DNA of 64,000 bases from NCBI RefSeq assembly GCF_026151205.1, contig NC_087072.1:3057375-3121374 (forward strand). Direction: 5' to 3'. Positions 1-64,000 of the stretch are shown here, piece by piece. Both the position numbers and the translations under genes were made by a program. The notes under the pieces are model-generated. The model was not told where the DNA came from. It made no database searches and worked only from the letters and a program-made list of their open reading frames with translations. Origin of the DNA: Bolinopsis microptera (Eukaryota; Ctenophora; Tentaculata; Lobata; Bolinopsidae). The stretch's first letter is position 1; each line of letters starts with the position of its first letter.

Positions 1-732
1 TTTTAGAACTGTGGAATATGATCGAAGATTAGCAAAAACCACAATACAATCCGTTACATGTCGGACAAGATGGTGGATTTTGCTGAATGAGACTGAAAAT
101 ACGCGCCGCCGCCTCTTCCGCCGATCACTCTTCAAATAATGATGCGCTCGACCGTCTCTTCCACAAACCACTTACAGAAGGCGTGATAGCTAGCGCGTTA
201 CCAGAATATCGTGTGGAATGTTTGGTAACATTCCGCACCTTACTATTTGCTTAGTCGTGTAATTGGGAGTTGGGACCTTGGTTCCTTATCTGATAGGCAA
301 ATATGTGACTGCAGGGTGGTGGCACGATCAGTTTGCCGTACCTATCACATAACAGCATCGCTATTCCAAGCTTTTTAAACTGCTTACTTGCAACTATTAG
401 TATTACCCATCCATATTCCATCTCCTAACTCACTATTAGTTAAGTTTGTGTTTCGTCGAGGAGCACAGTTCAAACTTAAACAATTCTCCTATCGAGGATA
501 TACCAAATGACAGATACCCTCCAGTTCTTACTAACTTTAGTTAACTTTACTTTCTAAAGAACACTTGGAGTTCTGGGATTCTCCACATGCAGTCGAAAAA
601 GGAACGAACTTGACGGTTTTAGGAGATTACTCCATTTCACGGTCCATCCGTAAATTTGTGACTTTTTATGAAAACAAAGTCAATTAATAATATTATTTAT
701 ATATCTGAGTAAAACATTTGAGTATAACATAC
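1..732. other. no gene recognised; possible 3' part of the minus-strand gene
   Basis: AT-rich DNA without a convincing exon. The minus-strand gene upstream has a donor (GTATGT on the minus strand) at 727-732, so at least one more of its exons must lie in this stretch or beyond the window edge. I could not identify it with confidence. Confidence 0.4.
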
Positions 733-1939
733 CTGCATCCATTCGTCTTCGTCTTCCAGTATTCTAAAATCATCGTCATCCTGTAAAACATATTTTAGTC
801 TAAATTTTGACGAATTTTTCACTGAAATTTGTATCTATATACAAATTCTCGATATCTTAACCTTATAAACGTGTAAAATGGAAAGTTTTTGTTGTTGATT
901 GAAGGATTTGATAAACATGGCATCGTTCTACCCGATTAGTCGAATTTACATCCTCAAACAAATCACAACTGCGTTAGGTTGATACAAATTTGAATGTTTT
1001 GGTTACTTAATTAACTTTGCTCACCTTACCTTGTATCTCCTCATACTTAGCTTCCCCTGCATCTTACTGCTCGATAGCGCGTTCATTCCTGCATTCTGGA
1101 AAGATAAAGTTTATCTCTTATCTCTTATCGTTATCACCATTCATTGATATCGTTGAGGGTATAATATCAGTGGTCTCCGGACTAGTAAGTGTCCGAACCA
1201 AATTAACATTTTCCTGATCTCTAAGTTAATTTTTGGTGGCCACTGTGAATAATAATTTATTTTTTATTCTTTCGTCTAATTTGGGTTTTTAATAGTGATC
1301 ACGAAATCGTGCATTATAAGACAATGTAAAATAACAATGTAAAATAACAATGTAAAATAAGATAAATGTACTTACAGCAAAGGAAACGCTGCGGCGTCGC
1401 TCGGATATGTTCTGCATGAGTCCAATAAAGGGGCCCTGTTTTGTCAACACTCCTCGTGTCCTAGTTGTCTGCAGGTTCCCACCTCGCACTCTGGAGTGGA
1501 AGATATTTACATTTCTTAATTGTTGCAAATTACAATGAATAATCCATATAAAAAGTAATCAAAATCCCTCCCTCCGTCCCTCCGTCCCTCCGTCCCTCCG
1601 TCCCTCCCTCCCTCCCTCCCTCCCTCCCTCCCTCCCTCCCTCCCTCCCTCCCTCCCTCCCTCCCTCCCTCCCTCCCTCCCTCCCTCCCTCCCTCCCTCCC
1701 TCCCTCCCTCCCTCCCTCCCTCCCTCCCTCCCTCCCTCCCTCCCTCCCTCCCTCCCTCCCTCCCTCCCTCCCTCCCTCCCTCCCTCCCTCCCTCCCTCCC
1801 TCCCTCCCTCCCCTCCAACTCACCCTATGCTGCGTCTCCTCTCTTGAACTGCTGCACCAGGACTCCCATTTCCTCCACTGTTAAAGGAAAGTCCAAGCGG
1901 GCTGAGCTCGTCTTGAGGGGCCGGGTATTCAATCTCCAT
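733..1939 (-). CDS. 5' part of an unrecognised multi-exon gene (four exons seen)
   Basis: Four minus-strand exons join in one open frame with GT-AG borders: 1824-1939 (start codon at 1939-1937), 1376-1490, 1030-1095 and 733-780, with junction phases 2, 0 and 0. The predicted start is MEIEYPAPQDELSPLGLSFN. The protein is polar and low in hydrophobics, has two RRRS motifs (ERRRSIG and ERRRSVSFA) that look like basophilic-kinase sites, and then an acidic stretch (DDDDFRILEDEDEW). I do not recognise the family; it looks intrinsically disordered. The frame is open at the last donor, so the gene is 3'-incomplete here. It is divergent from the Ig receptor gene, with about 1.7 kb between start codons. 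The start is chosen as the first in-frame ATG, with no acceptor directly before it; an upstream coding exon is not excluded. Confidence 0.6.
1566..1817. repeat. (TCCC)n microsatellite, about 250 bp
   Basis: Almost pure CCCT/TCCC tetranucleotides, with a few TCCG variants at the left edge. On the minus strand, the sense strand of the flanking gene, it reads (GGGA)n and begins immediately after a GTGAGT donor at 1818-1823. The transcript therefore has some sixty G-triplet runs directly downstream of the 5' splice site. Confidence 0.95.
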
Positions 1940-3616
1940 CAAGTAACCAAAGATACCACTCTGACCACAGTTTCCACAGTTTCCACAGTTACCACAGTTT
2001 CCACAGTTACCACAGAAACCACAGCGACTGATCAGAGAGTATTAAACAGGCTACAAGTAAACATAGCGAGATGTGCAGCGCGACTGGGAAGTGAAGGAGG
2101 GGAGAGATTGTTATCCGGCGAACATTGCACCTCAACTCCAACTCAACAAGAGGACCCCCTGCACAGCCAGCTTTCATTGCTATCTGTAATCATACACAGA
2201 TATGTCATGATATCTGCAGGGACCCCCGCCGTGCAGCTAACTCAGTTTATCCTGAAGTTCACGTGTCATATTCTCCCCAATTTCAGAAAGTTCATTGAAC
2301 AATGAACAACGAACAAAACCATTGGCACTGTCCAGTGTTCATTTTTAGAAATTACCATTCTACCCACCATTGGTGATATACGACCAATGGCCAAGATTGG
2401 AACCCTCTCATCGGTCTGTATCCCCACTAGCTTCATCAGGAGTAGAATCTCCTATCTGAATTTCTAAAAATGTCTTTTCTGAAAACGAATATATTTTAAT
2501 TCCCCCCTGGCTGAATGAACATTGTGATTACTCTATTCAACTCATACATAATGGTTAAGTATGTCTAAGACGAAAAAAACATAAGGACTAACGTTGGAAT
2601 GTCATACATCGTCAACTTTTAAACAAAAACTATTGCTCTGTCCTTCTTTTTGGGTTATATTATAATAAGTGTGAGTATTTCTTATATTTAGTTATTATAT
2701 TTCACGAAATAAAGTAAAAGATGTGATTTCATTTTTATTGGACTAATATGCATGTTTATTTCAAAAGCTGTGGTTTATCAAAAAGTTGTGGTTTTAGTTC
2801 GTATAATCAGTTATGTATGTTGTTGCTTTGTTACCTAATAATTATATTTACATGCTAAGCTCACTTTTAATTTCTCTTTTTTGAGATCGTCTATAATTAT
2901 CCGAAACTAAAAACCATTGTCTCGAATTTTAAGTGCCTTGCTTACATCTGTAGTGATAGATAGATTTGATCCTAATTATAACTATTTTTCCGTTTTAACC
3001 ATCAAAAAACTCGAGAAATTGATTTTTCCAACCCACCAAGGTGTTGTTCTTCTAAATTCTCGTTCGATCGAACTAATATTGAGTGAGGATGTTTGTAATG
3101 GGTTGTTAATCTTAAGTTAGCCATCACGCAGGATAATAAATTCTAATAATAAATCACTCAGGTAATGACTGCATTGATAAAATAACGCCATTGGTTGACA
3201 CTTTACACACTGTCACCTCATATGATCTGTTATCAGTTAAATCACTCGTTGCATTGTTACTTTGATCAATTTATTTGCTTTGAATTTTTCGGCTTAAAGT
3301 ACATGTCGACCTTGTTTGGTCGGAGTTAGTTGTGTCTGATGAAATCTTATGTTCGAGTCTTGAACACTTAATTAATTATCTTCACGACAACATTTTTTCA
3401 CTGGTTCCAATGTTTTTCTTACGGATAATGTTTCTAGTATCTGTTATATGCAAAAATATCACCCTGTAACCGTCTCAATTTTTCCCGTTTGAGTGCTACT
3501 TTGTACCAGATACACAAGGCCTCCTCCTCATCACTACTTAACTCAACATCTACTTTTAGAAATTATGACATCCTAGGAATTAGGATCGAAAAATCAAATC
3601 CTAGATTTAGGATACG
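1940..3616. other. intergenic region between divergent genes
   Basis: AT-rich sequence separating the start codons of the minus-strand gene and the giant receptor gene, so it probably holds both promoters and 5' UTRs. Apart from the 9-bp repeat at its left edge I see no coding exon. Short open frames here lack splice borders and protein-like composition. Confidence 0.5.
1964..2029. repeat. 9-bp tandem repeat (CCACAGTTT/CCACAGTTA)
   Basis: About seven copies of a nine-base unit alternating between CCACAGTTT and CCACAGTTA, directly upstream of the minus-strand start codon. On the minus strand it reads AACTGTGG-like, which resembles the Runx core TGTGGT in several copies. That regulatory reading is only inference. 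Confidence 0.8.
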
Positions 3617-4451
3617 ATGATAATCCAGGTGTATGGAGCACTGATTCTGGCAGTAACCTTGCCCTTAGGGGCGTGGGCTGAACCGGCTAAACCAACTTTT
3701 GATTTGAGTGTAGAAACAGTTGGTAAGCGACATAATGTCTTTAAAAGATAATGTTTAATTTATCGAAATTTTATCTACGATTTTGTATCTAATATCTGGA
3801 TATAAGTGGGAGGTGAACCATATTTTGACACGTGATGGTTATTCCGGGGTCTGTTTATTCTGGGTTCTGTTTGGCCAATGCTTGGAGATGATTGCTTAAT
3901 CACTGTCACGTGCCAGAATAACATGGTTCACCAATATTCAGGTCCTTTATTCGGGTACTGAGACTAAACCACATTTAGCTTATCTAACCAGCTACTATAA
4001 TCACAGGTGCAATATCCACCTCTCCGTGGTTTATAGAGGCTGCAGGGTCCACCTCCATCACCATCACATGTGGCATCAGCCAGGAGGCTCAGCCGGAAGT
4101 TAGTGGCTTTAAAACGGTCGCTAACGGTGCTCAAATCGTACAAGGCACTTGGAATGCGATGACAAGGTTAGTAATTGTACTGATTATTTTGAAACTAAAT
4201 TTAGAAGTTTTACTCATATTTGATTTATCACAAATATTCTAACCATTAAATTGTCCTTTACCCTCCCCTCGAACAGACTTATTAGAATCCCTGAAACGCT
4301 ATAAGTGACCTTATATTTTTTCAGAAAATGGAGAACGTGAAGTTGCATTTTACGCAGGAGTTAACAGAGGACGCTAAGTTCTCTTGTTTTGTTTCTGATA
4401 CTGGCGGGGGAAACATAGAAGTTTCCTCCGAGATAATTATCGATCTCATAG
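3617..4451 (+). CDS. receptor exons 1-3: signal peptide and first Ig-like domain
   Basis: Exon 1 is 3617-3722 (signal peptide, phase 1). Exon 2, 4007-4166, has the Ig first-half pattern (SITITC, then GTWNAM). Exon 3, 4325-4451, gives the second half (AKFSCFV) and ends in phase 1. The apparent donor of exon 2 (AAG then GTTAGT) leaves phase 2, while exon 3 is open only from phase 0. Either the real junction differs from what I chose, a small exon is missed, or this allele or assembly carries a one-base change. Confidence 0.65.
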
Positions 4452-7400
4452 GTAAATACTTGTTGTATCTTAATGTGTGGATACTTTTAGTAGTCAATTA
4501 ATTACATGTAGTCAATTAATTACATTGTAAAAATGGACAACTCTCATGAATTGAATGAAATTAGAGATATAGCTGCATGCAACAGATGTTGGGAAAATCT
4601 TTTTCAAGGGTACAGTTTACCGCATTAAGGTATTTTTAAGAATCATTTTTGGCGGTAAGATCCTGTTTTATAATAGTAGTAAATCTTTCAAAGTACGAAA
4701 TATCTCTTTAAAAGAGCATCCTAGGCACCTTATAGATATCAAAACGCATAAAAAAGAAAACAAAAACATCAACCATCTTCTAACTTCTTCCATTCCTCCC
4801 TATCTAAAGCCAAAAATCTAAGGTCTTCGAAATCAGTCAAATTCTTAAGTCTAATATCAAGATTTCTACTACCTTACAAGACATTTTTATAACGTACGAA
4901 ATGCGACGGTTTTCCCGAAATTTCGCCATATTTTCGGACCGCCAAAATTTCGGTCGTCGTAATAGAATCCGTCGCATTATTTTTAGCTTATTCCAATAAT
5001 TGTGGCTTCATCGATTCATTTTGTTCTTGAAAAGTTAGTGATATGATGGTGGGACAAATAAACACAATATTCCATGATGAATTTAATGTCAAGTTATACG
5101 TTTTAAATTTACAATAAATTACATTTATGTGCTAACATAAACGTCTTATAGACTAAGTCAAGATAAACAATTTAATACCAAACTCAATAAGTGAAACTGA
5201 AAGATTCGAGCCGGACCCCTTAGAGGAAGATGAAGAAATCGATTTATAAGTTTCATTTTGTTTCAACATGATTTTACCGATTTTTAGAAAATTTTGAATT
5301 TCCTTTGTGTCAGAAAAAAAATGATGAAAAATACCCTTATTTTCTGTGACGTCCGAAATGTGACGGTTTTTGTTCAATTTCGCCATATTTTCGGACCGCC
5401 AAAATTTCGGTCGTCGCACATTGGTCCGCCACAAAAATGTCTTGTAAGGTAGTCAAGTCTTTTCTAATAACATCTAATAAGTTTAAACATGGTCTACCCC
5501 GTCTCCCTTCCATAAAAATATCAGAATTTATAGCAAATAACATAGAGGTGTATGCTGGTGAGTCTTCCTGTCCTCTTAAGATATGTCCTAACATTCTCCA
5601 TCGAAACTTAGAGACTCTCACAGACAAGGGAGTGACATAACAACGAGCATAGAGTGCCTCATTAGAAATAACCCCAGTAGGCCATCTGATTTTGAGGATT
5701 CTTCGGAGGTGTTTGCGATGAGCAATATCAAGTTCATTCAACGAAGCTAGTGGTGCAGCCCAGGAGTTGCAGTTGTAGAGTAGAATAGAGACTACTTGTG
5801 CCTCGTAGATTTTGATCTTCCTTTGGACTGAAATCTTGCTCTTCATCCAAACTTTCTGAAATTTACTAAAGGCAACATTACCAAGGAATATTCGATTCTT
5901 GATATCCTTAACAGTGCACATCAACGATCCTAAAGTTTTGTTAGAGCGCCACTCTTCATCACCTCTATACACTTTTCCAACAATCACCTTGCGTTTAACA
6001 GTGGGTTTAGGATCTGCTAAATAAAAATGGACAAATTCAGTCTTGGAAGAATTGATATGAAGGTCCCACTGCTGGAATATATCTTTAGCGATAGGAAGCA
6101 TTTCTTTGAGTGGAGCAAGTTCAGTGTTATTAAAGTCAATATCATCAGAGTATCCTGTTTCGAGTGGCATGAATTCTTCTGTTTTATAATAATAATAATA
6201 ATTAATTACACGGTGTTATTGTCTGGTAATACCGAAGCTTATAAATCTGGCATCAAAACCACTCATATCGCATACCATTAACCTAACCATATAACGTTAC
6301 AGAGATTACAGTGACTGACAAGGAAGTGAAGAACGGTGAAACAACTACCCTCACCTGTACCGTAAAGCAGTTGACTACATCCGCCACTTTTAAATGGCTG
6401 GATAGCGCGGATGCAGAAGTGAAGACGAATGTGAATACGAATGCTCTGGATGGAACCACACAAACCAGCGAATTGGTCGTGAAATCGACGGAGGCTGACA
6501 CCACCTACAAGTGTGTGGTGTCCAGTGCGAACGCGAACGACGTCAACAAGGTCGAGAAAACTGTCCAGCTTAGAGTCTACCGTGAGTTTGTGGTTTAATC
6601 TAAATAGAAAACTCACATTCAAGAAAATGTAAAAATAATACACTCCTGCAGCAGCCTGCCCTTATCACTGGATGTACCAATATGGCGGTTCACTTAACTC
6701 TCAAACCTAGGAGTCGGAGTTACAGCTGAGAAGGTTGCCAAGGACCAAACAGGCACAATAAACTGCGTGGTAGACGGAACAAACAGTATTCCAACCATAT
6801 CCTTCAAGGACAAAGATGGGAATACTGTTTCTACAGTTGCAAACACACTTACTGTTAACCCTGGGACCTGGGGTGAGAAACCCATCATTCTATTCTGTAG
6901 TGTACTGTACTGTATTATGTTGAATAAACCTGTAGCCGCCGTAACATTTCAGTAGCTAAAGATGACTGAAGAGTCGTTTTCCGTACTTTTATTATACTAT
7001 CCAATACAATATGAAGCGGAATAATTAATTAATTATAATAATAATAATAATTAATTCAGGGGCCAAAACGGATGATACAAAGACTGTGGAGAGTGGGGAG
7101 TCAGGGGTAACATATGGTGATGAAGTGTACGCATCGTGCCCAGCCGGATACAATCTTATAGGTGACACTTACTCGTTACTTCTTACGAATTTTATAATAT
7201 AGACATCAGTCGATATTATGATTTATTAAATCTTTAAAGCTCTATAGCAGATAATCTGATACTTCATCGAATCTTCTTTGTTTTTAAAAGATATCAGGAA
7301 TGAGTTCTGTCACCAGATTAAAAGATTAAGTATTTAACAGTTCGATTCTTCAGGCTGTAAACTAACTAAAGGTGCTTTTAAAACCGACTCCATTGGTATC

Positions 7401-10400
7401 GGAATAACAGATGAAACTTGTTCTGCAAAACACTCTGGAAGTTCAGCCAATGGAATCAAAGTAAGTTTAAGTATTCAACTCTTCTTAAAAGCTTGAGAAC
7501 TTTGAAATTTCAATATCAATTCCGAAGTTGTATGTAGTTTGAAGAATATTTGGCGTAATGTGATTTTGAGTTTGAAGTTGTCCTGCCCCAGTACCTTGTG
7601 CCCCAGAACTTAGTGCCCCAGAGATAGTGTCCCAGTACCTCGTTCCTCAGTGATCGTTTACTATAATTTCGGGGCCCAGTGAATCAGTGAATGGGGACCT
7701 TAACTTGAACCCCAATCATAGACCTTTGAACTTACTAACTCTAACCGTCACTGGAGCACGAGATTTAGGGGCACCTGGCTCAATATTGCTTTAGGTCACA
7801 AGGTCACTGGGAATAAAACGCTGGGGCACGTCACAGTGTCAAAGTGTCCTGGAACTGGACAACAGATACTGATTTTAAAACTTCAACTCACCAGGTTGAA
7901 GCATCCTGTAATAATATAGATGTAGTCTTCTTCAAATCTGCCACTGTCAGTCTAAACGCTAAATCTACTTTGACGTGCGGAGATTCAACCTCTGTGCTGA
8001 AGTCATGTCTCTTCAAAATGGGGAGTGCTTCATCTACAGCAAAGTGAGCATGTATTTTAATATTTTGAACAGTGTAAAGTTCAAAACTGTTGACTAAAAT
8101 GGTTGAATAAAAATATTAAATAAATATATAAAATGGTAATTTTTTTGCTTTCCATTTAAATCCCCTTAAAGGCGACAAATCTGCTTTGATTGATTCAGCT
8201 TTTCCACCGTAACCGTTAATTTCACTTGCGCGCTTTTCCAATTGAGTTCCTTTCGCTAGTGATCTTATCCGTTACTTGAACAACAAAATTTTTCAGACCT
8301 TCTGAAGTAAACGACGACGGAACAGTTACCTTAACTGGCAAGGAATGTATCATAGCTATTTGCCCTTACAGTAAATGCTACACTAAAGCAGTTTGTGTCA
8401 AGACAGGTGAATAATACAAATTGATTATCCTGTCCAAACCCAGGATACATTAACATAACGTGAAGACTTTGTTGTAATTTTGTATGAAAAGCATTAATAA
8501 GTAATCATTGGTAGTCCATAAACTAATTTTAACGGTTTTTCTATTGATTATCTTGTGTAGTGGTGGATATCAATAAGGAGCAACAAAACTTGCTCCCGAT
8601 GTTATTTAAAACTTGAAACGTTTGCGCTAAATGGAGGATCATAAGATCTCTTTTTTAGCTCTGGTGCTCTGGTGCTCTGTAGTCGATGGTGTGGCTATAG
8701 GCTGACGGCTGTTTATAAGAGTCCTCTCATAATCGCTTTTGGCTTCGTGGTGGAGGGCCTCTACGACGCCAAAATCGATAACCTAACAATTTCTTGGTCA
8801 ATAACTGCTATAAAACACGTGACCAAACCAACTTATTTCTGGGTATCTCAGTCTGTAAGATAACCGTGCGTTAAGTGACCATCGACAGATTACCGAATTG
8901 GCCCGCTTCCTATTATATATCTCTATAAACGTGTCTAATGTTGAGAATTATGAAGTTGTTATATATTGGTATTAAACTTACGTTCATTTTCAGGAGAATG
9001 GGGCGAATACGCTGGGAAATATTTGGGCGAATATAGCTCAGGAACTCGGATTGAGTATGACAATCTTGCAGATGCTAAATCTAAATGCCTCACAACAAGC
9101 GGTTTGTTCAAAATTAATTTTCCTTAACTGGTTATTTCAGAGTTGGAGTTGAGCTTGAAAAAAATGGCAAAACGAGTAATAAAATCTCTGGGAAAACGAA
9201 AATTCGTCATCTAATTTCTAAACATTGTTCCTCCAGACTGTGGAGGTATCACATACGAACCAAACGAACAAACCACTAAAAAGTACACTCTACGTGTTGG
9301 ACCTGACCTTAAAGACAGCAACCAAGCAACCCATGCTGGAGAAATCTCGTGGATTGGTAGGTGTCCAGTCCATGTATTTGTAGCCTGATATTTTTCTGAA
9401 ACTTAATTTCAAGATGGTAATGTAATGAGACAAGGGCCTTCACCAAATTGCAGGCACCCAAATATATGGCTCTGTAAAAAGAATGACTGGGCAGTGCACT
9501 GATATTAGTGTTAAATTTGACTGTCGATCTCATTTTGGCAGTTTGTTTGTTTGTTTGGGGACCGGTTTTTGGTACACCGGCCAATAAAATCCCTTGAACA
9601 ATATTACTAACCCTATTAAATGGCACGTTGAAGTAAACTTTTTCACACTATGAAAAACGTTATAAACCCTCAATAGTTAGGATAATCGTTCAATCTTGAA
9701 ATTGTCTGTCTCTTGTCCAAACCCCAAAAATCAATCTCGCCTTGTCAAAACCTGTCTTAAACTGCCATCATCCTGTCCAAAACATGCCCCCTGCCCAGGA
9801 CCTGTCCATAAACGTTGTTATGATAATATTAGCTTACTATTTTAGTGCTACAAAATTTTATCCGTTAAGTCCTTTTTTGCTCAGAAATGTTCATCACTCT
9901 ATATCCTCCTTCCCACTCTGTTTTTACACTCTTCTCTCTAAGTTACTTCGAAGAACAGTGTCGGACAAATTGCTACTCTCTCTGTTACGAAAGTTACTGC
10001 TGATGTTACCTACAGCTGTGTGGTGAAGCCGACCGAGTACTCAAGCACTGACGAACAAGTTATTCCAATAGCCATCAAGATGTTTGGTAAGTTTAAATTA
10101 TCCATACTTCATATTAAGTTATTATAGTTCAAGTTGTAAGCTGGTACTGCTAATTAACTAAACATAGAACCTCACAATTCTTCAACGACAATAAAATGAA
10201 GCTGTAGTTTAAAAGATGACCTGCGTGTAGCTATTAACCAATATATAATATATATTTTATAATATATAATATATAATATATATATATTATAAAATATATA
10301 TTATGTATTGGTTAATAGCTACACGCAGGTCATCTTTAAAACTACAGTTATATTATATATATATAATATCACCTGACTTTACATCAGACATGACGACTCC

Positions 10401-13400
10401 AAGTTCCTACATGATGAAAACAGCGGGGTCAGCTCTAACAATAACCTGCACTGCTACCGGAGACAACACAGTGGACATTAAGTGGAAGAACACTGCTGGG
10501 GTTGATAAAACTAGTTTAGCAACACAAGACGCTTACGAGACTGGGACCAGCACCAGGGTGAGCAAGCTGACCATTGCTAAGCTGCTCCTGACCACTGATT
10601 CCACCACCTTTACATGCTACACCGACTTTGGGGACTCGGAGAAAGTGGAACAGACCATACAGCTCCATGTTGTTGGTCAGTATTATCTGTTTAATGCAAC
10701 ATTAACAAATTATAAGAGCAAACTGCGGAGCCTTATGAATTACCTAGATATATAGACCGGTCAAGATAAAATTGCAATACCATTTCAGGATATTATTTCT
10801 TTTCATTGTTTATAAACCCAACATTTTCCAGAGATCACGGATTTGGAAGCCGCTGGGGTAAAGGCTGGAGAAACGGCCACATTTACCTGCATTTACACAA
10901 AGTTTGCCAAGGATCCTACTGTTGAGTGGTTCAAATATGTCAGTGGCGGAACAGATGAAAAGATGGATTCTACACTATCTAAAAAAGGTATAATATACTG
11001 CACTTTGTGATCTAGTCTCTGGTCCTAATTAAACTAAACAATGGGTCTTTTCTGCATTTTACGTTCAATTTCGTGGTTTTAAAAGGCATTATATTCCGCG
11101 TAGTTGGAGTTAACGGAAATCAACTGGAGTTGGCCACGACCACCTACGCTCAAACTGGCCAAGAATATTACTGCAAGGTGACGTGGGACGAGGTGGAGGC
11201 CACGACTTTCGGGGGTGAAAGTTCAAAAGTCAAACTTTACGTTAGAGGTTGGTATCATCTGTTAGTGTTAATTTGTTATATTCGACTTATTTTCTGTTAG
11301 TTGAACACAATATAAACATATAAATGAGCTTCTCCGGTTCCAGAATATTAGAATAGTTCATAATTTGGGTGAAATATGTAACAGCCCAGTGGTGTCATAA
11401 TTTCGGCTTCCCATTGGTAAATTCACCGCCTTTTTAACAACACGTGATAGCTATTATACTGTATAAAAGTAACATCTAGTGAGTATAATGTACATTATAC
11501 AATGTATAATGTACATTATACAATGTATCACAAGTACATTGTAAAATGAATAATAACACCTAAATCCCTCCTTATCAGATCTCCCGACCGTGCCAACTAC
11601 CCCAAATTATGTTCACACCGGAGATGGGATATCTCTAACGTGCTCCTTGCAAGTTGCTGATAATGCCGAGATATCCTCTGTTGTTTTTAAAAAGGGTAGC
11701 ACGGTGTTAAAAACAGGGGACGGCTTTGTGGATGGGAACTACGCAGATGGTCATAGGACGATCAAGTTTATCAAAGCAAGTGGAGACGTTGTCAAGACGG
11801 ATGGGGACGATTATCTTTGTGAATTTAACTTCCATGTTGGTGATCTTATATCTGCCACGACCACCGTGGCCATCCACAGTGAGTGTACTAAGAAAAGTTC
11901 AAAGTTGTTTGATTTCTTGTTTTAATCTTCTGGTGTGAATAATGCACACGATTACCGAATAATCTGTCGAAAAACTTTTATAATCACGTTTTATATTCGA
12001 AACTTTAAATTATAGTAGGTGGCATTAAAATTTAAATCCTTCCCCACAGAATTGACTCAGTTCCCCACAATGGAGGTTAACAAACAGGAAATCACCTGCA
12101 CGTTCGAGGGAACAAATGACCCTACTATAAAGTGGTACCATGGTGCTAACAGCGCTGAAATCTTATCATCCGACACGAACGACGCATATACCATAACGGA
12201 CCATGTGGACGGTTTTAAGGACTATGCTGATTCTTCAGTTTTGAAGATTGACCTGACGAAAATAACGGATGTTACCGGGATCACTTGTAAAATAACCTTC
12301 ACAGACGGGAAAGTCACAGATCCTATTGAGACTTCAACAAATCTTCATTACAGAGGTGAGCTAAATTAAACACAGTCAGAATAGCCAAATTGATACCTTA
12401 AAACTACAACCAAAACAGTAAAAACTAAAACTTTAACTAACCAATATCTGTTGTTTTCAGTGATCAAGGAGCTCAGTGACACAACCTACACCATCGGTGC
12501 GGCTGCATCTATCTCCTGCACCCTGAACTACGGAGCTAACGGTTTAGGTCCCGACTCAGTCAGCTGGACGGGGAAACACACTAGCTCCCTGACAAAGGGG
12601 ACCCACTACACCGTAGCAGAAGGGGTTAATGAGGGAGGGGAGAGAACCACCACACTAACCTTCTCCACCCCTAATACTATCAACTACGCTCACACCTACA
12701 CCTGCGAGTTCAAATACAATGCTGGTTCTTTGACGTACAAGGAGACTGTCGAGCTAGTCGTGAGACGTGAGTTTTACAGTTTGATGTTTTGAAGGGTGTT
12801 ATTCAATGGCCAAACGATGTGCTATTTATTATTCAGCATTGAAATATCATGACTAGAATATCTGACAACATAAAACAAGTCGACATAAAAGTACACGGTG
12901 TGATTATTCAATAACATATTACTTCAGTGTCAGCTGTAGAAAAAGCAGTGCAGAACATCCACGCCGCGGCCAGTTTCGACGTCAAGTGTACCTTCACGGG
13001 TAACGAGGACCCCAGCCAAGTTAAATGGACCTACAACACTGACACCATCATCGTGAACAATAAAGATGATTACACGCTGACGTACACTAACAAAGTTGCT
13101 ACTCTCAGCAAAACTTCTCTCACCACAAAAGATACAGGGAACTACAAATGCTTGTTTGAAATGACCACCAAGAAGAGTTACGAGCCCAGTTCCTCATCCA
13201 ACGTCTTCGTAGTCCGTGAGTGAACCTGAAATTCAAGTATAGGATCATATCCCGTGAAAAATTATATGTAACTTTAACCCTTGATGGAAACAATACAGAT
13301 CTGTATATTTCAGCTCCGACCCCCCTATTTTTTAGGCACAGTAAATGAAAACTCCATCTTATTTTTAGCATAGTCATTCAAGATATTAGAAAAATCCCAT

Positions 13401-16400
13401 TATCCAATGAACATCAGGGATTGACGAGAAGAGTGCTAAGACATACACTACGGGAGAAGCAGTGACTTTATCATGTCTTCTCAACTTTGGAGATGGAGGC
13501 ACCGGACCTGACTCCGTCACTTGGCTTGGAATTAGTCAATCCCTCGCCACTACTGACTACAAGATCGATCAGGTTTTCTAGTTTGTTCTGAAGGTTCAGA
13601 AAGTTTATACAGTGTTCTTTAATTCTCAAAATCTATAATAAATTGAAGTTAGACTCTAGTCCCGGTACAAGAGCTTTAAAACAATGTATTGTCAGGGATC
13701 TGATCTGAGCGGAAAGAGGAAGACAACCTTAACGTTTGCTAAAGTGGATAGCAAAGCATATGCAGCTATATATACGTGCCAGTTTAAATACACCAGTCAA
13801 CACGATCATGAAGATAATGCTGAGGTGGTTGTCAGATGTAAGTTAGAATTATAATCTCTTCTAATCTCATATCTTTAGGTGGTAGTGAGTGAAGATAATT
13901 ACCTTACTCGGGATTATTATAACCGGGATAAAGTGGTGGGTTTTTGAAGATTCCGCCATATTTTTCCCGGTCAAAAATTTTACCAGTCATAAAAAAACCC
14001 GCCGACTCAGATTATGGGGTTCCAAGGGGGTGGTGATCATCATATTTTACCTGAAGTCTCATATGTGCTAGAGAAGACTTTTGAAGCAGTGGATGGAGGG
14101 CTGTAACTTTATTGGCGGTTGCTACCATAATTTGGTTATAAAAATCACAATTTGGTTATAGAAATCAGATTTCAGGGTGGACCGTGATTCTCACTTTTCT
14201 TGCCCATGAAGTGAGTAAACTGTGCCACTATTTCATGGTCCACGGTGGATTGATTACTGGAGCAGTTGAAGATGCAAAGCCAAGACGTTCCCCAATACCA
14301 AGCGGTGGGCAGGAAATTAAGCTCCGGCTGACCATCAGAGCAGTAGCCCCATTAGCGGACAAAATGAAAGTCTTGTTAAGACAACAATACAACTTCGAAT
14401 TTGACGGTCAGCAGCAGGGGGATATCAATAATGATAATGGAGGGGACATTAGCGATAATGAGAATGAGAATACGCTTTAATGAAGATTTGACTCATTATT
14501 GCTATAGATTTATTTTCCTTTAAATATTAGACGTGTCTTTTTTTCTATTTCTGAGTAATATCAGTAACTGTAAATTGAAATAACTTCTTTAACAAGTAAC
14601 AAAAACAGAAATTTCGGTTGAAAATTTGTTGACCTCTGAAAAAAAACTTGAAAGGTCGGCCACCGGTAAATACATGACCGGGATAATTTGGCGGGTTTTG
14701 GGAAAGTCCGCCATATTTTTCCCGGTTATTGATTTTCCCAGTCATAAATTAACCCGCTATAATATTCCCGAGTAAGGTAAGTGCAGTAGTAAGTACAATA
14801 TATACATAAAACTCTCCCATATAACATCTTATCCCCTCCTTTCAGTGGCAATGATAAACAAACCGATCCAATACTTCAAAGACTCAGAAGCCACCTTTGT
14901 GATCACGTGTACATTCACCGGAAACGAAACCCCCAACGGAGCCAAGTGGACCCACAAAACACAGGAAGTTACCAACGGCCAAGGAGACTACGCTTTGAAC
15001 TACGACCAAGCCAACAAGAGGTCTACTCTGACAAAGACCAGCCCAACCATGAGCACAGATGACGGAGAGTACGAGTGCAAGTTTGAGATGGCCACTGAGC
15101 AATCCCACGAACCTACCTCTAAATCTGCTGTCACTGTTGTCCGTGAGTACACATATGTGGTCGTATGTTTCTCTTATCTATGGGAGGCTGTTGAGTCATA
15201 CCAAGGCGGCGAAAGCCAGGCAGCTAAAAGCTAAAATATTAATACAATTACACTAAAAGCTCTTTAGATTGCAGTTTCAGATGAACTTTATTTCCTAACT
15301 CAACTCCCAAAACTTCAGATATCACGGTAGCAGAAACATGGACTCTGGTTGGAAAAGCGTCAGAAACCATATCCTGTGAAGTGACTGGTGGGATTTCCCC
15401 TACTGACTTCTCGTTTAGTGACGGTACCGACACGTGGGGCAAGTCTACTAACGCTAACAAAGGCACTGTCAGTGTAAGTTCACACCCGGTGCAAGGAATA
15501 CCACAGTCAGTCAGTAATAGATGGCAACCATTTGTCTTTGATCATTCAAAGTCACCTTTTTATGCTCTTGTCAGTTTTAGTATATTTTTGCTTTTACCCC
15601 AAATCTCGATTTTCACATTTAAGCGATAATTGATCAGCACACTCTTAGGCTATAAGCTGGGACGGGGCCAACAAGAAATTCCACGGTACACTAAACTTGG
15701 CAAACAACTACTGTGCCGTAGGCGTAAAAGCCACCAAAACGATCACCTGCAGCGTCACGTACACAGATCAGATCGTCACCATGACAGCCAAAAATAACTG
15801 CTTCACTACACGGATCATTGTGACTAGTCCCACAAACAAGGCTCTGAGTGGGATTGACACTGTTATCTACACGTCCAAGGTCATCTCAGTGTCTCAACCA
15901 CAGGAGCATGGTTTTGAGGCCACCAGCTTTGGAGACAACTATAAAATTGATGAAGGGACTTGGGACGCTAGTACTAACGTAAGTTTACTTTTTGCAGGAA
16001 TGTTTAACAGTTTGATTGTTTAAACTTTGTTACTATTTTGTCCACTAAATTTCACAAACTTTTCAACGTTCAAAAGGGCCTTATTCAGAGATATGTTTCC
16101 GATCGGTATGACACTTGACACTTGACACTTGACAATAAAGTCTTTTGTACTATTAAGTTGCATCTGTTGAGCGACATTCTAAGTAGCTGTATCTCAGTCG
16201 GTGACAGCAAGCTTGACTCTGACAAAACCGACAAAGGACGTGACATTTAGCTGTGTAGCTTCAGACTCTGATGGCGACGGACAAACTGAGAAATCTATCT
16301 CTTACACTCTTGACGTTATAGGTGTGACAGATACCACCACTTTTTTGCAATATCTTATGACAGACCACCTTAATCTTTATTCATTTCAAGTGACGGACCC

Positions 16401-19400
16401 TTTCACTTTCAGTTCACTCACAAACCAGTTCAAACAACCTAAAATTTCATACAATCTGTTGAAATTTAAAATGTTCCTATAAAAATTGCATCCCGCAGAC
16501 ATCACCGTTACTCACTATCCTGTTGTTCCTGGAGGAACTGCTACCCTCACCTGCGTTGCTTCTAACGTTTTAGGGTATGTTCATCTTTTATCGTTTATCT
16601 CTTATCACCTATGTACAGGGTGTACCGCATAAAGTATATAATATATTTTATATAATTAGTATCTTTTATCTCTTACAATTAGTCTCTTTTATATTAACAT
16701 CTTTTATCTCATTTTTCTCTTATTCAAACTCATAAGGCCTATAATATGACCCTGATTCCTCGCTTAGGAACACTGTGCCTACGAGTGCTATCATGGAGAT
16801 AAACAATAACGCCAACGCCAAAATAACTCACAACGGCATGACGGTTACCTCAGAGGTTGTCGCTAATAACGACGACCTTTACACGTGCGTGTTCAACTGG
16901 AACGGCGCCACTTCTGACGCATCCAAATCATCTGCTGTCAAAACCACGGTCAAGGCTGATACCGTCGGTATGTCAAAGTCTCCTGTTTTAAAAGCGATGG
17001 TTCATCGCTCCAGCGTTATGTGTTTTTTGTGTGATCTTGCGAACAATGTTTCACTGAAGTATATCGCGTGGATTTCAAGCTGTTGACTCTACAGTGGGAT
17101 GCCATATATTTTTGTTATTTCTGATCGTGCCAATACACACAGTGTTAAACCTATAATTATAACACTTTATATATTTCAGCCGTACAAGAGGTAGAAGTTG
17201 CAACCACAGTCGGAGGTTCAGTAACTCTGTACTGTGATGTTAAGGAGACTCACGAGAAGGCGACAGAGATCCAGATTAAATACGGCGGAACAACATATTC
17301 TACGTGAGTTTCAGATCCGTTCAATGTTTATCCAATAAAATTTCCCTAGTTTTTATTGTTGAATAAAAACTCAAAAGTTATTCTAAGAACATCATGGCTA
17401 AACCTTTTCTCGATCTCAGGGCAGAAGCAGATGTGTCAAAGAAAGCCACATTTTCGATAAACACGGCATCTCAGTCCAAAGCCGAGGTTAAGATAAATTC
17501 CGTGTCCGTTGACGGAACGTACGATTGTGTCTTCAAGTGGGGGACAGTTGCAGAGATCACCAAAACTGGTCTTCATGTCGACGTCGTCAGTTAGTCAACT
17601 TTTCCATGTAGTTTTTTGCGATCATTAATATATCATTAATATAGGGTTAATAAATGAGATCACTGAAATAACACCCTGTCCTTATTTTGTATGTGGACCT
17701 CCATTGTACGTGGAACAACTGAAAATATTCTTATCTACGCATTCTCCTCGTAATTCTCATTTGATTTATCCTAGATGAGATTGCTGTTAGAGCTGACACA
17801 TTGTTATTCCTCAGCAATCAGTGTAGAGAAAACATACACCCAGAAAGGTGACGACTCTGAGGTTATAACCTGCAAAATTGATAAGATCAAGAGCGGACAC
17901 ACTAAAGCTCCTGTCTCTGCTTTCACTTTTACTGACGGTACTAAGACGTGGAGCAACGGAGATAGCGTTACAGATGAGGCTACTGTCAGTGTAAGTCAAT
18001 ATAGATCAAGATCAATTTTTCTCGCAATCAAACAACGAATGAGTTCTAAAAATTTCCAACAAAATCTTTACAGCATCGGTAAAATATTTTTACCGACTTA
18101 TTAAAGATAAGATGGGGTTAAAACTCCAATAAAAATTTAATCCATGAAAAATAGTAACAACACTAATTCACAAAAGGATGAAAAGCACTCGGGTGTGGGC
18201 AGTGGCGTAACGTTGCCTGTTGGCGCCCCCCTGCCGAAAAGGCGCCCCCTGTTGGCGCCCCCTCCCCTTTTGGTGCCCCTCCCTAAAATTGAACAAATTA
18301 GGTGATTTTAGAAGATACGCCGGTAAAAATCTCTAAAAAAGTGTGTATCTAGAGCAAAACGCGCAGTTTTGCTAGTACTTTAGTTAAGTTTTCGAAATTG
18401 TCCCACATTCAAACGACGATTTGGCGCCCCCCTAAGATGGCGCCCCCCTGCACAGCGGGGTCAGCAGGGCCCTTCGTTACGCCACTGGGTGTGGGGGGTT
18501 GTGAGGCCCCAACTAACGGGTGATGAATAAAAAATGGGACTACATGTTTTTTAGCCCTCAGCTTCCACCTGAACAACATTTTGATATTTTACCACAACCA
18601 CCAGTTACTCTGAACGATACTCGAACAGTCTCCGCCCCCATTTGATCAAATTGGTTGATCTTTGTCCCCGATAATGGTCTCGAACTAGGGGAGGGGTCCT
18701 ATAAAAATTGTACAGTAAAGCACTGTTCACAGAAGTCGCCTCACAGGTAGTTCAAGCTTCCATACCAAAAACTTTTTAGCAGAGAGTATGCCTGAACTTC
18801 CCATCTATCACATCCTAAAGCGATTTTAGCAGCAGAGGTCGGTAGCCAGAGCTACAGAGACAAAAATGCCATCCTGTATTATGGCACTTACGAAAATGAC
18901 CCAGTAGGAACTGCTGGTGAGCCACATAACCGGCTCCCTGGTGATTCGTTTTGGCTGTACTCTCGGTTATATTTCCAGGGTAGTCATATGACTAAATGTT
19001 TGTTGTCTGAAAGGTGTCAAAGCCTTTAGGATTAGAGATAAGACCCAAAAATGAGAAGTCGTGAGCAAATTCGAAAATATGTAGGGTTAATTTCGTCCAA
19101 AAAGTGATCGACCAAAGTAAATTTTGACAATCTCAACCCATAGAGGACTTCTTTGGAGTCCTGGCAACACATGTACATGCCCGAAATATGGCTAGAAAGC
19201 CTACATGGGCCCTAGGGCACAAAAGAAGAGACTGCGCCAACACGATTTTAGGCCCAACTGTACAGACGGATTTTTGGTGCTTGAAGAAAGAAGCCCTCCT
19301 GAACCAATCAAAATGGGCTCATGGCCGCTTGTCATAGACCACACTTGTTCAAAATTGCCCGCTTTACAACGCTGTTTCATTGGTTTGAACCAAAAATAGT

Positions 19401-22400
19401 TTTATCGACACTAAAAAGACCCTTGAAAAAAGTTCCATTTTTTAGTCATCACCCGTTAGTAGTGAATATACTAGTCCCTGCATAGAGGATAGAATAATTT
19501 AGGGACCACTACCAAAAAATTTATTTTCAAAGTCAATATAGTCCAGCACCTCAATCCTTGAAGATACTGACGATTGTGAAGCGCTTTCCTCCATCTATTC
19601 AATTTACACATCAATTGATGTTGCGTACAATCTGTTCATTTCATTCGTGACTGCTAATAGCGACAAACTTTATTAATAAAAAACTTTCCTGTTAATTTTC
19701 AGGGAGTAGGATGGGCAGCAGATATATTCACGGGGACCTTAACTCTTCGCAAGAAATATTTCACAGATGATAAGACCATTGGATGTACAGTTAATTACGG
19801 ATATTCTACTCTGACAGCTTCTGAAATGGCTGACGTATTTGGTGAGTCAGTTAAACGCTTATCTGTGTCTAAGGACATAACCAGTTAACTTTTTAACTTG
19901 TTTTCCAACAATAACGTTGCATCTAAAACTTATTGTTTGCTCATTCCTGCAGAGTTGTCCAAGACAAGCTGGGTTTTGACCACGGGGCAGACAGCTACAG
20001 TAACCTGTGCCATCACCGGCATCAGGATTGATCCCGATGTCAAGTGGGTAACTGTCGACAACGATCACACTGTCAAAACGGTAAGATCTACAAAACTTTC
20101 AGAACAGATTCATTTTCGTTTGTAGTCTGTGTCAACTTTATTGTTTGTGATTTTTTAACACAAACCAAATAAAAGCTGGGTTTACAGGATCCTTGGGTAT
20201 CGAATACTGGATACAAGAAGTCGATACTGTTTGCGAACAAAATCACTAAAGACACCTCTTACGTCTGTACGTATGTCATCAGCGGCAAAAATTACAACTT
20301 GGATGTGGAGGCAGATGTTGTTGGTAAGTCATATTAAGGATGTTTTTCAGCACTTCGTTTTCAGATAACTACATATTATTATTGTCGACTATCCGTAGAT
20401 GCAATGGTAACTCTATTAAAACCAGTTTTTAAGACAACTCAATTCTCCAGAGTTAGTTGGTAAAGGCAGTGCGGCGGTGGACAAGAGTACAGCTACTCCA
20501 GAATGCTGTGTCAAGGGCGCTAACGTGGCTCCCAAATCTCTGCTCTTCAAGGACCAGACCAAGACATACAGGACCAGTGAAACAGGATACGCACTCGCCA
20601 GTGGGACATATCAGAACAACGACCTGTGCAACAAGCTAACATACACTACCACTGCTGCTGATCACACTTTCACCTGTGTACTCTCCATGTACGAGAACAG
20701 TCTGGAATCTGCTACTGCTAAAGTTGACATCTTCATGTTCAGTAAGTCCTTCATCATCATAACTTTAGGTTTTGTTATGATGAACTACCACCCATTCTTT
20801 GTTGATTCGTTAGAGGGGTACATCATCATCTCTTATACTCCCTAGGTACACCATACACAATGAAGTTAGTTGAACTGGGAACTGATCTGAAGCTGACTGT
20901 CCAGACCTCTGGATGGGACACAAAGCCTACTGTGACCTGGTCCGCTGCAGGCTCTGACTATGAAACCGGCAAATCGTAATTCACTTTTAGTCTACAATTA
21001 CTTCTGAGATTCACCATTTTCAAATTACTGTTGATAAGAAAGTTAATTATTCAGTCGCACAGTTATGGAAAGAAGCCAAACTGTTAGTTTCTACGTGTCA
21101 TATTCTAACTTTCTAGCGTATGTTATCCCAAAACAGTGTAATGAGTGATTGTTTTATAGGGGAGCTGCAACGGAGACATTAATTCAAGGAGGGGCAATAA
21201 ACAAGCTGACTCTCCCTACCAATATAGTAAAGAGTGATATTGCGGTCAAGCTGGCCCTTGCCTTTCCCAACAACATCATCGAGCAGACCATCACTCATGA
21301 CATCTTCGGTAGGACCACTCATCATATTCTAGCTTTTACTATGCCATTAATATAAATTATGTAAATTATGTTATCAACAATACCTCCGAAGTAAATAATA
21401 ATAATGTTAGCATGATCACCTCCTCTCAGAGCTGAAGAAGAGTGATGATGTGATAGTACAGAAAGGTAACTCCTCTTCCGTCTGGTGTGAAGTAACCAAC
21501 TACAACTCCGACCTTAAATTCACCCCCACCTGGACAACAACCTCAGAGTATGTAACCTAGTATACAATCAAGAGGCTTGCATATAATGAACATATTGACA
21601 TGGGTGTAGAGTTGAGCCTGTGCGGAACCTAGTAGTTTCAGTTCCTTGTTTAACTTGCCGTACAGCAAGGACTTCCACTACTTCCACTATATGTACTATA
21701 AAAACTCGGGACAGAGGGGCCTTCCAACTGAGCATTGTTTTGCAACTGCCCACTTAGCTGTCTATTGCTCATTACCGTCGGCTTTCCCATATAGTTTTTG
21801 GAGTTGTTCTATAATTATGATAATTTCTATTGTTTTAATTGATAAATGTATTCTCCGATGTAACTGCCAGTTAGTTCACCTTCCAGTTTACATAACATCT
21901 TATCTAGTCACTTATCAGGTCGACTAGCGCGGGAACTAAGGACGTCCCTAATGGTCAGAGGACGGATCTGACCAACAGTAAAACCTCTGCTGACGTCACT
22001 TACACCTGCTCCTACACTTTCACCACCGCGGGAGGGGCTGCTCTGGGGACCTTCACCAAGCAACCCTTCATCGATGTCATTGGTTAGACATCAGCACTTT
22101 AATGTTTAGCCTTTCTGCCACGTCCGACTCTTAAAGGATGCTGCAACTGATATGTATACAGTGAAATGTGGTGGTTTTGCTTCTCCCAGGAAATTGACTG
22201 ATAAAGAAATCCTGATGATTGATGAGGCAACTAAATTTAAACCCACTAGAAACACCCACATTTAAACACACTTAATCCCACTAGAGACACCCACAACTGA
22301 GGACTATGTAGAGGTGGGACATGATGCTAAAGTCACGTGTAAAGTAACTAATTCGCAACATGATGGCAACATAGTGTTTGAAATGAACAGCAGAATGATA

Positions 22401-25400
22401 TCCGCCGTTCCTGTATCTGATGGAGGTAGGGTATACTTAATTTTTATTCTCCACTGTTTGGTTATTTTCCACAAAAAAAACATGGCTGCCTTACCTGTGA
22501 CTCTACTTCACATTTCAAGACTTTTCTCTCAACATTCTAAAGTTGAGTTTTTAATCGATTTGTTGTATAGTCAGCTTTACAAGCAAAGGTTAGGCAGCCA
22601 TGTAATTTTCAGACTGGACCACAATAACGAAGGACTGCAGTGACCAGACTTGCCTAATAACCCATGATCTGGAGACCAGCCCGCTACAAATACGGTACAC
22701 TGCTCACCCTGACAACTCTGAGAAGTTTGTTAACTTGTACGACCAGAGCCACACCCTCCTGGGATGGGTGCAGTGGGACAGGAGCAGTGTGCACGTGCAC
22801 GAGTGTGGCCAGAGTGTCTGGGTTACTGTGCCCTCTGAGGAAACCCTCCCTCAGATCTGGACTATCTCTAAAACCAGCACCCACCTAACTCTTAAACAGA
22901 ATGAGAAGCTAGTCTTCAGTTATCAGTTCGACAGTAGTGCGAGTTGTTCTAAACTAAAAGGAAATGTGGTCGCTAAAATGAGCTTTAACAAATTCTCAAC
23001 GCTCAGTGCATCTTTCAAACCCTACTCTGGTGAGAAAAACAAATACGTCACAAGCGAACCGTGTCCAACAAAGCGTGAGCTTGTAAACCTTCACGAGATG
23101 AGTAGAACGCGGGATTTAACAAACCTTGAATCTGATCAGCTAACTTTGTTTCAACAATAACGATGCTTAATTGCAGTTTCAACTCCTCAAAATAACTAAC
23201 CATATTTTTATCAGCTCCGTATTATTCTCCATCGTTAAATACTAATTGCTAACTGAGTCTTGTTTCAGAGTGGTGTAAGTATGGTGACATTGGCACGGCA
23301 ACTTTTGAAAGTGCGAGTTCCACCACCATCGCGGCCATCAAATCTTCTTGTTCTGGAAACGCAGGTAGTCATTGAATTTTAATGTTATATGTATTTCTTT
23401 CCATGCGCTTGTTTTAACCTACAGATAAACTACTAAGCCACTGAGAAGTTCATCTGCACTACTTAGACTCTACCCTTGTCATGAACTTACCATTTTATTC
23501 CCTACTCAGCGTGTAAAAGTTTCATACTTGTTGCCGGAAAGTACCACCAGATAACATCAGCAGCAGCTACATACCACCATGAAGCTGGACAGAACGTGTA
23601 TTTCAAGGAAACCTGCCCCACCATCAAGGCAATTACTCCAGTAGTTTTAACGAACGGAGAGTTTTCAAGCAGCATGACCGCCCCAATGAGCACCGACACT
23701 AAGGTTGACTGTCACATTAAAATAGGTACTTTCACTTTCAAGGCCCTGTCGTCAGTGGACACGTTCGTGTTATCGGGAAAGAACTTTGTGACAGTGGAAG
23801 GAGAACCAGCAACTCTTGTGGGTACTATCACTGGGTCTGCTCTTGCTCTTAACTCTCAGGATATGTACTGGAGCGAGGAAGACGGACAGGGAAAGAAAAC
23901 CGTGGGTTGGGGCAACTGGGACAAAGTCAAACAGTCTCGGTCCACCACTCTGCTTATAGAAGGCGTCGCAGCTGACACCACATTTACCGCCACTTTTGTT
24001 GTAAATAGTAGAAAGTGGACCCACATGGTCAAGGTAGACGCCGTCAAGAAAAGTGTTACCGGAACATCTGTCAAGGTGGGTTCCGAGACTATCCTAACCT
24101 GTGGATACGAGGGACAGCAAACACCCCACGACAAGGTCTGGTGGAGTGGACCATTCTCGGGGAAACTCTCAGAGACTGAACAGGTTTCAGGGTTCGAGTT
24201 CGGCAAATCAGCCAGCGCTGGGTATACGTACACCACCATGAAGATAGCTAAAGCAGACAGTGATGCTGTCTATACCTGTAACCACGAGTGGACCAGCAAC
24301 ACCCTCTCCTGGACTGTTAAGTCAGACACCTTCACCATCAGTTCCAGCAGCTACAAGACGGAGTTAGGAACCACTGCTAGTCTCACGTGCTCAGTGTCCC
24401 ACACGGACAAGGCTCCTTCCACGTGGAAATGGGATGTTAAGGGAACCGACTACACTGCGTCTAACTCTGGTGCGGGAATTACCATGACAACATCTACCTT
24501 CGAAAATAGTGGGCAGCACAATAATCTTCAGCTGGCTAATCAGAATTTAGATTCCACGGCAACCTGCAAAATCTCTCTGGACGGTAAGGACTACACAGAA
24601 GCAGTTAACATAGACGTCATTGAGATAAAGACCAAATCCACCACAGTAAAGTTAGCAGCTGCCGCTACAGTTACATGTGAAGTAAAGGGATCATCTTCAG
24701 CGCCGACAGACATCTACTGGGAAGTCAACGGAGGAGCGACATATAAGGCCTCCACGACCACTACCGGCTTCAAGGTGATCCAATCTGGGTTTACTGACGG
24801 GCATCAAACTGCAGAGCTGAGGATAACATCCTCCCAGGCTGATGAAACATACACGTGTAAAGTTGTTTTCCCGACGAACTCCTTTACAAAGACAGCCACT
24901 GTGGACGTGTACAAGCTAACCACAAGTCAGGTCACTACGGAAGCGTTGTCAGGGAAAGCAGCTGCCTTCACTTGCACTGTAACAGAAAGCAAGACCGCAC
25001 CAGCTCACATCACCTGGACAGTGGACGGCAAGGTGGCTTCCCCCACTGACACTGCCACTTACACCATCACCACACCACCCTACGCAGCCCAGACCATGAA
25101 GAGCACTCTCATAATAAAGAGCGCTACTAAAGACAGCAGTATAGTGTGCTCCACTAAGGTAGAATCAGATGGATTAGCTCCAGCCATTGACATGGACGTA
25201 TATGAAATGACGGCCCAGGAGACACTCTCCTTCAACACGGTAGAGTCGGTTGTTGCCATGAAGCTGACAGGAGTTAACAAGGATATAAACTTGAGCAGGG
25301 TATCCTGGTTCCTAGGGACAACTCAGGAGCTCAAGGATGTTGGGTTGTATACCAAGAGCAGGACTTGGGATGAGGCTAAGAAAGAGTGGGTGGGTATGCT

Positions 25401-28400
25401 GACAATAAAGGCGGGAACAGCTGAAGCCGGAAAGAAGTCTAGTTACCTGCTGAGAGTGGACGGGATTGCTGACTACTCTGCATCTTCTACCCTAGATGTC
25501 GCAAGTTTGTGCTTACTTATCATAAATATTTTTCCATTATCCTCTTTCGAGGGCCTTTTACCATGTTGGAATTGCTTCAGGTTCCACGCGTACGTTTACA
25601 ATTTCCCCTAACGTTTGTGCCTAAATAAACCTCTTCTCTCAGCGATAAAATACGAGCCGTCTACGATAAACCTAGTCCTGGGTACCTCCTACAAGTTCAC
25701 TGTCACTTTAACGGGATACTCCGCTGACTACTCTTCCAAACTCGCCTGGATGCTGGACTCAACCAAGCTTACTGCCGAAACTGTAAGTGATTTGGAGGTT
25801 GTGTAGCATAAACCTATATCGTTCGATTGATAAAAACGATATGATGTGCTTACAGAGATTTATAAGACACTCAAAATAATCTGCATAACAACAACTCAAT
25901 TCTGACCGAACTAATAATAAATCTGTCACAGCCGGTATGGACGGCGGAAACGAAGACCTTGACTTCAATTGTAAACGCTGTCGGAGCCAAGTCCGGGGCT
26001 CCTAACAATCTCAAGTTCATCATGACAACTAGCTATTCTACTTCTGAAGCAATGGCTAAGATTGAAGTTTCAGGTTCGAATCAATGTTAAACAATGAATA
26101 TTTGCTTCGAGTAAAGTTTTAGAGATTTATGAGATTTACATGAAATTGGCATATGGCATGCTCGGAAAGAATATCTATTGTGACTATAATAATTGTATAT
26201 TAGATTGGCGACGCTTTCTAAAATTGATAATAAATGTCCTTAATAATTTGTCCTTTCCTAGTTGAAATCTCGTGTCTCTTTTTCGCAGTGTGATCTAGTT
26301 TTCTTCATCCCGAATTGATTTAGCTCTCTTCAAAACCTTGGTCACATGATCTGAACTGTTGAATGTGAAATCCTCCATTTGAGACAGCACCTCGCTCATT
26401 TTATCATCAATCCCATTTTCCAGCTCTTCTTTCGACAATATCATTGCAAATTTCCTCAAATTCGAGGGATCTAGTGGAATTTCTCTAGCTGGGGGCACAC
26501 CAAAACTTCTAGAATGAACTACTGTCGGTTCCATGGCTCTCAGCTCTGCTTTCTTTTTACCAATAATACTCTGCTCCGTCTTATCACCAGCCCTCTGAAA
26601 CTCCAATTGTGCCTCTTTTACACTGGAGGTTGGGTTGTTCCTGACTTTGCTTAATTCCTGAACAAATTTCTTACGACTTAGGGGATCTTGCGGAATTTGT
26701 CTCGCTTGGGGCACAGCACCAGAGCTTCTAGAATACACTACTGTCGGTTCCATGGCTTTCAGTTCTGCTTCCTTCCTATCAATAATAATCTGCTGCAGCT
26801 CCATGATAGTCTTCTGATTCTTTATCTTCTCCTCTCTGAGCTCCTCAACAGCTGTAGCAAGCGGCAAAGCATTCTGTAAAAGCGGAACGCTGCAAGTGTG
26901 AAGCAAGCAGCTCACAGCTTCCAGCCACTCACACAGCTGCCCTCGTGTCACGTGTCCCTGGTTCAAGGTTTCTGATCGTATACTCTGATGATCGGTCAGG
27001 CTTAGTGTTTGACATATGTCATCGAGAATTGTGTCCTGAGCATTCACCACTTGTTCGATAAAATCCTTGCTGAACGGCCCCCTGGTTAACTGTTCCATGT
27101 ATTTACTGGTGAGAGAAGCAGACATCTTCAATAGAGTATTTGTGCGCTGAGGTTGTTTTTGGTTGTATTTCTTTAAGTAGAACAAAGCCTAATGTTCACC
27201 AGCAATAACAACTACGGAAGCAAAAGACAGAAAATAACGAGTGTAATAAAAAGATTTTATTTTGACAGTTAGCATCAAATATCGCACAAACCTGCGGAGA
27301 TCGTGTGAGCGTGTCTAACGCTCCCGCTAAATGTAACACTGTTCCCAGAGATCCACTACGAGTCACACGTGCAGATCAAGGAAGGAAGTTCACTGATGCT
27401 CACGTGTAAGGTGACCAACTCTCATAATGACATCACGGCACAGGTCACCTGGACTAACGATGGGAAGAGTATGGCTACTGGAGGTGATATCACCATCACC
27501 CCTCAGTACACCACTGGCACCAAGATATTCGAGTCAGCTCTCAAGGTTTTCTTTTTTATATAGTTGACATTGTTTATTATCTCGTCTATTTTAATGATAG
27601 TGTTCGTTTCAGATTAATTCGTATATGTGACTCCCACTGATTGTCAGTCTCAGTTTTAATCTCTGATTTCCTGACAGGTTACCAACTACAAGAAAGATGA
27701 CACAATCTACACGTGTGCAGTTACCATGGCCGGGTCGACAACCAAAGTCGCCAAGAATATCTGGCAGTTCAAGTTCTTTGAAACTAGCCAAGCTGTTAAA
27801 GTCGGGGAGGCAACCACCACACTCACCTGCAAAGTTAGCGGCGCTGAGCTCAAACCCACTTCGTGGACTTGGACTCCTGCCAAGACTTCAGTTTACTTCG
27901 AGGTGCGTTTCTTTATACAGTGACTAATCCTTTTCAAATGAAATAGCTTAAATTATTTTACGAAGAACTCTTAACATCTTCAATCTTGTCTGTGTGAAAT
28001 TACCATGGTGAATTAGGCAAATAGGTACAATGCTGACCGGCTATTAACCGGTTAATATTAGCCGGTTAATAGCCAGTCGACATTTTACCTATTTGCCGTA
28101 AATTATTACCGAATCTAAAATTAAAATGTTCAGCAATCAGAGAGTGAATGGAACAATGACGAAGGATCCCAGGAGAGTTACATCAAACTCTTCAATATTA
28201 GGGAAGATCAGGACTTCGTCTGCAAAGCTATAACTGGAGGATCTTCTTTTGAGAAGGCAGTCGTGGCTAATGCCTACAGTAAGTTTATCTTATTTAGAAT
28301 CGGTTTGTTCTTACCAACTTAATATGAGCTGTATATTGACCAAAGGTCTCAAATGATCAATTACTATAACCCATAACCACATAACCACCACCAGCAATGA

Positions 28401-31400
28401 AAGTAAAGGGAGACGTAGAAGGGATCAAGTATGTGAACAAAGACACCACAGCCCCCACAGTCATCGACATTGACTTGAAGGGACTGAAACTAGACATCAG
28501 GATCACAGCAACAGCCGGGAGTGACACCTACAGATCTTGGGAGACATCTGAGAGCTACAAGTGGACTAAGACAGTTACCAGTGACAGTACTCACTACGCA
28601 CTTGAACTTCAGAAGTTCACAGGAACAGTAACCACGATGAACTTCGTAACAAGTCGTATGACTCCAGCTGATTATAAACCAGCCAAAGATCTGGGACACT
28701 CCATCACAGAGGCACTGACAGTCAAATTCTTCTGTAAGTAGAAAGAACTCAAGCATCTAAAGTTGTATTTCGGGGGAAATTAAAAATTAACTTCCATTCA
28801 ACTGTTTTAGTTTTTAAATTATAAGTATGAATCTAATAGTGCGTATAACACATTCAGCTGGCACAGTGACAGCTAATGCTATCGTGAAAAGCGGAGAATC
28901 TGCAGCTCTGACCTGCAAGATAAGTGGCGCAGACCTGACCCAGTTCCTGCACTGGACACCCGGGCACGATACTAATCTTAATAAGGACGAGAAGTTGTCT
29001 GTTGTCACTACTTACGATAAAACCACTGGTAAGTCGTACAACAACCCTCATATTCAGGCCATTTACACTTTGTTTCTGTCTAGTTCTAATGTACCGTCAC
29101 AATAGTGACTTTAATATACCAGATCATTTGACAATTTGACCCAATGTCTTTGCTACAGACGTGTCTTTATTCATCATAATAGTTAGTTGCCTTGTAAACT
29201 GATATGGCTGGTATCGTATCTGATCGCTGATAAGCTCACTAAACTCATCTTCTCCGCAAGATACAACAACCTCTGTCCTGACCACACCCTCTCATCTTAC
29301 CACATCTTCCTCCTTCATGTGCAAAGCTCTCGACTTCTCCGGGACTTCTAAAATCTGGTACTTCGGTAAGTGCAGGCCATTTGGTACTGTTCATGTGAAG
29401 ATTTATGTGCGCTATTTTAGATCAAACGAACGTTTTATGGAGTTATTATTTCCGACAATTCTTGCTTTTGTACCCAGAGGAACATTTGTCTGAGTAAAGT
29501 TCAGCTGAAATTTTGTTTAAAGCGTCAATTAACCCTTATCTACTTCCAGAAAAGAAGGCTTATGGAACAAAAGCAGAAGCAGGAAAGTCAGCAACCCTAG
29601 TGTGTGCTATTGTTGGTTCTCCTGTCGCACCTATTGAGATCTACTGGATAGATGGGGACAATGCTAACACGAAGTACAAGAGTTCAGGTGAGTCCAACCT
29701 ACTTTGTGTAATTTTTAGTAATATATAATATGTATTACATATTACATAATGCATATTATAAAGTAAGTAATACATAATTAGATAGCAGGTACATTATCTT
29801 ATTCCTCCGTCTCCCATTCAAGGTTTAACGTTTGTGCCTTCTATATATAACGTAACACCTCGACAAAGTTGTAAGCCCTGAAATTTCAGCCGTGACTGCA
29901 GGACACAAAGTAACAGACTCTGCATTCGACTCGGCGAAAGGATACCTACTGTCTACCTTGAAGGTTGATACGGTTGATAAAGACAAGAAGTTCACGTGTT
30001 ACATGGACGTTAACAATGTCAAATCTCAAGCTGAGGTTATGATTGACGTTATTGGTAAGTTGAAACTTGAACATATCTTATGTATCTTTATATTTGAAGC
30101 TGTGAAGTTTGACACTGATAAACGGTATTTATTGCCAGTTTTATAAATCCTAAGTTCAGATCAAGACCTATTAGTTCTCATATTTCAGCTCTAACTAAAA
30201 CTGACGTAACGGTATTGACTGGTAAAGATATCGACGTGCCAGTAACTGTAACCGGTGTTGCATCTGGAGATTGTGCAAGTTACGTATCCTTCACAAGCGG
30301 AGAGACAGTGTACCACTCATCCCAGAAGGACATGATCACCTCTACTGCCCTCTCCAGTGGAACCCAGAAGTTCACCTTGCATATGAAGAGTGTTACAAAA
30401 GACACTGTATGGACCTTCGCTATCGACATTCCTGCACCTGCTATACTGGACTCTAAGACCACCACAAAGTTTGATGAGACAATGAATGTGGATGTGTTGG
30501 ATGTCTCGGTGACACACGGGAGTGGACCAGCTGACACAGACGTTAACTTACTGTGCTCGGTGACAGGATCTCAACACGACCCGACCTTCCTATGGACTGT
30601 TGACGGAGTGGCTCAATCCAACACTGACGACACTGAGTCTACCTTCAACACAGCCACCGGAGCTAAGACCTCCACTTGGAAGGCAGGAAAACTCTCAAAA
30701 GACACCGCTTACCAGTGTATTGTAGCCTGGGGCGGACCTGCTGTGTACACACTAAATACATATTACGATGTGTTCACCATGAAGATGGATGACGCTTACA
30801 TCATCACCACCCACACCAAGACTATCACCTGTCACCTGGACGGTGCTAAAATGGAAACTCTCAAGGAACTGCAGTGGTTCGAGGAGACCACTGAGTTGGG
30901 AGCCACTTCCTTTACGAACACCTTCGGAGCCAGCAAGAGCACATCAGTCGTCACTTCTACCATAACCTTAGACAAGAACTACAAATGCAAGGTCGCTGGA
31001 GAGTCCGTGACCAAGAAAATAGACCTGTACACTGTATCTTGTACCACTGGGGTTGCAGCCTCTGGACAGAAGGCAACTGTTGTGTGTACTCTAAACGGGC
31101 TCACCGTCAGACCTGAGATCACCTGGGACCTGGCAAGTGGAACCTACAAGTCTGAGATAAATGATAATGATAAAGCACAGGGTGTTATCTTGATAACACT
31201 GGAGATAACAGCTCTGACTAAAGATGAGGCCCCTAAACTCTCCATATTGTCACCAGATGGGAACACTCAACATGTTACACTACATGCTTATGTTACTGGT
31301 GGGTACAAGTGTAATTTCGTATCATAATAAGTTTCATTTTCTAGCTTTACTTGGCATTGTTTGTTTTGCGCATGGAGGGTTATTTTAACAAATTTTATAA

Positions 31401-34400
31401 ATTAAAAATAATTATTTTGAAATTGCTAACTCCTCGCAGCACTGACCGCCTCCTCTACGACGGTAAATTACGGAGACAATGCAAAGTTGACTTGCATCCT
31501 CAAAGGATCAAGTGCAGTACCTACCATCACTTTCAAAGATGGAAATACGGTCTTAGCAGACGTTGCGGTAAGTTTTGAATCATGGTTTTTTTTTTTGGGA
31601 AAATACATAACATTCTTAATCCGTATACAAATCAGTTGTTTAACGCCGAAAAAGAGTAGTAACTGTAAGGACTAGGGAGATCTATGAGTAAAACTTTTTT
31701 TAATTCTTCCAACTTTAGTACCAGGAACTCTGAAACATACAATGCTTTATAGTCCATTTTTTAATAAACTTTAACTCATGAACCTACTTTATGTTTTAGA
31801 AGACTCCATTAGTGAACGGAATGTTGACCGCCACTGTGACGACCCCCAACACTGTTACCTCTGACAAAACCTACACCTGCGAGTTTGTGATAGCAGGGGT
31901 AAAGTTCACTGCTAGCCCTAAGATTGATGTCATCAAACTGGTAGCTACCGGAGTAACTGCTGTCCCCGCCGGATCACCGTATACCTTTACATGTTCATAC
32001 AGGTAACAGTCAGCTCCTTCCCAAAACATGGCAGCTTACGGTCACCTCAACAAATATTACTCTCGCTTGAACGTCCGCAAAATTCTAGTCACATGACCCA
32101 ACAATCATGATCCAACTTTACCGATTCTGTTGCAGTGAATCACAAGAGACACACACAGTGATATGGACAGGATCAGTAGGTGAGACAACGAACCAGGCTG
32201 GTACAGCTACAACAGCCGGCAAGACTGGTTCCAGTACCTTGACAGTGGCAAAGATAGCGGCAGACTCACACGTGACCTGCAGTATTGGAGAGGCGAACGC
32301 TCACATTGCTCTGGACATTTACGGTTAGTTGTCTTCTTAAATCTTCGGGAAAGTGTTGTGTGGGGATCATAATAGATTATCATCTACATTTTGACATAAT
32401 GACCAATAATACTGTGACTGATATCTAAATGCTGACAAATGACGGACCCTCTCCTCAGACCTGACAGTGACCATGAACCCGACTACTAAACTGTACTCCG
32501 GAGATTCAGTCAGTATCACGTGTTCCGTCTCAGGACTGAAATCTAGCACCGAGACAACCTGGAAGTGGTTCTCTGGGGCCAATAAGGAGATCACCTCAGG
32601 GATCACTTCCGCTCACGGAAACTCTGTTCTGGTCATGACCGGGTGGGTAAAACAGCACCAGTTAAATTAAGTTAAATTAAGTTAAATTAAGTTAAATTAA
32701 GTTAAATTAAGTTAAATTAAGTTAAATTAAGTTAAATTAAGTTAAATTAAGTTAAATTAAGTTAAATTAAGTTAAATTAAGTTAAATTAAGTTAAATTAA
32801 GTTAAATTAAGTTAAATTAAGTTAAATTAAGTTAAATTAAGTTAAATTAAGTTAAATTAAGTTAAATTAAGTTAAATTAAGTTAAATTAAGTTAAATTAA
32901 GTTAAATTAAGTTAAATTAAGTTAAATTAAGTTAACTTACTCGGATTAATTGTCTGGAGAGACTTACAAATTATCTTCTTCGCAGTAACTAGGCACAAAT
33001 TGCTTACTGAAAGTTACATTTTTTTAAATGTTAAATACCTTGTACTCATACATAAATGATTTAAATATCGTTGTCTATTCACACCACTTTAGAGTTATAC
33101 GGGTTCTTGCTAGTAATTATAAATCAACAACATGTTTTCAAAATCTCTTTATTGACAAGAAGAAAGGTACTCAAAAAGTAAGACTCTGCATTGTATAAAA
33201 GTATTTTCTAGCTCAAGTTTACAAATCCTGCTCGCCTACTGTAACACTACAATTCATTACCACGGAAGTTATAATTTCCTGTATTGGCGTTAACGTTTTG
33301 GTTGAGAACCTGCCCTCCAGACCCAATCTCTACGAAGGTCCACGACTCCACTGCGGGTTTATTTATTGGGTTATTCCCACCGTACGCTCGAGTGTTTCCC
33401 ACTATCTTAATCTTTGCTGGAAGAGATATGAGTGGGAATTCTGCGTACCAACACCCTTTGTCACCGTACTTCTTATCTTGTTGCATCCAGTTTGTGTCAC
33501 CATACCTTTTGAGTGAACCGTGTTCTTTTATGTAGATATCACCGCTGCCTCGATAAGCTATGATCATCCGATTATTACTGACGCCTGATAAGGGTGGAGA
33601 AGGACATTACATTCAATAAACTGTGAGGGTATATCGAGGAATAGATTTATCCTAAAGAAACTACGTTATTTTACGATTAAGACTCAAATCTCCTAAGTTA
33701 TGAGATAAGTTCCAAGTCTTGTGCTGAAAACAAAAAAGGATAATATTTAGGAAACTCACCCAAATATTGAATGTCTCTTATAGGCCCTGAACCCCTTTGA
33801 TAAGACATAGTTGTTAAAACCAACTGAGACAAACATAGCAAAACGATAGATAGAAACATTCCCGCACAAGCAAAACACAAGCAAAACACAAGTAAAGGTC
33901 AATAAATGAACGTATAAAGCTGGAAAGCTGAGTATAGCACTGCTAGTGAGATCATAACCAAAACAAAACTCGTGACCACTACGTAACTTGAGTAGGATTA
34001 TCTGTACTAAATTTAATATATATGTTGAAGGCAAATGAAGTATTAGATGTACATTGTGCATAGAACAACCCATTTATTCCTCAACTTTTGGTCAAATGGG
34101 CATGGGCATCGATGGGCAACAGCTTAAACTTGAGTTATGCTGAAAATAAACATCATGATCGCCGTCCTCTAATTAGCAAGAGTACGGTATTAGAAATATT
34201 TATTTTTCGATTTTTAGTTAGTGTAACGCGAGACATTGAGTAAATTATACTTAAATTGGTAGTTGATTTCCGTTACTTTTGTTAGTGGGCTGACAGAGTG
34301 ACACGAGTAATTGTGATGAGCAATTATCACATAGATTGTGAGAGGTTTGTGTCGGAAGGCGGGTTGACTTAAAGGAACGAAGAAGTATTTTCTGAGTTTT

Positions 34401-37400
34401 ATTTTCTGAATTGTACATCTTAGGATTAAATCATTTAAGAGCACAAATTTTAGATGTTTTCCTAATTTTACAGTGTGCCAAATCTGTGTATTTTGTAAGT
34501 CTCCGCACAAAATTTTGGGGGATCAACACTTAAAATGAGTAGATTCAGACTTGATCATGCTCCTTTGTAGCAGTAGGTTTAGCAAATAGTTTTAAATGTA
34601 AATTTTAGCGTTTACAACCATTATAGTTATTTACACGATACATTCCTTTTACAAGTACAAATAAGTGTCGTATTACAGTGTTAAGTGTACATGACCATGT
34701 TAAAAACGTGCCGTAGAATGGTGAACCATGCAATTATAAAGTTCTAATAACATACTTTATACATATTAGCTTTCAGATGTCATCAAAACCACATCCAAAA
34801 AACCACTTCTATCATGTACATCCGAGCACGTAATTTAACTTCCATGAATATTATCCTCTAGGACTTAGGAAAACGGTCATTTGACACGTTCTTGTGATAT
34901 TAAAGAGCAAGGTAGTTCCTTATAATCTTATAATTTCGAACATTTCAGGCTATCAAACGCTCATTCTCTCAAATGCCAAGCTACAAAGAACGGAAAGATT
35001 GTCTCCAAAGACATTGAACTCAACATAAGATGTAAGTTACCACAAGCTGTACAAATGTCTCTCTCTCCAAATTCTTACAAAGATTTTGTATCTGTATAAT
35101 CTTGTTGGTTAATCTCCAAATCACGATATTAACTGCACTCTACAGATGTGGAGACAAAAGCAATGGCCCACGCTGACCACTACTTCTTCTCCTGCTCCAT
35201 GCACCATTTCGACCACCAACCAGTCCCCACCTACTGGACCAACTCAGCTGGCAAGTTCTACTATCCTACCAAAGAGGAGGTGGTCAGTGACCATGTCGAG
35301 ACGATGACAGATCTGTGGAACAGCAAAGAGGGCAAAGGTCTTATCACTCTCAAGGTGAGTTTGGAGACATTATCTCATTTTATCTGTTGTTCGTAATAAA
35401 AAAGTAACGTATCATCTTTATAACTAAAACAATGACATTATTAACTGAACCCTGTTTACCTCAGTACAACTCAATGACGATAACCTCCGATCTGGTCTAC
35501 ACGTGTAAAGTGGATGTGACCTCGCCTAAGAAGGAGACCATCACCACCATAGCTAAAATAGATCATATCACCGTGTCCGTACCGTCCAGCAAGGTCTACG
35601 TACACACCGGAGAATCTGTAACTCTCACTGCTACCTTCGGTGGTCTGGTTGCTGATTACAGTGACAATATCGTCTGGTCTATCGATGGTAAGTGAAGGTT
35701 ACACTATAATCTTACAATTGAAGAAGTGGCACTGCATCCTTCCAACTAAATAGGCAAAAATTGTGACTTTTTATGTGGGATGTCCATTTACTGTTCATTA
35801 GCTCCTCTATTGTCGACATTAATGTAATTTTCGTGATTGACTCATAGACTTGGATTATGGTTCCCATTGTCAATTTTTTCCAAACTCAACACAACTGAAA
35901 CACTGAAGCACATGACTAATAATTGCTAATAACTCCTCATCTTCTCAGATGCCAAGTACACCAAAGCTGTGGGAAGTGAGGCTGTAACAGTTCAGACGGT
36001 GTACAGCAGTAACAGTGTGGTGACCAAGCTCATTATCACAAACTACAAACTGGGAGATAAGGATGTGGTGGTGATGGTGGACAGGAGCGATGTCAGCCCT
36101 GCTGGAGCTAAAACTACTCTCCACGTGGATCAGTTCGGTTAGTCGCGATCAGATAGTTATCAGATTGACATGGCATTTAGGAGGATTTATTGGAAATTAT
36201 TGCAGGTTTGGAAAATAATACTGTTCCATTTTCAGACATAACGTTTGATAACGCGTACTCTACAAGCTCGGGTAGTGACGTGTCGGTTACGTGTCTGGTG
36301 AGTAATAACAAGGCTAATCCGGACAGCATTGCTATAACCGGACCTACAACCTTCACTTCTACTCAGACAACCGGAAATTTCAATGTGAGTTCCTGCTTAT
36401 CGTTATCTTCATGTCATACGTCTTAAGAAAGTTGTATCTTATCATGCTCACAGTTTCATAAACACAGATGTAGTAGTAATAGATTCTGGTTGAGGCGAAA
36501 GAAAATACTATCCAGTCGATCAAAATAACTTGCCATGACTCTCGGCGAATTAAAAAACGAATGATAATTCTTCCCGATCCGCACAATAGTGTTGCATTAT
36601 AATTTCTACCAGTTTCTTACATCACAGTTTACCCACTATTCTAGGCCGGGTCCTTCAAGAAGGTGTCAGGGGACGGTACTATGGAATGTGCTGTTAAGTA
36701 CGGTACCTACCAAGCTAAAGTAGAGCGGAAGATAGAGCTGATATCTATCATAGTGTCTGATCAGAAGTGGAACACGGCTGGAGACACGGTCTTCACTGCA
36801 ACCATCAGCGATTGTTCCTTTAACTTGGTAGCTGATATTAACTGGTATATCAGTGAGTACACACCCTAGTTCTTCTTTCTTACTGTTCAAATATTCGGCT
36901 TTTCGGATTTCATTGTCACTTGTCAATATTAACTTAACTGATGTGTCTTACAAGAGCATAAACATGTACTTAAACTTCGAAAAAACAAATTATATCCAGG
37001 ATACTACGACGTTCTCAAATCCAGACTTAAATACCACGTTCCCCTTGATCCCAATAACTGTTCTGCCACTAACTCTGATAATTCCCTCCAGACGACCTGA
37101 AACTAACGACAGGCATCAGTAACAGTTACAAGACAGGTCAGAAGGTGGAGAGTATCCTGGTGATAAAAGGAGTTCAGTCTGATGGAACTGTTAAGATCAG
37201 GGTGGGTTCTGATCACGCCGGTAGCGGGTCTGCAACTAAAGCTCTCGAGTATTACTGTGAGTTAATCATAAATGTTACAGCCTTTGTTTGTGGTTGATTT
37301 GTGAGCTGGGAGAACCATATCATGCCGGCAAATAGCAGAATTTGGCCGCCAAGTTTGTTCAGAGAAAAAATGGAGAAAATAACTTATGGTCGTAATACGT

Positions 37401-40400
37401 TTCTAAGCCTACACCCAATTTTGATCAAGTTTGACAGTAATAATTTTCAGACACGAAGATAGAGAAGGTACGAGTTGAGAAGGGTAGTACAGCAACAGTA
37501 ACCTGTAAGCTTGTCTCCTACACCGGCACCGCACTCACTAAACTAGAAGTAACAGCAACAGACGGCACCACCAACAAGAACAACGTGGTTACAACTTCCA
37601 CCGCCAGGGAGGTTACTCTCCAGATTGATAATGTTAGCAAGAAGTGGACCACTTCCTGTTTAGCCACCGTTAACGGGGTCACGTTCACTGACTCCTCCCT
37701 TATATCCCAGTATAGTAAGTCATTTGTTGTGTTTATTTGAGTGGCCGTGTCATTTTATTTTGATTTTAAACCACCCAACTTTAACAGAAATGTAGTATGC
37801 ATCTCTACTGTAACTTGTTAAAAGTACTCGGAACTGCGATTAGTAACAAATTATTTCAGCGTTCACACTGAAGTTGAACAATGCGGCTACATCAGCTACT
37901 AACTGGGTTGATTTGAACCAAGCCAGCACTATGGAGTGTGAGGTTACTGGTAGTGATGACGCTATTTCTGATGCTCCGGAATGGTTTAAATCGTCAACCA
38001 AGGTGAGAACTGATATTGAGATCAGGACATATTATTCGGACAAAAACTTATGGAACCTTTTCTTATGGTGATCGTTAGAGACTAAATTGCATGGTAGCTC
38101 ACAATCAACCATCAAATTTTGGATTATATTTTCAGGTATCAACAGGAATAACAACCACCAGCAACACCAAAACATCCCTGTCAGTCAACATTCCGGAGGA
38201 CTCTTCCTTCACCTGCACATTCCACTTTTCCAAGAACGACTGGGTCAGGAAGTATTTCACCCTGGTGACCAAGGGCTGTAAAACTCCCAGCGTTGCTCAC
38301 GGAGGATACACGCCAGTAAGTGAGCTAAGTAAAGTAGCTCCTGGTGCCGTGCTGTCTGTGTCCTGTACCAACACCACCAAATACCAACTCCAAGGAAACA
38401 GTGCTCTTACCTGTGGGAACACAAGGGACGGGGATACCAACTACTATGCTTACAACACAGATATCCCCACCTGCAAGTTCATGGGTGAGTTTATAAAATG
38501 CTGTCTGCTCGTTCAAGTTGCCTTTTACGACAAGGGCGGTAGATAACCTGGGACAACCTACTCTCAATTCACACCCACTATCCCTCCCTCAGGTGACTGT
38601 AACCTACTCTCAAATCACACCCACTATCCCTCCCTCAGGTGACTGTACCCTACTCTCAATTCACACCCACTATCCCTCCCTCAGGTGACTGTAACCTACT
38701 CTCAATTCACACCCACTATCCCTCCCTCAGGTGACTGTAACCTACTCTCGATTTACACCCACTATCCCTCCCTCAGGTGACTGTAACCTACTCTCAATTC
38801 ACACCCACTGTCCCTCCCTCAGGTGACTGTAACTTACTCTCAATTCACACCCACTATCCCTCCCTCAGGTGACTGTAACCTACTCTCAATTCACACCCAC
38901 TGTCCCTCCCTCAGGTGACTGTAACCTACTCTCGATTCACACCCATTATCCCTCCCTCAGGTGACTTTAACCTACTTTCAATTCACACCAACTATCCCTC
39001 CCTCAGGTGACTTTAACCTACTTTCAATTCACACCAACTATCCCTCCCTCAGGTGACTTTAACCTACTCTCAATTCACACCCACTATCCCTCCCTCAGGT
39101 GACTGTAACCTACTCTCAATTCACACGCACTATCCCTCCCTCAGGTGACTTTAACCTACTTTCAATTCACACCCACTATCCCTCCCTCAGGTGACTGTAC
39201 CCTACTCTCAATTCACACCCACTATCCCTCCCTCAGGTGACTGTAACCTACTCTCAATTCACACCCACTATCCCTCCCTCAGGTGACTGTAACCTACTCT
39301 CAATTCACACCCACTATCCCTCCCTCAGGTGACTGTAACCTACTCTCAATTCACACCCACTATCCCTCCCTCAGGTGACTGTAACCTACTCTCAATTCAC
39401 ACGCACTATCCCTCCCTCAGGTGACTTTAACCTACTTTCAATTCAGACCCACTATCCCTCCCTCAGGTGACTGTACCCTACTCTCAATTCACACCCACTA
39501 TCCCTCCCTCAGGTGACTGTAACCTACTCTCAATTCACACCCACTATCCCTCCCTCAGGTGACTGTAACCTACTCTCAATTCACACACACTATCCCTCCC
39601 TCAGGTGACTGTAACCTACTCTCAATTCACACCCACTATCCCTCCCTCAGGTGACTGTAACCTACTCTCAATTCACACCCACTATCCCTCCCTCAGGTGA
39701 CTTTAACCTACTCTCAATTCACACCCACTATCCCTCCCTCAGGTGACTGTAACCTACTCTCAATTCACACGCACTATCCCTCCCTCAGGTGACTTTAACC
39801 TACTTTCAATTCACACCCACTATCCCTCCCTCAGGTGACTGTACCCTACTCTCAATTCACACCCACTATCCCTCCCTCAGGTGACTGTAACCTACTCTCA
39901 ATTCACACCCACTATCCCTCCCTCAGGTGACTGTAACCTACTCTCAATTCACACCCACTATCCCTCCCTCAGGTGACTGTAACCTACTCTCAATTCACAC
40001 CCACTATCCCTCCCTCAGGTGACTGTAACCTACTCTCAATTCACACGCACTATCCCTCCCTCAGGTGACTTTAACCTACTTTCAATTCAGACCCACTATC
40101 CCTCCCTCAGGTGACTGTACCCTACTCTCAATTCACACCCACTATCCCTCCCTCAGGTGACTGTAACCTACTCTCAATTCACACCCACTATCCCTCCCTC
40201 AGGTGACTGTAACCTACTCTCAATTCACACCCACTATCCCTCCCTCAGGTGACTGTAACCTACTCTCAATTCACACCCACTATCCCTCCCTCAGGTGACT
40301 GTAACCTACTCTCAATTCACACCCACTATCCCTCCCTCAGGTGACTTTAACCTACTCTCAATTCACACCCACTATCCCTCCCTCAGGTGACTGTAACCTA

Positions 40401-43400
40401 CTCTCAATTCACACCCACTATCCCTCCCTCAGGTGACTGTAACCTACTCTCAATTCACACCCACTATCCCTCCCTCAGGTGACTGTAACCTACTCTCAAT
40501 TCACACCCACTATCCCTCCCTCAGGTGACTGTAACCTACTCTCAATTCACACCCACTATCCCTCCCTCAGGTGACTGTAACCTACTCTCAATTCACACAC
40601 ACTATCCCTCCCTCAGGTGACTGTAACCTACTCTCAATTCACACCCACTATCCCTCCCTCAGGTGACTGTAACCTACTCTCAATTCACACCCACTATCCC
40701 TCCCTCAGGTGACTGTAACCTACTCTCAATTCACACACACTATCCCTCCCTCAGGTGACTGTAACCTACTCTCAATTCACACCCACTATCCATCCCTCAG
40801 GTGACTGTAACCTACTCTTAATTCACACCCACTATCCCTCCCTCAGGTGACTGTACCCTACTCTCAATTCACACCCACTATCCCTCCCTCAGGTGACTGT
40901 AACCTACTCTCAATTCACACCCACTATCCCTCCCTCAGGTGACTGTAACCTACTCTCAATTCACACGCACTATCCCTCCCTCAGGTGACTGTAACCTACT
41001 CTCAATTCACACCCACTATCCCTCCCTCAGGTGACTGTAACCTACTCTCAATTCACACCCACTATCCCTCCCTCAGGTGACTGTAACCTACTCTCAATTC
41101 ACACCCACTATCCCTCCCTCAGGTGACTGTAACCTACTCTCAATTCACACCCACTATCCCTCCCTCAGGTGACTTTAACCTACTCTCAATTCACACCCAC
41201 TATCCCTCCCTCAGGTGACTGTAACCTACTCTCAATTCACACCCACTATCCCTCCCTCAGGTGACTGTAACCTACTCTCAATTCACACCCACTATCCCTC
41301 CCTCAGGTGACTGTAACCTACTCTCAATTCACACACACTATCCCTCCCTCAGGTGACTGTAACCTACTCTCAATTCACACACACTATCCCTCCCTCAGGT
41401 GACTGTAACCTACTCTCAATTCACACCCACTATCCCTCCCTCAGGTGACTGTAACCTACTCTTAATTCACACCCACTATCCCTCCCTCAGGTGACTGTAA
41501 CCTACTCTCAATTCACACACACTATCCCTCCCTCAGGTGACTGTAACCTACTCTCAATTCACACCCACTATCCCTCCCTCAGGTGACTGTAACCTACTCT
41601 CAATTCACACCCACTATCCCTCCCTCAGGTGACTGTAACCTACTCTCAATTCACACCCACTATCCCTCCCTCAGGTGACTGTAACCTACTCTCAATTCAC
41701 ACCCACTGTCCCTCCCTCAGGTGACTGTAACCTACTCTCAATTCACACCCACTATCCCTCCCTCAGGTGACTGTAACTTACTCTCAATTCACACCCACTA
41801 TCCCTCCCTCAGGTGACTGTAACCTACTCTCAATTCACACCCACTATCCCTCCCTCAGGTGACTGTAACCTACTCTCAATTCACACCCACTATCCCTCCC
41901 TCAGGTGACTGTAACCTACTCTCAATTCACACCAACTATCCCTCCCTCAGGTGACTGTAACCTACTCTCAATTCACACCCACTATCCCTCCCTCAGGTGA
42001 CTGTACCGACATTACCGCTCTCTTTGAATCTGGAACTATTTCCCCCGCCACCCCCTTCTTCAACGACCAGCTGTACACATTTACGTGTAACTCTGGGCAC
42101 AGACTGGACGGACAGGAGAAGATATCCTGCCACAATGACAACTGGCAGCACACCAGGCCAACGTGCAGCGCTATAGTGGACGCCTGTGGGACCGAACATT
42201 GGGGTAAAGCGTACGCTGACTTCTCAGGTCCCTACGTGAAGGGGGACAAGGTTCATGTCTACTGCAGCAGTGGTTACACCAACACCGGCACTGGTATTTA
42301 CACAGAGTTCCTATTCGAATTTTGAGTTCTCATTAGAGTTCCTATTAGAGTTCCTATTAGAGTTCCTATTAGAATTCATAGATCAACATTGAATTATATT
42401 GACAGTCAGGCATTCTAGATTATTGTTTCCACTTGCTGAATGCTGACACAAGAATATAGACCTAGTTTTAAGCTAATTGAATTGGTTGATAATATTGATT
42501 TGTTAAAGTAAAAAATACTAAAAATCTTATTCTCCCTCCTGAAGGAACTCTAGAGTGTGGAGAGAAAGGCTGGGATAAAACAGCAGAGTGTGTCAAGAAG
42601 CAGAGCAATCAGTGCGCCAGTATCGCCGTGACCAGCGGTGCTATGGTTTGTAAGAATGCTAAGAGCGAGGTGGTTACCAGCTATACAGCGGGAGTCACGT
42701 GCGAGATAGCTTGTGAAACCGGTTACCGAACAGTGGGAAATACTGATGTAAGTTTAATAAATTGAACAAGTTTTTTTCGGTCTCAAGTATATTTTAATGT
42801 AAAGTTTATATCTAACAAATAATTACGACTGTGAAATGAAAATTATTGTCGTTTATGACAAAATTATCTTTTTTGCAGCCGATAGAGTGCAAGTCTACGG
42901 GAGTATGGGATCGTAACTCGTACCCGTCGTGTGCCGCCTACCAACCACCCACCCACCGCGACCTACAAGTCTCCCTCTCCTTCTCCACCTCGTACTGTGC
43001 CAGTGAAACTGAGCAGAAAAAGATGCAGACTGCTGTCTCTACTTCTCTTACTGATGTTAAGCAAATATCGTGTCTGAAGAACAAAAAGTGCGAAATAACC
43101 CACTTCACCTGTGCTAAGGACGGTGACAAGTCTTTCAAGGTGACGTTGAAATTGAACCAGATTGCGGACATGTCTAACACAGCAATACTGACTGATTCAG
43201 CTACAGAGATCACAGCAGCTAAAGATACCCTCAGTTTCACTATCACTTCTGCCAAGAAAAAGAGGAGTGTTATCCAGGGCCTAAAGATTCAGAAGAGAGG
43301 AACTACTCTAACATTCAGTCCCAGTGCTGTGACAAAAGCAGCCCAAACCTCCACCTGTGCTTCCAATACATTCTTAGAGAACAATCTCTGTGGTAAGACA

Positions 43401-44708
43401 AATGTTAAAAATTGTTTTCATTTTAATTGGTGGTTAAATCACTTGCAACTTTTTCGATAAGCTCATCACTACCTTTATTTTATATAAGTACGATTAATCC
43501 TTCGAAGAGCTTGATCTATTCTGGAGCCTAAACTCACCCCCCCCCCCCCCCCCCCTCACCCCCTTGTAAACCACCACCCATAACCACGTGTCCCCTCAGT
43601 GGCGTGCCCTGGAGGATACTATCTAAAGAGTGGAGCTTGTGAGGCTTGTGCTGTCGGCACATACAATCCGTCTGCTGGTGCCATCAAGTGTCTCGCATGT
43701 ACCGCCCCTGAAACTACTCTGGCAATGGGTTCAAATGCAGAGACGCAGTGTACGAAGACTTGCGAAGTTCCTCAAGTGGACAACGTTAACACCACCACCA
43801 TTCCTGTGAGTTTCTTTACTCGTGGCGTGACGTCATAACATGTGGTGTGACGTCATAACACGTAGTGTGATGTCATGACACGTGGGACAAAGTTTTGTTA
43901 AATGATTATAATTATACAGGAACATTTCATAAGACTAAGAGTATGTTGATTATCTTTAATTATTTCTCTTTCTTTCTCTCTAACCCTGCTCTCCCTCCAG
44001 ATGGGAAGTAAGATAGAAGCAGGAGCGGTGGTGTACTACACGTGTGATGACAAGTACACTATAGCTCACTCTTCTGTGTACACCTGTGCGCCTGGTCACG
44101 AGCACCAGATCATACCCAAGTGTGAAAGTAAGTCGTGTTATATTAAATATATAGTCACGTGATGTTATTTACTTTTAGTCACGTGAGATGTTATTTAGTC
44201 ACGCAGTATCTTATTGACATCGTGTGATAACTTATAGCATCTCGCAGTTATATTTAAGTTACGTTAATGACGTCACTTCAACAGAAACTAACGGTCACAC
44301 GTTGTTCAGGTGAAAACAAGACGATTATGTGGATATTAATCGCAGTATGCGGGGGTATTTTCATCTTAGCTCTGTTCTTATTGGTCTGCTTCTGCTGTGC
44401 CATCAAGACAAGAAAAAAAGATGACAACACCAATAGTAGTATTAGTGAGGCTGATAACGATAATTACATCTTAGAGAACAAGTTAGTGTGAAGTATTATT
44501 AATTAAAGGATTGTTTCTAAGAAATACTATAGTTGTGAATAATTGATGGATGTTTTTATGATTGCATCTGAGGACATGATGTAAATGGTAAAGACTCAGT
44601 CTATTTTTGCAGTATTACAAACTAATTATGGGAGCATTATTTCAACTTCTTTTCAGATACTCATCAGCAGAATACAGTCCTAGAGCTCAAGAAAACTCCA
44701 AAGTGTAA
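3617..44708 (+). CDS. giant Ig-like/CCP transmembrane receptor, about 75 exons
   Basis: ATG at 3617 opens a signal peptide (MIIQVYGALILAVTLPLGAW) split from the rest by a phase-1 intron. Exons follow to 44708. Ig-like domains have the usual Cys, central Trp and Y-x-C pattern; domain borders are almost all phase-1 introns, and many domains carry a second intron in the middle in phase 0 or 2. Later parts hold CCP domains, a basic cleavage-type site, a GCC2/GCC3 module, one transmembrane helix and a short tail. Checking exon lengths against phase, all junctions agree except exon 2/3 (4166/4325) and exon 7/8 (7460 to about 7831). Predicted length is about 5,500 residues. Family knowledge: large Ig/CCP ectodomains serve adhesion or self/non-self recognition. 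A recognition role here is inference; no named orthologue is recognised. Confidence 0.85.
4769..6178 (-). mobile_element. 5'-truncated LINE (non-LTR retrotransposon), reverse transcriptase C-terminus
   Basis: Minus-strand reading from 6178 gives a reverse transcriptase tail starting at the catalytic motif (YSDDID). It runs through the conserved region LLYNCNSWA...HRKHLRRIL...RWRMLGHILR and GRRGRPCLNLLDVIRKDL. The frame is interrupted by a DNA transposon (4872-5449) and resumes with NLDIRLKNLTDFEDLRFL to a stop at 4769-4771. Everything upstream of the YxDD motif (endonuclease, RT fingers) is absent, as expected for a 5'-truncated insertion. It lies antisense in intron 3 of the receptor. The clade is not certain. 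Confidence 0.85.
4872..5449. mobile_element. DNA transposon (TIR CCTTACAAGACA, TA target) inside the LINE
   Basis: Terminal inverted repeats CCTTACAAGACATTTTT are flanked by TA on both sides (4870-4871 and 5450-5451). Removing the element and one TA restores an uninterrupted LINE reading frame (KDL-T-S-RNLDIR), so the empty site is implied by the host element itself. Inside each end lies a 70-bp subterminal repeat in direct orientation (about 4896-4965 and 5347-5417) containing CGCCATATTTTCGGACCGCC. An open frame of about 90 codons inside (minus, 5153-5434) has no recognisable transposase motif, so the element is probably non-autonomous. A TA duplication is typical of Tc1/mariner and some other superfamilies. 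Confidence 0.8.
6303..8406 (+). CDS. receptor exons 4-9: Ig-like domains and cysteine-rich module
   Basis: Exon 4 (6303-6581) is a complete Ig-like domain (TTTLTCTV, FKWLDS, TTYKCVV). Exon 5 (6711-6872) is a shorter Ig-like piece (GTINCVV). Exon 6 (7060-7161) resembles the start of a CCP module (GDEVYASCPAGYNLIG), and exon 7 (7354-7460) continues it with two cysteines. Exon 8 ends at 8043 and starts near 7831; exon 9 is 8297-8406, and both are cysteine-rich. Exon 7 leaves phase 0, but no acceptor for exon 8 fits that phase, so this join is unresolved. The sequence before exon 8 (7580-7830) has several scattered CCCCAG copies. Confidence 0.7.
8994..10086 (+). CDS. receptor exons 10-13: PAN/apple-like module and an Ig half
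   Basis: Exons 8994-9101, 9237-9356, 9454-9540 and 9943-10086 join in frame, all phase 1. The first two read LADAKSKCLTTSG-DCGGITYEP...KYTLRVGPDL...EISWIG, which matches the general PAN/apple pattern (Ala-rich helix, Cys, then CxGI/VxY and a Leu-rich strand ending in SW). Exon 12 adds two cysteines. Exon 13 has the second half of an Ig-like domain (ATLSVTKVTADVTYSC). The PAN assignment is from pattern memory and moderate. Confidence 0.6.
10202..10347. repeat. 146-bp near-perfect palindrome in receptor intron 13
   Basis: The left arm beginning CTGTAGTTT(A/T)AAAGATGACC is matched base for base on the opposite strand by the right arm ending at 10347, with only two or three mismatches across about 62 bases. 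The centre is (AT)-rich with almost no loop. It could be a small MITE or a perfect hairpin. It ends 40 bp upstream of the exon at 10388. Confidence 0.9.
10388..13215 (+). CDS. receptor exons 14-20: tandem Ig-like domains
   Basis: Exons 10388-10675, 10832-10987, 11086-11247, 11579-11878, 12050-12355, 12461-12766 and 12928-13215 all start and end in phase 1. Most encode one whole Ig-like domain each; 10832-10987 and 11086-11247 split one domain. Typical landmarks are ALTITCTA and FTCYTDFG in the first and SISCTLNYG with YTCEFKY in 12461-12766. The exons at 12461 and 12928 form a two-domain unit repeated in the next block. Confidence 0.88.
11485..11527. repeat. 21-bp AT-rich palindromic unit, two copies
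   Basis: Two tandem copies of an ATAATGTACATTATACAATGT unit, less one edge base, each itself nearly palindromic, in intron 16. Short and of no evident function. Confidence 0.7.
13418..15142 (+). CDS. receptor exons 21-23: second copy of a two-domain Ig unit
   Basis: Exons 13418-13572 (phase 1 to 0), 13696-13837 (0 to 1) and 14846-15142 (phase 1). The first two together encode an Ig domain clearly related to the single exon 12461-12766: both have TGPDSV/LGPDSV before the Trp and YTCQFKY/YTCEFKY. Exon 14846-15142 is the counterpart of 12928-13215 (CTFTGNE in both, KCLFEMTT against ECKFEMAT, ending VVRE). A DNA transposon fills the intron between the second and third exons. Confidence 0.88.
13902..14777. 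mobile_element. DNA transposon (TIR CCTTACTCGGGA, TA target)
   Basis: Terminal inverted repeats CCTTACTCGGGA are flanked by TA on each side (13900-13901 and 14778-14779). Subterminal repeats of about 80 bp lie in direct orientation at both ends (13920-14005 and 14680-14755), each holding TCCGCCATATTTTTCCCGG. An open frame of 98 codons (14184-14480, acidic Asn/Asp-rich end) shows no transposase signature I recognise. Architecture, CCTTAC termini and TA target match the element at 4872-5449, although the interiors differ. Confidence 0.8.
15319..22082 (+). CDS. receptor exons 24-39: Ig-like domains mostly split by mid-domain introns
   Basis: Exons 15319-15473, 15649-15978, 16198-16321, 16499-16574, 16768-16967, 17180-17303, 17420-17589, 17815-17990, 19703-19841, 19953-20080, 20188-20323, 20451-20741, 20846-20975, 21160-21308, 21430-21547 and 21919-22082 all keep frame. 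Apart from the undivided domain at 20451-20741, domains are cut near the middle in phase 0 or 2 and joined to the next in phase 1. Exon 15649-15978 fuses the second half of one domain with the first half of the next. The pairs 15319/15649 and 17815/19703 are duplicates (FSFSDGTDTW against FTFTDGTKTW, then GTLNL against GTLTL). The intron 17991-19702 carries two DNA elements. Confidence 0.87.
18200..18487. mobile_element. hAT-type MITE with perfect 8-bp target duplication
   Basis: Inverted termini CAGTGGCGTAACG / CGTTACGCCACTG are flanked by identical 8-bp direct repeats GGTGTGGG (18192-18199 and 18488-18495). CAGTGGCG-type termini with an 8-bp duplication are the hallmark of hAT elements. At 288 bp, GC-rich with repeated GGCGCCCCC runs and no coding frame, it is non-autonomous. 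The perfect duplication suggests a fairly young insertion. Confidence 0.93.
18512..19460. mobile_element. 949-bp TIR element (ACTAACGGGTGATGA termini)
   Basis: A 26-bp inverted repeat starting ACTAACGGGTGATGA and ending in AAAAAATGG lies at 18512-18537 and 19435-19460 with one mismatch. No clear target duplication is visible. The interior has no convincing transposase; an open frame at 19205-19399 is short. It is probably a non-autonomous DNA transposon of a superfamily I cannot name, and sits only 16 bp from the hAT MITE copy. Confidence 0.75.
22285..23364 (+). CDS. receptor exons 40-42: Ig half plus an unrecognised module
   Basis: Exon 22285-22425 is an Ig first half (AKVTCKV). Exon 22613-23029 (139 codons) is different: LQIRYTAHPDNSEKFVNLYD, then HECGQSVWVTVPSEE, IWTISKTSTHLTLKQNEKL and a last cysteine, with no Ig spacing. 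It looks like a compact beta-sandwich module, perhaps related to the FAMeT-type domain found in some animal surface proteins, but I cannot place it. Exon 23269-23364 adds two cysteines. All junctions are phase 1. Confidence 0.75.
23510..25504 (+). CDS. receptor exon 43: 2-kb exon with about five fused Ig-like domains
   Basis: A single uninterrupted 1,995-base exon, phase 1 at both ends. After a Cys-containing start (CKSFILV...KETCPTIK) it encodes serial Ig-like domains with landmarks TILTCGYEG, YTCNHEW, SLTCSVSH, ATCKISLDG, TVTCEVKG, YTCKVVF and AFTCTVTES. Neighbouring domains are split over two exons, so intron loss, for instance through a reverse-transcribed copy, or domain amplification within one exon are both possible. 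Confidence 0.92.
25643..30054 (+). CDS. receptor exons 44-53: Ig-like domains
   Basis: Exons 25643-25782, 25932-26073, 27349-27545, 27678-27902, 28134-28278, 28395-28733, 28858-29028, 29261-29365, 29550-29687 and 29890-30054 join in frame. Exon 27678-27902 is phase 0 at both ends and fuses a second half (YTCAVTMAG) with the next first half (TLTCKVSG). Exon 28395-28733 lacks the Cys pair and may be a decayed domain. The intron 26074-27348 contains an antisense gene. Confidence 0.87.
26295..27125 (-). CDS. intronless coiled-coil protein nested antisense in the receptor gene
   Basis: A 276-codon frame starts MSASLTSKYMEQLTRG (ATG at 27125-27123, purine at -3). An in-frame upstream extension to 27185 exists but lacks a better start. 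The middle (ELREEKIKNQKTIMELQQ and following) is heptad-rich. A block of about 36 residues, KEAELKAMEPTVVYSRSSG to DPLSRKKF, is repeated downstream as KKAELRAMEPTVVHSRSFG to DPSNLRKF, an internal duplication. No introns and no poly-A tract are visible; an old retrocopy that stayed open, or a genuine single-exon gene, are both possible. The family is not recognised. Confidence 0.7.
   Translation of the reverse strand: MSASLTSKYMEQLTRGPFSKDFIEQVVNAQDTILDDICQTLSLTDHQSIRSETLNQGHVTRGQLCEWLEAVSCLLHTCSVPLLQNALPLATAVEELREEKIKNQKTIMELQQIIIDRKEAELKAMEPTVVYSRSSGAVPQARQIPQDPLSRKKFVQELSKVRNNPTSSVKEAQLEFQRAGDKTEQSIIGKKKAELRAMEPTVVHSRSFGVPPAREIPLDPSNLRKFAMILSKEELENGIDDKMSEVLSQMEDFTFNSSDHVTKVLKRAKSIRDEEN
28013..28098. 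repeat. 86-bp hairpin-forming palindrome
   Basis: Arms of about 43 bases with essentially no loop: GGCAAATAGGTACAATG is mirrored by CATTTTACCTATTTGCC, and GGCTATTAACCGGTTAAT by its complement. It lies in receptor intron 47, about 35 bp before the acceptor of exon 28134. It is probably a minimal MITE or a palindrome. Confidence 0.88.
30189..31298 (+). CDS. receptor exon 54: 1.1-kb exon with fused Ig-like domains
   Basis: A single exon of 1,110 bases, phase 1 at both ends, encoding an atypical first domain and then three Ig-like domains (NLLCSVTGS, TITCHLDG, TVVCTLNG with following Y-x-C strands). Together with exon 23510-25504 it is one of two places where the usual mid-domain and border introns are missing. 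Confidence 0.9.
31440..38002 (+). CDS. receptor exons 55-67: Ig-like domains
   Basis: Exons 31440-31567, 31800-32002, 32136-32323, 32459-32642, 34949-35031, 35146-35354, 35465-35687, 35949-36137, 36236-36384, 36645-36852, 37092-37256, 37451-37714 and 37860-38002 keep frame throughout. Several fuse the second half of one domain with the first half of the next (31800, 35465, 36645). The domain made of 32459-32642 and 34949-35031 is separated by a 2.3-kb intron holding a tandem array and an antisense gene. Confidence 0.87.
32661..32930. repeat. 10-bp tandem repeat (GTTAAATTAA), 27 copies
   Basis: Twenty-seven perfect copies in register, starting 18 bp after the exon that ends at 32642. Perfect homogeneity suggests recent expansion. 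Confidence 0.97.
33247..33859 (-). CDS. two-exon small secreted protein nested antisense in the receptor gene
   Basis: Exon 1 is 33760-33859 (ATG at 33859-33857), donor GTGAGT at 33759-33754, phase 1; exon 2 is 33247-33584, ending in TAG. Lengths sum to 438 bases, 145 residues plus stop. The N-terminus MFLSIVLLCLSQLVLTTMS is a clear signal peptide. The mature part is Gly/Asn-rich and aromatic (YRGSGDIYIKEHG, DKGCWYAEFPL) with a single cysteine and ends NYNFRGNEL. An AATAAA signal lies on the minus strand at 33153-33148, about 95 bases past the stop. The family is not recognised. Signal peptide, phase-matched intron and polyadenylation signal together support a real gene. Confidence 0.75.
33860..34948. 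other. intronic sequence without a recognised feature
   Basis: Remainder of receptor intron 58, AT-rich. It probably contains the promoter of the antisense secreted gene at its left edge. Open frames here lack protein-like composition. Confidence 0.4.
38136..38484 (+). CDS. receptor exon 68: Ig second half and first clear CCP domain
   Basis: Phase 0 to phase 1. It starts with an Ig second half (SSFTCTFHF) and continues into a CCP/sushi domain (CKTPSVAHGGYTPV, LSVSCTNTT, ALTCGNT, PTCKFMG), marking the change from Ig to CCP architecture. Its donor (GTGAGT, 38485) opens the intron filled by the 46-bp array. Confidence 0.9.
38557..41996 (+). repeat. 46-bp minisatellite carrying a splice acceptor/donor in every unit
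   Basis: About 75 units in strict 46-bp register. The acceptor-like AG occurs at 38591-38592 and then every 46 bases to the genuine acceptor at 41995-41996; marker variants elsewhere fall at exact multiples of 46. The core of each unit is CCCTCCCTCAG followed by GTGACTGTA. The last unit is the real 3' splice site of exon 69, and its first nine coding bases are repeat sequence. CAG/GTGACT also matches the 5' splice-site consensus CAG/GTRAGT at all but one position. Variants (GTGACTTTAA, GTGACTGTACC, CACTGTCCC) recur in blocks. Confidence 0.97.
41997..44127 (+). CDS. receptor exons 69-73: CCP domains, cleavable region and GCC2/GCC3 module
   Basis: Exons 41997-42293, 42545-42747, 42879-43392, 43600-43805 and 44001-44127. 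CCP patterns include GDCTDITAL...YTFTCNSGHRLDG...ISCHNDNW and VTCEIACETGYRTVG. The third exon then has a segment of about 130 residues with four cysteines and two basic sites (KKKRS encoded at 43254-43268, QKRG shortly after) resembling furin-type cleavage sites. Exon 43600-43805 is a GCC2/GCC3 ephrin-receptor-like module (CPGGYYLKSGACEACAVGTY). The last exon closes a final CCP. CCP plus GCC2/GCC3 also occurs in SVEP1-type proteins. Confidence 0.87.
42303..42375. repeat. 12-bp tandem repeat (GAGTTCCTATTA)
   Basis: About four to five imperfect copies beginning nine bases after the exon that ends at 42293. Confidence 0.8.
43537..43555. repeat. poly(C) run of 19
   Basis: Uninterrupted run of cytosines about 45 bases upstream of the acceptor at 43598-43599, part of an extended pyrimidine-rich stretch. 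Confidence 0.95.
43824..43880. repeat. 20-bp repeat with perfect CRE palindromes
   Basis: Three copies of a 20-bp unit (GTGTGACGTCATAACACGTG-like) in the intron after 43805. Two hold a perfect TGACGTCA (43828-43835 and 43848-43855); the third has TGATGTCA. Further perfect TGACGTCA sites lie at 44268-44275, 48772-48779 and 48800-48807. CRE function is inference; CREB/ATF proteins bind this palindrome. Confidence 0.75.
44310..44708 (+). CDS. receptor last exons: transmembrane helix and two possible tails
   Basis: Exon 74 starts at 44310 and encodes IMWILIAVCGGIFILALFLL as a single transmembrane helix, followed by the basic stop-transfer stretch KTRKKD and a short cytoplasmic tail. Two endings are supported. 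Reading straight through gives ...ILENKLV and a TGA at 44489-44491. A GTTAGT donor at 44482 joined in frame to the acceptor before 44657 gives ...ILENKYSSAEYSPRAQENSK plus V and a stop at 44706-44708. The spliced tail adds two tyrosines. No ITIM or ITAM is present. Confidence 0.85.
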
Positions 44709-44742
44709 ACATGATATCATCATGGTGTCATGTGATCCATAA

Positions 44743-44748
44743 ATTAAA
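44743..44748 (+). promoter_or_regulatory. polyadenylation signal ATTAAA
   Basis: An ATTAAA hexamer lies 35 bases after the distal stop codon of the receptor gene. Another AATTAAA is just after the proximal stop (near 44501), so alternative polyadenylation could match the two tails. Confidence 0.5.
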
Positions 44749-45425
44749 GGATTTTTCATTGGATGGGATTTTAACGTTATTTTAAAAGAAAGATTAACGC
44801 CACGTAGCTGTTACAGACGTAACATTTACACAAAATTTCAGATCAACGTTTTGAAAATTTATTAGATATTTCCTAGCGTTTTTTAGTTTTCCAACTCATC
44901 AAAAATATAGCACGAATGAGTAATACTAATAGTACGAAGAAGACGTGGGTATCACTCATTGTATTTGATAGCTGCACTGATTAATATAATTGAATAGAAT
45001 AGTACTACCACCATAATTTGAAGATTTGAGTGACCATCAATTTTCAATAGACAACATTATTTTCAAGTGACCATATTTCATATTTTCCCCGGGCGATGAA
45101 ACTTTTGATACCGCCAATTTGTCCACAAATTTTGTATTGTTTTATGTAATCGACCAAAATTTCTATATTTACTTGAGTACAGTACTAAGTACTAAATTCA
45201 CAAATGCACTAATACTATAATTGAGGCCATCGATTAAAACTGACGGCGTTAAAATGATTAAATCCGCCATTGTTTATTAACTAACCCGGCGCGCGTTACT
45301 TCGTGCGCGCGCAGATCACCTTGACCTGGATCATGGGTGCTGGGATAAATATTTCGGGGAAAAAAGCAGTGCAGCGTGCACTACTTTGAACTTCATATTA
45401 TTTCGACGAAATTTAGACGAGTATT

Positions 45426-45615
45426 ACAGTGGAGTTCCCACCTTCGAGTGGTGGCTGAGAGGTGGCGCGGTATATGCAGAGTATAATAATGTCAGCCTTG
45501 CGGCGCGGCTGACATTAGCTTTCATTACGTTTGAACTATCGCGTCCGCGGCAATGCTGACATTAATCATATTCTGCATACACCGCGCCACCACTCGTAGG
45601 TGGGAACTCCACTGT
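45426..45615. mobile_element. foldback element with 75-80-bp arms
   Basis: Left arm 45426-45505 (ACAGTGGAGTTCCCACC, GAGTGGTGG, GGCGCGGT, TATGCAGA, AATGTCAGC) returns inverted at 45541-45615 with a few small differences. The spacer is about 35 bp. This is typical of a foldback/MITE element; family unknown. Confidence 0.8.
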
Positions 45616-45714
45616 TACCTGTCATTCAAGTCATACCATCATCAGTGCGCCACTTGTCATAGTGTCATACGTTGTAGACCTTCCACGGCGCACGAGTGAG
45701 CGACTGTATCGTGG

Positions 45715-46324
45715 TTACTGGGCCGCTCTCAGCCTGTCATTCCGCCGAATCTCTATTCGGTTAATGAACATAATAGCCTGAGGTCCCCAGGCAATATCGT
45801 GGCCACGATACTATCAACTAGACTATGTCTATACTAGCTACTAATTATTAGTGAAACTTGTCATATACGTTGTATGACCCGCCGCGCACAAGTACATTAT
45901 ACTTATAGCATGGGGTCCCCAAATAAGACAAAGCTGCGCTTTAAATTTGGCACGCCAATATCTGTGCCCGGCGCTTTTTTCAACTTTCAAGCTTCCTAGC
46001 TGAACAGCGAGAGGAGCAAACGATAAACTAATTAGTTATAGTTACTAGGTTGTAGGTAAAGCTGCATTTAGCAATTAGGATAAAGTAGTTTTTAATATTT
46101 CGAAATTATGTTTTTTGCCCCGGCTTTTACCTAACCATGTGCTTTCGCGCCACTGCGGGCGCGCTTGTTTCACAAGAGCGGGCGTGAGGCGGGCGCGCGC
46201 CACTGCAAGCGCAAGGGCTCTGGATAGCGCAACCCCGGCTCACCCCAGCTTACCTGGGGACCTCAGGCTATCGTGTTCATTAACAGAGATTCGGCGGAAT
46301 GACAGGCTGAGCGCGGCGCAGTAA
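45715..46324. mobile_element. inverted pair of a dispersed repeat unit
   Basis: Arms of about 75-80 bp at 45715-45793 and 46250-46324 in opposite orientation read TTACTGGGCCGC...CAGCCTGTCATTCCGCC...ATGAACATAATAGCCTGAGG...CCCCAGG. Related copies occur at 47040-47103 and 62281-62379. A second inverted pair lies inside and overlapping it (46183-46229 with 46502-46546, AAGGGCTCTGGATAG and GGCGGGCGCGCGC). It is probably a non-autonomous foldback transposon family. Confidence 0.75.
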
Positions 46325-46969
46325 ACCCCAGCGAGCAGCTAAGCAATAATATTTCTCTAATATGAGTAATTTACACATATTTAGACGTTGGTAACTTAAT
46401 TATTAACATTTTATTGATAATTTAAGAGTTTCAATATTTTTACATAATTTTTTTAAAATTCTGAAATTGATACAAAATAAACACTATACTAGTACTTGCT
46501 CTATCCAGAGCCCTTGCACTTGCAGTAGCGCGCGCCCGCCTCACGGCTTGACTTGATTCACGATGTCAATCCTTCGCATCTCGCCGATCTGCGGTTGCGA
46601 GAAGCATTATTTGATGCGCGCGCGACCCAGTTGTGCATCGCGCTACAATGAAACGATAATGTAATGTATCGAGAACGCAGAATGACTCGGGCCGAAAATT
46701 TTTTAAGTCAACAATTAAAAAGTCAAAAATTTTAAAAATTTTCCTGGAAACTACATTTCTTTTTTCATACGTTGTATGACCCGCCGCGCACGAGTGCGCG
46801 GCTCCCACAGTATCGTAGAAACTCCACCATAGTGAAACGACCGTGGAGATCACGACGTGATACAAATTTCTTTACAGTTCACGTCACTCTGATCATTGAC
46901 ATTATTATTAGCCCTCGAGAATTTCTCCTAGAAATTAATGAAATTTCTGGTCGATATCAGGCCAATCAT

Positions 46970-47335
46970 TGACCATTGTTAATGATCTGGCCCGGCGCGC
47001 GCTACTTCGTAGCACTTGCCATATTTCGTAGCACTTTTACTTGGGGACCCCAGGCTGTTATGTTCGTAAACAATAAAGAGTTGGCGGAATGACTGGTTGA
47101 CGGATGTTACTCGTCTAAATTTCTTCGAAGTAGCGCGCGCCGCTTTCTTCTCGAAATGTGGCCCGATGGCAAGTGCTACGAAGTAGCGCGCGCCGGGCCA
47201 GATCATTAACAATGGTCAAAATGACTGGCTGAGCGCCGCCCAGTAAGTAGCACTTGTCATATTTCGAGAAGAAAGCGGCGCGCGCTACTATAAAGAAATT
47301 TAGACGAGTAACATCCGTCAAGCCAATCACCGTTT
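46970..47335. mobile_element. CpG-rich interleaved palindromes
   Basis: Two inverted pairs are interleaved. One pair is 46970-47023 with 47167-47220 (ACCATTGTTAATGATCTGGC followed by CCGGCGCGCGCTACTTCGTA on each arm). The other is 47088-47155 with 47250-47325 (GACGGATGTTACTCGTC, AATTTCTTC, GTAGCGCGCGCCGC). Related sequence recurs at 62435-62545. Confidence 0.78.
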
Positions 47336-47399
47336 AAACTACTTACTATAGTCGGATATCCGATCAATTTCTAAATTTTATCACTATCAGAGCACAGAG

Positions 47400-47460
47400 T
47401 TAATTGACGATGTCAATTCATCTCAGCTCGGCGCGGCACAGTAGCGCATCTCGCTACATG
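47400..47460. repeat. dispersed repeat, second copy at 61727-61790
   Basis: TTAATTGACGATGTCAATTC followed by AGCTCGGCGCGGCACAGTA and CGCATC-CGCTACA is shared almost exactly with 61727-61790. A more diverged relative is at 46553-46660. Unit boundaries are not clear. Confidence 0.75.
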
Positions 47461-48546
47461 AAAGCACAGAGTGAAATTTGAATTAAAATATTGTCAAATT
47501 GTCATTATTCTAGAACTAGGTACTAAAAAATAAAATTTTGATTACGTAATACTAATCAACGGCCAAACCCCCCTCCTCCCACCCGTAAGCATTTGGAAAC
47601 CCCCTCCCCCTCGGCTGATTACGTAATATGTGAACGACCTCTAAGGGCAAGTAGGAACAATAGCGGTCACCAGTTAATCTGCAGTTTGCTTACTATGCGT
47701 TCACTCCTGGTGTATAGAATATCAATTGAGCTTTTTTATTTTAAACAAAGGGCCAGGGGAATAGCAAAGCTATTAAATATTAGCTTTTTTCCAATACGAG
47801 ATTGGGGACGGGTTCTATAAACAAACATATAATAGACTAGTGCCAGGTAATTCCGATCAAGCAACTGCTATGTGCTAAGACCAGGAGATTTGAACTACTT
47901 CATACTTCCTTTTATGGGCCTGTAATCACAGGTGATTCAAGCAGGCATTGTTCGTCGATAACTCTTCAATAAAGTATATTGGATCTATTTATATTAATCA
48001 TGTTAATGTCATGTGGGATTAGTGCTCAAAAATATTCCGATCCAAATTGGTTTACGCTTGCAACTGCTGCGGGCTGACTGATTAAGCACGCTCGACAACG
48101 TTTAATATCACAACCCACCGTTTAGCACCACTTTTCTACATAATAAAGGCCTCTAAATAGTATCACGGCACTACACAGTCACAAACTACAGGTGACCAAT
48201 ATCATTATCATAGCTCCAGGGCCTAGATCGCAGCTTTATTTAGACTACAAACTGCCCATGTCTCTACTTTTTTAGCTTTAATCGGCATGCTTCTAGCTTT
48301 TTAACGATTGTTTGTTTTTGTGCGGGCCTCAGTGTCATGTAGTGACTCAATTCCAAATTCTGAATTCCGGGTCAGCTGAGAATCGAGAATAATAGAAACG
48401 CGACGTAATCTTATTCTTAAACAATTTGAATTGTTAACATTCCTACCGTGTACCGCATTGGGCCCACCGCTTTATATCCTCATTCTCACATAAACCTAAG
48501 CTAGAGTTTTGTTCAGATCTAATGGTCCAAGTTCCACATTGACACC

Positions 48547-49819
48547 ATGATAACAATATTCTACTCTCTACTCCTCATCCTTCCCCTGTACAAGACCACA
48601 AGACAGCAGGTGTTCCTACTTCACTGTGGTTTCAGGACAGGGTCCTCCTTGTTAGGAGAGCTCTTCAACCACAACCCCGCCTCTTTCTACGTGTTTGAGC
48701 CTCTGTACGAAGTGCCGCAACACTTGCACTCCACAGTAAGCACACTGCTCGTATTATTGTTAGTCTTATCGTGACGTCACTACTTCACCAGTGTCTTGAT
48801 GACGTCACGACAGTTTGTAAAGATATTTGACGTGCTGCAGGTTGAGCCCCTTATATATAGTGACACGTGTTTGTGACAGGTGTTAGAAGATATCGTGAAA
48901 ACGTGTAGCAGCAAATACTGGGGTCTTCTGGACAGATCTCTTAGTTTCCATGACAACAATACTCTCTACTCTAGATGTTTGTTCAGTGAACTGCTTGTCA
49001 TTAAGGTACATTAAATACATATTTCTCCTACAGCATGGGCATAGAAACGTGGTCTCTAGCCCTACCATTTAAATAAGAACCTTCATCTTTAACAAGACTG
49101 TGATTAATACCTGTCTACATCAGACGATAAGAATACGGCACGCTAAGCAGATATTAGCCCTGAAACTGTGGAGCTCGTCTCTGCGAGTGCTGCACCTCAT
49201 AAGGGATCCCCGGGGAGTGCTGCACTCACGATTACAGTACCCCCGTCTGTACTCCAGTGGTGGGGCCTACCAGAGGGATGTGAGCGGGGTTGGCAGGGCT
49301 GCGGGCCTGTTTTGTGAACAGGGTGTCAGGGATGCGGAGTTTCTTCAGAAACAGTACAGAGGTAGGATCATAACAGAACCATTCAACTGCATGTCTGAAC
49401 TTGAGATAAACACTTTAAAACAGTTCCATAAATACTCCGTATTCTCCCTATCATTGAATTAACCCTGGTCTCAATAAAAATGTGAACAAATAACAACCAG
49501 GTATCACCACACAGGAGAAGTACTGGCGATTAGGTTCGAGGATCTAGCAACCAAGACTGAGCAGGTGGCGGACACAATATACAGCTTCCTACAGCAGGAC
49601 ACTCCGGTAGAGGTATCTGCCTGGATTAACAACCTGAGAACAGGAGCTCAGCTACTAAATACTAACACAACATGGCGCTCAACTAGGCAAGATGGCAACC
49701 AGGTTCTTAAGAAATGGCAGACTGGATTGTCTTCTCAAATGGTCTGTGAGATTGAGAAGTCGTGTAAGAAGTTCATGAGACTTTACAATTATCCGGCCAT
49801 GTGTTCCAGGACTGAGTGA
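48547..49819 (+). CDS. carbohydrate sulfotransferase (four exons)
   Basis: Exons 48547-48735, 48880-49005, 49124-49361 and 49515-49819 total 858 bases, 285 residues plus stop, all in frame (phases 0, 0, 1). The N-terminal hydrophobic stretch (residues 4-15) fits a type II Golgi membrane anchor or signal. The PAPS 5'-phosphosulfate loop is HCGFRTGSSLL (about residues 26-36) and the 3'-phosphate site is LHLIRDPRGVLHSR (about 128-141), as in the CHST1/2/3/4/5/6/7 group that transfers sulfate from PAPS to Gal, GlcNAc or GalNAc of glycans. At 285 residues it is shorter than vertebrate members (about 390-480), mainly because the stem is missing. The specific acceptor cannot be told from sequence. 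Confidence 0.88.
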
Positions 49820-50415
49820 GACAAGAGTTTCACTTGAAATGATTGCCGGGAAATATTATCGTTTATATACTTAAATATTTGATAATGTTAACAAATCCAA
49901 TTATTTAAGAGTTATTTAAGTCTACAATTGTCTTAAAAATCTATGCTCTAAAAAGTTGAAATCGGTGGAACTTGCACACATAGAGCGAGAATTTAAATGC
50001 TTCACAACGAAGTATGTTCCTGTGCTGATAACTTTAACCGGTTAAACTTCAAAACTCAAGACATCAAATCGGATAGTAAATCTGTATTATCAGACATCTA
50101 AAAACTCAGAAATACAGACCCTACAGTTATTGGATAAACGAGGAAATGTTCCTGAAATTGAAAGAAAATTGGGTCTTTGACATCTTAAAGTTAAAGCAAA
50201 TACAATTATTGTTAGCTGGTTGGTTCATCTTTATACACTACAATCAACTTAAAACGTCCTCTATTCCATACATTAAAAAGTTCGAACAAATTGAACTCAT
50301 CAAAAGTTGCCTGTCACGATAGTGAATAGTAAGCGCACAGAGCTGCTTTAACCAAGAATTTCTGACTCGATGATAACTGTCTTGAGATAGGTAGTGACGT
50401 AACGTCTGCTGACCA
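49820..50415. other. convergent 3' ends
   Basis: The 3' UTRs of the sulfotransferase (plus) and the PRDM-like gene (minus) face each other across about 600 bp. I see no further coding sequence or RNA gene. Confidence 0.5.
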
Positions 50416-53400
50416 CTATGATCCCGGGGTAGTCTGTTGATTTCCTTCACTATTCTCCTGGAGAGGTTGGGGTGGTGGTGTCGGAGTGGGAGTGTCTTGT
50501 ACCTTCTTAGCAGGAGTCCTCCTTTTACTGGGGAAACCGAACACGGCGTCGTTGAAAGCGTCCAGTAGACTGGCTTTAAGAGTCTTTCCTGCCATCTGTT
50601 TCTTGTATGTCAGGGGAGCGGAGTGGTTCTTAACAGGGGATGGTTTGAAAGATTTAGCAGGGCTTGGTTTAGGAGGAGAGAAGACAGGTGAGGGAGGAGT
50701 TGCTTGAGTGTTAGGAGCAGGAGTAGCAGCAGGGGTAACAGGGGTGGCGGGTAGAGGACTCTCTGCTGGAGTGTTCTCCTGGTTTGTGACCGCTGGTTCG
50801 GACTCGATATACGGTTCAAACACTTCCCCGAATTTGTTTTCGTAACGTGGAGCTTGTGGGGGTGGTGGTGGCTCTTCTGTAGGAGAGAGGAGGGGTCAGT
50901 GAGGGGTCAGTGAGGGGTCAGTGAGGGGTCAGTGAGGGGTCAGTGAGGGGTCATTACCATATTAGGTATAGTAGTATAACGCTATAATAGTGAGCTAAAC
51001 AAACTTAAACAGTCTTACTTCAGAGTTCAGACCCTCACACGTTTTCGCAATAAATCAATTAATCGAGCACATTCAACCCTAAATCTGACTACCGAAATAT
51101 CTTCACATAACTATACCTGGCTCGGGTGCTGGGGTGTGAAAGTCGTACATCCCGCAGGTGTCCACAGGAAGGGCTGTGATGCGTGGTCGCTGGTTCCGTA
51201 CAGACACTGTCATGGGGATGGGTGGTGGTGGAGGCAAGGCAGGCTCTCGGTCGCGCGGGTGCTCTCGGTCTCTGTCTTCACGGAGTGCTGGGGGAGGGGT
51301 CGGTGGTCTGTCCCACACTGAAACATATAAGGTGGTGAGAATATGTCTTATTACAATTAGCACACCAAGTAGGAGTTGGTAATTGTTATGATTGAAGTGA
51401 TAATGATTATAATGACGGTGAAGGTGAAACAACGCGCCAGGACTTACTTGCTGCCTCCATTAGTTCTATCTTGGGTGTTTTGGGTGATATCTTGATGGTG
51501 ATTTGTGATCCTGGTGATCGTAATGTGACTTTTAGGGGATTACTTCAGGTAATATCTCATGTAATGGCTTAAAATAATTAAAACTCCAAACTCCAAACCT
51601 GATAAATGTACACTTCTATGGTGAATACATCCGACAGTAAATATGTACGGTATCCTGAGCTGGAACTTACCAAGAGTGTTATCATAAAAATAATACTGCT
51701 TTAGTAAGTAAGATTCTAGAACCCACCATCAGAAGCGGGGGCAGGGTAGTTGCTGAGTTCGGGACCCGTACTAAACTGGGTGTGTATAGGTTCTGATCTC
51801 CTCTCTTGCTTTACCGCTACGTGATCACGTCTACTTGGCCCTTCTTCTGAAGTAGGAGGAAGTGTGAAATTACGTTTCAGGGCAATTTAAGAGTCCAATA
51901 ATCTTATTCTTGATTTAGATTCCACTTTTTATTTATCGATCAGAATTAAAGGCTGTGGTAGCTGCTAACACCACTACTAAGTAAAGGTGACCAGTGTAAG
52001 TAGACTTGTATCATAACAGCATCATACTATTATAGAACGTTTACTGTAGTGTAATTACACTATTGAAGTCTGTACTGCATGTGGTGTTAATTGCACTCCT
52101 ACACTCTGATACACACACCCTAATATTGAAACTACTACACCAAGTTTTAGAGTAACGTTCCATGACCTGACTTACCCTTGAGAGACATTCGAGCCTGCCT
52201 CTGAGAAGCGAAGGCTCTGGCGTCTCTGCTCGCTTTACTCGGACTAGTCACTCCCTGGGGGTTGATAGCCTCCTCCAGCATCTTCTTCACTGCCTTCTGA
52301 GGGCGACCTCGTCGGGTTGTGTACATCGGCTTCTTGTTCTCTGACTGTAGATAAGGGTGTTGATTGTGAGGTGGTTATTGAGTGGGGGTCTGTTAACAGT
52401 ACAATTAGTTGGTTGGTGGTTACCTCTAACACCTGTCATAGTTACCTAGCACCTGTGACCTAAGCTTAATACTTTAATGTGTTCTAAGGACATTAATATT
52501 ACAAAAAAGGACTAGTGGATACTAGAATTTTGAAACAAAAAACAGTACCTGGATCTCCAACATAGTACAGTTGTCCTCCTCCGTGATTGCTGTTGAGTGA
52601 AGTCGCTGAATGTATGGGTAGGTGTTTACTCTCGTTTGGAACATTTCTTTGAAGAATGGATCTGTCAGTGGCACCTGGCAATGGATTATAAAGTTAGATA
52701 AAGTCGTGTCGGTGTAATATTTAATCTGTATTGACAAAGGAGCTGGCTGCTGTGGTGGTAAACTCTGACATTTGGCAGCACACTCAGTTTGTCTTATAAA
52801 GACGCGCTTTATAAAGACAAAGCCTTTAAATGAAAATAATTAAAGACGGCAAGGCTTCAAAATTGGAAAATAAAAGACGCCACAACAGGACTCAAAATAG
52901 ATCGGATGTAATAAAGCACATTCTACACACTGACCTTACTTCTACCAGCAAATTTAAAGACGTGTTGCGATGAATTAAAGACGGTGAACTGTGAAGCCTT
53001 TAAAATGGTAAAAATTAAAGACGCTGAAGCCTTCGCCAAAGTGAACCGTCTTTATATAACGAACTGAGTGTGGAGTGTAAAGGTTTACACGAGCAGTGTT
53101 TAAAACCACAGTTATTTACCTGAGTGTCGTACCGTCTCCCGTCCACCATGATGATATCATTAGCGGAAGCGAACGGTTTTGCGGGAGGTATGGGGTACTC
53201 TGAATTCCTGGGTATCCTTGGTCTGGCTGCTGCCATTACTTCAGGGTCGGACAGTGGTAATCTCTTCTTTTCAACCGCTTCCCTGATTAAGAGATTTAAT
53301 TCAGCTCACATATAACAATGAACATCGACATATCGTTGTCTAGCTAGTGAGTAAAATATACAGTTTTCTCCGGTTATTGGCGTCAAGCATGAGTCTCTGC

Positions 53401-56400
53401 TTTTCATACAGCTGTAATATAGTTCAGATCAAAGTTATAGAGCAGGAACCTAAAGATAATTACGATTATACCTCAGATAGTCGCAGATGGAGTGTATCTT
53501 AGCAGACACTCTGTGCTTGTTGTTTGCCATGTGTTTCTTGTGTGAGGCAGCAGAACCAAACTTCTTGAAGCATGTCATACACTTGTAATGTCTCATATCT
53601 CCCTTCGTAATTTTCGGGGAGTAAGATCTCTTGTAGATAAAGGCGCACATTCGGCACTGATCTTTCACTGAAAATAGCGCATTTTTTTGTCAATAATTGG
53701 TGGGAATCGCTGATTATTGCATTGGACCATGAATCTAAAAACACATTCTATTAAAATCCGCCCAATTGAGTTGATAGATTTAAATAAGATTGTTGATCAA
53801 ATTAGTTTCGAAAACATCTGGATTAATTGAAGATCTAAATTCTATTTGTTGTGGCATTGCGTTAGTCGTTGAAATGCGCGCTACGTACCTAGCGAGCTAG
53901 CTAAAGGCGCGCAAAATCAAATGCTGACAGGAGTACTTTTAGTACGCGGTTATAGTGAATGTTGACACTAGCATATTTTAATGCTTTTTGGTGCAAAAAT
54001 TTCGCGCCCAAAATTTGTAAAGCCGGGATTTTGAGGATCACGTGTGCTGTGCACGAGCCAGTAACGAAACAGAATCAGATACAATTATGTGGCACTTGAA
54101 TACAAGGAAGGTAACCTTGTTGCCGACTATCCAAAACAGGTTAAAAACAACCATGTACAATACATTATAAACTTCTAACATTCACCATAATATCGCATTA
54201 AACACTCACTTATTCCCGCAGGATCGAAAGTCGCACACTTGAGCTCCTTGTTATCCCTATCTGGTTCAGCAGTAACAATAGTCGGTTTGTGAGGTATGCT
54301 GTTGTGAACGTGTCGCACGTGATCTTGTATTCCGGTTGGAGATTTGAACATAGACCCACATTCGTAGCATACGTGATAGTGTATCTTACGTAGTGTACGC
54401 TGTCTCCAGTATATTCCTGGGAAGGAGAATTATAAAACAATTTGAATAATGGCTGTGATATTCAGAAAATTAAATATTAACTCCAAACATGTTCAAGGTT
54501 GAAATATTAATTTTCAAGCATAGGTGAAATAAACAAACACCAAACTTCAGCTCTTTATAATATAATAATATATAATATAAGTAATATAATAAGTAATATT
54601 CGTCAGAGTATAAGTAATCAGTGTAATTGAATTATCTCCACTTAGAATGAATTATTGATATTTGGATATCTACACATCCATTGCGTCAATAATTATGATG
54701 TGCTCACCATTTACGCTACATAAGCAACCGACTTATTTTTGTAGTAATATAATGGTAATTTATAAAAAATGATATGAAAGTGGCATTTTATTGAACATAC
54801 CAGGACAAGATAGCTGCTGGAAATCCATAGCACTAGTGTCCATACATAGATTCCTATTGGTCCAAACTACAAGCTCATCTCCAGCATCAATTCGTCTTAC
54901 AGTTAACAAATATTGAGTTCCAAAGGACTGCAAGAAAGTATTGTTAACTTGATAAACACTTATAACTTAGTTTTAATTACAGAGATAAAGTGATGCGAGG
55001 AAATGATTATCAGGTTAAATCATTAAAATCAAAATTGATTTAAGATTATTTACAGTATGTTTGTTGTTCGCATGAATTTGGGGTATTCTGTTGTTGTACA
55101 TATTAATTAAGATACAAGAGTTAAAAAGCCAATAGAGTCGAGGTAAATAACTGAACAGTTGAGGGTAGACAGTAATAAGTTTAATAGTTTGTGGTAAATA
55201 TTAGAACAGAAAGTAAATACCTGTAGAACAACAAGATTAACAATCTCCTTGAGTGAACTGTGTCTAACGAGCCGAGTCCAGTTACTATGAACCCTGGAAC
55301 TAGTGTCAACGTAGTGATGAATCTTACTATCCACATACACCTGTAACAGGTTATATTTAGTATTCCGTGTAATACTACTCAAAAGCTATGATGTTTCAGA
55401 ATATGATGATTATTGATTTACACATTTACAATGACTGCATTTAAACGCCAAACTAAACAAATATCACTATACAAAATGTACTTACAGGCCAAAGTGAGTC
55501 AGGTTTCTTGTGAGTAGCAGCGTCCTGCAGCGTCACCGTTCTGCCAACCACACATCCAATAATAACTCCCGCCCCAAAGCCCTTGCTCGGACACGCGCTG
55601 ATGGTGTTGTCCTCCGCAACACGTGATTCAATACCCTCAGGTAAGTGGAACATCTGACGAATACCATGCCCACGTGGGTATATCTCGCGCAGGTAGAGCA
55701 GGGTCGGGTACAGACGACACTCAGGGTGACTGCATGGTAACGGATCACAAACTGAGGAGAGTAGGGGTTACTATAGGCGTTACTATAGTTACTATAGTTA
55801 CTATAGTTACTAGCGAGTGGAATTAGAATTAATGTGACCTCGTGCCCCAGAGTATTTTGGGGCAGACGACGTCAGTCATTGAAGAAATACAAATTACAAT
55901 AACGTTTTTTAGAATTATTACAGAACTGTCATTCTTAATTTCAATCATACAATTTATTCAGCGATTCATATTATATTAATGCCGTAAATATAATACGGAA
56001 TGATTGAATCTGTACGGTTTTGAACAGTATATATGGTTAAAATAACAAACCCATAAAGTAAGGGTCGAGAGGTAGAAAACTCTCTTCAGGCTGAGCCGTC
56101 ATTTCCTCCTGAGTAAGTCTCATCCTCTTAGTCTTGGGTTCCGGGACCCACTCCTCGATTTCCTTCCAGAACTTACTGCGTGTAACATTCTGAGGTGAAG
56201 TAACAGTCTGAGGAGGAGAATGTTACAGTGTTACGTCTCAGTGTAAAAAATAACAATTAGAATGCACTATTAAATCAAACATGTACTACTATCTTTAGGA
56301 ACTTTAAGAACACCAGGCCTCTCAAAAACCTGAAGCTGATTGTCCTCGTGGTATCTGTGCCCGGGTAAGGCGAGCTGGGTCTCATCAAACTTGCTGTGTC

Positions 56401-59400
56401 TCCTTGACAAGTGCTCCTCCTCCATGTAAGAGCGAGGGGGAGGTTGTTGGACTGTGTGTTGTTGTTGTGGCGGGGTAGCGGCCACCACCTGCATAGGGCG
56501 CGACACGTGCTGCTTCTTGGGGACACGTGCACGGTTTACTCCCTTGTTGGATACTATAACCTGGGAACATGACATTTGTAGTTGAGTAAAAACGAGTGCA
56601 TTGAGCAAGAGTTGTGTTGATTGCCATGCTGTGGAGTATTGTGTACATATTAAAATGGGTAAGTACTGGGTAAGTAGTGTGTAAGTAGTGTGTAAGTAGT
56701 GGGTAAGTACTGGGTAAGTAGTGTGTAAGTACTAGGTAAGTAGTGTGTAAGTACTGGGTAAGTAGTGTGTAAGTACTAGGTAAGTAGTGTGTAAGTACTA
56801 GGTAAGTAGTGTGTAAGTACTGGGTAAGTAGTGTGTAAGTACTAGGTAAGTAGTGTGTAAGTACTAGGTAAGTAGTGTGTAAGTACTAGGTAAGTAGTGT
56901 GTAAGTACTAGGTAAGTAGTGTGTAAGTACTAGGTAAGTAGTGTGTAAGTAGTGTGTAAGTAGTGGGTAAGTACTGGGTAAGTAGTGTGTAAGTACTAGG
57001 TAAGTAGTGTGTAAGTACTGGGTAAGTAGTGTGTAAGTACTAGGTAAGTAGTGTGTAAGTACTAGGTAAGTAGTGTGTAAGTAGTGGGTAAGTACTGGGT
57101 AAGTAGTGTGTAAGTACTAGGTAAGTAGTGTGTAAGTACTGGGTAAGTAGTGTGTAAGTACTAGGTAAGTAGTGTGTAAGTACTAGGTAAGTAGTGTGTA
57201 AGTACTGGGTAAGTAGTGTGTAAGTACTGGGTAAGTAGTGTGTAAGTACTAGGTAAGTAGTGTGTAAGTACTGGGTAAGTAGTGTGTAAGTACTAGGTAA
57301 GTAGTGTGTAAGTACTAGGTAAGTAGTGTGTAAGTACTAGGTAAGTAGTGTGTAAGTACTGGGTAAGTAGTGTGTAAGTACTAGGTAAGTAGTGTGTAAG
57401 TACTGGGTAAGTAGTGTGTAAGTACTAGGTAAGTAGTGTGTAAGTACTAGGTAAGTAGTGTGTAAGTACTAGGTAAGTAGTGTGTAAGTACTGGGTAAGT
57501 AGTGTGTAAGTACTAGGTAAGTAGTGTGTAAGTACTAGGTAAGTAGTGTGTAAGTATTATCTGGTTACCTCCATAGTGCCACCAGGGTACTCGGAGTGTT
57601 CCTCCTCAATATATTGAACACTCCGCTCCTGACCCTGCTCATCCAGTACTATTTGCATTCCTTCTCCTTCCTCTAACTCTTCTCCTGATAACACGGTCGT
57701 TAGTGCGGAACCTGCGGAATACACACGTAACACACACGTTAAAAAGCCTGATTTTATAATGGAATTTATAAAGAACAATTTCCGGATTCCGGAAGTGCGT
57801 ATCATTAAAAAGTACAAGAATAAAGATGTTTGATCAGGACAGTCCTACAGACTTCTCGAAGGGTGCTAAATAATCATAGTTTCATAATTAAACATGAATA
57901 AAAAAGAGTGCAGGAAGAGAAGAACCAAGAAACTAAGTAAAGTAAAATGTGGCTAGATCTTAGCAGTATTCAGGAAGCCTGACCACTAAGGGTAGACTCT
58001 AGGGTTAGGTAAGGGTTATAGTAAGGATAATAGTGAGGGTTAATAATAGTTACGGTTAAATTATAAGTAGATCAGGGTACGAAGCGCAAATATCATCGCA
58101 AAACCTAGTTATCAAGTTCAACTCAAGCACAGTTGCTTACCATCATATCCCTCTATATGCTCCTCAATAACGTGAGCGATAACTTGGTGAGTTGGCTCAA
58201 TGTAATCATCCCCGGACTCCACAATCTGGGCATTTCCTTTCTTGTACTTCCCACTTCTTCTTTTGGGTAACCTGTACAGAGCAGTTAGTAGAGTCGCTTA
58301 AATTATCCATCACCAGGTTATGAAAATTGAGCTTCAAAAAAGTGGGATCAACAAAATAAAATGTCTACACAAAATCAGAAAACTACAAACATGCAATATG
58401 CAAAGAAAAGTCCGGGAACCATAAAAACCTCATAAATTTCTTCTTAGGGCTCTGAGAAGGGCTGGTCTGTTCTCTCTCCTGATTCTCCCTCATTTGTCTC
58501 TTCTCCGCATTAGACCTCCTCCCTCTCTTCCCTCTAGGATGTACTATCTCCTCCTCTATAACATAACCTCCTGAACTCTGAGCTCCTCCGTGGTGCATTT
58601 CTTGTGGGGGTCTTTTTCTTCGACTAGCCTTTCTCTTTAACCCGTGCTTTTCTGGCATCTGATCTTCTTTCAGTCTTATCTCTATCGAGTTATCACCATA
58701 CTGAATATCTACGTCATTCCTTGATCCCCCATCTTTTTGTACCACTTGATGTCCTGAATGGACCAGGATGAGTACCGAGTATGAATAATCCCTACTTTAT
58801 TTGTTACAAATGTGAAGTAAAATTGCTAGTGCTTCTATGACCGACGTCTTAATCAAGCATTAAACGTTCAAAACTGAAATTTGTTTAGTCGAGTGTTATC
58901 TACTTATTTTATTGTAGTAAGAAAATGATGGTGGTATTATTGTAATCATCAGATAGTGTAACTTTTATCAAATATATTATTTGTTACTGCTAACCCTCGT
59001 TGCTGAGTAACATTTCTGGAAGCTGGTCAGATATGGCAGGGATAGAAGAATATTCATGTTCAGCTCCCTCAGGTAACTGAATTTCCTGGTCAGTGGAAAA
59101 CACCACCACTCCGTTGTCAGAGTACGTGACTTTGTTACAAATTACTGACGAGCCGTCCTGAAAGCAAGTTATCAGTGAAGCTCGGCAGTCGGTATATTAC
59201 ATTCAAATACAAATTAGGTATCAAGAGTTCATCAATCACCATTGTTATCGTACAAGCAATTTTATTTACCTAATCTGTACTATTACATGTTACATGTAAA
59301 AAGAAGGAGAAAGAAGAAACATACCTCGTTGTAGATAACAATAGGGTGACTAGTCATGTCTTGTAGGGAACCCAGTTCACTTGAGTCCTGACTAACTATC

Positions 59401-59907
59401 ACAATCTGACTTCCTTCTGGAACTGGAGAGGAACTTAAAGTTATTATACAAAAAAACTCATTCAACAGTTTGGATACATCACGTTATCTCGAATAAGACA
59501 TCGAAACGGGAAGTCGTTAAGTTAAAAATGAGGCGAATTATTAACAAAAATCAGTAGGTCGTCTACTTTGGAACACCCTGTATCAATTAATTTAAATACG
59601 TACTGTTGATCATATGTTCTCCCCCAAGCTCTCCAGGAGTTACGATCTCCTCAACCTGGCCATCAATCTGTCCATCAGCCGTAACAAGTCTGCCATCAAC
59701 TATCTGGCCCTCTATCACGTGACCCTGTATGTGTTGTTGCTGGTCCTCTCCCTGATCCGATTCCTGTTGTTCCTGCCGATGTTCCTGCCGGTGTTCCTGC
59801 CGGTGTTCCTGCCGGTGTTCTTGCCGGTGTTCTTGCCGGTGTTCCTGCCGGTGTTCCTGCCGGTGATGTTCGTGGTGGTCCTCATCCTGGACCCCCTCGT
59901 TCTCCAT
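50416..59907 (-). CDS. PRDM10/15-like PR-domain zinc-finger protein (20 exons)
   Basis: Minus-strand exons: 59604-59907 (ATG at 59907), 59325-59422, 58995-59157, 58429-58753, 58141-58271, 57569-57711, 56330-56560, 56051-56207, 55486-55751, 55221-55340, 54801-54927, 54210-54416, 53472-53667, 53120-53282, 52549-52674, 52176-52344, 51727-51846, 51448-51510, 51117-51317 and 50416-50876. The sum is 3,771 bases, 1,256 residues plus stop, with all phases matching. Exons 9-11 (about residues 520-688) encode a PR/SET domain (CSHPECRLYP, RVAEDN, NWTRLVRHSS, YLLTVRRIDAGDELVVWTN). C2H2 fingers follow (CYECGSMFKSPTGIQDHVRH; CRMCAFIY; CMTCFKKFGSAASHKKHM), then an AT-hook-like RRGRP and a Pro-rich tail. It has far fewer fingers than vertebrate PRDM10/15. 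Expected to be a nuclear transcription regulator. Confidence 0.87.
50889..50954. repeat. 11-bp tandem repeat next to a PRDM-gene acceptor
   Basis: About six copies of GAGGGGTCAGT. On the gene's sense (minus) strand it reads CCCTCACTGAC and runs into the pyrimidine tract and CAG acceptor of the last coding exon (exon ends at 50876). Confidence 0.9.
56655..57553. repeat. 22-bp minisatellite rich in GTAAGTA, about 41 copies
   Basis: The unit contains two GTAAGTA heptamers spaced by AGTGTGT or CTRG. On the plus strand GTAAGTA is an ideal 5' splice-site core, but the host gene is transcribed from the minus strand, where the same motif reads TACTTAC, one base from the branch-point consensus TACTAAC. 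It fills most of the intron between exons 57569-57711 and 56330-56560. Confidence 0.95.
59764..59868 (-). repeat. coding 12-bp repeat (EHRQ)n in exon 1 of the PRDM-like gene
   Basis: Tandem CTGTTCCTGCCGGTGTTC-like 12-bp units translate on the minus strand as about eight EHRQ tetrapeptides followed by EQQESDQ. The repeat stays in frame. A charged low-complexity linker is likely, with copy number that may vary between alleles. Confidence 0.9.
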
Positions 59908-60382
59908 TTCTATAATTGAAAATTTCCGATTATAAATCATTTTTAAAGTGTGATTTAAATAACCGACTAATAAAGGAGGAGTATACAAAGTGATACAAAC
60001 AATCGAATCATGTAATTTGCATTTGGCAGAGCACAAAACAAGCAATGGAAAATGTCCATTCAGAAACTTTTCAATCATGACTCATATTAAATATGCTTGG
60101 AATGTCCAATAAATTATGTAGCCTGTGTGATACCAATAATAATTGTTAACTGTCATATGAGTCACAAAACAACTAAGGAATTGCGGATTTTTACTTTAGA
60201 CTAGATAATCAATTTTTGAGAATAAGTAAAACGAATTGTTAAAAAACAAAAACATACGGTTTAAAAGTATTTAAACAAAATAAACTTTAAATTTCGATTT
60301 GATTCACATGTTTTTTTAAATATAGGTTACATAAATTAAGCCACAATTTGAAACAAAAAGCACCCAGAAGGAACATCAAGGC
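59908..60382. other. intergenic / 5' region of the PRDM-like gene
   Basis: AT-rich stretch between the downstream end of the membrane-protein gene and the start of the PRDM-like gene, both on the minus strand. A possible 5' UTR splice acceptor (ATTATAG) lies just upstream of the ATG at 59907, so an additional non-coding exon is likely. Confidence 0.4.
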
Positions 60383-61165
60383 TCACTTTATAAGAGGTTT
60401 CCATTTCTCCATAACCTTTTCTTTGTCAATAAGAGCTATCAAATTTATAACAGAGTACATCAAATCTGTATATCCAAAAATAAAGCCATGTACAATAAGA
60501 CAAGCAATCGAAATTGATAATACAATGATGTAAGATGAAGATGTAACTTCGTTCCACATCAAATCGAATCTCGAATTAGAATGCTGATTGCTGCTTTTAT
60601 TTGATTCTTTGTCTGATGACCTCAAAGACTGTTTCAAGATAGTCAAGCACTTTACATCGAATTTCCCTATTGAAAACTTATATCTCTGTCCGCTCACAAT
60701 AAGAGAACATTGATCAGGGTTAAATGTACAAACACTCATAGGTATTTCAAGATTCTGCTGACAGAATGCTGTCTTTACCTTAATTTTTGAACTACCCTCA
60801 TCAAATAAAAGATTCGTGATCCTTGGAGCAAATAGAAAAAGTACAGGATATGAACAGACACCAATAGCCAATCCCACAGCAATTCCTGGATGATGAAAAT
60901 AGTCCAGATAGGGAGCACCCATGTTTGATAAGTTCAGAGCAAGATGAGGAAAGAGAAAAGCATGGGTATATTTCACTTCTTTACCTATGTAACGGGCATA
61001 TTTCTCCAGCCAACCAGGTGAACTGAAGACTGCAAGATTGCTTGATTTTACAGAAGGAAGTCTTTGAGGTCGCCTCTCGTTGCAAAGTTTCGTAGTTGAA
61101 CCATGAAAGAAAGAGCTAGACACGAAGGGATGCAGACTTCTTCGGCATGTGTGACATGCCAGCAT
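60383..61165 (-). CDS. two-helix membrane protein, probably mitochondrial
   Basis: A single open frame of 260 codons, ATG at 61165-61163. The N-terminus is Arg/Ser-rich and lacks acidic residues (MLACHTCRRSLHPFVSSSFF), as in mitochondrial presequences. Hydrophobic segments are GIAVGLAIGVCSYPVLFLF (about 94-112) and SYIIVLSISIACLIVHGFIF (about 211-230). A beta-rich stretch lies between them. The layout resembles the TMEM70/TMEM186/TMEM223 group of inner-membrane assembly factors, but similarity is by pattern only and I would not name an orthologue. No introns are seen. Confidence 0.65.
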   Translation of the reverse strand: MLACHTCRRSLHPFVSSSFFHGSTTKLCNERRPQRLPSVKSSNLAVFSSPGWLEKYARYIGKEVKYTHAFLFPHLALNLSNMGAPYLDYFHHPGIAVGLAIGVCSYPVLFLFAPRITNLLFDEGSSKIKVKTAFCQQNLEIPMSVCTFNPDQCSLIVSGQRYKFSIGKFDVKCLTILKQSLRSSDKESNKSSNQHSNSRFDLMWNEVTSSSYIIVLSISIACLIVHGFIFGYTDLMYSVINLIALIDKEKVMEKWKPLIK

Positions 61166-62280
61166 GATGAAAAAACCTAAAATACTTTGGACACTTAATT
61201 AGATTGTGCCTATCCGGCACTGCCAGTCAGTGTAATTGTCAATTTTGAGAAACTGGCTGGTTACCAACAAACAATGTAAACGTTGAAAATTGCCAAAGCA
61301 TAAAAATTAAGTTCTAGAACAAGAATCGGATGCAATGAAAATATAATAAACGTTTAAGAGATTTCTACATGTCACAAAGGGCACTCAAAGCAGTTAACGG
61401 AGCTGTTCACAGAATATTCTACTGACTATTCCACTGAAGAAAGTTTTCAGCACGCACAATTATAACAACCTGCAAACTTTGACAAATAATTTGTTGGTCT
61501 CTTTTACAATCAAAACATCAAGTTTCAAGAAAACCCTTTGTAATATATAAAACGGTCAACTAAAAATGACATTCCACAGATTCAATTCACAACAACTAGC
61601 GGTTCAGGCCCTCGAGCATCAAACACTCCACGACTTTTAATGATCTAGGAGTAGGAATGAAACTGTACACGGAAAATAAATAAATGCCCACTTTGGACGG
61701 TACGCATTTCAACTGTTCGAGTTTCAATTAATTGACGATGTCAATTCATGGCAGCTCGGCGCGGCACAGTAACGCATCGCGCTACAAAGTTTCAATGGTT
61801 AATGTCTAGATATACATAGTTGAATAGAAAAATGCGTCAAACAGTATATACACAATAAATTAAGTCGAGTGATGCAATTGACAAAGCACAACACAGAGGT
61901 AAAGGAAATTATCCACTGCCATGCTACCAATATTATATATGAAATATTAACAATCAGTTAATTGTTAATATCATATACACATCTAGTCAATCATAGTGGC
62001 AGGGATGAGGTTGTAAGAGACTTCTATGACAAAGGTGTCCCATATTTGTTGTCCATTCTTTTGCCTCTCATGTAACCTTGAACCTCAAAAAACGCGCACA
62101 TCTGGTGCGGTGTAACAATGTTTGTGGATCAATTCAATGGATAAAAATTAATTATTTATCCAACTGCTTGTACTATATTTAAAATTATTTCCAGGCCGTA
62201 GCTCTTATCTGCTGCGATTTTGTTAACGGTGATACTTGTAAAAATATATTTTCCAAATACTCCGGAAGACCGTCGATGGT

Positions 62281-62379
62281 TTACCTGAGGACCCCAGGCT
62301 ATTATGTTCATTAACATAATAAAGAATAAAAGATATAATAAAGATTTGGCGGAATGACAGGCTGAGCGCGGCCCAGTAA
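62281..62379 (+). repeat. copy of the 45715/46250 dispersed repeat
   Basis: Begins TTACCTGAGGACCCCAGGCT, contains ATTATGTTCATTAA and ends in GGCGGAATGACAGGCTGAGC followed by GCGGCCCAGTAA, as in 46250-46324. It has an extra AT-rich stretch in the middle. Confidence 0.8.
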
Positions 62380-62434
62380 TCAATGGTCAAAGAATCCAAC
62401 TTAGCGCGCTTTTTGATTTGTCCATTATTGATCA

Positions 62435-62545
62435 TTAATGAGCTAGCCCGGCGCGCGCTACTTCGTAACACTTGCCTCGACACTCGAGAAGAAAGCGGCG
62501 CGCGTTACTTCGAAGATATATTAGACGAGTAACATCTGTCTACGA
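62435..62545. repeat. copy of the 46970-47335 CpG-rich palindrome family
   Basis: AGCCCGGCGCGCGCTACTTC, CTCGAGAAGAAAGCGGCGCG and TTAGACGAGTAACATCTGTC match segments of the cluster at 46970-47335 in similar order. Confidence 0.75.
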
Positions 62546-62583
62546 TCCAAACAAAAATGTTTAAACTTATAGTAATATTTGTA

Positions 62584-62850
62584 GGTTTATAACCTAGCAG
62601 AACGCGCGCCGAGTTGGACTCGCCGACGGAACAAATATTGGACGAGTACAACTATTTTACGAGTATCACCCGTTAAAGTTATATTGATTACACGCGTTAC
62701 AGCATACATATTCCAAGCTTCGGGTTATGGCCATTCACGTAATACAATTCAGCCAATTTAATTAACGGGTGTGGGGTGGTACTCGTAAAATATTTGTTTC
62801 ACCGTCGATGAGTTCAACTCGGCGTGAGTCTTGGTATAGGTTATTAACCT
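62584..62850. mobile_element. foldback element
   Basis: Outer arms share ATAACCTAG and CGCCGAGTTGGACTCG/CGAGTTCAACTCGGCG; inner arms share GGAACAAATATT...ACGAGTA...ACCCGTTAA in opposite orientation around an AT-rich centre of about 85 bp. Arms are imperfect. Probably another non-autonomous element. Confidence 0.7.
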
Positions 62851-64000
62851 AGTAGTAAAACAAATTTAGTAAAACAAATTTAAATTTTGGTATTTATTAA
62901 TAACAATCAAAACATATCATATCATAAAAATAAAGCCGCGCGTTGGTTGACTGCCTCAGTATGGTGAATAATTTAAGCTTGAAGGTGCCCTGCGCATTTA
63001 CAGAACATTATGCGGCGATCACATGATCACGAGGACCTGTGAGCGCCAAATTTAATTTAAACTTTCTAGAAATCGTACATCACTACGAGTTACTCATGCT
63101 TTTGAATTATAGGAGTGCGGATTGTCAGGTATTTCATTCATTCATACTTAATCGGTTTAAAGCTGTATATTTAGAGCTCACTATTGTTTGAACTATGAAA
63201 GCAGAACGTAAATAATGGACAATATACCGACGACAATACCAAAGACCCGAGTGCCGCATTGACTTTTCCGGATCCGTTTTTACCGAAGGCTTATCCACCA
63301 GTTACTCATGCTGCATGTATAGTCTGATAATATTTTGTTTTATCTCTAGCAAGCATTCTGTAAGTTGGAGTGTCGTATTTATTATAAAAGAGCCAGCCAA
63401 CCTCCGCATTACAATCTTTTGTATGCCAGGTTCGTTTATAAAATCTAATCATATAATAAGATTGATCCAATAGTCTAAGATGAACGGTATATCTTAGCTC
63501 ATCGTTATTAAAATCCTAATGGATGAATTAATCAAGTAATGTTCCCTTCCAACACAACTAAACAACAAACAAATGCTTGCTCACCAGTGGTGACGCAATC
63601 GTAGGGGCATGCAGTTGGTTCAGATAACTCTCACCCCGACGACAGCGTCGAGAAATTATCAAATTATGCATTTGCGCCATACTGGACACATTTTATATTT
63701 AATATTTTGTGGTTTGTAGAAATTAGTGTCATCTAAAGTATAGCTTAATTGGCGAGCAAGCATCGTCCCACTCGGTGGGGACGAAAAACCAATCTAAATG
63801 CTAAAAATAAAAGTGCGAACTTTTATGCGGTCCAAAATAATTATTTTGAGATAACTGAAAATAAAATAAAATAAAATTTACAATTCACAATTTTAATTTC
63901 AGTTTTTATCAAGTTATTTTGTATACAAATTAACAAAAACTAGGATTATGAATTAAACTAGAATTATAAATTAAATAATAAGGACAGCCCCAGGGCGACC

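Follow-up and report, generated by a model that had tools for sequence, protein, structure and literature searches.

A tandem array of 75 intron-exon boundary units in a ctenophore gene, probably a mirage-type minisatellite expansion

In a gene of the ctenophore Bolinopsis microptera, a 46-bp segment that by the gene model spans the 3' end of an intron and the start of the next exon is repeated in tandem 75 times. We suggest, with a probability of about 75%, that the array is a mirage-type minisatellite, which grew in the lineage of this ctenophore from one copy of the boundary and is probably tolerated without selection. A close relative appears to carry a single, diverged copy, and a recent minisatellite expansion of the boundary is therefore the simplest reading. 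The window, i.e. the whole stretch of DNA that was analysed, covers 64,000 nucleotides (NC_087072.1, positions 3,057,375 to 3,121,374), and window coordinates are used throughout, see Table 1.

The array and its host gene

The host gene codes for a large cell-surface protein with, in order, Ig, Sushi and Ephrin_rec_like domains, followed by a hydrophobic segment and a short tail, the last two recognised by eye. The model's start of exon 70, at 44370, is probably incorrect; inspection by eye places it at 44310, where the exon again follows an AG and opens with GTGA.

Tandem Repeats Finder reports a single array of 75.0 copies of the 46-bp unit, with 97% matches, 0% indels and a score of 6545. 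In the window there are 75 occurrences of the motif CTCAGGTGACT, all 74 intervals being exactly 46 bp. Of the 75 units, 37 are identical to the consensus. A pyrimidine tract, an AG and an adjoining GTGACT are present in each unit, AG/GTGACT being kept in 75 of 75. This agrees with the original prediction of a composite minisatellite of about 75 copies whose GTGACT has one mismatch to GTRAGT; the difference is at position +5 only. The candidate branch-point motif TTCAC is found in 71 of the 75 units, the branch-point consensus being yUnAy. According to the gene model and the open reading frame (ORF) of the relative, a unit would consist of 38 intron bases and the first 8 bases of the Sushi exon, and the last unit probably provides the working acceptor of the full-length message.

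Table 1. Coordinates of the host gene, the array-bearing intron and its splice-site features (a slash marks the exon-intron boundary)
Feature	Position	Strand	Basis or remark
Host gene, partial model, 70 exons	6287..44491	+	Predicted from one sequence; certain to include some wrong exons
Upstream coding exon (exon 64, partial model)	38136..38484	+	Gene model; ends ...TCKFM-G/
GTGAGT, 5' splice site of the intron that holds the array	38485..38490	+	TGG/GTGAGT beats 62 of the 69 donors in the gene
Unique 5' part of the intron	38485..38554	+	Largely conserved in close relative; the extensions at the C-terminus of P0005 and the N-terminus of P0004 run through it
75-unit array, 46 bp each	38555..42005	+	Consensus AACCTACTCTCAATTCACACCCACTATCCCTCCCTCAGGTGACTGT; columns 1-38 intron-type, 39-46 exon-type
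Candidate branch point TTCAC, unit 1	38568..38572	+	Motif match only; A lies 21 nt before last AG base
First array acceptor and adjoining donor-like site, AG/GTGACT	38591..38598	+	If used, intron of 108 nt
AG of last unit, probable working acceptor	41995..41996	+	Phase and domain continuity in gene model
Downstream Sushi exon (exon 65, partial model)	41997..42293	+	Starts GTGACTGTACC = (G)GDC​T

At 3512 nt, the array-bearing intron is the longest of the 69 predicted introns. With a single copy of the unit it would be 108 nt long, while the other 68 range from 98 to 2306 nt with a median of 184. None of the boundaries of these 68 introns has a further copy that exceeds the shuffled controls, which reach 20; the best match is 18 of 30 bases for acceptor boundaries and likewise 18 of 30 for donor boundaries. 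A general boundary-duplicating process is thus not visible in this gene, which counts against our preferred reading. The six other matches to the Sushi exon in the same genome are only 29-32% identical, so there is no paralogous border to compare.

In a search of the 264.65-Mb genome, the 17-mer CCCTCCCTCAGGTGACT was found at no fewer than, i.e. at least, 74 places, all inside the array, and its reversed control gave 0 matches. The unit that does not match it has CCATCCCTCAG. No second genomic site of the array is seen among the matches listed. The unit has 0 matches in the prokaryote and viral contig collections, and Rfam gives 0 families at gathering score over 30000-64000.

Comparison with a close relative

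The ORF P0004 is 96% identical to the open frame of the downstream Sushi exon over 80% of its length, and the open frame holding the upstream exon matches P0005, P0006 and P0007 with 91%, 63% and 59% identity. Upstream of the Sushi exon and continuing into it, P0004 has the sequence MPFTTSAVDK...GQPALNLHPSPSGDC. Against the collapsed sequence, residues 1-27 of P0004 match the unique flank of the intron followed by a single unit (E 1.1e-5); the alignment to the real left end of the array reaches E 8.1e-7 but needs a 17-residue gap before GDC, and both E-values refer to a tiny subject set. The tail of P0005, with its stop assumed, and the head of P0004 can be read as two frames of one DNA stretch, with 6 consistent DNA solutions, whereas 0 of 2000 shuffled P0004 heads fit the P0005 tail.

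From these alignments, we infer that the close relative has an ordinary 124-nt intron with one diverged copy of the unit; the underlying DNA is a reconstruction from ORFs predicted on two contigs (958 and 1301 bp), which may come from different animals. This supports the earlier proposal that the array arose when this same boundary was amplified. Intron gain by AGGT duplication was considered and rejected, since the relative seems to have the intron already, with one unit.

Probable expansion of the boundary

The array probably grew by minisatellite turnover that included the copying of multi-unit blocks. Units 14 apart are identical in 30 of 61 pairs, 9 of them non-consensus, and adjacent units in 20 of 74 pairs, 2 of them non-consensus. 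Minisatellites are frequent in this part of the genome, with 17 of at least period 10 and at least 5 copies in 264 kb. We count both the block copying at lag 14 and these local minisatellites as support for ordinary turnover. Length instability between alleles may be reflected in the single copy inferred in the close relative and in the block copying in the array, no same-species allele having been identified.

The distribution of variants weighs against a purely neutral array and hence against our preferred reading. Only 1 of 18 columns in the motif (columns 27-44) is variable vs 13 of 28 elsewhere (Fisher p 0.0034), although this boundary was set after the data had been seen and multi-unit copying violates independence. 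The longest run of invariant columns has a permutation p of 0.038. The four AGGT columns alone are uninformative, as 15 variant types spread over 46 columns would be expected to miss all four about one time in four.

We propose that the mirage-type expansion could have arisen as follows; (i) a 46-bp segment, the 3' end of a short intron plus the first 8 exon bases, would have been tandemly duplicated, (ii) ordinary minisatellite turnover, multi-unit blocks included, may then have raised it to 75 copies, and (iii) the intron would thereby have lengthened from about 108 nt to 3512 nt. Each unit would carry a full acceptor, with pyrimidine tract and AG, and in most units a candidate branch point. 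The array is probably tolerated rather than selected. Either the last acceptor would be used, or an upstream one, followed by AG/GT re-splicing to the same final mRNA or by loss through an early stop.

Upstream acceptors and early stops

All 74 non-terminal acceptors reach a stop after the same 16-residue tail, which exists in 10 sequence variants, as had been anticipated for the use of upstream acceptors. A translated repeat can therefore be rejected, as every inclusion runs into a stop. Full-length protein would come from the last acceptor only and the other 74 of the 75 would give the same truncated product, unless AG/GT re-splicing removes the remainder. This uniform outcome of 74 acceptors vs one makes the locus worth testing.

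Sites near the 5' end could thus act as decoy or poison acceptors, competing with the last one and causing truncation or message decay, with array length tuning the amount of full-length receptor. The predicted product would end in the tail GDCNLLSIHTHYPSLR or close variants and be without the membrane-anchor region. The shared tail fits such a role, as does the spacing, since introns ending at the first 11 acceptors would not exceed 600 nt, a length range shared by 64 of the other 68, while the last requires 3512 nt. However, the relative seems to be without the array, so any control of this kind would be lineage-specific, and RT-PCR in amphioxus suggested that regular splicing was undisturbed by mirages (PMC3087553). 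We consider decoy control rather unlikely.

Splice-site strength and recursive splicing

Splice sites were scored with a matrix trained on the 69 predicted introns of the gene, the array acceptor being one of them, with the array masked. The array acceptor beats 60 of 69 gene acceptors, and its score is reached by 0.45% of 2231 AGs. CAG/GTGACT is a weak donor: it beats 14 of the 69 donors in the gene, and 4.6% of 2245 GTs score as high or higher; C at +5 occurs in 2 of the 69 predicted donors, both low-scoring (0.5 and 0.0). A model trained without masking produced 65 six-base microexons (AG/GTGACT/GTAACC and similar), of which 64 lie within the intron and one opens the Sushi exon. This model had learned from the array itself and was rejected as circular, since ACT/GTAACC beats no more than 2 of the 69 donors when the array is masked.

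GTGACT forms the coding start of the exon itself, Gly-Asp-Cys, which is also encoded by the relative, and this is probably why the units contain a donor-like sequence. The adjoining AG/GT, originally read as the signature of recursive splicing, does not by itself indicate it, as 6 of the 69 predicted exons start with GT, the Sushi exon among them (exon 70 was left out of this count), and the apparently array-less relative encodes the same residues.

A recursive ratchet, in which the 5' site joins an early acceptor and the rebuilt GTGACT is spliced onward to the exon in steps of at least two units, is an unlikely reading. All its paths would end in the same mRNA, so the choice of acceptor would be immaterial. 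The AG/GTGACT present in every unit, the strong acceptors, the 11 sites at usual intron lengths and the depletion of variants in the motif columns speak for it. The rebuilt TGG/GTGACT beats 12 of 69 predicted donors, and human RNA is described as using weak AGGT as dual sites (PMC10809524). However, the rare C at +5, the coding explanation of GTGACT and the one-in-four chance of an invariant AGGT all count against it. A single step of 46 nt would also fall below the length of any predicted intron, the minimum being 98 nt in a model that admitted none under 50, and human short introns reportedly favour conventional over recursive lariats (PMC10156609). Ordinary short introns in related species had been named as evidence against recursion, and for one relative such an intron is indicated by its ORFs.

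In a self-correcting version, any of the 75 acceptors would be re-spliced through its adjoining donor to one mRNA, and an uncorrected choice would yield a uniform anchor-less form. We regard this as distinctly improbable; if true, the array would act as a length-tunable switch, and its dozens of equal sites would provide a natural test bed for recursive splicing.

That the copy number was inflated in assembly from a shorter or allele-specific array, or that one haplotype was chosen, is highly improbable, since the exact 46-bp register and the scattered private variants resemble natural turnover, even though mis-assembly could also produce the lag-14 duplications and the array lies at one place only among the matches listed.

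Relationship to known boundary repeats

The mirage-type expansion has precedents. The original report of mirages is said to be that of Canestro et al. 2002. Tandem repeats of exon-intron boundaries with AG/GT are known under this name in amphioxus, in the globin genes BflGb6 and BflGb9 and in Adh3 (PMC3087553), so the claim that no such locus had been described fails. Like these, the ctenophore array is a minisatellite-like boundary duplication, with AG/GT kept in many units there and in all 75 here, and its unit, by the gene model and the relative's ORF, combines the 3' end of the intron with the 5' part of the next exon, as in BflGb6 (PMC3087553). Amphioxus mirages show length instability, with 3 and 6 copies of 150-160 bp in two BflGb6 haplotypes, and the Adh3 units measure 10-72 bp (PMC3087553). 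In contrast to those cephalochordate examples, for which RT-PCR is described (PMC3087553), the 75 copies of 46 bp are found in the DNA of a ctenophore.

The human UBC array likewise has one potential 3'/5' AGGT per unit, and AGGT-to-AGGT distances are multiples of the unit (PMC10809524). However, its units are coding monomers with RNA evidence (PMC10809524), while those described here, as read from the DNA, lie in an intron, are out of frame and run into stops. Tandem AGGT copies are also seen in intron gain by segment duplication, including 24-bp repeats in fission yeasts, with splicing between copies (PMC4974935). In our case the intron seemingly predates the array and none was gained.

A unit of 46 bp is not a multiple of three, and retained units lead to stops in 74 of 74 cases, unlike the coding units of UBC. 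Turri et al. 1995 reportedly described a minisatellite with multiple splice donor sites in IFI6 (6-16). It resembles the array in holding many copies of one splice site, donors in IFI6 vs acceptors with weak donor-like sites here. Recursive zero-length-exon sites share the pyrimidine tract, AG and adjoining GT. The early-known ones lie in long introns, whereas the ancestral intron here would have measured about 108-124 nt, and the donor half of the site is weak and belongs to the coding sequence. Later lariat work places recursive sites across a wider range of introns (PMC10156609).

In a limited literature search, no report of boundary repeats from ctenophores was found. If confirmed by reads and RNA, the array would have by far the highest copy number among the boundary repeats with a stated copy number, and the phenomenon would extend from lancelets to a ctenophore. 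The locus is a natural experiment in which one donor faces 75 near-identical acceptors at intervals of 46 nt, and each of these may or may not be spliced onward. It would allow the effect of distance on 3' splice-site choice, and weak AG/GT re-splicing, to be measured directly.

The array and its unit

The array of about 75 copies described in the original prediction is real: tandem-repeat analysis finds one repeat with 75.0 copies of period 46, with 97% matches between units and no indels. The motif CTCAGGTGACT is present in 75/75 units, at a spacing of exactly 46 bp. There are 17 unit types, 37 of the 75 units are identical to the consensus, and the mean pairwise identity among all units is 97.2%. 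The core 17-mer has at least 74 exact places in the 264.65-Mb assembly (264,652,675 bases in 232 contigs were scanned), those listed all lying within the array, and none is listed for its reversed control. Neither the prokaryote collection nor the viral collection contains a match to a 23-mer from the unit. The GC content of the window is 40.9%.

Features of the window and their positions (exon numbers follow the present gene model)
Feature	Position	Strand	Remark
Predicted host gene	6287-44491		70 exons; gene finder, DNA only
Tandem repeat, 46-bp unit	38555-42005	+	tandem-repeat analysis
Array-filled predicted intron	between exon 64 (end 38484) and Sushi exon 41997-42293	+	gene model
Tandem arrays, 10-, 12- and 20-bp units	32660-32939, 42324-42377, 43821-43885		host gene; 15-30 bases past predicted donors
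Array, 22/44/66-bp units	56656-57556		rich in + strand GTAAGT
12-bp array	59768-59865		within - strand open frame, reading repeated HRQE
297-aa open frame	26295-27188	-	antisense in host gene's 1275-nt intron 26074-27348
292-aa open frame	5337-6215	-	beside Ig gene; resembles LINE-type element remnant, by eye

The unit spans a predicted exon boundary of the host gene

The host gene was modelled with a custom single-sequence gene finder, masking the splice sites of the array and disallowing introns below 50 nt; several low-scoring exons and the start of the last exon are doubtful. The start was set by hand inside an Ig exon, so exon numbers differ from those of the original prediction. The 69 predicted introns range from 98 to 3512 nt, and 47/69 predicted exons start in phase 1. 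According to Pfam, the submitted pieces of the gene contain Ig, Sushi (PF00084) and Ephrin_rec_like (PF07699) domains, and downstream of these a hydrophobic segment is followed by a short basic tail, as judged by eye.

According to the gene model, columns 1-38 of the unit are the end of the intron, while the remaining 8, columns 39-46, begin the exon (GTGACTGT). Cut to a single unit, the array intron would be 108 nt, similar to its neighbours; the other 68 predicted introns have a median of 184 nt, and 64/68 are at most 600 nt. The acceptor of the unit is strong, outscoring 60/69 acceptors of the gene in a matrix trained on the same introns, its own acceptor included. A candidate branch point, TTCAC, which fits the branch-point consensus, occurs in 71/75 units, with its A lying 21 nt upstream of the final base in the AG.

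A relative with a probable single unit

Exon 34 has database relatives at 97% (P0001), 79% (P0002) and 49% (P0003) identity, among the best 7995 candidates scored. Searched with the Sushi exon's open frame, the protein database gives one match at E <=10: P0004, a predicted open frame on a 958-bp contig, 96% identical over 80% of the query. The P0004 frame extends upstream into the intron, reading MPFTTSAVDKIIFGTFRFGQPALNLHPSPS-GDC. Its residues 1-27 match the unique left flank plus one unit when the array is collapsed to a single unit (E 1.1e-5), and also the real left array end (E 8.1e-7) with a 17-residue gap before GDC, since unit 1 is the same there; both E-values come from a search run at relaxed settings against very few subject sequences. 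In P0004 the exon directly follows the first unit, with no second unit.

P0005, predicted on a contig of 1301 bp, matches 90% of the exon 64 open frame at 91% identity, and runs on into the 5' part of the counterpart of the array-bearing intron. If a stop is assumed after the last nine residues of P0005, these and residues 1-10 of P0004 can be read as two frames of one DNA stretch, with 6 DNA solutions vs 0/2000 for shuffled heads. Together they imply that the intron of the relative would be 124 nt with one diverged unit, the two contigs possibly coming from different animals and the DNA being deduced from open frames. This agrees with the earlier proposal that the array amplifies an exon boundary, as does the unit spanning the predicted boundary here.

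In principle, further copies in the relative could have been lost during short-read assembly. However, the span from GGACAACCT to the AG is 37 in the relative vs 42 here, i.e., 5 nt shorter if the GQP alignment is correct, and no unit of the array carries an indel. Given the one diverged unit, the array would most simply have arisen after the split from this relative, in an ordinary short intron.

Growth and variation of the array

Units 14 apart are identical in 30/61 pairs (9 non-consensus) and neighbouring units in 20/74 (2 non-consensus); such block copying is expected minisatellite behaviour. The window plus 200 kb downstream (264 kb) contains 17 minisatellites (period >=10, >=5 copies). 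In 3/17 the best unit acceptor scores >=2.9, and among these the acceptor abuts GT only in the present array.

Variable columns are concentrated outside the splice-site region, with 1/18 in columns 27-44 vs 13/28 elsewhere (Fisher p 0.0034) and a longest invariant run of 14 columns (permutation p 0.038), but the column boundary was picked from the motif after the data were seen and block copying violates independence. With 15 variant types over 46 columns, the four columns of AGGT would be spared about one time in four by chance, so these alone are uninformative. The depletion is only suggestive of selection on the core.

Predicted effect on the message

An early stop from upstream acceptors had also been proposed, and translation of the predicted splice products bears this out: all 74 non-terminal acceptors lead to a stop after a common 16-residue tail (10 sequence variants), and the open frame is kept only via the last acceptor. 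Introns of at most 600 nt would come from the 11 acceptors closest to the 5' splice site. Like other animals with short introns, this one may pair splice sites across the intron. If it does so, upstream acceptors should often win, which would leave onward splicing at AG/GTGACT as the sole way to save the message from loss. The donor-like GTGACT is weak: C at +5 occurs in 2/69 predicted donors, which score 0.5 and 0.0 vs a median of 3.0. The rebuilt TGG/GTGACT outscores 12/69 predicted donors. Weak AGGT sites act as dual sites in human data, according to the portion of that study used here (PMC10809524).

Other features of the window and genome

The gene at the GTAAGT-rich array seems by eye to be on the - strand, so the donor-like sites would be antisense; on that strand the array begins about a dozen bases past a probable donor, ATGGAG/GTAACC. 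The 297-aa open frame has no Pfam match at E 0.001. The genome has 111 homeodomain matches, on contigs C1-C13 and C27; the six inspected look unlike Hox proteins. Runs of equal score at C9:1549413-1563968 (five matches) and C4:15747925-15955173 (four) suggest local homeobox gene copies.

Relation to known repeats

A minisatellite in an interferon-induced human transcript reportedly supplies multiple donors. Human UBC carries a tandem array of dual-specific splice sites (PMC10809524) and in fission yeasts introns span 24-bp repeats that contain AGGT (PMC4974935), as far as the sections drawn on describe them. The closest kind is the mirage of amphioxus, a tandem repeat of an exon-intron boundary. 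In the part of that paper considered, AG/GT is kept in many units, regular splicing is undisturbed, as RT-PCR suggested, and both length instability and somatic instability are reported (PMC3087553). Literature searches on splice-site repeats yielded this amphioxus globin paper, a PGBD5 paper, PMC3618361, PMC4526556 and PMC2572611, among others. Our literature search found no ctenophore report of an intron minisatellite, the only match being, by title, an unrelated mitochondrial genome; the main text of a ctenophore genome paper, in the portion consulted, contains neither "minisatellite" nor "intron" (PMC11797021).

The present array shares defining structural features of a mirage: a minisatellite-like repeat, a unit spanning the predicted boundary, and AG/GT in 75/75 units. 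Length instability may also apply, the relevant observations being the one unit predicted in the relative and the block copying. The array is probably a mirage of recent origin and extreme copy number, located at a 3' splice site and of a kind already known, and its layout is unusually clean for studying how acceptors are chosen and whether splicing is recursive.
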